Shown here piece by piece: positions 1 to 64,000 of a DNA stretch of 64,000 nucleotides. The notes beneath the pieces are model-generated. The model had not been told where the DNA came from. It saw only the letters and a program-made list of their open reading frames with translations, and did no database searches. The stretch covers positions 16,821-80,820 of the forward strand of contig JALLOH010000003.1 of assembly GCA_027717655.1 (NCBI GenBank), in the 5' to 3' direction. The position numbers and the translations under genes were made by a program. How positions within the stretch are numbered: position 1 is the stretch's first letter; each line of letters opens with the position of its first letter. Origin of the DNA: Acidobacteriia bacterium AH_259_A11_L15. GTDB taxonomy: Bacteria; Acidobacteriota; Terriglobia; Acidiferrales; 2-02-FULL-67-57.

Positions 1-399
1 AGATTTCGCTGATTGAAAGGTACATGCTGGCGAGTTGAACAGGGAGGCCAAAGCAGCTGCGTTCTGGGTGAATCAAAGGATTCGCTTTTGGTACAGACCA
101 GTTTCCCCACCCGTCGGATGAGGCCGAGGAACAAAAGCTCTAAGTCCTAACGTTCGCTGGGCCTGAAAGTCACGTGGTCTGCTCAGTGTTTGGACGCGAC
201 GGCAGAGTGGGGCACCCCTGCGCGTCCTCTGGAGGTTTCTAATCACGAATCGGGCACCGGCGTAGTCATTTTTGGGCTGCCCGGCGAATCCATGTCCGCT
301 CGACGACAAAGCGCGCAACTCTCTCTTGCCTAGCATCAATCCTAGTGGTTTAGTCGAAGAGAGTTAGGTGTGCTTAACCGCATAAGTTTTGTATTGGCC

Positions 400-1335
400 C
401 TACGCCCCTTCGTACCGACTAACGCTAAAAACGACATAGTTGTACGGGATTAGCCGCTTGTTGTCATCTTTGTTCACAACCTGTCCACTAGCTGGGTTGT
501 AAAGCCACTCGCTCCAGTCCCACACGGTTTCTAGAGTCTCGGGAATTTGCACGGCGAGGTAGGCACCTTCGGCAAGCCGGGCACGCGTTGGAATGGTGCT
601 GAAATCGAGGCCCATGTAGAAATCCTGCACTGGCACATTCCTATGACGTACCGCGATGCTTTTGGTCAGACCCAGTGCCATCTGAGAAAGAGGAGCGATG
701 GCTGGCTGCACGGTGGAAGCTAATCTAAGTCCAGCCTTGAAAACATCCGACTCAAGAAAACCCAAGAAAGCTTCGTCTTCATCGTTCTTTACGTTCACGG
801 TAAAGCACTTGAATGCCACGCCTTCAACACCAACATTCAGTCCCAAGAAGATGGGATAGCCGATGATGGCGGCCTGCTCGCCCTCCCGTACGCGGTAGGT
901 GGCGTTGAAGTGCAGATGCTCGATATTCTTACCTACCTGATTCTGGGCATAGAAGTCGAAAAGCACCCGATGAGTACCACCACCTGGATAAGTTGCCACG
1001 CGAAAGCGATCAAGTGTGATTCTGATGCGGCTACTCTTGAGTACAGGGTCGGGCGGGATGTTGCCAGCGTGCTGGATAAGCAGCGGACCACCACTAGGTC
1101 GGGAGGGGGCGATATAACCAAATGCGTGGGCTGTGTGTCGCCATGGCTTGTCTCCGAAGGGCCACAGTCTCTCAAGCCACCCGAATGTTTCTGGACCGCG
1201 CCTCAACTCGCGTTGGGCGGCCTCCAGGGTCGCTGCTGCATCATCTTCACCCAATTCGCGCAGTTTGGCCGCCGCTCTCGCTGGCGGCCATTTGCCCACC
1301 ACAGGCAGGTCATCGAACCAAGTGGATGCGGTCAT
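400..1335 (-). CDS. Uncharacterised 311-aa protein, downstream partner of the CHAT/STAND protein
   Basis: ORF with ATG and upstream GGAGT; 57 bp downstream of the CHAT-STAND gene on the same strand; no family recognised. Confidence 0.75.
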   Translation of the reverse strand: MTASTWFDDLPVVGKWPPARAAAKLRELGEDDAAATLEAAQRELRRGPETFGWLERLWPFGDKPWRHTAHAFGYIAPSRPSGGPLLIQHAGNIPPDPVLKSSRIRITLDRFRVATYPGGGTHRVLFDFYAQNQVGKNIEHLHFNATYRVREGEQAAIIGYPIFLGLNVGVEGVAFKCFTVNVKNDEDEAFLGFLESDVFKAGLRLASTVQPAIAPLSQMALGLTKSIAVRHRNVPVQDFYMGLDFSTIPTRARLAEGAYLAVQIPETLETVWDWSEWLYNPASGQVVNKDDNKRLIPYNYVVFSVSRYEGA

Positions 1336-1392
1336 ATGGTCAGACTCCTTCCTTTTTCAGCGAGCCCTGAATCCATTTAATATCCATTGAAT

Positions 1393-4300
1393 TCATTGAA
1401 GTCTTTTAATCCACTTGACCAACTTCTTCGTCTGTTGCATCTCCTTCTCCGCGAGTGGGCCGTAGGCTTGATAGTTGCGCAAGGCGGCGTTGGCGAACTC
1501 CAGAGCATCTGCGTACATGCCTGCGTTCGTTAGCGCGACCGCGAAATTGCGGCGTTCTTTGGCTGCCTCATAGAAATCCCCCTCCGATTCAAAATGGCGA
1601 ATTGCCTCGCTACAGTGAGTCAAGGCGCGTCCCGGGTTACCCATATCGTAGTATACATGGGCGAGCCCACTGTGAACCCTCGCCAAATCAGGCGCTGCGT
1701 TTGGAGGGATGAGTTCAAGCGCCCGCCAGTAGAATTGTACAGCGGCGTTAAGGTGACGGCGCAGCTCTTCCTCTGGCTTTTTGGTTGCCTGAGCTTCTTT
1801 GAAGCGTTCATGGGCCACAAGCCCAAGATGACGCAACGATGTAGCACGTCCCCCTTGGTGGCGCTCCTCCCAAAGTTCCAAACTACGCCGATACCAGTAT
1901 TCGGCCTTCGCAAGGTCACGGAGGGCAGGAAGGCCGTATACGTGCCCAAGATTCAATGCGGCGAAGGCCTCGGCGATGCGGTCGCCAATGCGTTGGTGCA
2001 AAGCTACGGCTTCCTCGTGAGGCGCAACACACTCGGCTTTGCCCTGTTCGCGCTGAATGTAGCCCAACTGTGCCAGCGAGACCGCTAGCGTCCGAATGCA
2101 GCTACGCTGGTGTGCATCCAGTGCTTCGGGCGGCACGGCAAGCGCTGAGGCAGCGGATTGGCGTTCCCATGCCACGCGGAGGTTTTGCAAGCGCTCTGCC
2201 TCCTTCCACTGCCGCATTTGACGGGCGAGATCCATACGCCATTCGGTGACGAGGCCCCAGTCCTCCTCCCGCCCGGGCAGCGCGCCGTCCGTGGCCGGCT
2301 CGACGAAGTCCGGCACAATCTCATTTACGAGCCGCGCCCACTCCACTCGGCGTCCGGCTTGAGAGTAGAGTCCGCGCAAGCCCTGCATCGTACTCGTCAA
2401 GGCATTCCACCAGCCATGTGTGCGGGCAAGCCGCCGGGCATACAGGAAGTTTTCTTCCTCGATAGTCAGCACGTTAATGATCTTAGGGTCGCCACCTTCG
2501 TTCTGAGCGAAACAGTAGTCCCCAAACCAGCCGACCATTTCGACATAAGCCCTCTCCGCCTGCTCTCGACGATCCGCATAGTGTTGCTCGAACAGACGGC
2601 GGAGAAACCAAGGTAGCGCTGGGTGGATGCTGTAGTAGTCGCCGATGGCAGTGAGCAGGCCGATTTCCGCCGCGCGGTCGAGCAAGGCCCTAGCCGCTTC
2701 GCGCGTCAGGCCGCACACCTCGGGCAGACACCAGCCTTTTTCGGGTACTCCCATCGCTCGCAGCGCACCTGCATGCACAAAGCCCTGAAAAAGGTGCAAC
2801 AGAGCCAGCTGCTTGCGCTCGGCTTCGCTGAAAGCATGCTTAAAGCCGTAACTCAATGACGCACCCAAAGACTTCGAGCGTCCTTCACCGGCTTCATCCT
2901 CAAATGCGGCTTCGCCAGCGCGCAGTTTGGAGACGAAGCCTTCTATTTGCTCTCTGGTCCTCAGTCCATCGCGCAGCGCCTGGTCGACCACCACCGTCAT
3001 TGTCAGCGGGTTGCCTCGTGTGAATTGGAGCAGCGGTCGCCAGTCTTCCAAGTCGGTTAGTAGCCGGCGATGCTTCTCTGCCAGTGCCTTCGCCAACTGC
3101 ACACGTTCCTGCATCGGCATGGGCGGCACGATGATGCGCGCAGGCAGGTTACCCAGCCAAGCGCGTTCGTCACGCCGCGAGGTCAACAGGAATTTGGCTC
3201 GCGTCTTCCTCGCCGCACGCAAAAACTCGGCTAACTCCTGTTGCTCGGCTACGCACCACGCTGAAGACACGCCGGCCGGGAAGCCCGCTACCGTCTCAAC
3301 GTTGTCCCAAATCCAGAGCACTGGGACTTGCTGCAGCACCCGGAGTGCCACATCTCGCCGCTGATCCTCACTCAACGCGAGCCAGTGAATGCCCGTCTGC
3401 TCTAGCATCCTACGAAACACTTGCTCAATTGCATCCACTACGCGCGCCAGCGGCTTGTACAGCTCGAACGAGGTGAACAGCACCGGTCCATCCACGCCGC
3501 CCGTCAGCGTGTACCAGCGTGCAAACTCGGCGGCCGTGGCTGTCTTGCCGCTCCCTGCGAAGGCGTGCAGAAGGACTATGCTGTGCGTGTCGAAGGCGCG
3601 GTCGACGGCCAACAAGGTTTCATCTCGGCCGAAGAAGCCCACGTCTGGGGGCTTCGGCAGGTTGGCGTCAAGCTTCCCACGCGCCGGCGCGGTATCAGCG
3701 GGGTGCAGGGTGATGGTGAATTTCTCGCCTTTGGGTGACTTAGGGAAGAGCGCAACCGGCGCAGATTCGTACACGACCGGCACGAGCCAATCTTGCAAGG
3801 AGCGCGGAGCGTAAGCGATCTCGCGCAGCGGTTGGTCGTGCAATTGCTTGCGGCCTAGCGTCACGGCCTCGCCGAGAGTTTGGCCCTGCGTGAGCGCGGC
3901 GTACAGGTCGAGCACGAACTGCGCGGCGGTGACGACGTAGACGTTGTAGCGCATGGCTACTACGCCAGCAACGCCCGTGTCCATCACCTCATGGGCTAGC
4001 GAGCCATAGGCGCGCACTTGGCCGTGTGGGTCGTCCTCTTCTTCCTTGAGCGGAGCCTCAGGCGCGTCGGCGTGGGCGGAACGGCAGGCATTGAGCACCA
4101 GCACCGGCACGCCCATCTCGACCAACAGTTTGCCGAGCTTGTGGCCGCCCACTAACTCGACATTATCCGGCAGCTTGGGATTTTCAAACGCCAAATAGCC
4201 ATGCGCCCCTTTCCGTAGGGTGGATGGCAACAATGGACTAAACCTTTTGACTATTTCCTCTAGTTTGTCCGGCTTGGCTACTTCCGCGTACAGCCCATGC

Positions 4301-4995
4301 CCGTCAAAATGGACGACGCGATACGGCTCACCCTTGGCTTTGGCTGCGCGCAGGGCCCGACCCAACTGCTCGAACGTGGGCGGGCGCAGCACGTCCAGTT
4401 GGAAGGCATCCCGGGCGGTCGCACTCAGCCCCTTGATGAGGCGGCTGGCGACCGAGCGAAACGGCACATCCTCGCGTCCGCCAGGGCGACAGACCACCAA
4501 TAGGATGCGGATGGGGCCGGACCTAGTCGGGGGGAGGTGCAGGCGTTGCGCGGTTTGGTGATGAGCGCGCACAAAGGCGCGGGCTTGCAGGACTAGCGGC
4601 ATATCGGTCGTCGGATCGCGAATCAGTTCCCATGGGATGGTTGCTGCTCCCCGTACATCAGTGAAAATTTCAACGCGGGTGTCTTTCAGGGAACCACGGA
4701 GCATGGCCCACAGATCGCGGACGTCGTTGTTGGCCTGAAACACGGCCTTGAAGAGTTCTGTTCCAATCTCGGCCATGCGGTTCTCAATACGCGCCGCGAT
4801 CTTGGGCATGGGGTCTAGCGGGTTTTGCAGGTAGTCTTCAAGGTACCAGCGTAAGTCCTCTTGCTCTTGCGCGGTGAGTCTGAAGTGAAAGCGGGCAGTG
4901 GCGGCGTGGCCAGGCGGCCCAACGCCTTCGAGCACGACTTCGACGCGGTGTTGGTTATGCACCTCAGAGGCTTGCGTGAGGCGAAGGATTAACAT
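1393..4995 (-). CDS. CHAT (caspase-like) protease - STAND/NB-ARC NTPase - TPR protein
   Basis: CHAT dyad motifs VVHFDGHG and VLVLNACRSA; P-loop LHAFAGSGKTATAAEF with downstream VPVLWIWDNVE; C-terminal TPR-like repeats. Start placed at MLILRLTQ (4995) rather than the ORF-track start 5076. Confidence 0.88.
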   Translation of the reverse strand: MLILRLTQASEVHNQHRVEVVLEGVGPPGHAATARFHFRLTAQEQEDLRWYLEDYLQNPLDPMPKIAARIENRMAEIGTELFKAVFQANNDVRDLWAMLRGSLKDTRVEIFTDVRGAATIPWELIRDPTTDMPLVLQARAFVRAHHQTAQRLHLPPTRSGPIRILLVVCRPGGREDVPFRSVASRLIKGLSATARDAFQLDVLRPPTFEQLGRALRAAKAKGEPYRVVHFDGHGLYAEVAKPDKLEEIVKRFSPLLPSTLRKGAHGYLAFENPKLPDNVELVGGHKLGKLLVEMGVPVLVLNACRSAHADAPEAPLKEEEDDPHGQVRAYGSLAHEVMDTGVAGVVAMRYNVYVVTAAQFVLDLYAALTQGQTLGEAVTLGRKQLHDQPLREIAYAPRSLQDWLVPVVYESAPVALFPKSPKGEKFTITLHPADTAPARGKLDANLPKPPDVGFFGRDETLLAVDRAFDTHSIVLLHAFAGSGKTATAAEFARWYTLTGGVDGPVLFTSFELYKPLARVVDAIEQVFRRMLEQTGIHWLALSEDQRRDVALRVLQQVPVLWIWDNVETVAGFPAGVSSAWCVAEQQELAEFLRAARKTRAKFLLTSRRDERAWLGNLPARIIVPPMPMQERVQLAKALAEKHRRLLTDLEDWRPLLQFTRGNPLTMTVVVDQALRDGLRTREQIEGFVSKLRAGEAAFEDEAGEGRSKSLGASLSYGFKHAFSEAERKQLALLHLFQGFVHAGALRAMGVPEKGWCLPEVCGLTREAARALLDRAAEIGLLTAIGDYYSIHPALPWFLRRLFEQHYADRREQAERAYVEMVGWFGDYCFAQNEGGDPKIINVLTIEEENFLYARRLARTHGWWNALTSTMQGLRGLYSQAGRRVEWARLVNEIVPDFVEPATDGALPGREEDWGLVTEWRMDLARQMRQWKEAERLQNLRVAWERQSAASALAVPPEALDAHQRSCIRTLAVSLAQLGYIQREQGKAECVAPHEEAVALHQRIGDRIAEAFAALNLGHVYGLPALRDLAKAEYWYRRSLELWEERHQGGRATSLRHLGLVAHERFKEAQATKKPEEELRRHLNAAVQFYWRALELIPPNAAPDLARVHSGLAHVYYDMGNPGRALTHCSEAIRHFESEGDFYEAAKERRNFAVALTNAGMYADALEFANAALRNYQAYGPLAEKEMQQTKKLVKWIKRLQ

Positions 4996-5670
4996 CGGGA
5001 TCCCAAAAATAGTTTTGTGTAGAAAAACCTGGGCCCAAATATTCCTTTTTGTCTCGAACCAACTACAGCTTAGCACGTCGGTGACTTCCCTGCTAGCGTT
5101 GCTGTTTTCAGAGACTCTTCAAACGACGTTTCCATAGTGTTTCCAAACATAGCTTTCAATACAGGCAGCGACGAGCCGGAGGCCGGCCTGACACCAAGCG
5201 GATTCGGAGGCGTCGGCAGAAAACTTTTCACCTGCATAACCAGCAGCCTGCAAACCTGACCTTTAAGTCTATTCTGTCCTGATGTGACGATAATTGGAGG
5301 TACGTTGCGTGCTTGCGAAGAGAAGTAGACACTCCGGCGACGAAATGCTTGCTAGTGTGCGCAGACACATAAATGAGAGCTCCAGCTCGCTAAGTGCTTT
5401 CAGGAAGACCTACCTTCAGGAGCTGGATGGCTGCGTGCCAGCGGAGTTTGTTGGCGACGACCTACTTTACTCAATCAAGGAAAAGTATGAAGGATCATCG
5501 AACGAATTCGAGTTCCTTTTCCACGATTGCTCTCGCGGGCAGGCCGTGAAGCTTGACCCGCCATCCCCTGTGGGCCTTTGTCAGCAGAATCAGAACCTCG
5601 CGGTCCCTCTTCCTGTAGAAGCAGACAATTCTCTCACCCTGGACTTCATCTCCGAGGCTGCTCAAAACAG

Positions 5671-6006
5671 TCATCGAATCCGACCTTCCTTGACCAGATC
5701 TTTCACGATAGAGATTACGAGACCTATGTCAAGTCGCAGAGCATCTGCGATGTCGCTCGGATAGCATTTGCGGTTCTTCTTGAGATAGTCGAGTATCTCC
5801 TGCTTTGCCTTCTTCTTCGAGACATTACGCAGTTCTATGACCTCGACGGCCTGCAGCTTCTCCCGTATCGCCTGTCTCACGAAATCGGCCGTGTTCATGT
5901 AAAACCCTTTGTCTACAAGTCGTTCGATCTCCTCGATCTCCTTGGGACTCAATCTGGTGGAAATCTGGTCTCTTTCCCTTTGGTTGAGCTGGGGCACTCT
6001 TGTCAC
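5671..6006 (-). CDS. Ribbon-helix-helix (CopG-like) + winged-helix regulator
   Basis: N-term RLSPKEIEEIERLVDKGFYMNTADFVRQAIREKL (RHH), C-term KQEILDYLKKNRKCYPSDIADALRLDIGLVISIVKDLVKEGRIR (wHTH); GTG start. Confidence 0.75.
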   Translation of the reverse strand: MTRVPQLNQRERDQISTRLSPKEIEEIERLVDKGFYMNTADFVRQAIREKLQAVEVIELRNVSKKKAKQEILDYLKKNRKCYPSDIADALRLDIGLVISIVKDLVKEGRIR

Positions 6007-6102
6007 CCAATGGTTTTTATGGGTAACAAACTACTTAAGCGTTTCTATGCGTGAGAAAATGTGGTCGTTTGACAAAGACGGGTGGGCTTTGCCTATCGAC
6101 GC

Positions 6103-6879
6103 TCACTCAAGCCTCGTCCACTCATACCAGCCTGCAATGCCGAGCTCTTTTGCCCAGGCATCTGCCACTCTTATGTCGTTTACATAACCTCTGTCTGTTT
6201 CTGCCATATATGAGTCCAGCTTCTCGCCTATCTCGGCAAAACCTTCTTCGCGGTAGGGCGCAATGAGTCCCGGCTCGTTCAGCAGCTTGCTTGTAGCCTT
6301 GGCCAAGACGTAGTTCATGCTGTTTGTCTTTTTGTAGATTGAGGGAGGCGTCCACTTCTCGATCTCCGGGTCAAGACATTTGATTGATGTGGCATAGAGC
6401 TCACGCAGGGCAGAAGCCTGAATGTCTCTGAGCGGCTCGAAGTTGTTATGAATCCAGGCCTCTATCCTGCAATCTGCTGGGGTGTTCGTCAGCTGACGGA
6501 CGAGGCCTGAGCACAAGCACTCAAGAAATTCCTTCATTCTACGGTTGGAGACATAGTTCTTCAGTTTCCAAGTTTCTCCATGCAGTTGCCTAATGGCTTT
6601 TCTGAGAGTTTCTGGATTCGTCGCAGGCACAAGACGGTCTTCTGGCCTAGCAGAGAAAAAGCGGTAGATGTGCCCGCATTCATGCGCGACAAGGTAGTCC
6701 AGGTATCTTGCATGGGCTGGATGATAAGCAATTAGGCAGACCTTTTCTCCCTTTCTTGGATACCGGGTAGCACTCCACACCTGCAGAGTGGGGTCGCTTT
6801 CGAGGATAATCGGGAACCCACTGACCGATGAGGCTAGCTCGACCACATTACTACCTCTCTGCGAAGTAGCTCGCGACAT
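6103..6879 (-). CDS. Zincin-like metallopeptidase-fold protein
   Basis: VAHECGHIYRF motif (HExxH variant HECGH); start moved to internal ATG MSRATSQRG based on the upstream TATA-like element. Confidence 0.6.
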   Translation of the reverse strand: MSRATSQRGSNVVELASSVSGFPIILESDPTLQVWSATRYPRKGEKVCLIAYHPAHARYLDYLVAHECGHIYRFFSARPEDRLVPATNPETLRKAIRQLHGETWKLKNYVSNRRMKEFLECLCSGLVRQLTNTPADCRIEAWIHNNFEPLRDIQASALRELYATSIKCLDPEIEKWTPPSIYKKTNSMNYVLAKATSKLLNEPGLIAPYREEGFAEIGEKLDSYMAETDRGYVNDIRVADAWAKELGIAGWYEWTRLE

Positions 6880-6977
6880 TCTTTGCTTTTCTGTCTCAAG
6901 CCATAAAAAGCTTGCGCGTGTGCAATGCCACACTTGCAAGTGAAGCGGACCGCTCATTTTTAAGTTGAAGCGAGGAA

Positions 6978-7018
6978 GGGTTACGTAATGGAACCGTAAT
7001 GCGTGAAAGGAATAACCC
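6978..7018. promoter_or_regulatory. Inverted GGGTTA/TAACCC flanking a direct repeat CGTAATG x2 (11-bp period) upstream of orc1/cdc6
   Basis: GGGTTA 6978-6983, CGTAATG 6984-6990 and 6995-7001, TAACCC 7013-7018. Confidence 0.45.
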
Positions 7019-7067
7019 GCACCATGACCGTGTCAGATTTTAATTGCTCTTAATCATGACCAAGAAA

Positions 7068-8105
7068 ATGAATGAACGATCACTCATCGCGAACGCTTCT
7101 GCTTTCGCCCAAGCCTATATCCCGTCGATCTTCGTTGCGAGACAGCCCGAGATTACAAGACTTCGCAGTTACCTCGCTCCACTTGTTCGCAAGCAACCGA
7201 TCAAGAACATTTGGATTCATGGCCCATCTGGGGCAGGCAAGACTTGCGTAGCCAAATTCCTCCTCAACGAATTGGAGGAACAGCATCAGATCAAGGGAGT
7301 CTACGTCAATTGCTGGGAGACCGAGACCTTCTTCTCCATTTTGGACAAGGTGGTCCGGGACTTTCGCATCCTCGGAGCAGAGCGCCTGAGCACTGTGTAC
7401 AAGATGGAAAGGCTTGAGAACTATTTGCAAAGCAAGCCGTTGCTTATCGTCCTGGATGAGCTCGACAAGCCGTCGCCCAAAGAAAGAGATTCGATTATCT
7501 ACAACCTGTGCGGGATACCGAGCGTGACCCTCATTTGCATCTGCAACAGCCGCTACTTCTACTACATTCTCGACAGCAGAGTGAGGTCCCGACTGGATGC
7601 CGTGCTGCTGGAGTTCAAGCCCTACGCCCTTGAAGACGTTCAAGAAATCCTGCGGCAGAGAGCGGAATTAGGGTTGAAGCCTGAAGCAGCGAAACAGGCC
7701 GTTCTACGGAAGGTAGCCCGGCTCGCCAACGGGGATGCCAGAATTGCCATCCAGACCTTGCGACATGCGGCAAGCTACGCCGATGTGTATGCCGGCGACC
7801 GAATCCAAGCTGATCATGTCAAGAGCGGCCACAGCATCGCGCGAAACGCCAAGAAGAAGTATGTTCTCGGCAAACTGTCTGACCACCACCAGCTCATCTA
7901 CGGAATCATCCAGGACTTCGGCGAGGTCAGGTCAGGTGAGCTCTGGAAAGAATATCTGCTGCGCTGCAAGCAGGCCGGAATGCCATCGGCCGCGCCTCGA
8001 ACCTTTTCGCTCTACATCAAAAAGCTGGAAGAAGTCGATCTAGTTACGAGCGCAAGGGCCCTCGGTATCAAGGGAAATGTGCGGGTGTTCAGGGTTCGGA
8101 GATAA
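7068..8105 (+). CDS. Orc1/Cdc6-family (archaeal-type) replication initiator AAA+ ATPase with C-terminal winged helix
   Basis: Walker A GPSGAGKTCVAKFLL, Walker B LLIVLDELDK, sensor-1 region TLICICNSRYF, sensor-2 region NGDARIAIQTLRHA, and Cdc6_C-type wH LSDHHQLIYGIIQDFGEVRSGELWKEYLLRCKQAGMPSAAPRTFSLYIKKLEEVDLV. Alternative starts 7044/7056. Confidence 0.85.
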   Translation: MNERSLIANASAFAQAYIPSIFVARQPEITRLRSYLAPLVRKQPIKNIWIHGPSGAGKTCVAKFLLNELEEQHQIKGVYVNCWETETFFSILDKVVRDFRILGAERLSTVYKMERLENYLQSKPLLIVLDELDKPSPKERDSIIYNLCGIPSVTLICICNSRYFYYILDSRVRSRLDAVLLEFKPYALEDVQEILRQRAELGLKPEAAKQAVLRKVARLANGDARIAIQTLRHAASYADVYAGDRIQADHVKSGHSIARNAKKKYVLGKLSDHHQLIYGIIQDFGEVRSGELWKEYLLRCKQAGMPSAAPRTFSLYIKKLEEVDLVTSARALGIKGNVRVFRVRR

Positions 8106-8190
8106 GGCAGAAAGGTGATGAAGTACGGCCAGCATTTCCCGTCTTCTGGGCAAGGTCCACTGCTCCGATGCAGCCAAGTTCATACGCAGA

Positions 8191-9879
8191 TTGCCCGACG
8201 AGTGTATCGATTTTGTAATGACCTCTCCGCCCTACTGGGGGCTTCGAGATTACTGTGTGGAAGGTCAGATTGGGCTCGAAAAACATCCGCACGAATACAT
8301 TGAAAAACTTGCAAATATCTTTCATGACCTGAAGCGTGTTCTGAAACCGCACGGCTCCTTATATCTCAATCTTGGAGACACCTATTGCAGCACCAAAGGC
8401 ACATGTGTCAATGCAGGAGGTGGGCAAAGTTCTATACGACAATCTGCGTACACACGGCTGGCTGGAAACAAGAATCCCAATCGCATGCTCAAGCCAGACG
8501 GTCAGTGGCTTCAGCCCAAGCAACTACTGATGATTCCCGCGCGGGTAGCCATTGCCTTGCAAGAGAATGGCTGGATATTAAGGAACGACATCATCTGGTA
8601 CAAGCCGAACGGCCTTCCCAGCAGCGTCAAGGATCGCCTTGCAAACAAGTATGAGCATGTCTTTCACTTCGTCAAAAGCCGTACGTACTACTATGACCTG
8701 GACGCCATCCGAGTACCTCACAAACGAGGAACTCCGAGAGCAGAATACGATTTCGAGCGCATGATGAAAGGCGGTGAGCGCTTTAACGGAAAATGGGGCA
8801 AGGCTGGTACCCAGAAGGCATTCGTCGCTGGAAACGTTCTTGGCAAAAAGCCTGGCGATGTTGTTCTTTCTAGAGACAAGACGGCGGCCCTCAGGAAAAT
8901 CAACTCGATGCGAAATCCGCCTGAGCCGACTGAACCCGACGCTTTTCATCCTCTTGGGAAGAATCCAGGGGATTTCATAGAACTTGAGGGCAGCACGTAC
9001 CCAGACATAGACAACCCTGAGTATTGCTACCGATCAGCGCCTAGGAAGCGCAGTGAGCGGAAGCAGAACGCGGAAGCGGCTAACAGTTCTGCATGCTCGA
9101 ATGCAGACATCTCTTGGACAATCAACGTAAACGGCAAGAATAGGGGAGGAATCTATCGCAGCGATGAAGAAGAGTTAGGCTTTTGGAAACAGGTCGTACT
9201 GGAGGAGTACGCAAAGGCTGGCAAAGCTGGCGGTAAAAGATTCTCAGGCAAGCACCAGGCTCTTGATGAGCGGTCTCCCTTGTTCAGAATAGCTCTGAAC
9301 AGCGGCCAGATGAGGAATAGCGTCTATTACATAATTGACACCCTGAATGTGTCTCGCGGTTTGAAGCAAAAGCTCAAAAACTGGTGGCATGACCATAGCG
9401 GCCATTGCCTTGGGTCAAACCCTGGTGACTTCTGGAGGATAACTACGAAGCCTTTTCCAAAGGCGCATTTTGCTGTTTATCCAGAAGAGCTCTGCATTAG
9501 GCCGATCCTTTCATCCTGCCCGCGCTTGGCCTGTAGGGAATGCAGTAAACCTCCGCACATACTACGTTCGCATGTCGGCAGGAACCAAGGCGATTGGAGA
9601 ACTGAGGCAAGAAGAAAGGGCCTGCCAGTGGACACAGTGGTAGCACATCTAGGAGGTGGGCATACAGGGCTTTCCCCAGGCTACCGTGAGAGGCACGTAG
9701 TAGGTTGGAAGGATTGCGGTTGCAATGCCGGTGTTGAGCCCGGGATTGTCTTCGACCCGTTTGCAGGAACAGGCACAACCCTTTTGGTTGCGAAGAAGCT
9801 GGGGCGTAGATGGCTTGGATGTGAGCTAAATCCCAAATTCGTGAAAATGGCAAATCAGCGAATCAGTAACAACTACTAG
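8191..9879 (+). CDS. Beta-class (N4-cytosine/N6-adenine) DNA methyltransferase
   Basis: TSPPYWGLRDY catalytic motif; C-terminal FDPFAGTGTTLLVAKKLGRRWLGCELNPKF SAM motif. The frame is open upstream to 8122 (SISRLLGKVHCSDAAKFIRR) without an ATG. Confidence 0.88.
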   Translation: MPDECIDFVMTSPPYWGLRDYCVEGQIGLEKHPHEYIEKLANIFHDLKRVLKPHGSLYLNLGDTYCSTKGTCVNAGGGQSSIRQSAYTRLAGNKNPNRMLKPDGQWLQPKQLLMIPARVAIALQENGWILRNDIIWYKPNGLPSSVKDRLANKYEHVFHFVKSRTYYYDLDAIRVPHKRGTPRAEYDFERMMKGGERFNGKWGKAGTQKAFVAGNVLGKKPGDVVLSRDKTAALRKINSMRNPPEPTEPDAFHPLGKNPGDFIELEGSTYPDIDNPEYCYRSAPRKRSERKQNAEAANSSACSNADISWTINVNGKNRGGIYRSDEEELGFWKQVVLEEYAKAGKAGGKRFSGKHQALDERSPLFRIALNSGQMRNSVYYIIDTLNVSRGLKQKLKNWWHDHSGHCLGSNPGDFWRITTKPFPKAHFAVYPEELCIRPILSSCPRLACRECSKPPHILRSHVGRNQGDWRTEARRKGLPVDTVVAHLGGGHTGLSPGYRERHVVGWKDCGCNAGVEPGIVFDPFAGTGTTLLVAKKLGRRWLGCELNPKFVKMANQRISNNY

Positions 9880-9908
9880 CTCGTCCCGCCTAGGACTATT
9901 GAATCAGC

Positions 9909-10248
9909 GACCGCCACCAGTTGATCTATGGAATCATTCAGGACTTTGGAGAAATCAGGTCACGCGAGCTGTGGAAAGAATATCTGCTGCGCTGCAAGCA
10001 GGCCGGTATGCCATCAGCCGCGCCTCGAACCTTTTCGCTCTACATCAAGAAGCTAGAAGAACTCGCTCTAGTAATGAGCGCAAGGGCTTTGGGTATCAAG
10101 GGAAATGTGCGTGTATTCAGGGTTCGGAGATAAGGGAGAAAGGTGATGAAGTACGGCGAGCATTTCCCGTGTTCTGGGCAAGATTCACTGCTCCGATGCA
10201 GCTAGGTTTATCTGCAGACTCCCGGATGAGTCTGTCGATTTTGTGATG
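9909..10248 (+). pseudogene. Partial duplicate of orc1/cdc6 3' end plus methyltransferase 5' end
   Basis: Collinear with 7881-8220, about 42 mismatches in ~340 bp by hand count (~88% identity), no gaps seen; contains a 70-aa copy of the Cdc6_C winged helix. Confidence 0.9.
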
Positions 10249-10479
10249 TCGATGCCCACAATGGCCACCTGGATGAAAGAGTTTGACAGCGGACAAAAGA
10301 CCTATGCTTCGGTGTTGCAACTTATGCAAGTGACCGAGAAGCATTTCGGTTCCAACCGCTCCACAGTGCGAGCAAAAGAAGCAGGCTCTATGCAGAGAAA
10401 GATGCAGTCAATGGAGATACTCGTGCTTCCCTAGACAGCGGCACTGTTTCCGCGCTATGTTCGATTCAATTTAGAGGGA

Positions 10480-11211
10480 ATGATTATGAATCTCTTTGGC
10501 GTCCGTGTTAGCGGACCACAGGTCATGGAAGTGTCACGGAAGATGGCTGATGCTGTACGTGAGCCGACCTACCTTTATCCATGGCAATCATTGGAGTCGG
10601 ACTTGTGTCGTAGGGGGCTCTCCTCGATCTATATGGTGGGGTATGGAAGTTTGCTTGATTCGGCATCAGCTGCTCAAACGCTAAAACACAGCTCCCGGGA
10701 ACCTCGTGAACCCGTGATTGCCTTCGGGGCACGCCGAATCTTTAATTGCGAGATGTCATCGGGTGGACGCTACGGACCGGCGATAAGTCCCTCTGCACGC
10801 GCAGCGTTGAATGTCCGGCTCACTGGCGACATCAACGACGCTATCAATGGCATCATGGTGGAAATCTCGGTGAAAGACATCCCAGCCCTGCAGGCAAGGG
10901 AAGTGGGGTATGACCTAGCACCTATAGCGTGTCTCCGATGGAACGATCTCGAAGAAACTCCCTTCGTGGCCTACATCCTCTGCTGCCCTGACGAACCGCG
11001 GGATGGGAAGCGGCGGACCAACGATGGGCTCGAGCCGCATCGGGAGTACTACAAGGTGTGCCGCAGGGGAGCTGCCGAGGTGGGCGAGGAGTTCCTTCGC
11101 TTCTGGCTCTCCACCACCTATTTGGCCGACGGAGTCACACCTGTGGCGCAGTGGGAAGCCACGGCGCTCCCAGAGATACGCAGTGATGCGACAAAAGAGG
11201 GCAGGCCATGA
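10480..11211 (+). CDS. Gamma-glutamylcyclotransferase-like (GGCT/AIG2-type fold) protein
   Basis: Start-proximal VGYGSLLD motif typical of GGCT-like folds; ATGA overlap with next gene. Confidence 0.55.
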   Translation: MIMNLFGVRVSGPQVMEVSRKMADAVREPTYLYPWQSLESDLCRRGLSSIYMVGYGSLLDSASAAQTLKHSSREPREPVIAFGARRIFNCEMSSGGRYGPAISPSARAALNVRLTGDINDAINGIMVEISVKDIPALQAREVGYDLAPIACLRWNDLEETPFVAYILCCPDEPRDGKRRTNDGLEPHREYYKVCRRGAAEVGEEFLRFWLSTTYLADGVTPVAQWEATALPEIRSDATKEGRP

Positions 11212-13109
11212 ATGGAGTAATGGAGAGTGTCCTGGAACTGGTGCGCAGTTTCCAGAATGGCTATGTTTGGCTCCTAGCCACTGGAGCGATCGCGTATCTC
11301 TATGCTACCTACCGGTACCACCGGTTGCTCCACGAGACCGGTGACCAGATCCGCCTTGGCGCGATCTCGGTGAAAGGAGGTATCTCACAAGAATTGGGGG
11401 CCAATGCGGCCGCGCTGCTACTGCGCACCCGGTTCTCCGCTGTCACAGAGAGCTTCAGGAAGGGTACGGGGGCCCGTGCGTCCCTCTATGCGGCGGAGGC
11501 TGTCGCCGCACAATTTCCAACCATAGAAACGGCGTTGCTCGAGGTCGCGCCGGAGCTAAAGCCGCCGCAGCTGCAAGTGAAGGAGGACATTGTCAGTAAG
11601 GTCGGAACAGTGGAGATTCCTGTCGGCGCCATAGTGAATCTGTTCCTGGCACTTCTTCGCTGGCTACCTGTGCCCTATCGGAGGCGTTACGAGGCCTCGC
11701 TGATTCATCTATCACTTATATCCATCGGGCCTGAGACGCAACTGCTCGTCTCTCGCGAAAGCCAACACCGCACCTCATTCGGCCGGTCTGTGGTAGAGGA
11801 AAAAGGGCAACCCGTGAATCAGCCTATGGTGCTTGCCAGGACCGCTGCGGTAGGCAACCTTACGGATCTCACCAATCTACTAAGAGATGCCGTGTTCATG
11901 ATCCTTCAGCTAGACGGCAAAGCCTTCCCAGGCAGGAATTGGCTGGGTATGAGATGTTTTGCGGATGGATTGGTTGCCTTGAACGAGTACCGGCGAACTG
12001 CGAAGGAAGAGTTTCTAGAAAAGGCCAGGGAGAGTTTTGGCCGTGCGGCTGACGTCGATGCAGGTAATTACAAGGCCCTCTATTTTTACAGCTTGTTGCT
12101 CCTATTTGAACGGACGCGCGAGTCGATCGCCACAGCGACCAAGGTTTTCACACGGGCCTTGAGGACTGAAGACCCGATGGTCAAGGCTCTCGTGCATACC
12201 GGCCTGGCAAATTGCTACGCCCAGCAGTTTCATCGATTGGCCGAGCGCGGCCCTGATGTATTGAAAAAAGCTCGAGAGCAGGCTGAGTTAGCGCACCAAG
12301 AATGGGAAAGAGCACAGGAACAAATGCTGAAATCGTACTTGGCAGGCGGAAAAGAGTTGCCGGGTCGTAACCATCCATGGATCCTCGCGACCCGCGCCTT
12401 AGTGCAGACCGTAGATGAAGGCACCACAGGCACACGTGAGGAGGCAAAAAAGCGATTTCTCGCGGCTGCGCGTTTCTACACGGAGGCAATCGAAACCGAA
12501 CGGCACAACGGAATGTTCTGGAACAACCTGGGCTGGTTATTACTCAAGTTGACTGAGTGGAGAGTACAGGACCTGAAGGACCTGGTATCCGGGGAGAAGA
12601 TTCCTCCTGGCCTATCAGGCAATGCGGCCGAGCTATCCGAGCGCTACCTTCGACGTTCCCTGGAGCTGAATCCGAAGAACAAGCTCAGCCACGCAAACCT
12701 TTGCCTGCTTTATGCTAGCCCCTGGTATCGGAAGCGGCAGGAAAAGGAGGAACGAGAGAAGTACCTGCACCGTTGTCGCTACTACGGACTTGCGGCGATA
12801 CAGCTAGATCCGAACTACATCAACGGCCATCGCGACCTTTCATTGAGCCTGCTGCGGTATGAACAGTTTGACGAGGCCTACCGGTACTTCAAAGAAGCTT
12901 TGCGACTCGCCACCGCAGTGGAAAAAGACGAGGAAATCATCCACGACGCGCTGGCAGTCCTTGATGAGATGAAAGAGGATAAGATACAGATTACGGAACA
13001 AGAACGAAAACGCTGGCAATATCCCGACCCGAGTCTGCTGGTTCCTCCCGATGCTGGTAGCGCTCGTCCCCGGCCAGCAAAGGCCGAGCACCAAGCACCG
13101 GTCCTCTAG
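11208..13109 (+). CDS. Membrane-anchored TPR protein
   Basis: N-terminal hydrophobic segment VWLLATGAIAYLYATYRY; C-terminal TPR-like repeats. Confidence 0.7.
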   Translation: MNGVMESVLELVRSFQNGYVWLLATGAIAYLYATYRYHRLLHETGDQIRLGAISVKGGISQELGANAAALLLRTRFSAVTESFRKGTGARASLYAAEAVAAQFPTIETALLEVAPELKPPQLQVKEDIVSKVGTVEIPVGAIVNLFLALLRWLPVPYRRRYEASLIHLSLISIGPETQLLVSRESQHRTSFGRSVVEEKGQPVNQPMVLARTAAVGNLTDLTNLLRDAVFMILQLDGKAFPGRNWLGMRCFADGLVALNEYRRTAKEEFLEKARESFGRAADVDAGNYKALYFYSLLLLFERTRESIATATKVFTRALRTEDPMVKALVHTGLANCYAQQFHRLAERGPDVLKKAREQAELAHQEWERAQEQMLKSYLAGGKELPGRNHPWILATRALVQTVDEGTTGTREEAKKRFLAAARFYTEAIETERHNGMFWNNLGWLLLKLTEWRVQDLKDLVSGEKIPPGLSGNAAELSERYLRRSLELNPKNKLSHANLCLLYASPWYRKRQEKEEREKYLHRCRYYGLAAIQLDPNYINGHRDLSLSLLRYEQFDEAYRYFKEALRLATAVEKDEEIIHDALAVLDEMKEDKIQITEQERKRWQYPDPSLLVPPDAGSARPRPAKAEHQAPVL

Positions 13110-13268
13110 TTTTCAGGAAGAATAGGCGACAAGCCCGAGAGTTACCTGTCCCTGTCGTTTTCCAGAGCTGCCTAGCCGCCGCCTGCACTCCACAAGGTAT
13201 TTCGCTAATGTGATCAGCCCAAGAGACAAACTCGCTTACCCACAGCGATTCGGTATCTCAGTTCGTAG

Positions 13269-15296
13269 CTAGGGTTTCAGCAGAGGATCATCGGCGCCAA
13301 GAAACGACCTGACATCTCGAATAATGATGCGTGGATATGATGGGCACTCTGGGGGGTCCGTCTGTCGAGCAATCGCGTGGACCAAATTTCTACGCGTGAC
13401 AAGTACAACGATAGTTTCATATCCGGCCCGAACGCATTTTTGGACATTCTCTTTGGCATCGGAACGTCCCGTTTCTATCTCGATAGCTACTTCTCGACCC
13501 TCTTTGCCTGCTAGTAGGTCGATTGTCTTGCCGCCACCGACTGGCTTTTCCATCTCGACTTTGTACCCCCGTCTTTCCAGGTGCTGAGCGACCTTCTCCT
13601 TCCAATACTCGTGCTCCGGGCCTCCTCTACCTCTTGTGGGCACTTCAAAGCCAAGATTCTTCAGCGCCTCTTTTCCTTTCTCGGTCAGCCACAACAACCT
13701 AACCCGACCTTTGCCACTTGATATATCAACTGGCTCAATCAAACCTTTCAAGAGAAGCACGGTGCACACCTTGTTGCCAAAATACGAAGAAAGATTAAGA
13801 CGACAGTATCTCTCAGCAACCCCCGACGTTATATTCTCCATAACGTCTCTCAGCAATTCTATTTCTTCTTTTGTTAGTTTTTCCGCCGGCCGCATCGGCA
13901 GAATCTCAGCCTTCCTCTTCCCATCAGCCAGAATCTCGATGCTTGCCCCAGACAAACCCGGCGATTGCGCAGCCACGTCTCGGTCCGTCATCTTGCCCTT
14001 GTCGACGTATACGAGCGGGAACTTCACCAAAAAGGGCTTGTACCACCTGCCTTGCAGTCGAACGATGCCATGACCTACAGGCAGCTTGCCGAGGTACTCC
14101 TTCTCTTCTGCGCCAAGGAGCGTCGCATTAGCTATCGTTGATACATCGTGGCCGTGCTTGAGATTCATGGCTACTGTGCAGTAGGTATTGCCTAGGGAGG
14201 GAACAGAAATGAGCGAAGGGTGCTGGTCGATCAGGATAATTGACTCACCCAGCTCCCGGATCTCCCGCAGAATCACGTCCATAATTGTCTCCTTGGATTG
14301 CTTCCGCTTTAGTAGAACGTGATGAGCTTCCTCGATGATGATCGCGTGTTTGAGTGTCTCCCGGCTTTGCTCCTGCAGCCGGTAATGATGAATCCAGAGG
14401 AGCATGGCCTCGATGAGGAAAGTCTTGTCTGCGTTCGTCAGGGCGTCGAGTTCCAGGACAGCATTTCTTTTCAGAAGAGCTCCAAGACCGGAAGGCTGCC
14501 GGACATTCAAGACCTTACCTATGTCTCCGTAGCAGAGGGTCGCGATTGCCCTTTTTGTCGAGTCCATCCACTGGGCTTCCCGACCTTTGACCTTTGCTTT
14601 GATGAGCCATTCCTTGACATCGGCGAGAGTAGGAAATGATTCGGGCTCGTTATCGTACATCCCAAACTGCTCGTAAATCCCGTCAATAGCTTCTTGCAGC
14701 AAGTATGCCACGCCTTCTCCTAGCCAGTACACGTGGCACATGATTTCGATGAGCTTCTTGAGCCAGATTGACGGCTTTGTTCCTTCAGGCGGGATGAGCG
14801 GGTTAAAAGTAAAAGGAGCAACGTTCCGTCCGACTGTGTAGACAACAAGCTGGCCCCGGCCCACGACCTGGAGCAGGTCCCGGTAGTTCCGCTTCCAATC
14901 AAATACAAGTATTGGAATGCCTTTGGCGAGCAGCGATTTTGCTACCAAGAAACCAACATTCGTTTTCCCGCTGCCCGTGCGCCCGAAGATTCCTACATGC
15001 TGAATCCATTCGTTCTGGCGAAGCCCGAATGATCCGAACCCCCTAGGTCCATAGACGACGGTGCCAAGAGGGTAATCACCCCCTGATTGCTCCGCTGGTG
15101 GTGGTTCTAGAAAGATTCGCTTCGTCGTGTAAGGCTTTCCGAGATGCTTGGCGGCCAAAAGCTGTAGGAATCCGTCGATCTCGCTTCTCTTCTTCGGATT
15201 CAGCTGGTACTCGAGCCAAAGAGGATCGAGTCTGTCGCCTAGGATCGGCCTGAGCTTCTGGAAAATTTCCTCTGTGTCCACGTGGATCAACCTCAT
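13269..15296 (-). CDS. HerA/VirB4-like (DUF87-type) translocase ATPase with C-terminal wHTH and nuclease-like domain
   Basis: GIFGRTGSGKTNVGFLVAKSLL Walker A, HAIIIEEAHHVLL Walker B, ESIILIDQHPSLI; C-term TIDLLAGKEGREVAIEIETG resembles a PD-(D/E)XK-like core. Confidence 0.8.
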   Translation of the reverse strand: MRLIHVDTEEIFQKLRPILGDRLDPLWLEYQLNPKKRSEIDGFLQLLAAKHLGKPYTTKRIFLEPPPAEQSGGDYPLGTVVYGPRGFGSFGLRQNEWIQHVGIFGRTGSGKTNVGFLVAKSLLAKGIPILVFDWKRNYRDLLQVVGRGQLVVYTVGRNVAPFTFNPLIPPEGTKPSIWLKKLIEIMCHVYWLGEGVAYLLQEAIDGIYEQFGMYDNEPESFPTLADVKEWLIKAKVKGREAQWMDSTKRAIATLCYGDIGKVLNVRQPSGLGALLKRNAVLELDALTNADKTFLIEAMLLWIHHYRLQEQSRETLKHAIIIEEAHHVLLKRKQSKETIMDVILREIRELGESIILIDQHPSLISVPSLGNTYCTVAMNLKHGHDVSTIANATLLGAEEKEYLGKLPVGHGIVRLQGRWYKPFLVKFPLVYVDKGKMTDRDVAAQSPGLSGASIEILADGKRKAEILPMRPAEKLTKEEIELLRDVMENITSGVAERYCRLNLSSYFGNKVCTVLLLKGLIEPVDISSGKGRVRLLWLTEKGKEALKNLGFEVPTRGRGGPEHEYWKEKVAQHLERRGYKVEMEKPVGGGKTIDLLAGKEGREVAIEIETGRSDAKENVQKCVRAGYETIVVLVTRRNLVHAIARQTDPPECPSYPRIIIRDVRSFLGADDPLLKP

Positions 15297-15841
15297 AGTA
15301 GACCAAGGCGACTGAGCAAAGATTTGTACTCGACAACTCCTTCTCGAAATTCCTTTCGTAGGCTGGAAATGTCTTGCCAGGTTCTCAGGAGGGAGCTTCG
15401 CCTCTCCTTGCGAAGGTTGGAGAGTTCTCTTTCCAGGTGGTTGCGCTTTATGTCCACACCTGTGTTGTATCCGACACCCCAGCCAGTGAAGTGGTCGAGC
15501 GACAGCGCAGCTTGGGAAATCTGATAGTCTATTTCCCGTAGGGTCTCATCCTGAAGCTGCGCCCGGGCCAGCACCTCTTCTTCGAGTTGGTCTATCGTGG
15601 ACCTGCTATCTTTGAGCTTGCCGATGACGTAGCTCTGGGCTTCATCCTCGGGTTCAGGCAGCGGCTTTCCCTCCGGTAGGAAGCGTCTGAGGTCAAAGAG
15701 TTTCCTTACGAGGTCGCCTGTCGGTTTGCGCTCATCCCAGGGCGGCTTCGGCATGCCGACTTCAAGGAACAAGGGTTGTTCGAAAAAGTCGAAGTAGTGC
15801 CAGAGCTCTTCGTAAAGCTGGTGGTCCACAGCGATCGCCAA
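15293..15841 (-). CDS. Coiled-coil protein co-transcribed with HerA-like ATPase
   Basis: 4-bp overlap with HerA-like start; long predicted helices (DSRSTIDQLEEEVLARAQLQDETLREID). Confidence 0.6.
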   Translation of the reverse strand: MAIAVDHQLYEELWHYFDFFEQPLFLEVGMPKPPWDERKPTGDLVRKLFDLRRFLPEGKPLPEPEDEAQSYVIGKLKDSRSTIDQLEEEVLARAQLQDETLREIDYQISQAALSLDHFTGWGVGYNTGVDIKRNHLERELSNLRKERRSSLLRTWQDISSLRKEFREGVVEYKSLLSRLGLL

Positions 15842-15959
15842 TACGGTTTAGGACATGCCTGGCTTTAGAGGTGAGTTCGTGCTGATGCTGATTTTGCCTT
15901 CTACCGGATCAAGCAAAGCCATCTAAGTTATTTATGCTTACGTGCAAATAATCAAAGTT

Positions 15960-16055
15960 ATGAATTCAGAGACTATCCTCCTTAGGAGGCTATTGAAGGA
16001 AGTCACAGCCATCAGACAGGACTTGGAAGAAATAAAAAAGAGCATGGTGAAGTGA
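15960..16055 (+). CDS. 31-aa mini-protein MNSETILLRRLLKEVTAIRQDLEEIKKSMVK
   Basis: ATG-to-TGA ORF read by eye; amphipathic helix composition; TATA-like TTATTTATG centred ~28 nt upstream. Confidence 0.5.
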   Translation: MNSETILLRRLLKEVTAIRQDLEEIKKSMVK

Positions 16056-16299
16056 GGATCTTGTGAAAATAGAGGGAGACCATCTTTCGTTTCCGGGGAC
16101 CGATACGGTCACAATCGCGACGATTTTATGTGGGTCTGGGACGGCGGTGAATGCTTTTTGGAAACAGGCGGAATCAGTCCACTTGCATAAGGTGCAATCG
16201 AGAGGCGTTCGCCTTTTCAGACCCTAAGACCTAATCCTGAAAACAACCTAGCCCTTCCTGTCAAGAGCATGACCCGAGAACGGGTCGTAACTGCTTTCG

Positions 16300-16515
16300 G
16301 TGGTGGTAAGCCTGACATACACGTATGTTGTTCCGACTCGCTACTTGACCAAGCTCGCTGAGATAAAGACAGAAACTTCTGTAGGAATCGCCAGACAAAT
16401 ATCATTTGCGCTGGAACTTTATCTGAAGGAGTATGACGAAAGGCCGACGTTTCGCGATGAGCTTTTTGCGTACGTAAAGGGATTCGAGAAAGGTCAGGGA
16501 CCAAATCCCAAATAG
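16300..16515 (+). CDS. Small RHH/CopG-like DNA-binding protein
   Basis: VVPTRYLTKLAEIKTETSVGIARQISFALELYLKEY; preceded by palindrome GACCCGAGAACGGGTC (16271-16286). Confidence 0.5.
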   Translation: MVVSLTYTYVVPTRYLTKLAEIKTETSVGIARQISFALELYLKEYDERPTFRDELFAYVKGFEKGQGPNPK

Positions 16516-16523
16516 TTGGGAAC

Positions 16524-16886
16524 TTAGAACCAACCTCCGAATAGCGGCTCCTCTCCTGTCTTGATGGCATGCTTTACTAAGGTATAAGCTCGCTCGTACC
16601 ATGCCATGTAACCCTTGTGCATGTGGCGGTGCTTGATCGCGTTTTGCACGACCTTTCTTGCATCCCCGCCGTATGAGGACCACACCCACTCGCAGTAGTT
16701 TGGAAGGCATTCCTTTGCGTCACGAAGAATCTGGGCTGCACCTGACGGACTGGCATATCCCAAGCTCTCTGCAATTATGTGGGCCGTGATGCGCGGATAG
16801 CGCCTCATGTACTTGCGGTAGGACTCAGCCTTCTGGCGCGGCGTATCAATCGTCCTCCAGGCGCACAACCTCATTGAAGCGATCAC
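16524..16886 (-). CDS. Hypothetical protein
   Basis: ORF in compact minus-strand operon 16.5-17.7 kb. Confidence 0.5.
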   Translation of the reverse strand: MIASMRLCAWRTIDTPRQKAESYRKYMRRYPRITAHIIAESLGYASPSGAAQILRDAKECLPNYCEWVWSSYGGDARKVVQNAIKHRHMHKGYMAWYERAYTLVKHAIKTGEEPLFGGWF

Positions 16887-17118
16887 CTTCCACTGAGATC
16901 CTACGGCCCTTTAGCCGCTGAGAAATGTACTCGCAGCCGCGACCGAAGGCGTAGTCTTTGAAAAAATCCCTGTCAGTGGCGCCTTCGTAGAAATGAGCGA
17001 ACGGGCGATGATCGAAGTTGACGACTCCCAGGCCGTCGCCGTCTATCTGGTAAAGAAGCTGCCAGATTGTTCCGTGGTCAATCGCTGAGAGGATTTTGCC
17101 CCGGGACGTTGAAATCAC
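16846..17118 (-). CDS. Hypothetical protein
   Basis: ORF in the same operon; protein-like composition. Confidence 0.45.
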   Translation of the reverse strand: MISTSRGKILSAIDHGTIWQLLYQIDGDGLGVVNFDHRPFAHFYEGATDRDFFKDYAFGRGCEYISQRLKGRRISVEGDRFNEVVRLEDD

Positions 17119-17119
17119 C

Positions 17120-17491
17120 TCAATAGTCTTCGGGCTTCATGTAGGTCAGCTTGCCCGGTTCCGCCACAACCCAGATCTTATCCTTTCGAAGGACCCGAAG
17201 CTTCATATAGGGTGTGTCCTCGGGATCAGGCTGGCGCAGTAGTTCGAGACCTGTGTTCACTAGGTCAACACGCTTTTGCAGGTCCTCGTAGCCTTCGTCG
17301 AAGAGGGTGCGGGCGAAGTAGACCTTGTGCGGGCCGACGGTGCCGGTGTGGACCAAGATTCCGTCTTCGACTGCCTGTTCGGTTGTGTAGCTGTAGATAA
17401 CAGGGCCAAATAGGTTTTCGGGATCCTTCTCGTCTGTCACATGACTCGCCTCTGTCTGGGCAGCCTCTTCATGAAGAAGAACATCTCCCAA
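17120..17491 (-). CDS. Hypothetical protein
   Basis: ORF in the same operon. Confidence 0.5.
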   Translation of the reverse strand: MGDVLLHEEAAQTEASHVTDEKDPENLFGPVIYSYTTEQAVEDGILVHTGTVGPHKVYFARTLFDEGYEDLQKRVDLVNTGLELLRQPDPEDTPYMKLRVLRKDKIWVVAEPGKLTYMKPEDY

Positions 17492-17658
17492 GTCAGGATC
17501 ATGCCGTCGATGTTCATGGCCGGGAGGCCGCCGTATTTGCCGATTGCACGGATCGTTCCCTCGTAGGGTGGGAATTTCCCGCTCGGATATTCGATCTGGA
17601 CCCGGTCACGCACATGGAATCTTTGTCCTTCAATGCTTATAGAGTTTTGGGTTTTCAT
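17437..17658 (-). CDS. Hypothetical 73-aa protein
   Basis: ORF with ATG and upstream AAGGGG; SH3-like pattern (FHVRDRVQIEYPSGKFPPYEGTIRAI). Confidence 0.45.
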   Translation of the reverse strand: MKTQNSISIEGQRFHVRDRVQIEYPSGKFPPYEGTIRAIGKYGGLPAMNIDGMILTWEMFFFMKRLPRQRRVM

Positions 17659-17720
17659 CTGGTCCCCTTGGCAAGCCCCGCTGCCTCGGGGATTTGCGGT
17701 GGGCTCTTGCTGCTTTTAGT

Positions 17721-17936
17721 CTACCATTCTAGCTTCGCCGCACATTGCCCGCATTCTTGCAGATTGAGGTCATCCGGATCTCCGCGCTTGATGCCGTTGA
17801 AGCCGGCAGCAAGGTAGGAAAAATCATCCATCAGGCGGCCTTCGTATTTGCAGACAGGGCATCGGACCATTGGGTTAAAGGAGTCTTCAGGTTCGCGATA
17901 GACGAGCCTCGGTGGGTCTACTTCGTAGTACGGCAT
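17721..17936 (-). CDS. Small zinc-ribbon protein
   Basis: CPVCKYEG...CGQCAAK two CxxC knuckles. Confidence 0.55.
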   Translation of the reverse strand: MPYYEVDPPRLVYREPEDSFNPMVRCPVCKYEGRLMDDFSYLAAGFNGIKRGDPDDLNLQECGQCAAKLEW

Positions 17937-18283
17937 GCATTACCACTACTTCTCGAGCTCACATTCGTACCAGGTGGCATAAGTGTCTTCGCATTCGCGC
18001 TGGTACTTGCGGTCTTGCTCGCTCTTAAATCCCTGGCTTTTCTCAAACCTGGTAACGAATCGGTCAGCGCTGCTCTTGCTGCGGTAGGCTTTGACCTCAT
18101 CAAGCACGCCTTGGAAAACGCTGAGCGCGACGTAGACTTTTGGTGACACGGGGGACCACCGAAGTAAGTATTGTTGAAAAGAAATGAGAAGATGTTCAGC
18201 CAAGTTTTCCAACAGAGGAATTTCTTGCGAGGTTGCATTTCTGCTAGTAGGATGTGGCAGTTTCCTTCCGCGACTCCTGGTGA

Positions 18284-19726
18284 TTGAATATGAGTTCGTC
18301 CCCAAGAAACCGAGTCACAGCGCAGGATTTCTACGACTACGACAAGTGCCCGCACAGGACCTATCTGGACCATCACGGCAACACCAAGGAGAAGCTGCCC
18401 CTCTCGGACTTCCTCAACCTGTTGTTCGAGCGCGCACTCCTGCACGAGGAGGATGTTATAAAGGATCTGGAACACGTCGTCCCGGAGGGGAAGACGCTTG
18501 GAGAGCGTGCTGCCCTGACACTGGACCTGATGAAAACCGGGATTGAGCGAATCTACCAGGGAGTTCTTCTTCAGGACGACGACAGCGGCATTCCTGACCT
18601 GCTGGAAAAAGTGAACGGAAAATCAGATCTCGGTGACTACTTCTACAAGCCCGTGGACATTAAGAGCGGCAGCGGCTACGAGAGCGAGAGCAAGGGCACG
18701 CTTCGGAAGGACTACGGGAAGCAGCTGTTCCACTATGCAAGGCTGCTTGAGCGGGTCCAGGGAATGTTTCCACCCGAGGGCGAGATTCTCAACAAAAGAG
18801 GTGATAGGGTCCCTTATCCGTTAGGCCAATTCGCTAGGCTGTACCAGGAAGTCGAGCCCGAAATCAGGGCCCTGGTCGCAGGAACCAAGACTGACGAGCC
18901 GGCGCTCTGCGGAGACTGCAAGTACTGCCAGTGGTGGGGACACTGTGAGGAGATTCTTGTCAGGGAGAACGACCTGACCCTGCTGCCGGGTGTGGGCCGC
19001 GACACGAAAGTCACTCTCAACGAGGTCGGGGTGCGGTCGATAGAGGATGTTGCCAGATTTGATTTCGGGGGTGTGAAGCTCAGGCGCATCGGACCAAAAA
19101 CCGCCGAATCTATGCCACGGGCCGCCCGTGTCACCCTGTCAGGGGAGATGGAGGTGCTGAGGAAACCTGACCTTTCTGACCCTGCGGTAAAGATATATTT
19201 CGATTTCGAGGACGACCCCACGCAGGAACTGGTTTATCTATGTGGGCTGTGGGCCGAGCCCGCCATCAAAGGTCTGAACTACCACGGGTTCTTCTGCACT
19301 GGCGAGGTGGGGGAAGCACGGATGTGGACCGATTTCCAGAAACTATGCGCTGACATAATGAACATAGACTATGTGGTTTTTCACTATTCGGCATACGAAA
19401 AGACCAAGCTGAACGAACTGGAGCGGAAGTACGGCGTTCAGGAGCAGCATGCTGTTGAAACCTTCAAGGGCCGGATGAAGGACCTGCTCCTGGTCGTAAA
19501 GAATTCAGTTGTTCTCCCGACGCGCGGATACGGCCTGAAAGAGCTGGCCTCTTTCATTGGCCGCCCGTATCAGACCCAAGACGCCGGCGGCGCACAGGCG
19601 ATTGTCTGGTTCCAGGAATATCAGAAAGACCCTTCCAGGCAGGACCTGTTCAATAAGATTCTTGGGTACAACAGGGAGGATTGCCTTGTGCTGAAGGCCA
19701 TGTATGAGTGGTTGAAGCGGCTCTAG
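18284..19726 (+). CDS. TM0106-like RecB/Cas4-type nuclease fused to DnaQ-like (RNase_H_2) exonuclease domain
   Basis: N-term FYDYDKCPHRTYLDHHG, CGDCKYCQWWGHC cysteine cluster, HhH-like LLPGVGRDTKVTLNEVGV, C-term IYFDFEDDPTQELVYLCGLW; likely ATG at 18290. Confidence 0.75.
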   Translation: MNMSSSPRNRVTAQDFYDYDKCPHRTYLDHHGNTKEKLPLSDFLNLLFERALLHEEDVIKDLEHVVPEGKTLGERAALTLDLMKTGIERIYQGVLLQDDDSGIPDLLEKVNGKSDLGDYFYKPVDIKSGSGYESESKGTLRKDYGKQLFHYARLLERVQGMFPPEGEILNKRGDRVPYPLGQFARLYQEVEPEIRALVAGTKTDEPALCGDCKYCQWWGHCEEILVRENDLTLLPGVGRDTKVTLNEVGVRSIEDVARFDFGGVKLRRIGPKTAESMPRAARVTLSGEMEVLRKPDLSDPAVKIYFDFEDDPTQELVYLCGLWAEPAIKGLNYHGFFCTGEVGEARMWTDFQKLCADIMNIDYVVFHYSAYEKTKLNELERKYGVQEQHAVETFKGRMKDLLLVVKNSVVLPTRGYGLKELASFIGRPYQTQDAGGAQAIVWFQEYQKDPSRQDLFNKILGYNREDCLVLKAMYEWLKRL

Positions 19727-20391
19727 GGGACGGCTTTGCTCATCATCGTCACGTAGCCTTCCAGGCCGCCTATGGCCAGACGCTCGTATCCTGAAATGAC
19801 TTTGTGGCCGGTGTCGATCAGTTTCAGCGCGTGCTGGTTGTAGGGGCGCACGTCGTCTGCGCTGCGGATGAAGTAATCGATGAACTCTGGCACTTCTTCA
19901 AAGCCGGCATCCTGCGCTTCGGTGTTGCCGTAGCTGAAAAACATGCCTCCGTCGATGGTATGGCCTTCGAAGTCTGAGCGCGGCTGGCCGTTCTTCAAGA
20001 TCTCGTCCTGATAGCAGCACAGGCAGATGTAGCCCAAGTCGGTGTGCTTCCTGAACTGAAGCATCCATCCGTTCCTGGGGTTCTGTTCGCACACCTGGCG
20101 ATCGCAAGTTTCACATTCGGTGTAATCAAAGCTTCCAGAGCGGCAGTAGACCTCTTCGCATTCGTCACTATGAAAGAAGACCTCGCGGGGCTTGTCTTCC
20201 CAAGGAGTGTCGTAAAGCTCTGCAAAGATGCTAGTCGGGTAGAACCCTTTGTCGAGAAAGCCGCACGGCCAAAGATGAAGCTGCTTGTTCCGGTGGAGCT
20301 CCTGGTATTTCTGCATCCGCTTCGGGAAGTTGATGTCAAACCTGCGCTCACAGGAGGCGCACTCCTCGATGCGGGCGTCGTGGATGGGCAT
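19723..20391 (-). CDS. Cysteine-rich zinc-binding protein
   Basis: Start at MPIHDARIEECASCERRF; multiple CxxC (CASC, CETC, CLCC); CTTAAG element at 20414-20419. Confidence 0.55.
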   Translation of the reverse strand: MPIHDARIEECASCERRFDINFPKRMQKYQELHRNKQLHLWPCGFLDKGFYPTSIFAELYDTPWEDKPREVFFHSDECEEVYCRSGSFDYTECETCDRQVCEQNPRNGWMLQFRKHTDLGYICLCCYQDEILKNGQPRSDFEGHTIDGGMFFSYGNTEAQDAGFEEVPEFIDYFIRSADDVRPYNQHALKLIDTGHKVISGYERLAIGGLEGYVTMMSKAVP

Positions 20392-20483
20392 GGAGTAAGG
20401 TTGGGCGCGACACCTTAAGCGGCTTTCGCTTATACTTTCTGACAGGCAAACGGCCCAAGGAGTGGGCTGCGGCAGAGGCTGCA

Positions 20484-21341
20484 ATGCCGTTTCGCGATCT
20501 CTTAAGGCAGGACAGCGAGTTTTGGGAGGCCTGCGCAAGGCACACCAATCGTCAAACAGCACGTACGGTTCAAGCAATTTATTTGTGTGACGTATGTGCA
20601 ATCCGCTTGACTCGTGAGGCTTTCAACGAGCGACCACCCATCTATCATGGCGAGAGCATTACCGGCTTTTGCGGACTCTGTAACGAAGAGAAAACAGCCA
20701 CGCTGCGGCTTTGGTTTGTTTGCGCTTTTTGCTGGAATGTCGTCCTTGCCTACCAAAAGGCCTTTGTCGCAAGCCGAGCTGTTCACGACTACTGGAAAGA
20801 CTCAGTTGCATCGTCTTTCCCCCAACTAAAGCTTTCTGAAAAGGAAGCAGTCCGTCTTTCTCCGTACATGCGTAAAGGAAAAACCAAGAAATCAGCCGCA
20901 GAAACTCTCAGGGAGCTCGATTTTCTTGTCGAAGAAGAAGTGCGGCAGCAGAGAACTCCGCTGTTTCACATAGAGCTTAAGGCAGGACCGGGCTCAATAG
21001 AAGAGATGACTGAGTTTCAATTGGACATCAATGACTCCAATGACATTATCGGTGTAGCCAACAACACGAAGCTTCCGGTCTACATTTTTCATGTCAAGTT
21101 GGAGCATCGATATGCCCCGCCTACGAGGTACACGGTTTCTACGAGGATATGGTGGACAGACATATTCACTCTCTTAAAAAACCGACTCGCAGTTAGACAG
21201 CGGAGGGGAGAAGAGAAACAGGCAGGCTACTATGCTCCGACTGCCTTCAGGCCAATTGACCAGTTTATTCAGGAGTTAGAAGTCAGGGGGCATGCGCAAT
21301 TGCGAGAGCGCCTTATGGGTCAGCCACTGGAACTTACCTGA
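20484..21341 (+). CDS. Putative type II restriction endonuclease (PD-(D/E)XK-like)
   Basis: TPLFHIELKAGPGS (ExK) motif followed by EMTEFQLDINDSNDI; convergent with and 3'-overlapping an NPPY methyltransferase. Confidence 0.55.
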   Translation: MPFRDLLRQDSEFWEACARHTNRQTARTVQAIYLCDVCAIRLTREAFNERPPIYHGESITGFCGLCNEEKTATLRLWFVCAFCWNVVLAYQKAFVASRAVHDYWKDSVASSFPQLKLSEKEAVRLSPYMRKGKTKKSAAETLRELDFLVEEEVRQQRTPLFHIELKAGPGSIEEMTEFQLDINDSNDIIGVANNTKLPVYIFHVKLEHRYAPPTRYTVSTRIWWTDIFTLLKNRLAVRQRRGEEKQAGYYAPTAFRPIDQFIQELEVRGHAQLRERLMGQPLELT

Positions 21342-23017
21342 CTTAGGCTAGGCCTCTTTGAGGCCATTGAAAGCCTGCGTAGTTCGGTTACACCTTCCTG
21401 AATAATCTCTAGTTTTTCCTGAGAAATTGCAAAGCACTCGGCGATTTCCTTGTCTAATCGATTGCGGTTAAGGTGTCTGGTGAATTCCAGATATGCTCTT
21501 TCAGTTTGCTGCCTGGCCCTAGCATCTAAGAGACGGGGATTCAGTACCGGCAATTCCTGTACATCCAGCGGATTGAGATTGAAAACGCCTCCTCCATATT
21601 GTTGGGCTCGGGAGCGGCATCCTAGCTCGAAAAACGAAGTATTGAGGATGCTGAGTAGGGCTGTCGTGTCGGCCTTATCTATGGGCTGTGCTTCTATAAA
21701 GTTTTCATTTCCGACCACACCTGCCTTGTTCCAGATTACAAGGAAGTTCTCATAAAACCGGCGGGGAATGAATATAGAATAACGTCGTCGTCTCTTTATT
21801 TCGTCAGCCAAATTGTACCAGGGTACACGCCCAGCCTTCTGCAACCGTGGGAGATTCTGATATCCGGTGACTGTCCTTTCCTTGCCGCGGATCCGCACCT
21901 CAGTGTTCTCCGCTGCCTTGATGTACTTAACAAGGGCCTTACTCTCGATCTCTGGCAAAGGTTTGCTGACAAAGAGAATCCGGTGCGAAACGGACTCGCC
22001 GTCTTCGATGATCGGATCCGATATCTCCCTAGGGGAGAATGCCAACGGCTGAAAATATTTCTTGGGGATGCTCAGATTGTCGGCTTTCGCAGTCTCTAAG
22101 ATGTAAAAATCTCTTGCCAAAGGTTGAATCCCAATCCGCGTTCTCGCTACCTTCCCGAGAGCGGTGCATTTGTCCACCGGAAGCGTGAAGTACGCCTGCG
22201 GCTGACGCACATAGATACCCCAGGGCTGCCTCTCGTCGAGGTCTGTCTGCCTGATGGTCGCCAGTGAACCTAAGCTTCCCAGTTGCTGTCTTGTCATTTG
22301 GGAAAACCCAGAAATGAACTCAGGTAGACGAACAAAACTCACCTCATCTGCTTCCGAGGGAGTACCTTTCTCCGCGAAGAGCATCACGGACTTCACGAGG
22401 ACATCTGCGAAAAGCTTGCCTTCGCAAATAGCGAGCATCCTGATTCTAAAGTTGCGTAGAAAGAATTCCTTAAGGGCTATCCCGTAATCCGTGTCCATCC
22501 AGGAACTCGAAATGATCACGGCTATCCGGCCGTGTGGTTCGAGAAACTGTGAAGCGTAGATCAGGAAGTAGCTGTAAAGATCGGTTAGACGAGGCAGACG
22601 CGCTAGGAATAGGTCGTGGAAAATCACCCGTTCGCGGACGCGATCAATTTCGTCCAACGTACTCCGCCGCACATAAGGAGGATTCCCCACGACCGCAGAA
22701 ATCGGAGGAAATCGGGTATCAAAGAAATCGGCATTCAGAAACTGTGGAAGGGTTGTGCCAATCGATTCTTTGATGGTTTGACAAGCACGTTCGTAGACCG
22801 GGTGATCGCGTTCAACGCCGAAAACCTGTGCTTGAACTTGCTGATCTGAACAGCCAAGAGCTTTCAACCTCTTCGCAGCCTCGCAGAGAAAGACACCCTC
22901 CCCAGCCCCAATATCGAGTATTGTCTGGTTTTTGTTTTGCACGGCCCAAGAAACAAGTTCTTCTGCAATCACAGCTGGCGTGAGTACGAGACCGATCTGT
23001 TTGGAAAGTGTCACCAT
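21320..23017 (-). CDS. N6-adenine DNA methyltransferase (TaqI/Eco57I-like, gamma class)
   Basis: ILDIGAGEGVFLCEAAKRL (SAM motif), AVVGNPPYVRR (NPPY catalytic motif), C-terminal TRD. Confidence 0.88.
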   Translation of the reverse strand: MVTLSKQIGLVLTPAVIAEELVSWAVQNKNQTILDIGAGEGVFLCEAAKRLKALGCSDQQVQAQVFGVERDHPVYERACQTIKESIGTTLPQFLNADFFDTRFPPISAVVGNPPYVRRSTLDEIDRVRERVIFHDLFLARLPRLTDLYSYFLIYASQFLEPHGRIAVIISSSWMDTDYGIALKEFFLRNFRIRMLAICEGKLFADVLVKSVMLFAEKGTPSEADEVSFVRLPEFISGFSQMTRQQLGSLGSLATIRQTDLDERQPWGIYVRQPQAYFTLPVDKCTALGKVARTRIGIQPLARDFYILETAKADNLSIPKKYFQPLAFSPREISDPIIEDGESVSHRILFVSKPLPEIESKALVKYIKAAENTEVRIRGKERTVTGYQNLPRLQKAGRVPWYNLADEIKRRRRYSIFIPRRFYENFLVIWNKAGVVGNENFIEAQPIDKADTTALLSILNTSFFELGCRSRAQQYGGGVFNLNPLDVQELPVLNPRLLDARARQQTERAYLEFTRHLNRNRLDKEIAECFAISQEKLEIIQEGVTELRRLSMASKRPSLSQVSSSG

Positions 23018-23149
23018 CCGTGCTTCTTATAGCACAAAACTGGAAGGTACCGTCAAATCTACAGCTTCCTCACGACGAGTCGATGATCTATTGCTAGTTG
23101 TGAGCTTTGCCGCTGGTCCCACAGCTCGCTCCGAGCATCTTGTCGGCTC

Positions 23150-23647
23150 TTAGACGAGCTTCTCCCACAGCCCCCTCGACTTTTTCGTCATTGCAACGTC
23201 GAAGTACTTGGTCAGAACATGAGGAAAGGCCCTGTCGATCTCTTGCCCGAGTTCGCTAAGCGAGTACAAACGCAAGGCCGTGATGTTGTGCTTGCCAGGC
23301 TTCAACTTGCGAGCGTTCAGCAAGAGCCAACTTGGATTGGAAGTGAACGCAAGGACAGCAATTACGGGGTTGATGCCCTTGTTTTCGAAATCTTTCAGAC
23401 CATCCAGGTCGTCCCGGTCGATGGAAATCGATGTACCCGACGGAGCCTTGACCTCGACGGCGTAGCTATCTGGACCACGTTCAGCCGAGATATCCGGGCG
23501 CTCAACTGGCCGCCCTCTTGTTCTGAATCCTACCTCGCGAAAGGTAAGCTCCAAAAGAACCTGGCATATTCTGCCGAACTCTTGGGGTCCGTGCTTCTTC
23601 CTGATCTTTTGCAGCTGCTCGTAGACCTCGTAGTTCATACCTGACAC
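23150..23647 (-). CDS. Mrr-like PD-(D/E)XK restriction endonuclease-fold protein
   Basis: RPDISAERGPDSYAVEVKAPSG; overlaps the SMC-like gene 3' end. Confidence 0.65.
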   Translation of the reverse strand: MSGMNYEVYEQLQKIRKKHGPQEFGRICQVLLELTFREVGFRTRGRPVERPDISAERGPDSYAVEVKAPSGTSISIDRDDLDGLKDFENKGINPVIAVLAFTSNPSWLLLNARKLKPGKHNITALRLYSLSELGQEIDRAFPHVLTKYFDVAMTKKSRGLWEKLV

Positions 23648-25803
23648 CGGATTTCGGGTCCTTCCTTCGGGCAGCGGTCAAAGCGGTAGATGAGCAGTTT
23701 CTTCTGGCCACCCTCATTTTCAAGGATTGACTGGAGTTCCTTATCGTGGGTGGCTAGGATTACTTGTTTTTGAGGTACGAGCTCCAGAAGGATTTCAGCC
23801 AGAGCTTTCTTGTGCGAGGTATCAAGATTCTGTGAAGGGTCGTCCAAAACTAGGAATCCAAGGTTATGTGAGTAGATGTCTTTTTTTGCCAGGGCCAGAT
23901 AGATGGCGAGGGCAACGCAGTTCATCTGGCCCGTACTGAACTTCTGGCTGGCTAGAGTTTCTTCTGACTCCTTTTTGTTGACACCTTTGATGTAATACTC
24001 GTTACGCAACACACCCCTGACCGTTCTCGGCTTGACCTCTATCTCAAGCTCTTCGTAATAGGGATGATTGCAAAGCCTCCTGTAGTACGCACTTATGTCA
24101 TCCTGTGCATTACTGATCATGCTCGCAGCTAGGTCCGTCTGTACCGTCGTAACTGCCTTGGATATTGCGTCTAGGATTTCGCGTAGAGATTCGAGTTCCA
24201 AGATATTCTGTCGGAGGGCTTGAAGTTCCTTGCCCTCAAGCAGCTTTTCGAGCCTCTTGATGCTTTCCTGCTCTTTCAACACCTCAGCAATCCGCATCAA
24301 TTTCTCGCACCGGTCTTCGATTCGCTGAAGTTGTCCCTCCCTCTGGTGCAAAGGCTTTTCAAACTTCTTGATCTGTGCTCCCAGATCGGCAAGACGAGCC
24401 TTAAGTAGCGCCTCTGCATCGTCCTTGGCAGTAATGACGCGCTGGAGGACTGCAGCAACCTCTTTCAAAACTGCTTCCAAGTCTCGCTCAACGCGGGCAA
24501 GCTCGTCAGAGAGCTTCTTATGCTCACGCTGTTCCCTTTCAGCTTCAGCCTTGGCTTGCTGGCTCTTCAGTATCCTAGTGTCGATGCTCTCAAGGTCCTT
24601 CGTTTCGTGCGCTTCCAGTTCGGATTTCAGATGGTCCAGTAGCTTTTCCCTTTCGATAGAACGACCACAAACCGGGCAGGCCGTCTCCTCAGTTTCACGG
24701 AGATATTGAAGGGCATCCTTGATGACCTTGAACCGGGACTTGATGCCTGATCTTTCTTCCTCCAGCTGTTCCAGCTTTCTGGCGCTTGCTACTATGCGCC
24801 GGCTTATCGCGTCGGCGTCGCCGTGCTTTTTCTCGAAGTCCCTGAGGCTCTTCTTCTTTGAAAGGACATCAGAAGCCCTTGCAGAGTAGTCAGAAAGCAC
24901 CGCCGAGCACTCTGTTCGCAGCTGGGTTAATTCATCGATCTTTGTCTGCTCAGGCAGCTTTCGTCGAATCCTCTTGACGTAGCCTTGTAGGGACTCTGCG
25001 GCTTCCCCCAGTGCGCGAACGGAGGTTGGCACTTCGATAGAAGGTGGGTCAAGACCAGCTTCTTCAGCAACGTGGCGGAGTTCGGATGTACTGTCCTCAA
25101 CCAGCTTCGCTCCATGCTCGATTTCAAACTGCGTGTCAGCAAGGCCGGTGTGCTTCCCTTTCCTTCTGCTCTCATCAAGTCTTCGCTTGGCCTCGCCAAG
25201 GCTGGCTTTTATGTCTGCCTCCAGCTGGTCTATCCGCGTTTGGAGTTTTGTCTGCCGGTCCGAGATCTTCACCAAGCGGATTGCATCGGTAATGTTCCGG
25301 AGGGAATCCAGTCCCAACAGCCGATCCAGGGCGGCATTTCGGTCGCGAGGATCTTCAGTCAGCAATCCTCTGACTGACTCTTGGTGCAAATAGGTAGAGC
25401 GTATGAAATCGTCGAGTGTTAGGCGAAATATCCGGTAAACAGCTTGCTCTGCTTGTTCGTCTTCGAGCTCTGCACCGTCCGGCAAGGTGAGTGTGAGATG
25501 TGTCTTCTCCCGTCTCTTGGGCTTGGTTCTCCGAAGAGCAACGTCACCGTCTGGTGATTTAAGAATGAGTTCGACGGTGCCCTCGTTTTGGAAGGTGTTT
25601 ATGAGCTCGTCGTGGGTTCTGCCTTCGTAGCGGATGAACTCAACATCACCAAAAAGGCACCATTCGATAGCTGAGAGGGTACTACTCTTGCCTGAACCGT
25701 TGTCGCCAAAGAGGAAAACCAATTCCCGAGATAGGTCAAGGTCTCGCTGATCGTTGAACCCTCTGAACCCTGAAACCTTCAGCGACTTGACAAGACACGG
25801 CAT
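23635..25803 (-). CDS. Rad50/SbcC-like SMC-family ATPase with zinc hook
   Basis: VSGFRGFNDQRDLDLSRELVFLFGDNGSGKSSTLSAIEWCLFG; zinc hook ETACPVCGRSIERE; LGFLVLDDPSQNLD and ATHDKEL; start placed near MPCLVKSLKV. Confidence 0.85.
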   Translation of the reverse strand: MPCLVKSLKVSGFRGFNDQRDLDLSRELVFLFGDNGSGKSSTLSAIEWCLFGDVEFIRYEGRTHDELINTFQNEGTVELILKSPDGDVALRRTKPKRREKTHLTLTLPDGAELEDEQAEQAVYRIFRLTLDDFIRSTYLHQESVRGLLTEDPRDRNAALDRLLGLDSLRNITDAIRLVKISDRQTKLQTRIDQLEADIKASLGEAKRRLDESRRKGKHTGLADTQFEIEHGAKLVEDSTSELRHVAEEAGLDPPSIEVPTSVRALGEAAESLQGYVKRIRRKLPEQTKIDELTQLRTECSAVLSDYSARASDVLSKKKSLRDFEKKHGDADAISRRIVASARKLEQLEEERSGIKSRFKVIKDALQYLRETEETACPVCGRSIEREKLLDHLKSELEAHETKDLESIDTRILKSQQAKAEAEREQREHKKLSDELARVERDLEAVLKEVAAVLQRVITAKDDAEALLKARLADLGAQIKKFEKPLHQREGQLQRIEDRCEKLMRIAEVLKEQESIKRLEKLLEGKELQALRQNILELESLREILDAISKAVTTVQTDLAASMISNAQDDISAYYRRLCNHPYYEELEIEVKPRTVRGVLRNEYYIKGVNKKESEETLASQKFSTGQMNCVALAIYLALAKKDIYSHNLGFLVLDDPSQNLDTSHKKALAEILLELVPQKQVILATHDKELQSILENEGGQKKLLIYRFDRCPKEGPEIRCQV

Positions 25804-25819
25804 AGGACACAGACGCCTT

Positions 25820-26140
25820 CTAGCGCTCCTCGAGATCTTGGGCAACTTTCTCTTCTTGCCCCCCAAACACCTTCTCAATCGATACCGCCTCTTGCTTCAA
25901 ACCCGCCTCTATTCGGTCCACGCCACCCTCGTTGAGCCATTGGAAAATCTTCTTGGCTAGCTTGGCAGCGCGTGCCTGCATATCGGGCTCGCCAGCTAGG
26001 AGTTCCCTGATCTCTTTGTTGACAAGCTTTTCGAATCGTTCCATAAGCTCAATACCGAAGACTACCTTGACCACTAGCTTCTTGAATTTGACGATCCAGT
26101 CCCTGTCGCCGGTATCGAGACCCCGTTCGGACCTCGCCAA
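25820..26140 (-). CDS. Small 106-aa helical protein in the SMC-nuclease operon
   Basis: ORF between SMC-like and RecB-like genes, same strand. Confidence 0.5.
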   Translation of the reverse strand: MARSERGLDTGDRDWIVKFKKLVVKVVFGIELMERFEKLVNKEIRELLAGEPDMQARAAKLAKKIFQWLNEGGVDRIEAGLKQEAVSIEKVFGGQEEKVAQDLEER

Positions 26141-26200
26141 GCGCCAATCACTTCGACGGAGCCAGCAACGGGAGTATACCTACAGGGTCTGTCTTAGGCG

Positions 26201-26947
26201 CTATTCTGTCCTTTTCTGAGCTATCGCCAGAAGTTGGCGTAACAACGCACAATCCTTGCATGTCTCTCTTCCATCTGGTGGCTTGATCTTGGCGAAAATT
26301 TTTCGGGCGCGCTGTAACAGTTTTGGAATCATTCTGTCTGCCTTGAGTTCTACGGCTTCCAGTTTTGCCTCGAATTTCATAGAGAAATCATCTTCCGACA
26401 TTAACTCTGTGATTTCGTCAGAAGCGACGTCAGTTTGCGGCTCCATGTAGATCAGCCCAAGGCCCGATATTGGAGTCAGACCTTGAGTTTTAGAAATGTA
26501 GGCATACGCGTTAAGCTGCACTTCGTATAATGGCAAGAGTTCGTCCTGCCTCTTGGTTGCCTTGGCCGTCTTATAGTCCACAATGTGATATGAACCATCC
26601 AAGAGACGGAAAATGTCGTCGGGAGTACCCCTAATGGTAATCTTTGTCTTCGGATCTTCAAGCTTGAACCTGGACCAGTGAAGTTTATGGCCCGGAACGT
26701 AACCACTTGCCTTCCCGATGTTCGGAAACCATGGGGGGAGGACCTTCTTTTCGTCAAAGAACCTATGGATAAGTCTCTTCCCATATGCGTCGATCGAACT
26801 GAATATTCCAGGCATTGGGATCTGAAACGGGAATTTATTGTCGCAGCGCAAAACCATCCAGAAGCATTGCGGGCAGAAGTCGGGCAGGCGCAGCATCCCC
26901 AGAGTCCTGGCTGGAATCGTTATTTGTTTCACTTTCGGTTCTTCCAT
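26201..26947 (-). CDS. RecB/Cas4-like PD-(D/E)XK nuclease, possible Fe-S/Zn cysteines
   Basis: RGTPDDIFRLLDGSYHIVDYKTAKATKRQDELLPLYEVQLNAYAYI; N-term CPQC and C-term CKDC. Confidence 0.7.
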   Translation of the reverse strand: MEEPKVKQITIPARTLGMLRLPDFCPQCFWMVLRCDNKFPFQIPMPGIFSSIDAYGKRLIHRFFDEKKVLPPWFPNIGKASGYVPGHKLHWSRFKLEDPKTKITIRGTPDDIFRLLDGSYHIVDYKTAKATKRQDELLPLYEVQLNAYAYISKTQGLTPISGLGLIYMEPQTDVASDEITELMSEDDFSMKFEAKLEAVELKADRMIPKLLQRARKIFAKIKPPDGRETCKDCALLRQLLAIAQKRTE

Positions 26948-27031
26948 TCAGTTTGTGGCAAAAGGATCTTCTCAAGCTAGTGGATACAATGCGGGTAGCA
27001 TAACCTAACCTACCTGCCCCGGTCAGCTACC

Positions 27032-27421
27032 TCATGAATCATCATCTTGTCCACCTAGGGTATATCCGGCCCCTGCGCCCAGAATGGCTCCCCAGGGTCC
27101 CAGAAAGGCACCCAGAGTCCCGCCTATGAGTGCCCCCCAAGCACGGCGGTTCTCCCTGGCCTTCTTGGAAAGCGGGGCTCTGCTATGGCCGGACCGATGC
27201 CGAGCAGTTTTAGAGCTGCTATCTCCTTTCGAGCGGTTACAGGAGATGCAGGCAGGCCTTAGGTTCCGTAGGTAGTCTGAGCCGCCGCTGGCCTTGGCCA
27301 CTGAGTGGTCAATTTCCCATGAGCGACGATAAGACCGGCGCGATAGTTGTCGCCAGCAAATGTGGCAGCGACCGTCGGCCGAGTCGAAAATAAGATCGAT
27401 TTGTTGTCTTGTATATGCCAT
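27032..27421 (-). CDS. HNH endonuclease domain with C-terminal glycine-zipper segment
   Basis: RCHICWRQL...WEIDHSVAKASGGSDYLRNLRPACISCNRSKGD (HNH) then GALIGGTLGAFLGPWGAILGAGAGYTLGG; start at MAYTRQQID. Confidence 0.75.
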   Translation of the reverse strand: MAYTRQQIDLIFDSADGRCHICWRQLSRRSYRRSWEIDHSVAKASGGSDYLRNLRPACISCNRSKGDSSSKTARHRSGHSRAPLSKKARENRRAWGALIGGTLGAFLGPWGAILGAGAGYTLGGQDDDS

Positions 27422-27438
27422 GGTCACGCCAGCCAGGG

Positions 27439-27918
27439 CTACTCCCTTTCGAGCACTTTCTGGCGAAACATCTCTACAAGCTCTTCGGAGATCCAAGCCC
27501 CTTCGCGAATCATGTCCTCGAGGATTCTGACAGCCTCCCCCCCGGAGATCCTTTCTATTTCAACTGCATACTCCAAAACACCAATCGCGCCAGAAACAGC
27601 GATTTGTAGTTCTTCAGCTGTCTGTCTGGCCTGCCTGTCATTTGTCAGCAGAGTTGCCGCGTGCGATTGGGCAACTGTAAGGGCGCCTAGCTCTCCGGAA
27701 CCTAGGCCTGGCTTGTTCCCGCGTATGTCACCAAGAAACTGCCATTCTTCTGCGCTCGTTAACGGTGCAATTTCAGCTTGAGGAAGCTGGATATCAGCTT
27801 CGGCAAGCTCTTTTTCTACGAAGTCGGATATCAACATGCGTCCGGCGAAAAGATCAAGCAAGAGTTCGAGACTGCCAGTTAGGTGGAAATCAGCCACCAC
27901 ACTTGCATCCAAAGACAC
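27439..27918 (-). CDS. PIN-domain-like protein (putative toxin nuclease)
   Basis: N-term LDASVVADFHLTGSL, GSGELGALTVAQSHAATLLTNDRQARQTAEEL (E, ND spacing); follows XRE/ImmA gene. Confidence 0.6.
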   Translation of the reverse strand: MSLDASVVADFHLTGSLELLLDLFAGRMLISDFVEKELAEADIQLPQAEIAPLTSAEEWQFLGDIRGNKPGLGSGELGALTVAQSHAATLLTNDRQARQTAEELQIAVSGAIGVLEYAVEIERISGGEAVRILEDMIREGAWISEELVEMFRQKVLERE

Positions 27919-27928
27919 GGTTCCTGAG

Positions 27929-29062
27929 CTAAGCCTGTGCAGAGGCTAGTCCTTTTCGCCACTCTTGGGCTTTTCTCCTGGTCTCGACTATGTTCAGTCC
28001 CAGTAATTCTGCAAGCTTTCCAAGAGAAACCACTTCATCCAGGGCAGCTTTTCGAGCGAGATGTTGGAATCTGCTGAATCTGTTCCACTGTTCGAGAAAG
28101 TCTTTCGGCATAGGTGCAAGTTCCCTAGTCTTATCACCTCTGTGCTTATCCAGCTCGGCAAACAACTGCTTATATTCGGCCTCAGAAAGCAAACGGAGAT
28201 CGCGAAGTCTGACGAGCATCATGTCACCACTGACACTAAAATAATGCTTTAGGAAAACTACATCCTCGAGGCCTACCTTCTTTTCTCCGACATTTTTCAG
28301 AAACAAATCCCGAAGGCCGACTTCGGGAACAAGAAAATTCGCAGCAAAGAGGTTGGCCATCTTCTCCAACTCGTGTTCTTTCTCGAGTCCGGCTGAAGGC
28401 TCAGGACTCTTGTAAAAGGAACGGTGCATGAGGAGATGACCATACTCATGCGCCAGCGAGAAGATTTGGCGTTCTAGAGTGTTACGTTCGTTTATGAAAA
28501 TGCAAGGACCATACTGCAAGGAAAATGCAGAAAAGCCGAACATGTCTTTGTCATCGACTGGGAAGCGGAAGATTCTCACGCTCTGTTCATCTAGGAGTTT
28601 GAAAATGTTGTCGATGGGATCAAGTTGTCCTAAGCCCATCCTCTCACGCTCTGAATGGGCGACTTGGGTAGCGAACTGAAAAGGCCTTGAATGGACACGG
28701 GGTGAGTACGAATACTCGGGCGGCGGGAGTAGACTATCAGCGACGCCTACAATGTCTTCAAGCTCGCGATAGGCTTTGCAGAATCTCTCGAAGCGTGAAC
28801 GGGCCTGCGAAGGAGCGATTGCTTCTGCTGCTGCACGATACAGGAGCGCCAGCGCCGCTTCCTTTTCCTCGAAGAAGTCGCTGACGGAGCGACCGAGGAC
28901 ACGCGCTGCTACGAGGAGCTTGGTACTGTCGATGGCTACATGACCGTTCTCGATCGCGCTCAGAGTCGCCCTAGATACACCCAGTTGGTCGGCTAGCTCC
29001 TCCTGGGACAGCCCAGCTAACTCCCGAGCAGACTTCAAGTTACGGCCAATTATTTCCTTCAC
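27929..29062 (-). CDS. XRE-type HTH + ImmA/IrrE metallopeptidase fusion
   Basis: LKSARELAGLSQEELADQLGVSRATLSAIENGHV; FSLAHEYGHLLMH (HExxH). Confidence 0.88.
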   Translation of the reverse strand: MKEIIGRNLKSARELAGLSQEELADQLGVSRATLSAIENGHVAIDSTKLLVAARVLGRSVSDFFEEKEAALALLYRAAAEAIAPSQARSRFERFCKAYRELEDIVGVADSLLPPPEYSYSPRVHSRPFQFATQVAHSERERMGLGQLDPIDNIFKLLDEQSVRIFRFPVDDKDMFGFSAFSLQYGPCIFINERNTLERQIFSLAHEYGHLLMHRSFYKSPEPSAGLEKEHELEKMANLFAANFLVPEVGLRDLFLKNVGEKKVGLEDVVFLKHYFSVSGDMMLVRLRDLRLLSEAEYKQLFAELDKHRGDKTRELAPMPKDFLEQWNRFSRFQHLARKAALDEVVSLGKLAELLGLNIVETRRKAQEWRKGLASAQA

Positions 29063-29083
29063 GGCTCCTCCTTGATTAAGTTT

Positions 29084-29122
29084 CTTGACAATATTGTGAT
29101 GGACGAGCTAGAATTTGTCAAG
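29084..29122. promoter_or_regulatory. Divergent operator/promoter between XRE-ImmA-PIN and CBASS operon
   Basis: TTGACA (29085-29090), 18-nt spacer, TAGAAT (29109-29114) on +; palindrome ACAATATTGT (29088-29097); inverted CTTGACAA/TTGTCAAG (29084-29091/29115-29122). Confidence 0.6.
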
Positions 29123-29144
29123 TACTTTAGACGCTAGAGTTAGC

Positions 29145-30098
29145 ATGACAGGAGACGCACACAAGGTGAGCGAGACAAGAAGGGAGGACAAAGCCAGCCG
29201 GCTTCCAACTGGCGCGCTGACAGCAGAGCGCATACTGCCCGACCCCGTACTGGATGCCCACTGGGAGAGGATCATCATCCCTGAGGATCTCCGCCAAGGT
29301 TTACTCGGGCAAGCTGTGGTTTCCATGACCATAAGGCGTCGGCTCGGAACCGTCGCGTCTGCGCTGCATGGGATCATCTTGCTAACTGGTGCGCCTGGGA
29401 CAGGGAAGACTACTTTGGCCCGCGGACTCGCCAACCGGGTGGCGCGTGCAAATCAGAGAGAATATGGCAAGATGGTTTACGCAGAGGTCGATCCTCACCG
29501 GCTTCCCAGTGAACTCCTCGGGCGCACACAGCAGGCAGTTACTCGCCTGCTTGGTGAAGAAATTCCGGCCTTCGCGTCAAATGGCAAGCCTGCAATCATA
29601 CTTCTTGATGAGGTTGAGTCCTTAGCAACAAGCAGGACTAAGGCTTCTATGGAAACGAATCCCGTCGACGTACACCGTGCGACTGATGCAGTCCTTGCTG
29701 GAGTGGACCGTCTCGCTGAAGAGTTTCCTCACCTGCTGTTTCTGGCGACGACCAACTTTTCTGAGGCCGTAGACTATGCATTCATTTCGCGGGTGGACGC
29801 GGTTTTCGAACTACCGCTCCCTAGTCTCGAAGCTGGGGCAGTCATCATCGAGGATACACTTAAGATGTACGCGAACGAGTGGAAATCCATCGAGATGCTT
29901 GCGACCAAGGACGTGGGGCTGGCTGTAGCCGAGGTCGCCCAAGGATTAGATGGACGGCAGCTGCGGAAGCTTGTGGCGCATGCGCTGGCTATGAACCTGG
30001 ACACTGCGAGCGACCCGGGAAAGCTGACAAGAGAATGTCTGCTCGAAGCAGCCAAGCGCGTGGTGGAGCTATCTCGGCAGGGGGGTCAGAGGAATTGA
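29145..30098 (+). CDS. TRIP13/Pch2-like AAA+ ATPase of CBASS (Cap6-like)
   Basis: IILLTGAPGTGKTTLARGLA, AIILLDEVESLATSR, TTNFSEAVDYAFISRVD; followed by HORMA-like and CD-NTase genes. Likely ATG at 29145. Confidence 0.82.
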   Translation: MTGDAHKVSETRREDKASRLPTGALTAERILPDPVLDAHWERIIIPEDLRQGLLGQAVVSMTIRRRLGTVASALHGIILLTGAPGTGKTTLARGLANRVARANQREYGKMVYAEVDPHRLPSELLGRTQQAVTRLLGEEIPAFASNGKPAIILLDEVESLATSRTKASMETNPVDVHRATDAVLAGVDRLAEEFPHLLFLATTNFSEAVDYAFISRVDAVFELPLPSLEAGAVIIEDTLKMYANEWKSIEMLATKDVGLAVAEVAQGLDGRQLRKLVAHALAMNLDTASDPGKLTRECLLEAAKRVVELSRQGGQRN

Positions 30099-30625
30099 GA
30101 GTCGAGCGGGTCATCGCGTGCAGTCCGGTTCGTACGCCCGAGGAGACTGCAAAACGAATTCTTGAGTTCGCGGGATCCTTCGGGGGCAGAGCCACAGTGG
30201 GCAACTTGCATCCAGCCGAAAATCTCCTGCGCCATATTGTCTTGCATCGGATCCCCCAAAACCGTCGGATCGAGGTCTTCTACGGAGAGCATTCATTACA
30301 CCTGGCGTGTGCGTATGACTCTGAAGCACTAGACATAGATGAGGATGATGAGGCTCTCCCAATTAGGCTGCCTCGGCCTTCAGAGGACGACCCATGCTGG
30401 ACGCTGCATGTACCCTGCCCGGACGATCTACACCCTTGGGCCGATTCCGTGGTTAAAGCTAATGGGATTGGCACTTGGCTGGTTCTTGAGCCATGCACAT
30501 CGAAGGCTGCCGCCGAGGGCACAGTGGAGGCCAAGCCCAAGGTGAAGAAAGAAGGACCACTCGTGGATCTTGAAGACCTAAAGGCTGCGGCACGGGCAAA
30601 TCGAGACGAGGGCTACGACAAATGA
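30095..30625 (+). CDS. Uncharacterised CBASS-operon protein (176 aa) with charged C-terminal tail
   Basis: TTG start overlapping the TRIP13 stop (TTGA) and ATGA overlap with the HORMA-like gene; no HORMA motif recognised. Confidence 0.6.
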   Translation: MRVERVIACSPVRTPEETAKRILEFAGSFGGRATVGNLHPAENLLRHIVLHRIPQNRRIEVFYGEHSLHLACAYDSEALDIDEDDEALPIRLPRPSEDDPCWTLHVPCPDDLHPWADSVVKANGIGTWLVLEPCTSKAAAEGTVEAKPKVKKEGPLVDLEDLKAAARANRDEGYDK

Positions 30626-31131
30626 GCGTGCAAGTGCGTGTGCGTGTTGTGATTCGCACGCTGAGCGTGAATTACATTGCGGGAGAGCTGACCCGAGTCT
30701 TTCAGGCAGTAGCGATTGCCTTGGGGCTGGACCTCGATTATCTCGAGTCCAACTGGAACGTCCTGCTGTCCGGCTTGCGCAAGTGGCTGGAAGAAAACAC
30801 GCTACAAGCGGTGTACTTGGAGGTTTACAACGCACAAGGTTTCCTGGTAAGCCGCCTAGATTTGCAAATCCAATACGGCTCAGTGATAGCAGATGAGAGG
30901 AACTTCTATAGCGACTTGGAAAGTGTCAGGCTGGCCATGCGGAAAGTCGGGACTGTTCCGCAGGACTGTCGCTATTGCATCGTCGTTTCGCTGGCGACCG
31001 GTGCCTCCGATGTGCCTGGGTGGTCTAGGACGACGCTGCGGTCAACCGAGGGTATGCGTTCCCTGGCAATCGGCCCCCTGCTGGGGTCTCCATCGATTTC
31101 GAGCAAAATGAACATTTGGGTCAGGCGTTAG
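30622..31131 (+). CDS. Bacterial HORMA-domain-like protein (Cap7-like)
   Basis: Size, context, and RTLSVNYIAGELTRVFQAVAIALGLDLDYLESNWNVLLSGLRKWLEE...AVYLEVYNAQGFLVSRLDLQIQY pattern of bacterial HORMA proteins. Confidence 0.65.
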   Translation: MSVQVRVRVVIRTLSVNYIAGELTRVFQAVAIALGLDLDYLESNWNVLLSGLRKWLEENTLQAVYLEVYNAQGFLVSRLDLQIQYGSVIADERNFYSDLESVRLAMRKVGTVPQDCRYCIVVSLATGASDVPGWSRTTLRSTEGMRSLAIGPLLGSPSISSKMNIWVRR

Positions 31132-31176
31132 CCAATACAGGCTGCCCATGCTTGAACAGAAAGTGAGCAAAAAGGG

Positions 31177-32046
31177 ATGACCGTCAGAGAGGCTTTTGAA
31201 AAGTTCAAATCGAACCTTGAAATCACCGAGGAAGAAGAGACAACAGCAAGCGGGCGCCATAACCGCGTCCGAGAGCTTCTGGACGGGACTTTCGAACTGG
31301 AAAACCATTTCCTGACAGGTTCATACCGGCGGGAGACAAAAACGAAGCCACTCAAAGATGTAGACATTTTCTGTGTGCTCAAGGCTAACAACTCTACTCG
31401 GCGCGCTTACAGGGAAAACAACCCATCCAATGTCCTCTCCGCCTTCGAAAAGGTGCTCCGTGAAGAGTGTGGTGACAGGGTTTCTATCGGACGGAGATCC
31501 GTATCAATCGACTTCGGCCCGGAGGAACGTATTGTGAGCTTCGACGTGGTGCCAGCCTTCGAAAGATCAGGCAGAGGCTACGAGGTTCCAGACGGGAAAT
31601 TGGGAATATGGATTGCGAGTGATCCCACCGAGCACGCCAGCCAAGCTACTGAGAAAAACAAGGAGCTTGACAACAAGTGGAAGCCACTGGTGAAGATGAT
31701 CAAGGGTTGGAATCGGGCGAACGACAACCCGGTCAAACCCTCTTTCCTACTGGAGGTCATGGCGATGGAGCTAGTAGCTCCAGAATTCACGAATTACCCA
31801 TGGGAACTGCAGACCTTTTTTGCCAGCGCAGCCGAACGCGTTACGGATTCTTGGCCCGATCCAGCTGGGTTGGGTCCAGATGTAAATGACACCATGTCTG
31901 ACACTGAAAAAAGGCATGCGTCCTTAGCCCTGCAGAGGGCTGCAGGCGATGCGGCGGCTGCTCGACGGCTGGAAAATGCTGGTCAAGAGAACGATGCAAA
32001 ACGTGCATGGAGGATGCTGCTAGGACTCCTGTTCCCGGTCTCCTAA
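31177..32046 (+). CDS. CD-NTase (cGAS/DncV-like nucleotidyltransferase)
   Basis: FLTGSYRRETKTKPLKDVDIFCVL (GS...DxD) and third Asp in IVSFDVVPAF. Confidence 0.88.
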   Translation: MTVREAFEKFKSNLEITEEEETTASGRHNRVRELLDGTFELENHFLTGSYRRETKTKPLKDVDIFCVLKANNSTRRAYRENNPSNVLSAFEKVLREECGDRVSIGRRSVSIDFGPEERIVSFDVVPAFERSGRGYEVPDGKLGIWIASDPTEHASQATEKNKELDNKWKPLVKMIKGWNRANDNPVKPSFLLEVMAMELVAPEFTNYPWELQTFFASAAERVTDSWPDPAGLGPDVNDTMSDTEKRHASLALQRAAGDAAAARRLENAGQENDAKRAWRMLLGLLFPVS

Positions 32047-32119
32047 GCATTAGCTTGTACTGGCGAAATCAGCTTTTTAGGTAAAATTGCAAGTACCATC
32101 GAATACTGTTATCTGAGAT

Positions 32120-32905
32120 ATGCCAACCGATGGGAAAAAGAATCGAGTCGATCTCAGCAGTGTTTTCGCTGCTGTGGCTGAGCAGCTACGCGCTCAGTTC
32201 AATGCCATTCAGCACAGCGTGCAACATGGGCCCACCAAGGGATCAGCTGGAGAAGCTGTTTGGAGAGAGTGGTTAGAACGACATTTGCCTCGGCGTTACG
32301 CTGCCGGCACCGGCTTCGTGACCGACTCCAAGGGTTACCAAAGTAAACAGCAGGACATCGTGATCTACGACCGCCAATACTCGCCGCTGCTGTATGTCGA
32401 GCGAGATGCCTTATTCATTCCGGCTGAAAGTGTCTACGCCGTTGTCGAGGTAAAAACTTCGCTCACGCCAGATGAAATCGGGGATGCCAAGGCCAAGATA
32501 GCTTCTGTACGGACTCTTTATCGGGCCCCGTCGCAGAAGGTTTTACATGCCGCTGGGGTGGCGCGACCCAGGAAGCATGGCAGGATCTTTGGTTATGTTG
32601 TAGCGACAACGACAAGTTTATCTCGTCGCAACTTTCAAAAAAGGCTCGCTCGACACCTCCGGTCCGATCAAGCTAGCTTCATCGACGGGGGCTGCATTCT
32701 AAGCGTTGGAGCTTTTTCAACTCAGCTCGCTAGGGCCAAAGTCGATTTACGAACAGTTGAGTCAGCAGATCACGCTCTCTTCTGCTTCTTCGGTCTCCTC
32801 TTTGAAGATCTCAAAAGCCTAGCAACCGTGAGGCCATTCGATCTCGGGCACTACGCGACATCGGTTCGCTATCTCCACCGCAAGCGCCTAAAACGCCAGA
32901 TCTGA
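32120..32905 (+). CDS. DUF6602-like PD-(D/E)XK nuclease-fold protein, putative CBASS effector
   Basis: GSAGEAVWREWLERHLPRRYAAGTGFVTDSKG...QQDIVIYDR...VYAVVEVKTSL; immediately downstream of the CD-NTase. Confidence 0.65.
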   Translation: MPTDGKKNRVDLSSVFAAVAEQLRAQFNAIQHSVQHGPTKGSAGEAVWREWLERHLPRRYAAGTGFVTDSKGYQSKQQDIVIYDRQYSPLLYVERDALFIPAESVYAVVEVKTSLTPDEIGDAKAKIASVRTLYRAPSQKVLHAAGVARPRKHGRIFGYVVATTTSLSRRNFQKRLARHLRSDQASFIDGGCILSVGAFSTQLARAKVDLRTVESADHALFCFFGLLFEDLKSLATVRPFDLGHYATSVRYLHRKRLKRQI

Positions 32906-33070
32906 CTGCTTGTCCCTCGAGTTTTTCGTATGCGCTGCCGGCAGAAGTTCTAGAGCGGGCTTAATTAGTCTGGTTGCAATGCAAGCAAGCGCCAGAAGAA
33001 GAACTCCTCCCTTCCGTGTTATCGTACACGAGAAACGCGGACCTAACCTTGTCTGGAGGACCTAGAGCCG

Positions 33071-34243
33071 ATGCGCGAACACACCACTTCATCCGAAATA
33101 TCTGGCTTGTACAAGCTTTCGGTGCACGAGCGCCTGGAAATTGTTGAGAGTTGCGGACAGCTTACCAACGAGGAATTAGAAACACTCTCAGCCACCAAGC
33201 CACTAACCGTAGAAGAGGCTAGTCAAATGCTCGAGAATGTCGCGGGCATTTTCCCACTTCCGCTGTCAATCGCCACACACTTTCGGGTTAATGGGAGAGA
33301 TCGCCTAGTCCCTATGGTTACGGAGGAAAAGTCAATCGTCGCTGGAGCGTCGTACGCGGCCAAGCTAGCGCGCTCCGCTGGTGGATTTACTGCTTCCTGC
33401 ACAGAGCCGCGTATGGTCGGCCAGGTGCAAATCATGAATTGCCCGAGTCCTGATGAGGCCGAGCGCCGAGTTGTACGAGAAGCCCAAGGCATACTGGAAA
33501 AGGCAAACGCTCTTGGTGGGAGCATTGTTGGACTCGGGGGAGGAGGAAGAAGTCTCGAATGTAAGGTCCTCCGAACTGACCGCGGCTCGATGTTGATCGT
33601 GGATATTACTTTTGACACAAGGGATGCGATGGGCGCTCGTTTCGTGACGCGGGCATGCGAGAGTGTTGCTCCTTTTTTAGAAGAGATTACAGGAGGGAGA
33701 GCTCTAGCCAAGATTGTATCCAACTTTGCAGTTAAAAGAATCTGTAAGGCAGGAGCAGTTTGGAGAAAAGACCTGCTCGGTGATGGAACAGTTGCAGGCA
33801 TTCTCGACGTTTGCGAATTTGCCATTCACGACAAGTTTCGATGCGTAACCCACAACAAGGGCATCATGAACGGGATTGACGCTGTTGCAGTAGCGACGGG
33901 CAATGATTTCCGCGCGATTGAAGCTGCGGCTCATGCCTTTGCTTGCAGAGAGGGCAGGTATGTCCCGCTCGCTAAGTACTTTCAGGACGACGATGGGAAT
34001 CTTCGAGGAGAGATCGAGATTCCGTTGCCTGTCGGTATCGTGGGCGGATCGACGACAAACCCAGTCGCGCGTATTTGTCGGAAAATCCTAGGCGTGAACA
34101 GTGTGACTGAGCTGGCCGAAATCATGGCGGCAGTAGGATTAGCCCAGAACTTCGCGATATTGAGAGCCCTGGTACAGGAAGGCTTGGAAGGGTCCTACCG
34201 AAGGCTGTCAGGCGTGGGGGTTAGAACTTCACAAAAGACATAA
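33071..34243 (+). CDS. Hydroxymethylglutaryl-CoA reductase homologue (class II-like)
   Basis: EEKSIVAGASYAAKLARSAGGF, THNKGIMNGIDAVAVATGNDFRAIEAAAHAFA, GIVGGSTTNPVA, AAVGLAQNFAILRALVQEG; GGAGG upstream. Confidence 0.85.
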   Translation: MREHTTSSEISGLYKLSVHERLEIVESCGQLTNEELETLSATKPLTVEEASQMLENVAGIFPLPLSIATHFRVNGRDRLVPMVTEEKSIVAGASYAAKLARSAGGFTASCTEPRMVGQVQIMNCPSPDEAERRVVREAQGILEKANALGGSIVGLGGGGRSLECKVLRTDRGSMLIVDITFDTRDAMGARFVTRACESVAPFLEEITGGRALAKIVSNFAVKRICKAGAVWRKDLLGDGTVAGILDVCEFAIHDKFRCVTHNKGIMNGIDAVAVATGNDFRAIEAAAHAFACREGRYVPLAKYFQDDDGNLRGEIEIPLPVGIVGGSTTNPVARICRKILGVNSVTELAEIMAAVGLAQNFAILRALVQEGLEGSYRRLSGVGVRTSQKT

Positions 34244-34253
34244 GCAACTTACG

Positions 34254-35297
34254 TCAGGCGCTGGCTTCAAGCCTGACCCCTTTGACTCCCAGTTGGACTT
34301 CGCAAGGTGAATACCCCATGCCTCGTATTGTCTCTTCTAATCTTTTCCTGTCCTCGTGAAAACAAATAACGAAACCTCCGCCCCCGGCTCCGGAGAGCTT
34401 GGCGCCGCCGCCGATTCTCCTGATGGCTTCTGTCAACTGGTCAATCTCTACTGTGGAAACACGAAGCTCCGCCAGGACTTGCTGCGCCTCGTTCATGAGA
34501 CGCTTGATCGTCGCAGCGTCTTTTCGTCCGAGAGCTCCAAACATCTCGCCTGTCACGCGGCCTAGAATTTTCACTCTTACGACCCGGAAATCTTCTGGCA
34601 GGTCCCGAACAATTTGCAGTAGCTGTCCGGTTTTCTTTTCGCGTTTTCTAGTTTGAACAAGCAAAAAGTTACTAAGATTCCCTGGAATCGCGCCCTCTAC
34701 CTGTCGAATAATATTCACCGGCGGTCGCTTCTCGAACCAAATCAATCCACCAAGGCAGCAAGTGGAATTGTCTCCCCCGGATGGCGTCCCGTGGTTGAAC
34801 TGCTCTATCTCAAAGGCAATCCGATTGATTTCGTCGGACGACAGCTCATAACAATAAGCAGTAGACAGCGCCTTGGCCATCGAAACAGCCAGCGCCGCAG
34901 AAGACCCCAGACCGGACCCAATCGGGATGTCTGAGCGTATTTTAATGTTTGCACCCGTACGGACAGAAAGCTTTTCAAGAACAAGCGCACTTGCTACCAG
35001 AGGTAAGTTCATTGGCTTCTTCTTCATTAAATCGAAGAGAGGCCGAAAGTTCTTGGACTGCATACAAGATCTGTGGATCGCACAGGCCTGCTCTAGCGAT
35101 GTTGCCCACTCTCGCGGCGTAGCCTCGAGTGTCTGATGCAGCTCACGACCCCAGATTCTCATCGATTCGGACCGCGTCGCCGATACGGTACATCGCAGCG
35201 AAATGGCCGCGATGATTGCGGGCTCGCCGTATACCACCGAATGTTCGCCAATCAAATGAACCTTGCCAGGAGCCGAGGCTACAACAGTTGCCATCAT
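34254..35297 (-). CDS. Mevalonate kinase (GHMP kinase)
   Basis: ASAPGKVHLIGEHSVVYGEPAI, DIPIGSGLGSSAALAVSMAKAL, GGAKLSGAGGGGFVICF. Confidence 0.88.
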   Translation of the reverse strand: MMATVVASAPGKVHLIGEHSVVYGEPAIIAAISLRCTVSATRSESMRIWGRELHQTLEATPREWATSLEQACAIHRSCMQSKNFRPLFDLMKKKPMNLPLVASALVLEKLSVRTGANIKIRSDIPIGSGLGSSAALAVSMAKALSTAYCYELSSDEINRIAFEIEQFNHGTPSGGDNSTCCLGGLIWFEKRPPVNIIRQVEGAIPGNLSNFLLVQTRKREKKTGQLLQIVRDLPEDFRVVRVKILGRVTGEMFGALGRKDAATIKRLMNEAQQVLAELRVSTVEIDQLTEAIRRIGGGAKLSGAGGGGFVICFHEDRKRLEETIRGMGYSPCEVQLGVKGVRLEASA

Positions 35298-35361
35298 CTC
35301 ACTTTGTCACTGCATAGTGATATCAGCAGGCTTTTTGGCCGCTCACGGCAAGCAGCTTTCA

Positions 35362-35876
35362 TGGAAAAACAAGTTCGCCTGGTGGATGACGATCTGTTCA
35401 GACTCTACGTCAAAGACCAGGATGGTTCCTACTCCGTTCACATTAACACCTGGGTTCGTGAGGACTGGAGAGAAATTGCTAGGGCACTCGGCAAGTCAGG
35501 CCAGCCAGTCAAAGACAAATCACGATGCTGTTGGCATTTTAGAGGTGGCAGCGACCCGAGCATTGAAATAGATGTCGGAGAGGGTGAATACGAGTTGTTC
35601 GGTGAACAAGGTCGACAATGGAGGACATACATGACTTTGGATAAATGGGGAATTAAGCCAGTTCAGCTGTCTGCTGAAGTGCGCTCCCTGGTTCGGGAAT
35701 ACAAAACCATCACAAAAAGATTGAGGCATTACGACTTCGTTCGCTCAAAAAATGTGGTGGGACGAATCGAGCAAAATCTGCCTCTAATGCGAAACAAAAT
35801 GGAGCAGCTGACACAAGCCTGCATAGATAATTACTACGAGCCTTTCACCGGAATCAGACCGAGACGTTTGACTTGA
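35362..35876 (+). CDS. Hypothetical protein
   Basis: ATG MEKQVRLVDDDLFRLYVKDQDGSY...; protein-like ORF divergent from mevalonate kinase. Confidence 0.5.
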
Positions 35877-37479
35877 TAGAAAGTAGCCGGCGAATTGTCT
35901 CCTCCGCTCTGTCCTGTGCTTTTCCTTTCTTACTCAGTAGGGCTTCGTTGATGGGGTCCTGTATTTTTCCTTTTTGGAACAACTTCGCTGCTAGGGATGG
36001 TATGAGTCCCTTTTCGTTCTTCGTGAATTCCATCATCTGTTTTTTTATGTTCCCGGAAAGCACATTCTCTAGAATGGCATTACTGAGCATGACGCCGTGG
36101 ACCCGCTGATCCAGGCTTCTGAGCCTAGCCGATAGTAGTGCCCACTTGGGGGAGGTTATGGTGAGAATATATCTCCAGTCGAGACCAAAAGGTATCTTCT
36201 TGGCGTTGCCACTAAAATCACCAGCGCAGATGGTAGCATTTTCTGTTTCTAGAAACCTTTTCAGGATGAATACGGCAAAATCTACAAAGAGTGCTCTTGA
36301 GGCGGGAGTTCGTAGCTTTCTGTAATGACCCTGAAACATCTCTGCTGTTGGGTGAAGATCAAACTGGTAATAGACGTGTGTGTTGTTTGAACAGCCATGT
36401 AGAAATCCGTGCTCGAAATAGGACAGGCGGAGCGGGTATCGACTTTTAGCATCAAGACCGCTTAATTGGCAGTCTCTAATAGTGTTCTTGGTTTCTTGGT
36501 CCGAGAGTTTTTTGTGGCGGCGCAAAAAGTCGGAAAAGAAAGCGTTGACGTTTTTGCCGGCATACTCGAGTGGTAGCAGAAGCCCTGGGCTTGTAGAAAA
36601 GATATAGAGCGGGGACGATTCGGAAGTGAACAAACTTTTCGCTTCGTCGTAATAACCTTCTGGATCGAGGACGTTTATTCTCGCGGCAAGAACGTTCCAC
36701 AATTTTGTGGAAGTTATCTTTGCTAATTGTAGAATTTCTCTTTCCTGCGGAGTGAGCTCTTCCAATGGGCGATTTTCTAGGCAACGACGCAGGAGGAGAA
36801 TAGGCAAGGACGCCGGCCATCCGTGGAGTACAAGTCCAACTTCATCCTCTTCTCCGGGATCGAGGATCTTGGCTCGGACCAACTCTCTCAACGGACCGGT
36901 TTTCCATGCGGGCTGCTTTCGCACCGCTTCAGCAAGAACCGACTTCGGAATCCGTACTCTCGGAGAGTCGCGTAATTCCATGAACGCCTCGGAAAGATCG
37001 ACGGCGCGCTCTGGCGGGAATTTGGTTGTTCGTTGTAACTCTTTGAGCTTACGGTTCAATACAACCGCAAATCTGTCGGACCAGCTATCGAGCCAGGGGC
37101 GGTTTTCGTCAATCCAGTGAACCGTTTGCGCGAAAAACTGCCGAACGCTGTCTGCGTCGCCCTTATCGACAGCGAACCGTTCGCGGAAATACGACAGGAA
37201 AACATCCAGGGTAGCCATGCAGCGCTCGACAGAGGTCCGATCTTCGCCAGGTCGCGTCGTTTCGAGGGGATAGCCAGCCGCGATCAGAGCCTCGGCGCGC
37301 ATGCCGAGGGCTTTTCCAATTTGTTCCACCCACTTACGTCGCGGTCTAGCCCTTCGTCTCTTCTTCTCATGCACCAGACGCCACAAATACGAGTAGTCGA
37401 CCTTAGCCTTGCGAGAAAGCGGTTTTAGGGAAATTCCAGTCTCTTTTATCGCAGCATTCAACCATGTGCTGAATGTGAC
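35854..37479 (-). CDS. XRE-like HTH protein with large uncharacterised C-terminal region
   Basis: WLNAAIKETGISLKPLSRKAKVDYSYLWRLVHEKK...RKWVEQIGKALGM; strong upstream TTGACA-17-TACAAT promoter suggests the internal start MVTFSTW near 37479. Confidence 0.65.
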   Translation of the reverse strand, partial: VTFSTWLNAAIKETGISLKPLSRKAKVDYSYLWRLVHEKKRRRARPRRKWVEQIGKALGMRAEALIAAGYPLETTRPGEDRTSVERCMATLDVFLSYFRERFAVDKGDADSVRQFFAQTVHWIDENRPWLDSWSDRFAVVLNRKLKELQRTTKFPPERAVDLSEAFMELRDSPRVRIPKSVLAEAVRKQPAWKTGPLRELVRAKILDPGEEDEVGLVLHGWPASLPILLLRRCLENRPLEELTPQEREILQLAKITSTKLWNVLAARINVLDPEGYYDEAKSLFTSESSPLYIFSTSPGLLLPLEYAGKNVNAFFSDFLRRHKKLSDQETKNTIRDCQLSGLDAKSRYPLRLSYFEHGFLHGCSNNTHVYYQFDLHPTAEMFQGHYRKLRTPASRALFVDFAVFILKRFLETENATICAGDFSGNAKKIPFGLDWRYILTITSPKWALLSARLRSLDQRVHGVMLSNAILENVLSGNIKKQMMEFTKNEKGLIPSLAAKLFQKGKIQDPINEALLSKKGKAQDRAEETIRRLLSIKSNVSV

Positions 37480-37586
37480 CATTGGGAGGTACTCTTCGGA
37501 GACCATTGTAGAAGGAGAGTGTATGTTTGTCAAACCTGGGAAGGAGGCCCGCAGGCAAGAAATGACAATATAGGCGACAGACTTGA

Positions 37587-37603
37587 CAATTGTGCTACAA
37601 TTG
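37587..37603. promoter_or_regulatory. Perfect inverted repeat CAATTGT-GCT-ACAATTG (operator candidate)
   Basis: Lies between divergent genes 35854-37479(-) and 37623-38006(+). Confidence 0.5.
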
Positions 37604-37622
37604 AGATGCGCGGGAACTGGCC

Positions 37623-38006
37623 ATGGGAGAGCAGGCGACCGGGGACCTAGTTCGGGAAGAGCTGGCCAAGCGGCTGGTTCACACTCTGCACCGGATATGC
37701 CTGGGGACAGAGGGGGTTAAGTACCACAAAGGAAAGCGCTTGGAGGAAGTGACAGTGCTGCTTCCGCTAGGTGTCAACGAAAAACTAGCGATCTTGAGCA
37801 ATATCAGCGTCGTAAATCGGGCCCTAGACCATCCCACGGTATTTGAGCGACTTCCGGAGTTTTTCCCTTCCTCGGAATCGAAAGGCCAGTTGGTGCTGCC
37901 GTTCAAAGACCCTCCTCTCGAGGTATCAGCCAAAATGCCCGACGGTGGCGAAACGGGCCGTACACGCGGTCGTGGCAGCGTGGGGGTGCGCGTGGATGCG
38001 GCCTAG
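37623..38006 (+). CDS. Hypothetical protein
   Basis: ORF with ATG. Confidence 0.45.
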   Translation: MGEQATGDLVREELAKRLVHTLHRICLGTEGVKYHKGKRLEEVTVLLPLGVNEKLAILSNISVVNRALDHPTVFERLPEFFPSSESKGQLVLPFKDPPLEVSAKMPDGGETGRTRGRGSVGVRVDAA

Positions 38007-38285
38007 AATCCCACTTCGGCGTTCGCACTTACGGACTTGTTCAAAATCAAAATATGCGCAGGCCGCCAGAGCTTTGATGGGGACCTACCCCTGGTCATCT
38101 CGATGGCTGGCCGGGGAAGCGATGGCCGCCGCGCAACACGTCATCCGCTGCGCCGACTCAGGCCCGGACGGGGTTGTCCGCGAGGCTTACCAGGAACTTT
38201 GCAATTGGCTGCGTCGTGACCACACCCTCGCCAAGCGGCGGGAGCGCGAAACTGCATATCAGCACTTCTTCGGTAGGGGTGCAGG

Positions 38286-39284
38286 ATGAAGGTCGTGGAG
38301 CGAGAAGGTCCGTTCATCAAGCGCTTCTCAGGACCGGACGAAGAAAGCGCAATCATCTGCTTCAAGTTTTGGCAAGGGGTCATAGCGTCTGGCTGTGCCG
38401 GTAAATGCGACTATTGCTGGCTCCAGACGCAATCGCCTTATAGCACCGGCAGATACGAACTAACAGGCACACTGTTCAGCAACCTCCCCGAACGGTTACC
38501 CGCCGAGCTCGCCAAGTGGCTGACGTTTCCCGTGCCGCGCGCGCTTATTTTTGGCGAAAACCAAGATGGCCTTGGGTTCGAGCACCCTTATAAGCGGATG
38601 TTCGGGGTAACGCCACTTGAGATCGCAATACCTATGTTCTCCGACCCCTCGGTCAATCGGGTTGGACACAAGCTAATCGTCCTTAGCAAATTTGATTCGG
38701 TTGACTATGCCCGTACCTTTCCGCCGAACCCCAACGTCATCTTTTCCTGGTCTGTGAGTTCGGAATGGGTAAGTAGCCATCACGAAAAGGGCGTGGCACC
38801 TCTCGAGCGTCGTCTGACTTGTGCCGAACTCATGAAAAGCGACGGATCGCCGGTTCGCTTCCGGTTAGATCCCATGATTCCTCATGAAGGTTGGCAGCAA
38901 GATTATGCCCAGACCATTGCACGGATCAACGCAATCAAGCCTGAGATGGTGACGATCGGGGCATTACGCGCCACCAACAAGAATAAATTGAAGCAGGCGG
39001 CCAAGCGCAACAAGCGAGACGGATCCATCTTCAACATTCTTACTGAAAAGGACCCCTCGGATTTCAAATGGCGCATACCACTCAACCAACAGATTGACTT
39101 GTTTTCGTTCGCCATCATGCAGGTGGACAGTCATGTGGTTCCCGCGCTCTGCAAGGAAGACGAGACTATATGGCGTGCCGTCGATAAATGCCTCAAGGCC
39201 AAAGGACATCCAGGACTCACCTTCCGAGGATGTCACTGCGTGATTGCGGGTTCTAGGAAAGACGTTTTGGTGCAATTGAGTTAG
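38286..39284 (+). CDS. Radical SAM protein, spore-photoproduct-lyase (SPL)-like
   Basis: SGCAGKCDYCWLQTQSPY (CxxxCxxC) near the N-terminus; SPL-like architecture. Confidence 0.72.
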   Translation: MKVVEREGPFIKRFSGPDEESAIICFKFWQGVIASGCAGKCDYCWLQTQSPYSTGRYELTGTLFSNLPERLPAELAKWLTFPVPRALIFGENQDGLGFEHPYKRMFGVTPLEIAIPMFSDPSVNRVGHKLIVLSKFDSVDYARTFPPNPNVIFSWSVSSEWVSSHHEKGVAPLERRLTCAELMKSDGSPVRFRLDPMIPHEGWQQDYAQTIARINAIKPEMVTIGALRATNKNKLKQAAKRNKRDGSIFNILTEKDPSDFKWRIPLNQQIDLFSFAIMQVDSHVVPALCKEDETIWRAVDKCLKAKGHPGLTFRGCHCVIAGSRKDVLVQLS

Positions 39285-39395
39285 GGGGCGGAAACGTGTG
39301 GGATGGCCTCAGAGAAACTGGCTTGACCTTCTTAACATGGCCCTCACGGGCTGACCGAGGCCACTTGGACGAGCCTGAAGAACAAAGGAGGCACT

Positions 39396-39890
39396 ATGCG
39401 CTATCTACCAGGGGATGTTCCTGACGCGTACCGTGACTTTGATGGTCCGGAAAACTTTGCGAACGCAGCTCCTCCATCGCACCGAACACCTCTCATGTTG
39501 CTGCTAGCGGTTTCCTTGCTCCTAGCGCTAGCTGTGGGTGGGTTCGCATACCTACGGAAGACACCTCCACAAACAGATGCACAAGCGGCGGCCGTAGGGA
39601 GCGGGGCCACCAAAGCACAAGCCGGCGACGTTTTTGGCGAACCTCGCGCAGAGTACCTCTCGTTACGTACCCAGCACGATGCTGGGAACCACGCGAAGCT
39701 TGTTCACCGCCTACTTGATCGTTCGATCCGTGAACTCAATGAAGCCGAGAGCGAATTGGACAAGCTGCGCTCCGTCTACGCCGAGAGTGTGGTTGACAAA
39801 GCGACTCAGAAGGTCAGGGCAGCTCGGCAGAACCTAGAGACGGCGCATGGCGAAATCAAGACTATCGAGGCTCTCATAATCAGAAAATGA
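39396..39890 (+). CDS. Single-pass membrane protein with coiled coil
   Basis: TPLMLLLAVSLLLALAVGGFAYL TM segment; helical C-term. Confidence 0.55.
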   Translation: MRYLPGDVPDAYRDFDGPENFANAAPPSHRTPLMLLLAVSLLLALAVGGFAYLRKTPPQTDAQAAAVGSGATKAQAGDVFGEPRAEYLSLRTQHDAGNHAKLVHRLLDRSIRELNEAESELDKLRSVYAESVVDKATQKVRAARQNLETAHGEIKTIEALIIRK

Positions 39891-39932
39891 AGTTTTCGAC
39901 GAGGCGGTCAGGAACAGACAAAGGAGGAAGCG

Positions 39933-40328
39933 ATGCAAACTGCGACCATGAACCACGTCGTTAAGTCGAGGGGTGCTTTGCCAATTCCCAGAAACCCGAG
40001 GAGCTTTCTGGCCTTGACGGAAGCACGATCCCCAGCTCGTTTGGCAGCTGTTGGCTTGGCACTGCCCGATTCTGCTAGTCATCTGACCGGGCTGCCCATG
40101 CCGGCGATGAGCACTGCCACTGTGTCTGGAGAGAGGCTTCCGATCTTGGCCGGGATGCCAACCCAGGTCACGGTCAAGGCGCTCAAGCGGATGCTCGAAC
40201 TGGACACAGCGGACCGATTGATGCGCGTAACCGACAAAGGAACGGCAGAGCTGCTCGGCGACACCGACGTGGTCGACTTGATGGAACGTTGCAACCTTGA
40301 GGTCGTAAGACCAAACGTTGACTCCTAG
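39933..40328 (+). CDS. Putative ubiquitin-like (beta-grasp) protein
   Basis: C-term QVTVKALKRMLELDTADRLMRVTDKGTAELLGDTDVVDLMERCNLEVVRP pattern plus E1-like gene downstream; no C-terminal diglycine. Confidence 0.4.
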   Translation: MQTATMNHVVKSRGALPIPRNPRSFLALTEARSPARLAAVGLALPDSASHLTGLPMPAMSTATVSGERLPILAGMPTQVTVKALKRMLELDTADRLMRVTDKGTAELLGDTDVVDLMERCNLEVVRPNVDS

Positions 40329-40363
40329 CCTGCTTTCTGGCCGCCTCGCCCTCAGGAGTCAAG

Positions 40364-41014
40364 ATGGATCAAGAGCTTTTGAAGAACATTGCTCTGACAG
40401 CGATCGCCGTTTTCTTTTTTCTGCTCAGTGCTTCTCTCCTATACCGCTGGGCTGTGGAGGAGTACTGGCGCTCTCGAGAGAGAGCTTTCGAGAAGAGGAA
40501 ACGACGGATGGCTGAAGAACGCATGCGCAAAATCCGTGAAAAAGAGGCACAGGAAATGCAAGCGGAGCAGGAACTCGCAGCACAAGGCCGAGAGCTCATT
40601 GCCAAGGTTTCCGGTCCCTCCCTCCGGAAAGCAAAGGCTGTGTTCGGCGAGTTACGTGCGAACCGGGTAGGCCTAGCCAAGTATTCGTATATTTGCTTCA
40701 AGACGTTGCAATATGTAGCTGACTGCTGCGATGGCTTCCCTTCTCCGTATCAGCTAGCGGACCAGGACCCAGACCGGAGGAGGACGCAACTGCAGGTGCT
40801 CTCTACAGCTTCTGCGGGATTGGAAGTTTTGAACGCGTCACATAACGACATCGTGTTCGACGCGAGTCTCATCACGTGGAAAGTCAATTTAGAGAAAGTG
40901 CGCTACGAGATTTGCCCCAGCTGCCCGGTGGTCGAGAATCCTGGGAAATACACCGACGCATGTCCTGTCATGATGATCACAAGTGTGGATAAGCAAGATG
41001 GCGAGGAAGAATAA
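40364..41014 (+). CDS. Membrane-anchored hypothetical protein
   Basis: N-term TM IALTAIAVFFFLLSASLLYRW followed by charged helix. Confidence 0.55.
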   Translation: MDQELLKNIALTAIAVFFFLLSASLLYRWAVEEYWRSRERAFEKRKRRMAEERMRKIREKEAQEMQAEQELAAQGRELIAKVSGPSLRKAKAVFGELRANRVGLAKYSYICFKTLQYVADCCDGFPSPYQLADQDPDRRRTQLQVLSTASAGLEVLNASHNDIVFDASLITWKVNLEKVRYEICPSCPVVENPGKYTDACPVMMITSVDKQDGEEE

Positions 41015-41828
41015 TAGGAATTCCAGCTTCTGCTACGAAGAATGGTTCAGCGCTCAGCAATCCCTGATCGGGATTGAGGGCTCACAGGCGCTGCGTCAAA
41101 TGAGCATTCTTATTGCTGGTGCCGGCGGACTCGGTTACAACTTAGCGGTATTTGCGGCTCGTTCAGGCGTTGAGGCCATATACCAGTGTGATTCGCAGGT
41201 GGTTGAAGTCGATGATAACCTCAACCGAATCTTCGCCAACACTAGGCATCTGGGTAAAACGAAGCTCTCGGTAGTTGAGGAGCTGCTGCATTGCTTTGAT
41301 CGAGCATCAGTTGATAAGAATTTCAATTACACGCCGTTAGCTTTTCCGGTCGAACATCCAAGAGTTCGCGTTTACTTAAAGCAGGCCGATTTCTTGATGT
41401 CTTCTCCAAACTCAATCGATTCTAGATTATGGCTTCTGCGGTATGCTCGGGACAATAAAAAGCTTTTATTTAACGTCGGCTTCTCATGTGCACCTGGAAA
41501 ACACATGAGCGGCGAGGTGTCGATTTTCCGGCCGAGTAGACGAGATCTTGCCTGTCCTGCGTGTATTTCCCTCAAAGCACAAGACGACTCTACGCGCAGT
41601 CCTCTGTTTTATCCGCCTTTGGCCGTGCTTGCTGCTTTCGCCATACATCTTGCGATAGCAGAAGTCACCAATTTTGATTGTCTTGGGGAGGACCGACCAA
41701 ACTACTTTCTGTACGACGGCTTCAGCCATTTGCTCGCGGGTTTTCGGCTGGAACCTGATCCTGACTGCGAAGTTTGCCAAACAAAATCTCCAATGAGGGA
41801 GAAGAAGAGATTTGAGCGCGCCGAATAA
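40998..41828 (+). CDS. E1-like (ThiF/MoeB) adenylating enzyme
   Basis: MSILIAGAGGLGYNLAVFAARSGVEAIYQCDSQVVEVDDNLNRIFANTRHLGKTK; paired CPAC and CEVC zinc knuckles; likely ATG at 40998. Confidence 0.82.
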   Translation: MARKNNRNSSFCYEEWFSAQQSLIGIEGSQALRQMSILIAGAGGLGYNLAVFAARSGVEAIYQCDSQVVEVDDNLNRIFANTRHLGKTKLSVVEELLHCFDRASVDKNFNYTPLAFPVEHPRVRVYLKQADFLMSSPNSIDSRLWLLRYARDNKKLLFNVGFSCAPGKHMSGEVSIFRPSRRDLACPACISLKAQDDSTRSPLFYPPLAVLAAFAIHLAIAEVTNFDCLGEDRPNYFLYDGFSHLLAGFRLEPDPDCEVCQTKSPMREKKRFERAE

Positions 41829-41833
41829 AAGCC

Positions 41834-42154
41834 GTGGAATACTTCGGCATCGCAGTATTGGCTCTCTTGATATTTATATTGGTCTCTCTGGTGGGTATCC
41901 CGGCCAGCCTCTTGCCTTTTGTATATTCCCCGACCTTGAGTTTTCGTCACGTGATTATCAGCCTTGCGGCATTCATGTGTTCCCTGGCAATCGGACTTGC
42001 TCCTCGAGAGCCAATGCTACTGATCCCAGTCGGTGTTTTTTTCCTTATGTTCGGACAGAAAATCATCACCGATCCTTTCTCGAACGGGATCTTCGGAGCA
42101 GCGCTTTTATTCGGCATTATCTTTGCCGGGCTAGTTTGGTTGTTCGGAATTTGA
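41834..42154 (+). CDS. Small multi-pass membrane protein
   Basis: Several hydrophobic segments. Confidence 0.5.
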   Translation: MEYFGIAVLALLIFILVSLVGIPASLLPFVYSPTLSFRHVIISLAAFMCSLAIGLAPREPMLLIPVGVFFLMFGQKIITDPFSNGIFGAALLFGIIFAGLVWLFGI

Positions 42155-42177
42155 TCAGCGACTAAGGGGATGCTGGC

Positions 42178-42432
42178 ATGAGCTTTCGCGACAACGACAG
42201 AGCTCTGGCAGCTAGGAAGGATGACATCCTTTTTAGGGTGTGCGTAGTGGCCTGGGTAGTGCTCAGCCTTTACTCCATAGGTAGCGGGTACATTACCACC
42301 CTCAGATGGGCCGTAACTTTAACAGTTATTGGGAGCGTATCCCTCACAATCGGATTAGTACTCCACTCCCCTGAAGCAAAGTGGCTTTCGCGGGCAATTC
42401 CGTTCATTGCTTTGCTGGCATACAGCGTTTGA
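42178..42432 (+). CDS. Small membrane protein
   Basis: Hydrophobic segments VCVVAWVVLSLYSIG, AVTLTVIGSVSLTIGLVL. Confidence 0.45.
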   Translation: MSFRDNDRALAARKDDILFRVCVVAWVVLSLYSIGSGYITTLRWAVTLTVIGSVSLTIGLVLHSPEAKWLSRAIPFIALLAYSV

Positions 42433-42507
42433 AGGAGGACTCGAAAGACTGCGGTTTCTAAACTGAACTAGCTTCAAAGAACCCATTTGGGTGCCCAAGG
42501 GCGTAGA

Positions 42508-42681
42508 ATGAAGCTCCAAACGGTAGAGGATGCGGTTTTCCGCAAACGAATTTCTGATCCGGAAAGACGGGAGAAAAACAAGGGGAAAACCATATTTTGT
42601 CGTGAGGTCATCGAAATGGTGGCGCAAGCTTTGGTGGAAATGCTAAAAGAGGAAAAAGAAACCCGATTCAAAAAGGATTGA
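42508..42681 (+). CDS. Small charged protein preceding the recombinase
   Basis: ORF MKLQTVEDAVFRKRISDPERRE...; TTGA overlap with recombinase ORF. Confidence 0.45.
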   Translation: MKLQTVEDAVFRKRISDPERREKNKGKTIFCREVIEMVAQALVEMLKEEKETRFKKD

Positions 42682-44759
42682 GTTCCGTGGAAAGAATCAG
42701 TGCGCTATATCAACGGGTTACGGCAGAAGAATCGTTCCGCCGTCAGATGAGTTTGCCGGCCCAAAAGACCGAAGCCGAAGAGCTGGCCAGGAGGCACGGC
42801 TGGCAGTTCAAACACTATACGGAACCACGCCATTGCAAAGCGAGCGAGTGGGATCGTCCTGCGCTTAACGAGCTGATACGAGACATTGAGGCCGATCTTA
42901 TAAGTCGTGTGGTTGTCCGACATGAAGACCGCCTATGGCGTGACCTTGGGATCCAGCAGCGTCTTTTGGAAATATTTCGAAAACACAATGTGGAGTTTTG
43001 GGCATTTCGTGGACCACTCGACTACCTAAGTGCTCATGGGCGACTGGTTTTGAACGTGACGGGCAGCGCAGCTCAGTTCGAACGCGAGATTACAGGTGAG
43101 CGAATCCGTTCGATGAAGCGGTCGAAGGCTATGAAGGGACAACCTGCTGGTGGCCCTGCGCCTTTTGGGTACACATCCCAGGCGCGACTGGAAAGAGAAC
43201 TAGTCGCGAAGGATGGTCTTGATCAGGACGCCGCATACAAGAGGGCTTGTGAACTGATTCCTGTCGCTAAGTCTTGGGTAGTGGATGAGGCAGAGGCCGA
43301 GAGCGTGCGAATAATCTTCGACCATTATGTCAAGATGCGATGGGGTTGCCGCAAGATCGCCAAGTATCTCAACGAAATAGGGCATCGTCGCCGGTCCGGC
43401 CTTCCGTGGCACCCGGACAAGGTCCGCAGGATAATCAACGATCCGTGCGTTGCTGGTTTTACCAGCTTCGATACAGAAGCCTATGACTCCCACGTGACAT
43501 CCAAAGCGCCCAAGTCTAAGCAGACCCTTTTCAAGGCTGAGCACAAGCCGATCATCGAATCCGACCAATGGTTTGCAGCTCAGCGGCTCAAAGCAGAAAA
43601 CACAACCAGTAACCGCACAAGGGTAACTGCGCGTCAAGTCTATGCGCTCTCGGGCATCCTGGTTTGTGCAAGATGCGGGTCGCGCATGAAGGGTAAAAGC
43701 TCAGGCAGAAGTGGGTACTCCTATTACGTGTGCGCTAGGCGGGCAGCGTTCGGGCAAGAAGGGTGTGACGCTCCTCTTCTAAACTCACGCATGGTTGAGG
43801 ACTGTGTGTGGAATTACCTTCAGGAATATCTTTCGAAGCCTGAAGGCGTCGTGGAATTCGTCAAAAAGGTCAACAAGAAGCTAAAGGAAAAGGTGCCTGG
43901 AATCGACGACAGGATCAAGCAGACCGAGAGGGAGATTCAAGAAATCGATGCCAAGCTTGCCAAATATTATGCCCGCTATGAGAGGGCCAAGAACGATTTG
44001 GAGGCAGGTGCAGCCTGGGACCGGATAGTTGAGCTGAAAGATCTAAAAATTCGAAACCAGCGCACTCTTGCCGAGTTGCGGAAGCAGGAAAGTGCTTTGA
44101 AGCTTGAGGAGATGGACGTTGAGAAGGCTCAGCACTACATCAAGTCTCTTTACGTGTTTATGCGGGACCATCCGTTCGAGCGACGCGCTCTTTGTTTGGC
44201 ACTCAAGCAGAACCACGGTTTTACGGTCACGGTTCTGTCCAGGAGCAAGCTTGTTGCCTCTATGGAGTTTGATAGGCTGACGGAAATCGGACTGGGAAAA
44301 GATAGGACAGACACTGGTAGGGACTCATCAGACGCGTCTTTGGCCTATGTGTCTGGGATGGGGCAAAACTATGCTGGCCAAGCGCGTGCCCACTATCCTG
44401 CCGCCGCTCACCCTGGACGAGGCCATCCAGACCACCAAGGTCCACAGTGTCACCGGGGTGCTCGAAGACAGCCGTGGGCTCATCCCCACGCGCCCTTTCC
44501 GCGCCCCCCACCACACCATCTCCGACGCGGGCTTGATTGGCGGCGGGACGATTCCGCGGCCGGGCGAGGTCTCGCTGGCGCACAACGGGGTGCTGTTCCT
44601 GGACGAGCTGCCCGAGTTCCAGCGCAGCGCCCTGGAGGTGCTGCGGCAACCCCTCGAAGACGGCCTGGTCACCATCTCCCGGGCCATCACCAGCTTGACC
44701 TTCCCCGCCCGCTTCACGCTGGCGGCGGCCATGAACCCCTGCCCCTGCGGGTACTTTAA
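42678..44759 (+). CDS. Large serine recombinase (integrase), 3' end read through into comM sequence
   Basis: Resolvase N-term [61 protein letters not shown]; recombinase zinc ribbon [10 protein letters not shown]...YYVC...GC; coiled coil. True island-encoded part ends near 44340. Confidence 0.9.
44325..44370 (+). other. Right island/chromosome junction (attR candidate) within comM P-loop codons
   Basis: LSR reading frame fades and comM frame [16 protein letters not shown] begins at ~44356; composition shifts from island to high-GC chromosome. Confidence 0.75.
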
Positions 44760-45219
44760 CGACCCCACCCGCGAGTGCCGCTGCACGCCCACGCAGATCC
44801 AGCGCTACGTGCAGAAAATCTCCGGCCCCTTGCTCGATCGCATCGATATCCACATCGACGTTCCCGCCGTCCGCTACAAGGAGCTCCGCGGGGCCGCCCC
44901 CCGGGAAGGGTCGGCGGAGTTGCGCGCCCGCGTGATGCGCGCCCGCCAGCGGCAACTGGAGCGCTTCCGCGGCGAGAAGATGTACTCCAACGCCCAGATG
45001 CCTTCCCGGCTCATCCGCAAGGTCTGCGAAATCGACGCCGACTCCGAGAAGCTGCTGGAGACCGCCATCACCCGCCTGGGGCTGAGCGCCCGGGCGCACG
45101 ACCGCATCCTGAAGGTGGCGCGCACCATCGCCGACCTGGGCGACTCCGAGCGCATCGCCGCCAAGCACCTCTCCGAGGCCGTCCAGTACCGCACCCTGGA
45201 CCGTACCTACTGGACCTAG
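44347..45219 (+). pseudogene. comM: 3' portion of comM/YifB Mg-chelatase-like AAA+ gene, truncated by island insertion
   Basis: [34 protein letters not shown]...[19 protein letters not shown]...NPCPCGYF; no 5' half in window. Confidence 0.9.
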
Positions 45220-45272
45220 CAATCCCTCCGGCGGGTGAGACCGTCGCGATGTGATAAACTGCTTAGGCCCAG

Positions 45273-46160
45273 ATGAGTCGCATCAGCAGCTTCGTTCTTC
45301 TCGTGGCGCTGGCCACGGGCATCGGCTGGGCCGCGCGGCAGAGCTCCCCCGCCGCCAACGACGCGGCCACGGTCGAGGTGGACTCCGCCTGGGTGGCGAC
45401 CCACTTGCTCAACTTGCGGCGCATCCTCAACCTACCGGGCTCGATCCGGCTCGACTTCAAGGAAAAAGGCGAGAGCTCCGTCCCGGGTTATCACCTGCTG
45501 CTGTTCGACCTGCGGAGAGGGGAGGAGCGCCGCACAATCCAGCTCTACGTCAGCCAGGACGGCCGCAGCGTCTTCTACGACCGCCTGTACGATGTGGAGA
45601 AGCCCTTCCAGAGATTCCGCGACGGCATCCGGCTGGAAGAGGAGCCGACCCGCGGCCCCGACGACGCCCTGGTGACCATCGTCGAGTACTCCGACTACAC
45701 CTGCGGCTACTGTCGCCAGTTCTTCAACACCCTGGAAGAGCCGCTGTTCGAGCGCTACGGCGGCCAGGTTCGTCTGGTCTACAAGCATTTCCCGTTGACC
45801 GGGTCGCGCGCCTGGGCCGAGGACGCGGCGATCGCCTCCGCCTGCGCCTACCGGCAGGGCAACGACCGCTTCTGGGCGCTCCACGCCAAGCTGTTCCAGG
45901 CGGCCACGCGCTTGCGGGAAGGGAAATCAGTTCTCCTGGAGCTGGCCCGGCAGGCGGGACTGGACTTGCCCGCCTTTCGCCAGTGCCTCGAGCAACAGGA
46001 CGCCTTGATCGACATCGCTCAGGATGTCGAGGAAGGCGAGCGCCTGGGCGTGGACGGCACCCCCTCCTTCTTCGTCAACGGTCGCCCCATCCCCGGCCTG
46101 CTGCCTCCCGAGCATTTCTTTCACATCGTGGACGAAGAGCTGGCCGCCGCCCGCCGCTAG
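45273..46160 (+). CDS. DsbA-family thioredoxin-like oxidoreductase
   Basis: VEYSDYTCGYCRQFFNTL (CxxC), RLVYKHFPL, GVDGTPSFFVNGRPIPG; N-terminal signal. Confidence 0.85.
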   Translation: MSRISSFVLLVALATGIGWAARQSSPAANDAATVEVDSAWVATHLLNLRRILNLPGSIRLDFKEKGESSVPGYHLLLFDLRRGEERRTIQLYVSQDGRSVFYDRLYDVEKPFQRFRDGIRLEEEPTRGPDDALVTIVEYSDYTCGYCRQFFNTLEEPLFERYGGQVRLVYKHFPLTGSRAWAEDAAIASACAYRQGNDRFWALHAKLFQAATRLREGKSVLLELARQAGLDLPAFRQCLEQQDALIDIAQDVEEGERLGVDGTPSFFVNGRPIPGLLPPEHFFHIVDEELAAARR

Positions 46161-46441
46161 TCATTTAAATACGGATTCAGGAAGTCGTTGCGGAGGGCAG
46201 GCTCATCGTAGGCAGGGCTCTTGTATTGAGTGTGAACTTCCTTCACCAGCATGGCGCGGCCTCTGCAGATGGTGATTGACCCAACGCCCTGCGGTCTCCT
46301 TCTGGTCGAATAGCTCCGTAGTCCTGTAAGGCGGGATAACTAGACGGAAGAAGTTCGGTGGGGGGGTGAAGTGAACTTGGGGAGGAGTTTAGCTAGCTAC
46401 TAGTTTGCCCAACTAAAGTTGCCACTTTCATACCATGTGAC

Positions 46442-48142
46442 CTACTGAAATACTTCCGGACGCGCAGTGCCATCGGCGGCGGCTGGCGCGATCAGGTGGA
46501 TCAGCGCCGCCAACGTCGGCGCAACATCGGCCATGTCAACCGGTGTCCAATGTACCCCAGGCTTTACACCCGCTCCCCAAAAGGCGAGCGGCACGTGGGT
46601 GTCGTAGCGATAAGGCGATCCGTGTGTCGAACCCTCCGTCATCTCTCCATACTTTCCCCAGAAGTAGAAGGGCCGTGGTACTAGGAGCACGTCGCCAGCG
46701 CGGTCAGGGTGGAATGACAGTTGCATTGCCCGGGCGAAGGGGGTAGACAGTAGCGGCCCACTCAGGAGTTGCGCGCGGGTGAAGTAAGCGGCGATGCCGG
46801 AAACTCGGAGCGCGCCCAGGCCCGCCACCTCCTGCACCAGCGCGGGATCGAGGTGCTTCTCCGCAATGACCTTTTCATTCAGGTAGATGCTCGGGTCCTC
46901 AAGGGCTAAGACCCACTCCCCCCGGCCGAAGCATTCCGTGAGCGCTTCAGTTACGAACTTCCTGAGCTCGGCCTTCTTGATCCGGCTTGCGGGGTGCCCC
47001 AGTGAAGCCATGTATTCCGGGATAGGCGCGGCGCCGTGGTCTGCGGTGAAGACGACCACGAGGTTGTCCCTGCCCCCCACGTGCTTCTCCAAGAAGTCGA
47101 GCAGGTCTGCGATATTGCGGTCCACGCGCACCGTCGCGTCCTGAACCTCGTGGCTTTGGGGGCCATAGGCGTGACCGATGAGGTCGTTGGCGCTAAAGCT
47201 CACAGCGAGAAGGTCGGTTCCACCTCGAATTCCGAGGCCCTCGGCTTGAACCGCTGCCTTCACGAAATCCACTAAGAAGTCGTTAGCCATGGGAGTTTGA
47301 AGAAACGCAGCGTAAAACGCAGGTCCAGGCTTATTCAGATTCCCGGTGAGCTTGTGAGGGAAGGTACGGCCCAGGCCGTTCGCGGTTGATTCGAAGGGCC
47401 TGTCGTCCTTGCCCTGGTATATACTCTCGGACAATGCCCGCTCCCAGACCCTGCCAAAGTAGCTATCCGGGATTTTCCGCCCGTTGAAAGCCTTGACCCA
47501 TGTAGGCAAATCCTTCGCAGGCAATTCCTTCGTATAGTAAGAGGACGTCACCATCTTTCCGTTTGAATCGCTCATCCAGTAGGCAGTGCCGAGGCGTCCC
47601 CCAAGGGCAATTGCTGCGCGATTCTTGAGCGCGATCGCTACTACCTTGGCGGTCTTTCCCGTCGCAACGCGCAACCGATCACCCACAGTCTCGCCGATGA
47701 AGTTCCTGGGCGAGCTGTCGACCTCCGGGTTGGGCGGGGATTCGAGCACGGGGTGATCCGGATCAGCGAACATGGTCACGCTCTTGCCCGCTGCGCGGTC
47801 ATAATACTTGTTGGAGACAATCCCATTCTTGTAGGCGTAGCTGCCTGAAGCGATGGTGGCATGGCCCGGCCCGGTGTAGGTAGTGCCATGCCCGTACAGC
47901 GCTTGCGTGAATACCGCCCCCTCGGCGAAGAGCCGCTCTATTCCCCGCTCGTTCAGGTGAGGTCGCATTCTCTCTAAGGTCTCGTAGCTGAGCTGGTCGA
48001 CGACCAAGATCACCACAAGCTTCGGGGTTCTGGCCGGGGCTGTTTGTGCGAACAACGCCGCGGTGGAGAATACGGTAGCGAGGGCCAGAAGAGAAAGCGC
48101 CAATACGCTTGCCAGCAGCCAGCGTGTTTTGCTCCGCTTCAT
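46442..48142 (-). CDS. Alkaline phosphatase superfamily (PafA/nucleotide pyrophosphatase-like) secreted protein
   Basis: VVILVVDQLSYETLERM, YTGPGHATIASGSYAYKNGIV, VVVFTADHGAAPIPE; signal peptide from MKRSKTRW. Confidence 0.85.
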   Translation of the reverse strand: MKRSKTRWLLASVLALSLLALATVFSTAALFAQTAPARTPKLVVILVVDQLSYETLERMRPHLNERGIERLFAEGAVFTQALYGHGTTYTGPGHATIASGSYAYKNGIVSNKYYDRAAGKSVTMFADPDHPVLESPPNPEVDSSPRNFIGETVGDRLRVATGKTAKVVAIALKNRAAIALGGRLGTAYWMSDSNGKMVTSSYYTKELPAKDLPTWVKAFNGRKIPDSYFGRVWERALSESIYQGKDDRPFESTANGLGRTFPHKLTGNLNKPGPAFYAAFLQTPMANDFLVDFVKAAVQAEGLGIRGGTDLLAVSFSANDLIGHAYGPQSHEVQDATVRVDRNIADLLDFLEKHVGGRDNLVVVFTADHGAAPIPEYMASLGHPASRIKKAELRKFVTEALTECFGRGEWVLALEDPSIYLNEKVIAEKHLDPALVQEVAGLGALRVSGIAAYFTRAQLLSGPLLSTPFARAMQLSFHPDRAGDVLLVPRPFYFWGKYGEMTEGSTHGSPYRYDTHVPLAFWGAGVKPGVHWTPVDMADVAPTLAALIHLIAPAAADGTARPEVFQ

Positions 48143-48335
48143 TTCAATCTCTCTATTTAAGCTGGAATTTCCGATTTCAACCTTACCCTTGCACCAAACT
48201 GTACGGCAGTCGCCTTCTTGTGTCAAGCTCAGATCGCAATGGCGGGTTTGGGGGCCATCGTGGTTCGTTTTGGCCGTTCCGATGACTCGTCGGGCCTGTT
48301 TTCTGCCGCCGACCACCCTCGCCGCCGATTAAAGA

Positions 48336-49475
48336 CTATTGCTGGGTTCCTCGCCTGTACCTTTCCAATAGGTCACGGAGTTGGTCGAGCGGCAGGGCCT
48401 GGGCTTCGTGTCCCTGGTAGCCGCGGACGGTGGTGGCGCGGAGCAGGGAATTGTAGATGGCTTCCTCGGTGGCTTCGGCGACGGCCTGGAACAACGGCGA
48501 GAGCTGGTCGTCCCGAAGCAACGTGACCTCACCCGCCGGCTGCTCGCTCCGGTAGGGGATGCGCACGGATTCCGCGGTCGAGAAGGCGATGACGTAGTCG
48601 CCGCTGCCGTGCGAGAAGGACGCCCCGGTGCGCGCCATTCCCGCCAGGGCGCGCCGCGCCAGCCGCTCGAGTTGCCGGGCATCCAGAGGAGCGTCGGTGG
48701 CCACCACCATCATGCAGGAGCCGCTGCCGGGTTCGACGTATTCTTGGAACGCGTAACGCCCCAGCTCCCGGCCCACGGGCACCCCGTCAATGGTTAGAAT
48801 CCCGCCGTAGTTCGTCTGCACCAGCACTCCGACCGTATGACCGCCCAGGCTCTCCGGCAGCCGCCGCGAGGAGGTGCCGATGCCTCCCTTAAAGCCGAAG
48901 GCCACCGTCCCCGTTCCGGCGCCCACCGAGCCTTCTTCTACCGGGCCGGGCGTGGCGGCCCGCACTGCTTCCAGGAAGTCTTCGGGGCGCAGGGGCCGCC
49001 GGCGGATGTTGCTGAGGAAGCCGTCGTTCGTCTCTCCGACCACCGGGTTGACCGAGCCCACGCTTTCGTTGCCCGGCTGGGCCAGGGTGTAGTCGACCAG
49101 CGCCGCCGCGGCCTCCCAGACGTTCATCGTGTTGGTCAGCAGGATGGGGGTCTCAAGTTGCCCCAGCTCGTTGACCTGCGTCGAGCCCACCAGTTTCCCG
49201 AAGCCATTGCCCACCACGATGGCGGCCGGGACTTTTTCTTGGAACACGTTGCCCCCGTGCGGCAGGATGGCCGTGGCTCCGGTGCGGAGGTCTTCTCCTT
49301 CCCTCAGCGTGAAGTGGCCCACGCGCACGCCCTCCACGTCGGTGATGGCGTTCAGGGGGCCGGGCGAAAAGATTCCCGGCTCGATTCCCAGCGCCCGCGC
49401 TCGCGGGCGCACCGGGTCTTGGGCCAGCAGCGGCAGGCTGGCGGCCAATAGGCTGACGAGAAGCAAGCGACGCAT
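48336..49475 (-). CDS. P1 family (DmpA-like) peptidase
   Basis: GPLNAITDVEGVRVGHFTL, GSVGAGTGTVAFGFKGGIGTSSR; signal peptide. Confidence 0.88.
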   Translation of the reverse strand: MRRLLLVSLLAASLPLLAQDPVRPRARALGIEPGIFSPGPLNAITDVEGVRVGHFTLREGEDLRTGATAILPHGGNVFQEKVPAAIVVGNGFGKLVGSTQVNELGQLETPILLTNTMNVWEAAAALVDYTLAQPGNESVGSVNPVVGETNDGFLSNIRRRPLRPEDFLEAVRAATPGPVEEGSVGAGTGTVAFGFKGGIGTSSRRLPESLGGHTVGVLVQTNYGGILTIDGVPVGRELGRYAFQEYVEPGSGSCMMVVATDAPLDARQLERLARRALAGMARTGASFSHGSGDYVIAFSTAESVRIPYRSEQPAGEVTLLRDDQLSPLFQAVAEATEEAIYNSLLRATTVRGYQGHEAQALPLDQLRDLLERYRRGTQQ

Positions 49476-49602
49476 AGCTCCCTCCGTGCGGTCGAAGTCG
49501 GAACCGATTGTAGTGCGGGCGCGCGGCGCCGCCACGCTTTTTCCGCTGCCCGGTCGGTGCTAGAATGTCCTTCTTCGCAATCCACTCCCAAGGAGCCACC
49601 CA

Positions 49603-50955
49603 ATGCGACGCGCAGGCTTTCGCGGGGCCACCCTGTTGTTGATTCTGGTTGGGCTTTTGTTCGCCGTGGGCGCAGCGGTCGCCCAACGGGCCGACTCCGA
49701 GCCAGTCTTGGCGCTGGTGGGCGGGCGGTTGATTGACGGCTACGGCGGGCCACCGCTCGAGAACTCCGTCATCCTGGTGCGCGGGAATCGCATCGAGGCC
49801 GTGGGCCGCGAGGGCGAATTGGAAATCCCTGAAGGCGCCCGAGTCATCTCGACCGACGGCTACACGGTGCTGCCCGGGCTGATGGACATGCACGTGCATT
49901 TGATGATTCTGGGCCACGCCGACTACGACTACTGGTTCCGCGAGTACCGCGACCGCTGGCGCGACGTCATCATGCCCATCTCGGCCCGCGAGCTACTGCT
50001 CGCCGGCGTCACTACGGTCCGCGACATGGGCGCGCCGCTCGAGGACATCCTGGCCGTGCGCGACCGCATCGCCCGTGGGGAGATTCCCGGCCCGCGCGTT
50101 TTCGCCAGCGGGCCCTTCCTGCAAAAGAGAGTGCGGCCGCTCGAAGGCGCGTTCCGCTGGACGGTCAACGGCCCCGAGGATGCGCGCGCCAAGACCCAGC
50201 GCTTGATTGACGCCGGCGTGGACCTGATCAAGGTGATCGACCAAGACCGGATGACCCTGGAGGAGTTGCAAGCCATCGTGGAGACCGCGCACGCCGCCGG
50301 CCTCCACGTCACCGCGCACGCCCACCGCGCCGAAGAGATTCGTCAGGCCCTCCGCGCCGGGGTGGATTCGTTGGAGCACACTGGCTTGGCCACCCAGCCC
50401 GGCTACCCGGAGGACGTGCTGGCGATGCTGCGCGAGCGCAGCGCCTCGCTCTACTGGTGCCCGACCATCGAGGGGCTCTACCTCTATCCCTACACGGTAG
50501 ATGAATTCCCCGAGCGGCTGGACGACCCGCGCCTGCAGCAGGACCTGCCGCCGGACATCTACGAGGACGTGCGCCGCTCGCTTGAGAACCCGGAGCGCAT
50601 GCCCTACTTCCAACTGGTGCGCCGCCGGGTGCCGACCCTGGCCCACAAGTTCGACCAGATGCGCAGCACCGGGGTGACCCTGATCACCGGCACCGACTCC
50701 GGCATCCCCATGAACTTCCACTTCGACTCCACCTGGCGGGAACTGGATGCCTTCGTCCGCCTGGGAGTGGACCCGATGGCCGCTATCCAGGCGGCGACCT
50801 TCTGGCCGGCGAGGCTGCTGGGGCGCGACGACCTGGGCGCGGTGGCCCCGGGCAAGCTGGCCGACATCATCGTGGTGGATGGCGATCCGCTGCGCTCGAT
50901 GGAGGCCCTGCGCCACGTGGTGCACGTGGTGAAGGACGGCGTGGTCTACAAGTAA
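49603..50955 (+). CDS. Secreted amidohydrolase family protein
   Basis: VLPGLMDMHVHLM, GLHVTAHAHRAEEI, DSLEHTG, LITGTDSG, PGKLADIIVVDGDPL. Confidence 0.9.
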   Translation: MRRAGFRGATLLLILVGLLFAVGAAVAQRADSEPVLALVGGRLIDGYGGPPLENSVILVRGNRIEAVGREGELEIPEGARVISTDGYTVLPGLMDMHVHLMILGHADYDYWFREYRDRWRDVIMPISARELLLAGVTTVRDMGAPLEDILAVRDRIARGEIPGPRVFASGPFLQKRVRPLEGAFRWTVNGPEDARAKTQRLIDAGVDLIKVIDQDRMTLEELQAIVETAHAAGLHVTAHAHRAEEIRQALRAGVDSLEHTGLATQPGYPEDVLAMLRERSASLYWCPTIEGLYLYPYTVDEFPERLDDPRLQQDLPPDIYEDVRRSLENPERMPYFQLVRRRVPTLAHKFDQMRSTGVTLITGTDSGIPMNFHFDSTWRELDAFVRLGVDPMAAIQAATFWPARLLGRDDLGAVAPGKLADIIVVDGDPLRSMEALRHVVHVVKDGVVYK

Positions 50956-50962
50956 GCGGGGG

Positions 50963-51661
50963 TTACGGGGTCAGGCGCCGGCGGATGAATTCGAGGACCT
51001 CAGGCTCCAGGGGCTCCTTGAGCTGGAAGCGAAAGACTTTGTCGCGGCCGAACAGGAGTGCCTGGTCTTCATAAGTATAGACGTCAAGCTCGTAGGCGGA
51101 ATTGTGTTCGATGCGCTTGATGTCCATGTATTTCCAGAGCCGGCGGTCCTTCTCCCGGCCGGTCACATACTCGATGTAGTTGGGGGTGATCTTCAGCGTG
51201 CCTTCGCAACCGCCGAAGACGTGGCGGTGCTTGACCGCCACCTCGTAGCGGCCGCCGGGCGGCGTGGCCGGAGGCTGCGGCTCCGGGTTCTCGCGCAGGC
51301 GGGTAACGATGAAGTTGAAGAGCTCGTCGGTGACGTTACCGTCCTGGAAAGTAAAATCGAAGGGTTTGTCGCGCCCCAGTTGCAGTGTCTGGTCCTCGTA
51401 GGTGTAGAGGGTGAGTTTCCGTTCCCCTTTGCGCTCGATGCGCTTGATCTGGCTGTAGGTCCAGATGCGCGCGTCCTGCCGGTAGTCGGTTTGGTAGCGC
51501 ACCTGGGTTTCGGTCACGATCAATTCTCCCTGGCAGCTACCCATCGCATGCTGGTGCTTGACCCTGTAGGTGAAGGTCTTGGCCGAGCCGGCCTGCGGGG
51601 CCAGCAGCCAAGCCAGAACCGCCGCGGCCAACCAGGCGCTTTTTCTCCCTTTGGTCCCCAT
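50963..51661 (-). CDS. Hypothetical exported protein with internal repeat
   Basis: Two similar halves: YRVKHQHAMGSCQGELIVTETQVRYQT...YEDQTLQLGRDKPFDF and VAVKHRHVFGGCEGTLKITPNYIEYVT...YEDQALLFGRDKVFRF. Confidence 0.75.
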   Translation of the reverse strand: MGTKGRKSAWLAAAVLAWLLAPQAGSAKTFTYRVKHQHAMGSCQGELIVTETQVRYQTDYRQDARIWTYSQIKRIERKGERKLTLYTYEDQTLQLGRDKPFDFTFQDGNVTDELFNFIVTRLRENPEPQPPATPPGGRYEVAVKHRHVFGGCEGTLKITPNYIEYVTGREKDRRLWKYMDIKRIEHNSAYELDVYTYEDQALLFGRDKVFRFQLKEPLEPEVLEFIRRRLTP

Positions 51662-51742
51662 CCGCTTTTTCTCCCGGTTTCTTCCTCCCTGTCAGCATTC
51701 TCCCATCCGTCCTGGGTGGCGTCAAGGGAGCCGGCTCCCCGG

Positions 51743-51771
51743 TTGACAACCGGGACAACCCCCGGTAGGCT
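51743..51771 (+). promoter_or_regulatory. Sigma70-type promoter candidate
   Basis: TTGACA (51743-51748) - 17 nt - TAGGCT (51766-51771) upstream of 51818. Confidence 0.4.
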
Positions 51772-51817
51772 CTAGGGGTTCGTCCGGAGCCTGAAATCGA
51801 ACCCTGACGCGGAGTTT

Positions 51818-52291
51818 ATGAACCAAGAAGCGCGCCGCGTGAACGTCACCCTGGAGACCAAGATCGAGTGTATGGATCTTGGCGAAGAAGTCGCCCGGCG
51901 GGTGGCGATGACAGCCGGCTTCGACGAGGACGAGCAGCACAAGATTTGCATGGCGGTGCGCGAGTGCCTGATCAACGCCCTGCAGCATGGCAATCGCCAG
52001 GACCCCCGCAAGCCCATCGGGCTCAGCTTCGTGCTCCACCCCGACCGTTTGGTGGTGCAGATTCGAGACCAGGGCAAGGGATTTGACCTGGCAGCCATTT
52101 CCGATCCGCTGGCGGAGAAGCACTTGATGAAGTCGTCGGGCCGAGGACTGTTCCTGGTGCGCTGCTTCATGGATGAGTTGCAAGTGGAAAGCGGGCGCAA
52201 CGGGGGCGCGGTGGTCACGATGACGAAACGCTATTCTTCCAACCACAACGGACAAGTGGGAGCTGAAGTGGAAAAGGAGAGACAGCAGTGA
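51818..52291 (+). CDS. RsbW-like anti-sigma/serine kinase ATPase
   Basis: VRECLINALQHGN, VQIRDQGKGFD, SSGRGLFLVRCFMDEL GHKL motifs. Confidence 0.88.
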   Translation: MNQEARRVNVTLETKIECMDLGEEVARRVAMTAGFDEDEQHKICMAVRECLINALQHGNRQDPRKPIGLSFVLHPDRLVVQIRDQGKGFDLAAISDPLAEKHLMKSSGRGLFLVRCFMDELQVESGRNGGAVVTMTKRYSSNHNGQVGAEVEKERQQ

Positions 52292-52632
52292 GCGTGAAAA
52301 TCAACAGGCGTGAGGTAGGCGAGGTCACGGTAGTGGACTTGAATGGGCGGCTGACCCTAGGGGATGCCAGCGCCCAACTGCGGGATACCCTGCGGGAGTT
52401 GCTGGAGAAGGGGCAGAAGAAGATCGTCCTGAACCTGGGTCAGGTGGCTTATATCGACAGTTCCGGACTCGGGGAGTTGGTTTCCGGGTTTACCACCGTG
52501 AAGAACCAGGGGGGACAGTTGAAACTGGCCAACCTCACCCAGAAGGTCAACGACTTGCTGACCATCACCAAGCTTTACACCGTCTTCGAAGTCCACAACG
52601 ACGAGAAGGCGGCCGTCCAGAGCTTCAGCTAA
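52288..52632 (+). CDS. STAS-domain anti-sigma factor antagonist
   Basis: KKIVLNLGQVAYIDSSGLGELVSGF; ATGA-type overlap with RsbW-like gene. Confidence 0.9.
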   Translation: MSVKINRREVGEVTVVDLNGRLTLGDASAQLRDTLRELLEKGQKKIVLNLGQVAYIDSSGLGELVSGFTTVKNQGGQLKLANLTQKVNDLLTITKLYTVFEVHNDEKAAVQSFS

Positions 52633-52710
52633 ACGCTTTCTCTTCCCCCGGGGGGCGAGAGATTTGCCGCCGGCGCCCGGGAGGAAGCCAAGGCGGCCAA
52701 GAAACCGGCT

Positions 52711-53097
52711 ATGCCCATCGCCACTCAGTTCTCCTTGAAGCTGGAAAACCGCCCGGGAGCGCTGGCGACGACTTGCTCGGAGCTGGCCGCCAAGGCGGTC
52801 AACATTCAGGCGATTGTGGCCGAGGCGTGGCAGCCGGGCAGGGTGCGGCTGGTGGTGAACAACACGGAGACAGCGCGAAAGGTTTTTGAGGCTAAGGGGA
52901 TTGACTTCAGCGAAGAGAAGGTGCTGGTCGTGCGGCTCTCGGATCGTCCCGGTGCGCTGGGGCGCATCACCCGCAAGCTGGCCGAGAATCAAATCAACAT
53001 CGACTACGCTTACGGCAGCATCGAGAAGGGCGCCCCGAAGGCGCTGGTGATCCTGGGCGTCTCCGAGCTGGAAAAGGCCGCCGCCCTGGTGAAGTAA
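52711..53097 (+). CDS. ACT-domain protein
   Basis: Two ACT-like repeats: SLKLENRPGALATTCSELAAKAVNIQAI and VRLSDRPGALGRITRKLAENQINIDYAYG. Confidence 0.82.
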   Translation: MPIATQFSLKLENRPGALATTCSELAAKAVNIQAIVAEAWQPGRVRLVVNNTETARKVFEAKGIDFSEEKVLVVRLSDRPGALGRITRKLAENQINIDYAYGSIEKGAPKALVILGVSELEKAAALVK

Positions 53098-53102
53098 CCC
53101 TC

Positions 53103-53260
53103 CTATAGTTCCTTCAGGTGACAGGCCAGAAGCTCCAGTGTCTTCTGCCAGGCGTCCTGCGCCGCGGCTTCCCGGTAGGAAGGGCGGGTGGTGTGGGCGA
53201 AGGCATGACCCGCGCCGACCAACGGTAGCAAGAAGACGAGCGCGCGGCAGCGTTTCATTG
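53103..53260 (-). pseudogene. Dienelactone-hydrolase C-terminal remnant fused to a signal-like N-terminus
   Basis: GAGHAFAHTTRPSYREAAAQDAWQKTLELLACHLKEL matches the C-terminal pattern of DLH family; core missing. Confidence 0.55.
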
Positions 53261-53626
53261 CGACTCCCCTTTCCGGCTCGTCCGGCACTCGGGACAAGGG
53301 CAGATTCGGCGGAGGTAATCGAAGCTGTAGATGCCGGTGGCGTGGGCGTCGCTGAAGTCGAAGCGGACGGCGTAGTGGCCGACGGGCTCCGCCTGCACGG
53401 CGCGGACGCGCTCTTGGTAGAGGGGCAGGTCGCTCTGGAGTCGGGCGCCGGTGACGCTCTGGTGGCGGGCGCGGCGGTCGTTACAGGTGGCGCAAGGGCA
53501 GTGCTCGCGCAGGTAGGGGAAGGTGTAGTGGCTGTGGTGAGCGTCGCGCCAGTCGATCTTCATCCCTTCTCCGCTGGTCAGGAGAATTTTGACCTTGGTC
53601 GGCTCGGCGCGCGGGTCTTCGGCCAT
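53255..53626 (-). CDS. DUF971 (GBBH-like) protein
   Basis: Two REHCPCATCNDRR / RRICPCPECRTSR repeats with HYTF and YAVRFDFSDAHATGIYSFDYLR. Confidence 0.78.
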   Translation of the reverse strand: MAEDPRAEPTKVKILLTSGEGMKIDWRDAHHSHYTFPYLREHCPCATCNDRRARHQSVTGARLQSDLPLYQERVRAVQAEPVGHYAVRFDFSDAHATGIYSFDYLRRICPCPECRTSRKGESQ

Positions 53627-53772
53627 GCCAGGAGAGCGTAGCAGCCTTTGGTCCGGAAAGGAATCCGCCAATAGTAGCCGCGGCCCGCTCCCAGAAAATT
53701 TCGTTTCGGATAGGCACGCCTCCAGGGCTTCCTTTAGAATCACACCCGCAAACGTGTCGGAGGAGGTGTGGC

Positions 53773-55215
53773 ATGCGAGTGGGAAGATTCTGGAGGATCG
53801 TAGCCGCCGTAGGACTGTTGGCGCTGCCGCTGGGAGCGGAGGAACCCACCGCCAAGCGTGAACTGGAAGAGTTGAAAACCCAGGTGGCGGCCCAGCAGCA
53901 GCAGATTCGCGAGCTCCAGGAAGTGTTGCGCCGGCAGGCGGCCGCCCTGGAACGCCTGGAGCGCCAGCTAGGGGAAGGCGGCCGGGCCAGTGAATATCAG
54001 TCCGCGTCCAACTCGCCCCCGGTGGATGACCCCACCCCCCAAGCCTCTCTGGAAGGGCGCCTCGAAGAGCTGGAGAACCGGGTGGCCGAGAACGAGACCC
54101 AAGACCAAAGTCTTCTGAGGCGCCTGGGCAGCTTCAGCTTCAGCGGCGACTTGCGGGTGCGCTACGAGCCCTTCTTCCAGGACGGCCGCCCGCAGCGCCA
54201 CCGGGAGCGCGCCCGGCTGCGCTTCCAGGCCCGGGCCCGCATCAGCGACGAATTGAGCGGGGGCCTGCGCCTGGCCACGGGGAATCTCGACGACCCCATC
54301 ACCTCCAATCAGACCTTAACCGGCTTTTTCGCGCGCAAGACGTTCAACTTGGAGCGCTTCTGGCTGACCTACGAGCCGAAACAGGCGCCGTGGCTCTCGG
54401 TCACCGCGGGCAAATTCGCCTATCCCTGGTATCGCACCGAGTTGACCTTCGATAACGACTTGAACCCGGAGGGCTTCAGCGAGACGCTCTCCTTCGACTT
54501 TTCCGATTCGCCGCTGACCAACCTGACCGTGGTCGGCTTCCAGTTGCCCTTCAACGAACTTTCCTCGGCGGGCGACAGCTTCATCTGGGGCGGCCAGGTA
54601 CAGAGCCACTGGCGGCTCAGCGACCGCGCTCGGCTGGGCCTGTACGCCACCGGGATGAACTTCCGCAACGTAGGCGCCATCGCCCGGGCCATTGACACCG
54701 GCAGCTTGAAACCGAGCCTGCCGCTCACCAACAGCGCGCGCACGGACGCGGGCGGCAATATCCTCGGCTTCGCGGAGCGGTTTGCTTACCTGGATCTTAT
54801 CGGGGAGCTGCGCTACCGGCTGGCGCCGCGGTGGCCGCTGCGGGTGACCCTGGATTTCGTCAACAACGTCCGAGCTTCTAGCAGCGAGCGCAGCGGCTAC
54901 TGGGCGGAGGTGGCGGTGGGCCAGACAGCGGAGAAAGGCGATTGGCTGTTCGGCTACACCCTGATGCGGGTGGAGCGCGACGCCGTAATCGGGGCCTACA
55001 GCTTCAGCGATCTTCGGGCCTCGACCAACGTCATCAACCATCGCTTGCGGACTTCCTATCAGCCTCACAAGAACGTCACATTTGACTACACCTTGCTGGT
55101 GGGACGGCTCTTCAACCCGCAAGAAAACATCAGCCTGGTGCCCGCTGCCTTCCAGCCGCTGGCCCGGGACCCGTTCCTGAGCCGGATGCAGTTCGACGTG
55201 ATCTACAAGTTCTAG
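53773..55215 (+). CDS. Putative porin with N-terminal coiled coil
   Basis: Signal peptide, coiled coil, beta-barrel-like repeats ending in aromatic QFDVIYKF. Confidence 0.75.
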   Translation: MRVGRFWRIVAAVGLLALPLGAEEPTAKRELEELKTQVAAQQQQIRELQEVLRRQAAALERLERQLGEGGRASEYQSASNSPPVDDPTPQASLEGRLEELENRVAENETQDQSLLRRLGSFSFSGDLRVRYEPFFQDGRPQRHRERARLRFQARARISDELSGGLRLATGNLDDPITSNQTLTGFFARKTFNLERFWLTYEPKQAPWLSVTAGKFAYPWYRTELTFDNDLNPEGFSETLSFDFSDSPLTNLTVVGFQLPFNELSSAGDSFIWGGQVQSHWRLSDRARLGLYATGMNFRNVGAIARAIDTGSLKPSLPLTNSARTDAGGNILGFAERFAYLDLIGELRYRLAPRWPLRVTLDFVNNVRASSSERSGYWAEVAVGQTAEKGDWLFGYTLMRVERDAVIGAYSFSDLRASTNVINHRLRTSYQPHKNVTFDYTLLVGRLFNPQENISLVPAAFQPLARDPFLSRMQFDVIYKF

Positions 55216-55321
55216 GCTCCGGGCTTCCTACCGCCTCGCGAAACGCGGGCCGATCCGGGGCGCGTAACCAAGGCGGGGGAGAGAACATCCAATTAAGAGG
55301 CACAGCCAAAGAATCCTGATC

Positions 55322-55984
55322 TTGGGAGGAGGTTTCACCATGAAGCTGCAACAGGTAGAGAAGGTAGTGTTGGGGATGGCGCTGGCAGGAGTGCTGGGTC
55401 TGCCGGGCGTGGCGCGCGCCCAGACCAGCGTACGAGTGCCCGAGGGCACGAAGATTGTCTTTACCCTCAATGACACCCTGAGCACCAAGCACAACCGGAG
55501 AGGCGACCATTTTAGCGGCGTGGTCCACCGCTCGATACGGGTCGGGAACCAGGTCGTCATTCCCGAGGGTAGCGTGGTGCGGGGCACCGTCGGAAGAGTC
55601 GAGCGCCCGGGCCGGGTAAAGGGCCGGGCGAAACTCAGCCTGCACTTTGAGGAAATCGAGTTGCCCAACGGCACCCGGATCGACTTGTCCGCCTCCCTCG
55701 TCGAGCTGGACGAAGAAGAGAAGGAGAGCGTGAACTCGGAAGGCACGGTGGTGGGGCAAGGTTCGAAGAAGCGCGATGTAACCGAAACCGCCGCTGGGGC
55801 CGGCATCGGCACCGCCATCGGCGCCATTGCGGGTGGCGGCAAGGGGGCGGCCATCGGGGCCGGAGCCGGGGCCGCCGCAGGCCTTGGGGTGGTCCTCCTC
55901 CAGCGCGGCAAGGACATCAAGCTCAAGCGCGGCCGGGAGATGAGCATCCAGCTCGACCGCCCGCTGCTCGTCCCCGTCCAGTAG
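55322..55984 (+). CDS. Glycine-zipper-containing exported protein
   Basis: AAGAGIGTAIGAIAGGGKGAAIGAGAGAAAGLGVV; signal peptide. Confidence 0.75.
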   Translation: MGGGFTMKLQQVEKVVLGMALAGVLGLPGVARAQTSVRVPEGTKIVFTLNDTLSTKHNRRGDHFSGVVHRSIRVGNQVVIPEGSVVRGTVGRVERPGRVKGRAKLSLHFEEIELPNGTRIDLSASLVELDEEEKESVNSEGTVVGQGSKKRDVTETAAGAGIGTAIGAIAGGGKGAAIGAGAGAAAGLGVVLLQRGKDIKLKRGREMSIQLDRPLLVPVQ

Positions 55985-56005
55985 CTGCCGGAAACGAAAA
56001 AATCA

Positions 56006-56036
56006 AGGGTGGCCAGGAGCCACCCTTTTTTTTTTG
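56006..56036 (+). terminator. Rho-independent terminator
   Basis: GGGTGGC-CAGGA-GCCACCC followed by T10. Confidence 0.85.
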
Positions 56037-56055
56037 CGTAGGGCGGCTCCGCGTG

Positions 56056-56625
56056 CTAGCGGCCGCGCTGGTAGCGGCCCAGCAATTCGGCTTGCCCCCG
56101 GATGTGGCCCCGCATAGCCCGCTCCAGGTCGGCCTTGGTGGCGCCGGGGCGGAGATCGAGCTTCGTGTCCAGCGCGTACAGCTTGAAGAAGTAGCGGTGC
56201 GCCGGGCCCGGCGGCGGGCAAGGGCCGCCGTAGCCGATCTTCCGGAAGTCGTTCGTGCCCTGGCGGGTCCCGTTCGGGAGCTCTCTCTCCTTGGCGATGT
56301 TTTCCGCTAGCTGCCCTGCGTCGGCGGGCAGGTTGAAAAGCACCCAGTGCACCCAGGTGCCCACCGGGGCGTCGGGGTCGTCCATGATCAAGGCGAGGCT
56401 CTGGGTGCCGACCGGGGGCTCGTCCCAGCGCAGCGCCGGGGAGACGTCCGGCCCGTCGCAGGTGAATTTCTTGGGAATGTTCCCGTCGGGTTGAAAGGCG
56501 GTGCTGGAAAGTTGGAATGCCATCGTGAGCTCTCCTTCCGGGCCGCCGGGGCTTGGGCCTTGGGCGCAAGCCAGCGCTGAGGCGGCCAGCAGCAAACAAG
56601 CTATTCGGATAACAATGCCTGTCAC
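56056..56625 (-). CDS. YbhB/YbcL (PEBP/Raf kinase inhibitor-like) protein
   Basis: FTCDGPDVSPALRWDEPP, LIMDDPDAPVGTWVHWVLFNLP, YGGPCPPPGPAHRYFFKLYALD. Confidence 0.92.
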   Translation of the reverse strand: MTGIVIRIACLLLAASALACAQGPSPGGPEGELTMAFQLSSTAFQPDGNIPKKFTCDGPDVSPALRWDEPPVGTQSLALIMDDPDAPVGTWVHWVLFNLPADAGQLAENIAKERELPNGTRQGTNDFRKIGYGGPCPPPGPAHRYFFKLYALDTKLDLRPGATKADLERAMRGHIRGQAELLGRYQRGR

Positions 56626-56669
56626 GTCGCGCTCCTCCCCGGCGAAGCTGGCCCCGCAAACGGCGGGGC

Positions 56670-56746
56670 TGGCGCGCCCGGCAGGACTCGAACCTGCAAC
56701 CGCCGGATTAGAAATCCGAAGCTCTATCCGGTTGAGCTACGGGCGC
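56670..56746 (-). tRNA. tRNA-Arg (anticodon TCT)
   Basis: GCGCCCG...CGGGCGC acceptor, anticodon loop TTTCTAA, GGTTCGAGTCC T-arm, encoded CCA. Confidence 0.93.
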
Positions 56747-56843
56747 GTGCTGGTAGCAGTATAGCTGGGGTGAGCGGAGGCAGGAAAGTGAAGAAGCAAG
56801 GAGACAGGGAAGCAGGAGGCAGAGAAGCAGGGAGGCAGAGGTG

Positions 56844-58730
56844 CTAGTCCTGGCTGTGGGAGGCTGGGGCGGAAGGTCCGAAGAGTTGTTTGATCCGCGC
56901 CGGGGTGATTCGGGTGAGCGTGTACTTTAGGGTGACCAGGGCGTTGCCGGAGACGAGGCGGGTGACCTGGAGCCAGACGGGGGGGCGGGAGCGGCCCAGA
57001 GTTCCCTGCAAGTAGAGGCGGCGGCACTCGCTGCGGCGGAGCTTGCCGCTGGGGGTCTTGGGGACGGTCTGCGGGGGGAGGAGCTGGACCACGTCGGGCG
57101 AAATGCGAGTGAGGGCGCCCACGCGGCGCTTGATCTCGGCGGCGATGCGGGCGCGGGCTTCCTTGCCGGTCTCCCGGGTTTCGGCCACTACCACCAAGCC
57201 TTCGGTGCCGGTCCGCGGGTCGGTGACCCCGAAGGCGGCCACGCAGCCGCGGCGGACGCCGTTGATATCGGCGGCGATTTCTTCAATCTCCTGCGGGTAG
57301 ATGTTGCGCCCGGCCTTGATGATGAGGTCCTTGATGCGGCCGGTGATGAACAGCTCGCCGTCGGCCAGGTAACCGAGGTCGCCGGTCTGATACCAACCAT
57401 CGCGGCAGGCAGCCCCGGTGGCCTCCGGGTTGCGGTAGTAGCCCTGCATGGCGGAGGGGCCGCGGAACTGGATGTGGCCTTCGACGCGCTCGCTGACGGG
57501 GCGCTCGGCGTCGTCCACTACGCGAATCGCGTGCTCCGGCAGCGCCCGCCCCACGGAGACGAACCGGAGCGGGTCGGGCTCGGCGGGGGAAGCGGGTTCG
57601 GCGCGGCCGAACATTTGGAAGGGGACGCGGGCCACCGGGTCGATGCGGGGCGGTTGCGCCAGGGGAGCGAAAGTCAGGGCCACGGAGCTTTCCGCCAGGC
57701 CGTAGACGGGCATCATGGTCTCGGGCCGGAAGCCATAGCGGGCATAGCGCCGGGTAAAGCGGGTGATGGTGTCCGGGCTGACGGGCTCGGCGCCGTTCAG
57801 GGCCACGCGCCAACTGCTGAGGTCGAGGCCGGCGAGGGCTTCGTCCTTCACCTTGCGCAGGCAAAGCTCGTAGGCGAAGTTGGGGGCGGGGGAGAGCGTG
57901 CCCCGGTAGCGATGGACGGCCCACAGCCAGCGCTCCGGGCGGCGCAAGAAGGCGAGGGGAGAGAGGGCCGCAATGGGCAGGCCGAAGTAGATGGAGAAGA
58001 GCCAGCAACCGATCAGCCCCATGTCGTGGTAGAGGGGCAGCCAGCAGATGGTGACGTCGGTGGGGCGCACCTGGACGCCCTCGCCGATGGCGCGCACGTT
58101 GGCGAGGATGTTCTGATGGGTCAGGGCCACGCCGCGGGGCTCGCCCGTGCTTCCCGAGGTGTACTGGATGAAGGCGACGTCCGTGGGCGACACCGCCACC
58201 GGCGCAGGAAGCGGCTTTTGCCTGGCCGCCAGGTGCTCGGCGGTGGCTACCGAAAGGAGCGACGGCACCCGCGGCTTCAGCAAGCGCGCCAGGCGCTCCG
58301 CCTGGCGGAAGGTAACCAGGGCCCGGGCCTCGGCGTTCTGCAGGATGACCGACTGGCGGCTGGCGTATTCCTCCATCTGGTCGGCGCGCATGGGGGGATA
58401 GATGGGCACCGGAATGGCGCCGGCCAGCAACGTGCCGAAGAAGGAGAAGAAGAAGTCGCGGCCGGTGGGCAGCATCAGCGCCACCGTGTCGCCGCGGCCC
58501 ACCCCCCAACCCGCCAGCCCGCGGGCCAGGCTCAGCGCGCCGCTCCACAACTCTCCGTAGGTGAGCGTCTGCGGGTGGCCGTCCTCTTGTCCCAGGTAAA
58601 GGTGGGGAGCCTCGGGGGCTGTCTGCGCCCGGAGGCGAAGCACCTCGGTCAGGGTTCCGGCGCCTTCCGGAGAGACGGCGCAGGGACTGCCGGGCGCAGT
58701 TTGGAAGCGCGGCGCGACCTCGCTCGACAT
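56844..58730 (-). CDS. Fatty acyl-AMP ligase (AMP-binding enzyme)
   Basis: FIQYTSGSTGEPRGVALTHQNI, YGLAESSVALTF, WYQTGDLGYLADGELFITGRIKDLIIKAGRNIYPQEIE. Confidence 0.93.
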   Translation of the reverse strand: MSSEVAPRFQTAPGSPCAVSPEGAGTLTEVLRLRAQTAPEAPHLYLGQEDGHPQTLTYGELWSGALSLARGLAGWGVGRGDTVALMLPTGRDFFFSFFGTLLAGAIPVPIYPPMRADQMEEYASRQSVILQNAEARALVTFRQAERLARLLKPRVPSLLSVATAEHLAARQKPLPAPVAVSPTDVAFIQYTSGSTGEPRGVALTHQNILANVRAIGEGVQVRPTDVTICWLPLYHDMGLIGCWLFSIYFGLPIAALSPLAFLRRPERWLWAVHRYRGTLSPAPNFAYELCLRKVKDEALAGLDLSSWRVALNGAEPVSPDTITRFTRRYARYGFRPETMMPVYGLAESSVALTFAPLAQPPRIDPVARVPFQMFGRAEPASPAEPDPLRFVSVGRALPEHAIRVVDDAERPVSERVEGHIQFRGPSAMQGYYRNPEATGAACRDGWYQTGDLGYLADGELFITGRIKDLIIKAGRNIYPQEIEEIAADINGVRRGCVAAFGVTDPRTGTEGLVVVAETRETGKEARARIAAEIKRRVGALTRISPDVVQLLPPQTVPKTPSGKLRRSECRRLYLQGTLGRSRPPVWLQVTRLVSGNALVTLKYTLTRITPARIKQLFGPSAPASHSQD

Positions 58731-58812
58731 CGGGAGAAGTTCACCCTCTCGCAGTGGCGGTAATACTACCCGCGCTTCGGAGGGATTTCAATACCCGGAA
58801 GTGAGCCCGGGG

Positions 58813-59067
58813 CTAGAGCCTCCGCAGGTGCTCTTCCAGCTCGCTCGGGCTGAGGAAAGATTGGTGGAAGCCGGCCTTGTAGCCGGGGGCCTGGCTGATC
58901 TCGGCTTCGGTCACCTCGATCCAGACGGACTCGCCCTTGATGTCGTGGGGCGGGGTGGAGCTGCGGAAATCCCGGGGGGAGATCCAGAGCTTGTCGATGC
59001 ACCAGGCCAGGGACCGCTCCTCGCGCACGGTGCGCGAGCCCGAGGCCAGGTACCAGATCTTCGCCAT
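58813..59067 (-). CDS. Hypothetical protein
   Basis: MAKIWYLASGSRTVREERSLAWCIDKLWISPRDF; codon-periodic GC. Confidence 0.6.
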   Translation of the reverse strand: MAKIWYLASGSRTVREERSLAWCIDKLWISPRDFRSSTPPHDIKGESVWIEVTEAEISQAPGYKAGFHQSFLSPSELEEHLRRL

Positions 59068-59444
59068 CTCGGCGCCTAGTATAGCGGAAGTAGCACCGGG
59101 GTGTCTGGTCTGTTTGCGCCCTTTTGCCGTTCGATTTGCCGGACGTTTCTTCACTAGAGCCCGCCCGCTGACTCTCCTTATGCGCAGGATAGTGTCAAAC
59201 GTGCAACGGAAACTAAGGGCGGGGACCGAGGGTCTGCCGGGTGGATTCGGCGAGGGGCAACGACTCTCTGGTTCAGGCAGCCAGATTTCACACCACTGCA
59301 AGAAAATGTGCCCCCAAGGCCCTATCTGGAGGCTGCCTAAGTGCTTGGACAAACAAGGCGTGAGCCAGCCGAGTCGTCGGGGCCGAAATCACATCACTCT
59401 GGAACACCAGGCGCAAAAGTATGTTCTCGTACTGCGGGCGTTCC

Positions 59445-61634
59445 CTACAATGATTTGAGCAAGGCTTGGAAGCGGGGATGATCGCGCAGGGAGTTCAGAA
59501 AGGCGTCGCTCTTCATCCAATCTCCAAACCCAAATCCAGACTTCAGGGATTTTTCCAGGCAATCGAGAGCCAAGTCGGGTAATCCCAGAACGGCATAGAC
59601 GCAACCCACGTTGAAGAGGGCAGCGGGATCGTCCGCGTCTATAGCCAGGGCCCGCTCGGCCCATTGCAAGCTCTTCTCCCGCTCTCCTAGTTGACATAAG
59701 GCCTGCGCCCCCAGTTGGAGGGCACGCATATCGTCGGGATTGAGCTCCAAGCGTTTATCCATTATCCGCAGAGCCCGCCGGTAGGCCTCCCCGGCATCTG
59801 CTTTGCGACCAAGAGCGGTATAGGTGACGCCGAGCAAGGCCGGAGCCTGGTAGTCCTCCGGTTGCGCGCGGCTCGCTGCTTCAAACCACTTAGCCGCCTC
59901 GGGCAGCTTGCCCTCCACAAAACAGGCGCGCGCGTAGAAGTAGGAGGCTTCGAACAAATTCGGATCCAGCCGCAACGCCGTCTCGAATTCTTTATGCGCC
60001 TCCTCATAGTCCTTGATCAGCGACAGGGCCAACCCGCGGGACGAATGGGCTTCCGCCGAGTCCGGGTTGAGCTCAAGCGCCCTCCGGCTGGCCGCATCGG
60101 CTTGCCGCAGGTTCGCCTCGGTGTCCTCCCAATACATATGGAGGAAAGAAGAGCAATCGGCGATCCCGGCGCAGGCGCGCGCGTAGCTAGGATCGATCTC
60201 GGTGGCCCGGGTGAACATCTGCCGGGCAAACTCAAAGCCTTTTCGCCGGAACTGATGGAAAAACTGCCGCCCGCGTAGATAGAAATCATAGGCTTGCACG
60301 TCGGCGGTGGGCGCTTTTCGGATGGCCTGCTTCTCTTTTTCGGTTAGCATCACGCGAAGGGATTGGGCGATGCTCTGCGCTATCTCGTCCTGGATGGCGA
60401 AGACGTCTTCTAGTTGGCGGTCATAGCGTTCCGCCCAGGCGCCGTGGCCCGTGCGCGTCTCTACTAGTTGCGCGGTGATGCGCAGACGATTGCCGGCCCG
60501 CCGCAGGCTCCCTTCCAGCACATAGGCAGCATTTAATTCCTGGCCGACTTTGGGGGCGGTCACGGGCTTGTCCCGGTAGGCCAGTACCGCCGATCGCGGA
60601 AACACACGCAGCTCCCTGATCTTTAGCAGCTCGGTGATCAGGTCCTCCGTAATGCCGTCGCGGAAGTACTCGTCCTCCTTCGCCCCGCTCAGGTTCTCAA
60701 AGTAGAGCACGGCCAGTGATTTCTCCACCGGCGTCACGGTTACTGCGGCCCGGCCCGAATCGGTGTCGCGTTTTAGGCGTTTGAGGTCGTCGCGCAGCTT
60801 GGCGGCGCTCTGGTAGCGCGCGTTGTGGTTTTTCTCAAGCGCCCGGTTGATAATGTGTTCTAGCTCTGGCGGCAAGTTCGGATTCAGGCGCACAGGCGAG
60901 CTCGGCTTGCGATTCAGAATCGCGTCAAAGATGACCGCGGAGGTGTTGCCGGAAAAGGCTCGCCGGCCCGTGGCCATCTCATAGAGCACTACTCCGAGGG
61001 AAAACACGTCGGTCCGGGCGTCTACTTCTTCCCCGCGCGCCTGCTCGGGCGACATGTAGGCCACCGTACCGACGGCTGTGCCCGGGCTGGTGAGATTTTC
61101 GCCGAGCGCGGCCACGGTGGCCAGACCCGAAACTCCCACTGCTTCCCCCACCCGGTGCCTTTGGGTCATCAGCTTCGCCAATCCGAAATCAAGAATCTTG
61201 GCCTGGCCGAGCTGCGTGATGAAGATGTTTGCTGGCTTGATGTCACGATGGATGATGCCCCTTGAGTGCGCCGCGGCGAGCGCATCGGCGACCTGAAAGC
61301 TGAGTTCGAGTAGTTCGTCACTCTCCAGGGGGCGACCGGCGATGCGATGGTTGAGCGTTTGCCCCTCCAACAACTCCAAGGCCATGAACGGCCGGCCTTG
61401 GTGCTCATCAACGTCGTGAATCGTGCAGATGTTGGGATGATTCAAGGCCGAGGCGGCGCGGGCCTCACGCTGGAACCGCTCCACTGCCTGACGATCCTGG
61501 GAATATTCTTCCGGCAGGAACTTGAGAGCTACGTAGCGGCCGAGCTTGGTGTCCTCGGCCCTGTAGACCACACCCATTCCGCCCTCGCCCAGCTTCTCAA
61601 CCACGCGATAGTGCGAAATGGTCTTACCGATCAA
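59445..61634 (-). CDS. Serine/threonine protein kinase with C-terminal TPR
   Basis: [55 protein letters not shown]; adenylate-cyclase-like N-terminal linker and TPRs. Confidence 0.95.
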
Positions 61635-61823
61635 GGGAAAATCACCGCCCGAGCGGCCACCATCTTATGCCGCCCCCGCAGGCAAGTCAACGCGCAACCG
61701 TAGGGCGTAACTCCATCAGGGGTGGGTGATAGGTACCTCCACTGCAGTCGCGTGTCGCAGCCGGTGCGTGTTGCCCAGCGGCTCCCACGGGATTGGCGGC
61801 AAGCTGCGCCCTGGCAAAGAGAC

Positions 61824-63560
61824 TCATCTCAGGCTGTCGCTAGACCCACCCTCAGTCCCAGCAAGCGCTTCCGTGCTCGATTCCGGCAGCCCGATGTAGC
61901 GAAGGAGTAGAAGGGTGATGTCGTCGGCCTGGTTGGCCCCGCGGGTGAAGTCGTCGAGAGCAGCCAGGATGGCGGCTTGCAGCGCCTCGAGCGTACCACG
62001 GCCGTTAGCCGCCACCACCTCCCGAAGCCGCTCCACGCCGAACTCTTCCTCCTCGATGTTTACCGCTTCATTCACGCCGTCGGTGAAGAAAACCACCGTG
62101 TCACCCGGTTCGAGCCGGGTCGAACGGACCGTGAAAACCGAGTCAGGGAGAAGGCCTAGAGGCAGACACTCCGAGGGGAACGGGTGGCTGATCTTGCTCC
62201 CGCGAACCAGCAGCGGGGAGTAGTGGCCGGCATTGATGAAATCGAGGTGGCCGGCGGCGTCCAGATTGCCGAAGAAAAGCGTGGCGTAGCGGTTCGATTG
62301 CGCGCGCGTGCTGATGAAGCGATTCACGTGGTTGAAAAGCTTGGTTGGCTCCTGGGTCAACGTCATGCCGGCGAAGCTACCTTGTAGTACAGCCGTCAGG
62401 AGGGCCGCCCCCAGGCCCTTACCAGAGACGTCGGCAATGACGAAGGCAACGCGATCCAGGCTAAGTTCTATCAAATCGAAATAGTCTCCCCCTACCTCAT
62501 AGCAGGGATGGTTCACGCCGGTGACCTGAAGATAAGAAAACTGCTTGAAGTCTTTGGGGAGGAGAGACTGCTGGATGTCGCGGGCCATGTTCAGTTCTTG
62601 TTCCAGGTGACGCCGATCCTGTTCCCGCTCTAGCAGCCGCGCCTTCTCAATAATGCTGGCGGCCTGGACCGCCAGGGCGTCCAGGATCTGCCGCTGCAGG
62701 CCCGAAAAAGCAGCAGGTCGGCGGCTGTCCAGGTAGAGCAATCCCAAGAGTTCACCGGAGGTTGAGACCGAGGTGACGCCGGTGGCGTGAACGTCAGCCA
62801 GGGACGACAGAGGGACAACCATGACGGAGCGGAGCTGTTGAGCGATGATGCTCTGAGCTTTTCGCAGAGCTTCTTCTGCCAGGGCAAGGTCCTGGGTGAT
62901 GATGCTGCGCCGTTGTTTGAGTGCCTGGGCGATGGCGGTCTGGCTGGGCGAGATGCTGTCGAGCGGCAGACTGACCTGACCCCGCCCGCGAGCGGCTAGC
63001 GGGCGCAGCGCATCCCCCGGGCCAGCTTGGAAAAGGAGGCCGCGGTCAGCTTCAGTGACCACGATGGCTCGATCCACGATCGCTCCTAGCACCTGTTCCA
63101 AGGACATGCGAGATTGCAGGAGCGCAGTGGCCTCCAACAGCAGGCTCAAATGGTGCAGGTTCCGGTCCCCGGCCTCGGGGCCGGAGGGTTGGTCGAACCG
63201 TGAGAGCAGCTCGGGGATCGAATCGCGAACCTGGTCCGTACGGAAGATAACCCGTAAGGCCTCGAATTTGCCGAAGGTGATGACGTCGCCGTCCCCCAAG
63301 GCTTGGGGTGTGTCCAGCTTCTTCCCGTTGACGTAGAGACCCTCGCGTTGGCCGAGGTCCTCCAGAAAAAAAGTGCCATTTCTATAGGTGACTGCGGCAC
63401 AGTGGCGTGAAACTTCCCTCTCTTGCATCAAGATGTGATTGCCCGCTTCGGTGCCGCGGCCAAGCCGAGATGGCGATTGGGTTATGGGGACGATCCGTTT
63501 GGTGCCGCTGGGCTCTTGGATTTCCAGGAATGCCTGCGGCAGGGATGGGCTGGTCGCCAT
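61824..63560 (-). CDS. FHA-GAF-PP2C (SpoIIE/RsbU-like) phosphatase
   Basis: FHA SRLGRGTEAGNHILMQEREVSRHCAAV; GAF; EVGGDYFDLIELSLDRVAFVIADVSGKGLGAALL. Confidence 0.93.
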   Translation of the reverse strand: MATSPSLPQAFLEIQEPSGTKRIVPITQSPSRLGRGTEAGNHILMQEREVSRHCAAVTYRNGTFFLEDLGQREGLYVNGKKLDTPQALGDGDVITFGKFEALRVIFRTDQVRDSIPELLSRFDQPSGPEAGDRNLHHLSLLLEATALLQSRMSLEQVLGAIVDRAIVVTEADRGLLFQAGPGDALRPLAARGRGQVSLPLDSISPSQTAIAQALKQRRSIITQDLALAEEALRKAQSIIAQQLRSVMVVPLSSLADVHATGVTSVSTSGELLGLLYLDSRRPAAFSGLQRQILDALAVQAASIIEKARLLEREQDRRHLEQELNMARDIQQSLLPKDFKQFSYLQVTGVNHPCYEVGGDYFDLIELSLDRVAFVIADVSGKGLGAALLTAVLQGSFAGMTLTQEPTKLFNHVNRFISTRAQSNRYATLFFGNLDAAGHLDFINAGHYSPLLVRGSKISHPFPSECLPLGLLPDSVFTVRSTRLEPGDTVVFFTDGVNEAVNIEEEEFGVERLREVVAANGRGTLEALQAAILAALDDFTRGANQADDITLLLLRYIGLPESSTEALAGTEGGSSDSLR

Positions 63561-63786
63561 GGCCTCATTCTCTGTTCTTATCAGCGTTGCTTTCTTGGCT
63601 GCTCATTCGCCAACTCCCCGGGACACCTATGCGGTGGAGAGAACGGAGGGTGATTATACATCAGGGGCTACGGTCCGGATTGTTGGCTCGCTGGCCCGCA
63701 GTCAATCAACGAGTCGAAGTTCCTGAGGCCTGTGCGGAAACGATTTCCTTTCGGCACGGTGCCGAGATGGGGGAACATCGGTTTCG

Positions 63787-64000
63787 TTACCGGGTAAAAG
63801 CCCGGGCGACGACGGAGAACTGGAGCTTTTTCTGCAGGCGGTCGATGCGGTCGACGCGCACCCGCAGGCGGTCGCCCAGGTGGAAGGCGGGAGCGTCCGG
63901 GACGCGGCTGCGGCGCCCGGGGGCGATGCTGCGGGTGGCTTCGCGGTAGTAGTAGTCGGCCTTCGGGTCGAGCGAGGTCGCGCCGCGCTTCCAAACTGCG
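63787..64000 (-). CDS. C-terminus of RNase R/II-like exoribonuclease (S1 domain), partial
   Basis: Read from reverse strand: DPKADYYYREATRSIAPGRRSRVPDAPAFHLGDRLRVRVDRIDRLQKKLQFSVVARAFTR*. Confidence 0.65.
   Translation of the reverse strand, partial: AVWKRGATSLDPKADYYYREATRSIAPGRRSRVPDAPAFHLGDRLRVRVDRIDRLQKKLQFSVVARAFTR

Follow-up and report, generated by a model that had tools for sequence, protein, structure and literature searches.

The 340-bp segment at positions 9909-10248 of the window (the whole 64,000-nucleotide stretch analysed here) is a partial copy of 7881-8220, and the reading we prefer, at a probability of roughly 0.7, is that this second copy is the remnant of a once-complete second orc1-methyltransferase locus, left as a scar of recombination between diverged loci. 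Realignment gave 340 bp with no gaps, 42 mismatches and 87.6% identity, which agrees with the ~88% and about 42 mismatches counted by hand in the first-pass annotation, and the blastn score of the two copies (E = 2e-103) leads us to reject chance similarity. The pair is the sole long direct repeat of the 80.8 kb contig, and no third copy was found in the host genome. The segment had been described as a tandem duplication. It is a duplication, but the copies are not adjacent: they are spaced 2028 bp from start to start with the methyltransferase gene between them, and are more exactly described as a partial direct repeat on either side of that gene.

Codon mapping of copy 1 bore out the proposed coverage of the winged-helix (wH) domain, the junction and the first methyltransferase codons, as the copy spans orc1 codons 280-353, continues through a short junction and takes in 33 codons of the methyltransferase frame. 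In pairwise alignment, identity falls to background directly outside both ends of the repeat, while at the protein level similarity may reach two codons further to the left (278-279) before an in-frame stop interrupts copy 2. Copy 2 sets in 30 bp past the methyltransferase stop (9879), and the right end of the repeat lies directly before the catalytic TSPPYWG motif of the methyltransferase. Past 10248, the methyltransferase frame of copy 2 continues into unrelated sequence. Using blastn, no further orc1 or methyltransferase homology was found up- or downstream of copy 2, which rules out a hidden continuation of either gene outside it. Copy 2 is a truncated duplicate in the sense that homology stops within both genes, on the left and on the right (Table 1).

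Table 1 Features of the direct repeat, its neighbouring genes and the right end of the element (window coordinates).
Feature	Position	Strand	Evidence or remark
orc1/cdc6-type initiator gene (predicted), 353 aa, AAA+, lid and C-terminal wH	7044..8105	+	Pfam Cdc6_lid, AAA_16; TIGR02928; PDB 2qby_A
Copy 1 of repeat	7881..8220	+	alignment
N4/N6 DNA methyltransferase gene	8122..9879	+	Pfam N6_N4_Mtase, E 1.5e-43; start uncertain (non-ATG near 8134-8146, or TTG 8191)
Unique spacer, methyltransferase stop to copy 2	9880..9908	+	
Copy 2, wH part, 74 codons and stop, open frame with no ATG at onset	9909..10133	+	weak Pfam Cdc6_C match, below cut-off
Copy 2, junction and 33-codon methyltransferase start, ending before catalytic motif	10134..10248	+	
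Unrelated sequence entered by copy 2 methyltransferase frame	10249..10434	+	no Pfam match for 10243-10431
HerA-like ATPase and small protein, also adjoining orc1 in G232	13269..15841	-	
Large serine recombinase, right element edge	42678..44759	+	Pfam Resolvase, Recombinase, Zn_ribbon_recom
3' part of split host comM/yifB, right element end	44356..45219	+	

The differences between the copies carry a clear signature of coding constraint. In the wH part, 16 codons differ synonymously and 6 change the amino acid, and the mismatches at codon positions 1, 2 and 3 number 5, 3 and 17 (P = 0.001). At most 8 of the 25 differences in this part are non-synonymous (P = 1.8e-5 against the neutral expectation). 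The first-pass annotation had noted that many differences are synonymous and that the wH peptide is nearly intact, and the dN/dS of the aligned segment agrees: dN is 0.038-0.049 (about 0.04-0.05) and dS about 0.42, giving a ratio of about 0.1, in a comparison of only two sequences in which selection after truncation is beyond the reach of dN/dS. Its count of 6 changes was correct, but the wH part has 74 codons rather than 70. The replacements (H281R, V295I, G298R, V331L, D332A, and T335M) all fall outside helix 318-330. The methyltransferase start shows the same tendency, with 6 non-synonymous changes among 16 differences (P = 1.6e-3 against neutrality).

Since the methyltransferase fragment lacks the catalytic motif and cannot act alone, the constraint on it most likely predates truncation. 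Two copies that were both once complete would explain the constraint on the wH part as well, so a present function is not needed to account for it. Thus, the sequence comparison supports the view that the copies diverged mainly within complete genes and that copy 2 was truncated later, and the departures from neutrality in both parts favour the earlier suggestion that a second orc1-methyltransferase cassette diverged under selection before being cut. We also considered a mosaic produced by gene conversion between the copies and rejected it, as the mismatches are not clustered beyond chance (run-length tests P = 0.11-0.18).

The gene at the left of copy 1 is, on sequence grounds, a predicted initiator of the archaeal Orc1/Cdc6 type. 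The protein has a GPSGAGKT P-loop and an LIVLDE motif, matches AAA profiles, and is predicted to end in a wH domain. Its Cdc6_lid match is above the Pfam cut-off, its TIGR02928 match (E 1.4e-51, 175.5 bits) is just under the cut-off of 181.3, and in the PDB it comes closest to an archaeal Cdc6 (2qby_A, E 8.8e-33). The AlphaFold model has a mean pLDDT of 51.5 and is reliable only in the C-terminal wH domain (pLDDT about 80-95), where it places a first helix at 280-292, a helix in the recognition position at 318-330, and wing strands at 334-338 and 347-351. Because the first wH helix starts at residue 280, the onset of the repeat coincides with the edge of the domain.

With regard to the methyltransferase, an ATG start is absent in both copies (8119-8191 and 10147-10219). 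Each has an in-frame TGA, after which the codons of the two copies are homologous, and the nearest possible starts are ATT or CTG. Relatives of the methyltransferase have their N-termini some 16-29 codons upstream of the aligned TTG. The methyltransferases of the haloarchaeal viruses phiH and PhiCh1 are 36-39% identical over 76-78% of the protein. In phiH and a related Natrinema plasmid, however, the methyltransferase gene does not adjoin an annotated orc1, unlike the arrangement described here.

How the remnant may have arisen can be outlined as follows. Two diverged versions of the orc1-methyltransferase locus would have met in one integrative element, either via recombination with a related element or via an old internal duplication. 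Thereafter, the second version would have been cut at both ends, its left end becoming joined 30 bp behind the methyltransferase stop and its right end to unrelated DNA, and it would no longer be able to make an initiator or a methyltransferase. We infer both this order of events and the source of copy 2 (import versus internal duplication). The sampled genomes yielded no sister element in which the second locus is complete, and the complete ancestor is accordingly a presumed one. A parallel, although not a test, is that extra orc copies in haloarchaea are thought to be unlikely products of internal duplication (PMC3528665). Among known systems, the partial gene duplications and recombination junctions of integrative elements resemble our case in the gapless partial copy, the abrupt edges, and the genes truncated on both sides. 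They differ in that the copies here are old (dS about 0.42), yet the fragment shows no decay; old divergence together with an undecayed fragment points to a truncation younger than the divergence. Two observations count against reading copy 2 as a remnant, namely that its onset at the wH domain edge (residue 280) would rarely be met by a random cut, and that the wH frame is still open. Integration of a cassette by a recombinase at the orc1 3' end, as happens at tRNA genes, was rejected given that no recombinase gene lies within 7881-9908 and that copy 2 is itself truncated.

As a remnant, copy 2 is most likely inert. Its sole likely present effect would be that of a direct repeat: were the two copies to recombine, 2028 bp with the methyltransferase gene would be lost and orc1 would stay intact. 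All three computed recombinants between the copies encode a 353-aa orc1, so that loss of the methyltransferase with orc1 kept whole would be a likely side effect of such recombination.

Among the alternatives, a functional wH fragment fares best, and we still consider it unlikely. Under this reading, translation of copy 2 would yield a free wH domain able to occupy the sites bound by Orc1, as a competitor or in a regulatory role such as copy control. The idea draws on the open frame, the dN/dS of about 0.1, the unchanged predicted recognition helix, and the onset of the fragment at a domain edge. It also has a precedent in Orc1-2, which when cut down to its wH is stable and binds DNA in vitro, but such a wH-only protein failed to restore function in cells (PMC9738581). 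Moreover, the equally constrained methyltransferase fragment shows that constraint can predate truncation. The copy 2 wH frame has no early ATG, an in-frame stop lies directly upstream of it, and its sole early canonical start (TTG 9921) has no Shine-Dalgarno sequence, the last being weak evidence because some other genes of the element also have no clear one. One promoter-like match was detected, which equals the expectation from shuffled sequence. That an expressed copy 2 wH competes with Orc1 at the element's origin, and so provides a built-in brake on an archaeal-type replicon in a bacterium, is a step further and appears highly unlikely.

As the host genome is a metagenome-assembled genome (MAG) of 939 contigs, a false join had to be weighed, in which the sequence of a co-occurring strain was assembled into the contig. 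Such fragmentation (the MAG is 76% complete) and an identity of 88%, which is possible for a related strain, are compatible with this. However, both flanks of copy 2 are unique in the contig and have no words in common with those of copy 1, so a graph artefact is unlikely, and the longest run common to both copies (35 bp) is located inside the repeat. Taken together, we regard an assembly artefact as quite improbable.

More doubtful still is that copy 2 is retained as DNA, whether as an origin, a binding site or a regulatory region. The 16-bp junction differs by one base only and two stretches of 35 and 32 bp are identical, as might be expected of conserved DNA, but the mismatches track codon position (P = 0.001) with no clustering beyond chance (P = 0.11-0.18), the lone promoter-like match is at chance expectation, and no iteron-like repeats were found in 9870-10490. 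Terminator-like sites number four, compared with 0.9 expected. The first-pass proposal that the retained fragment is functional, as a free wH or as origin DNA, is therefore left unsupported. Finally, a silent cassette that donates wH variants to orc1 by gene conversion and so alters DNA specificity would suit a partial, start-less, in-register and domain-sized downstream copy, but is barely credible with a single extra copy in the genome, an identical predicted recognition helix and no mosaic pattern.

The repeat lies within a mobile element. The window enters the middle of comM/yifB at 44356, and its right part shows 75-79% DNA identity to a genome of the same genus. Approximately residues 1-225 of comM are encoded on contig C531 and residues 226-511 on contig C333, with 82% and 90% identity, respectively, to an intact 512-aa gene of the same-genus genome, so that comM is a split target whose halves lie at the ends of the element, and the split point falls at the P-loop codons. 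The right boundary of the element is further marked by the gene for a large serine recombinase and by a rise in G+C from about 0.5 to 0.6. At their other ends, beside a transposase gene, the two contigs share an overlap of 55 identical bases. They probably join there; this join is inferred, and with it the extent of the element, which probably spans window 1-44355, C531:1-6390 and C333:1-16820 (about 67.5 kb) and is inserted in comM/yifB. An archaeal host was rejected, as the MAG belongs to the Acidobacteriota and the integrative element that carries the locus is bacterial. Likewise, a mis-binned archaeal contig does not agree with the acidobacterial flank and with a comM gene split over two contigs that overlap.

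Several other genes were observed in the element. An Hjc-like Holliday junction resolvase adjoins a Rad50/SMC-like ATPase at 23150-25878 (minus strand), both of archaeal flavour. An apparently complete type III CBASS cluster occupies 29115-32905 (AAA ATPase in a TRIP13-like position, bacterial HORMA, CD-NTase, and NucC effector), and HMG-CoA reductase and a GHMP kinase, resembling the mevalonate pathway, are encoded at 33071-35297. A 1227-aa protein at 1393-5076 (minus strand) with CHAT protease, AAA and TPR parts may be a defence protein; PADLOC gave no specific match for it.

Orc1 relatives are rare in the phylum. TIGR02928 matched in 2 of 297 sampled genomes (the host and G232), neither above the curated cut-off, and the protein of G232 (51% identity) is the sole other close relative in the sampled Acidobacteriota. 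Extra samples from the phylum, class and order added one weak match only (G300, 28%). A match at L019 lay opposite a urease gene and was dismissed as spurious. In G232, the end of orc1 is followed by a small protein and a HerA-like ATPase, as found at 13269-15841 here, with no methyltransferase. The HerA-like ATPase has further relatives in the phylum at loci L022 (G236) and L021 (G155); at L022 the small-protein and HerA pair occurs with tyrosine recombinases and a methyltransferase, in a genome with no Orc1 match. In plasmid and phage collections, the nearest proteins are distant Orc1/Cdc6 proteins of haloarchaeal plasmids and viruses (23-35% identity over most of the protein), which do not fix the source given that these collections are rich in haloarchaea and hold few other archaea. 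In Thaumarchaeota, integrated elements with Orc1/Cdc6 genes have been described (PMC6563490). Our element is alike in carrying an Orc1/Cdc6-type initiator on an integrated mobile element, whereas its host is bacterial (Acidobacteriota) and it is inserted in comM. A limited search of the open-access literature turned up no report of a bacterial integrative element with an Orc1/Cdc6 gene.

Most likely a scar, the repeat is of little consequence in itself. What it does show is that recombination occurs among the orc1-methyltransferase loci of this element family, and that these once existed in no fewer than two diverged complete versions. A bacterium carrying an archaeal-type initiator is the more unusual fact, and the setting, an Orc1/Cdc6-type initiator with Hjc-, Rad50- and HerA-like genes in an acidobacterial comM element, matters more than the repeat. 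It raises the question of whether an archaeal-type initiator drives replication of the element in a bacterium, or is kept as a regulator.
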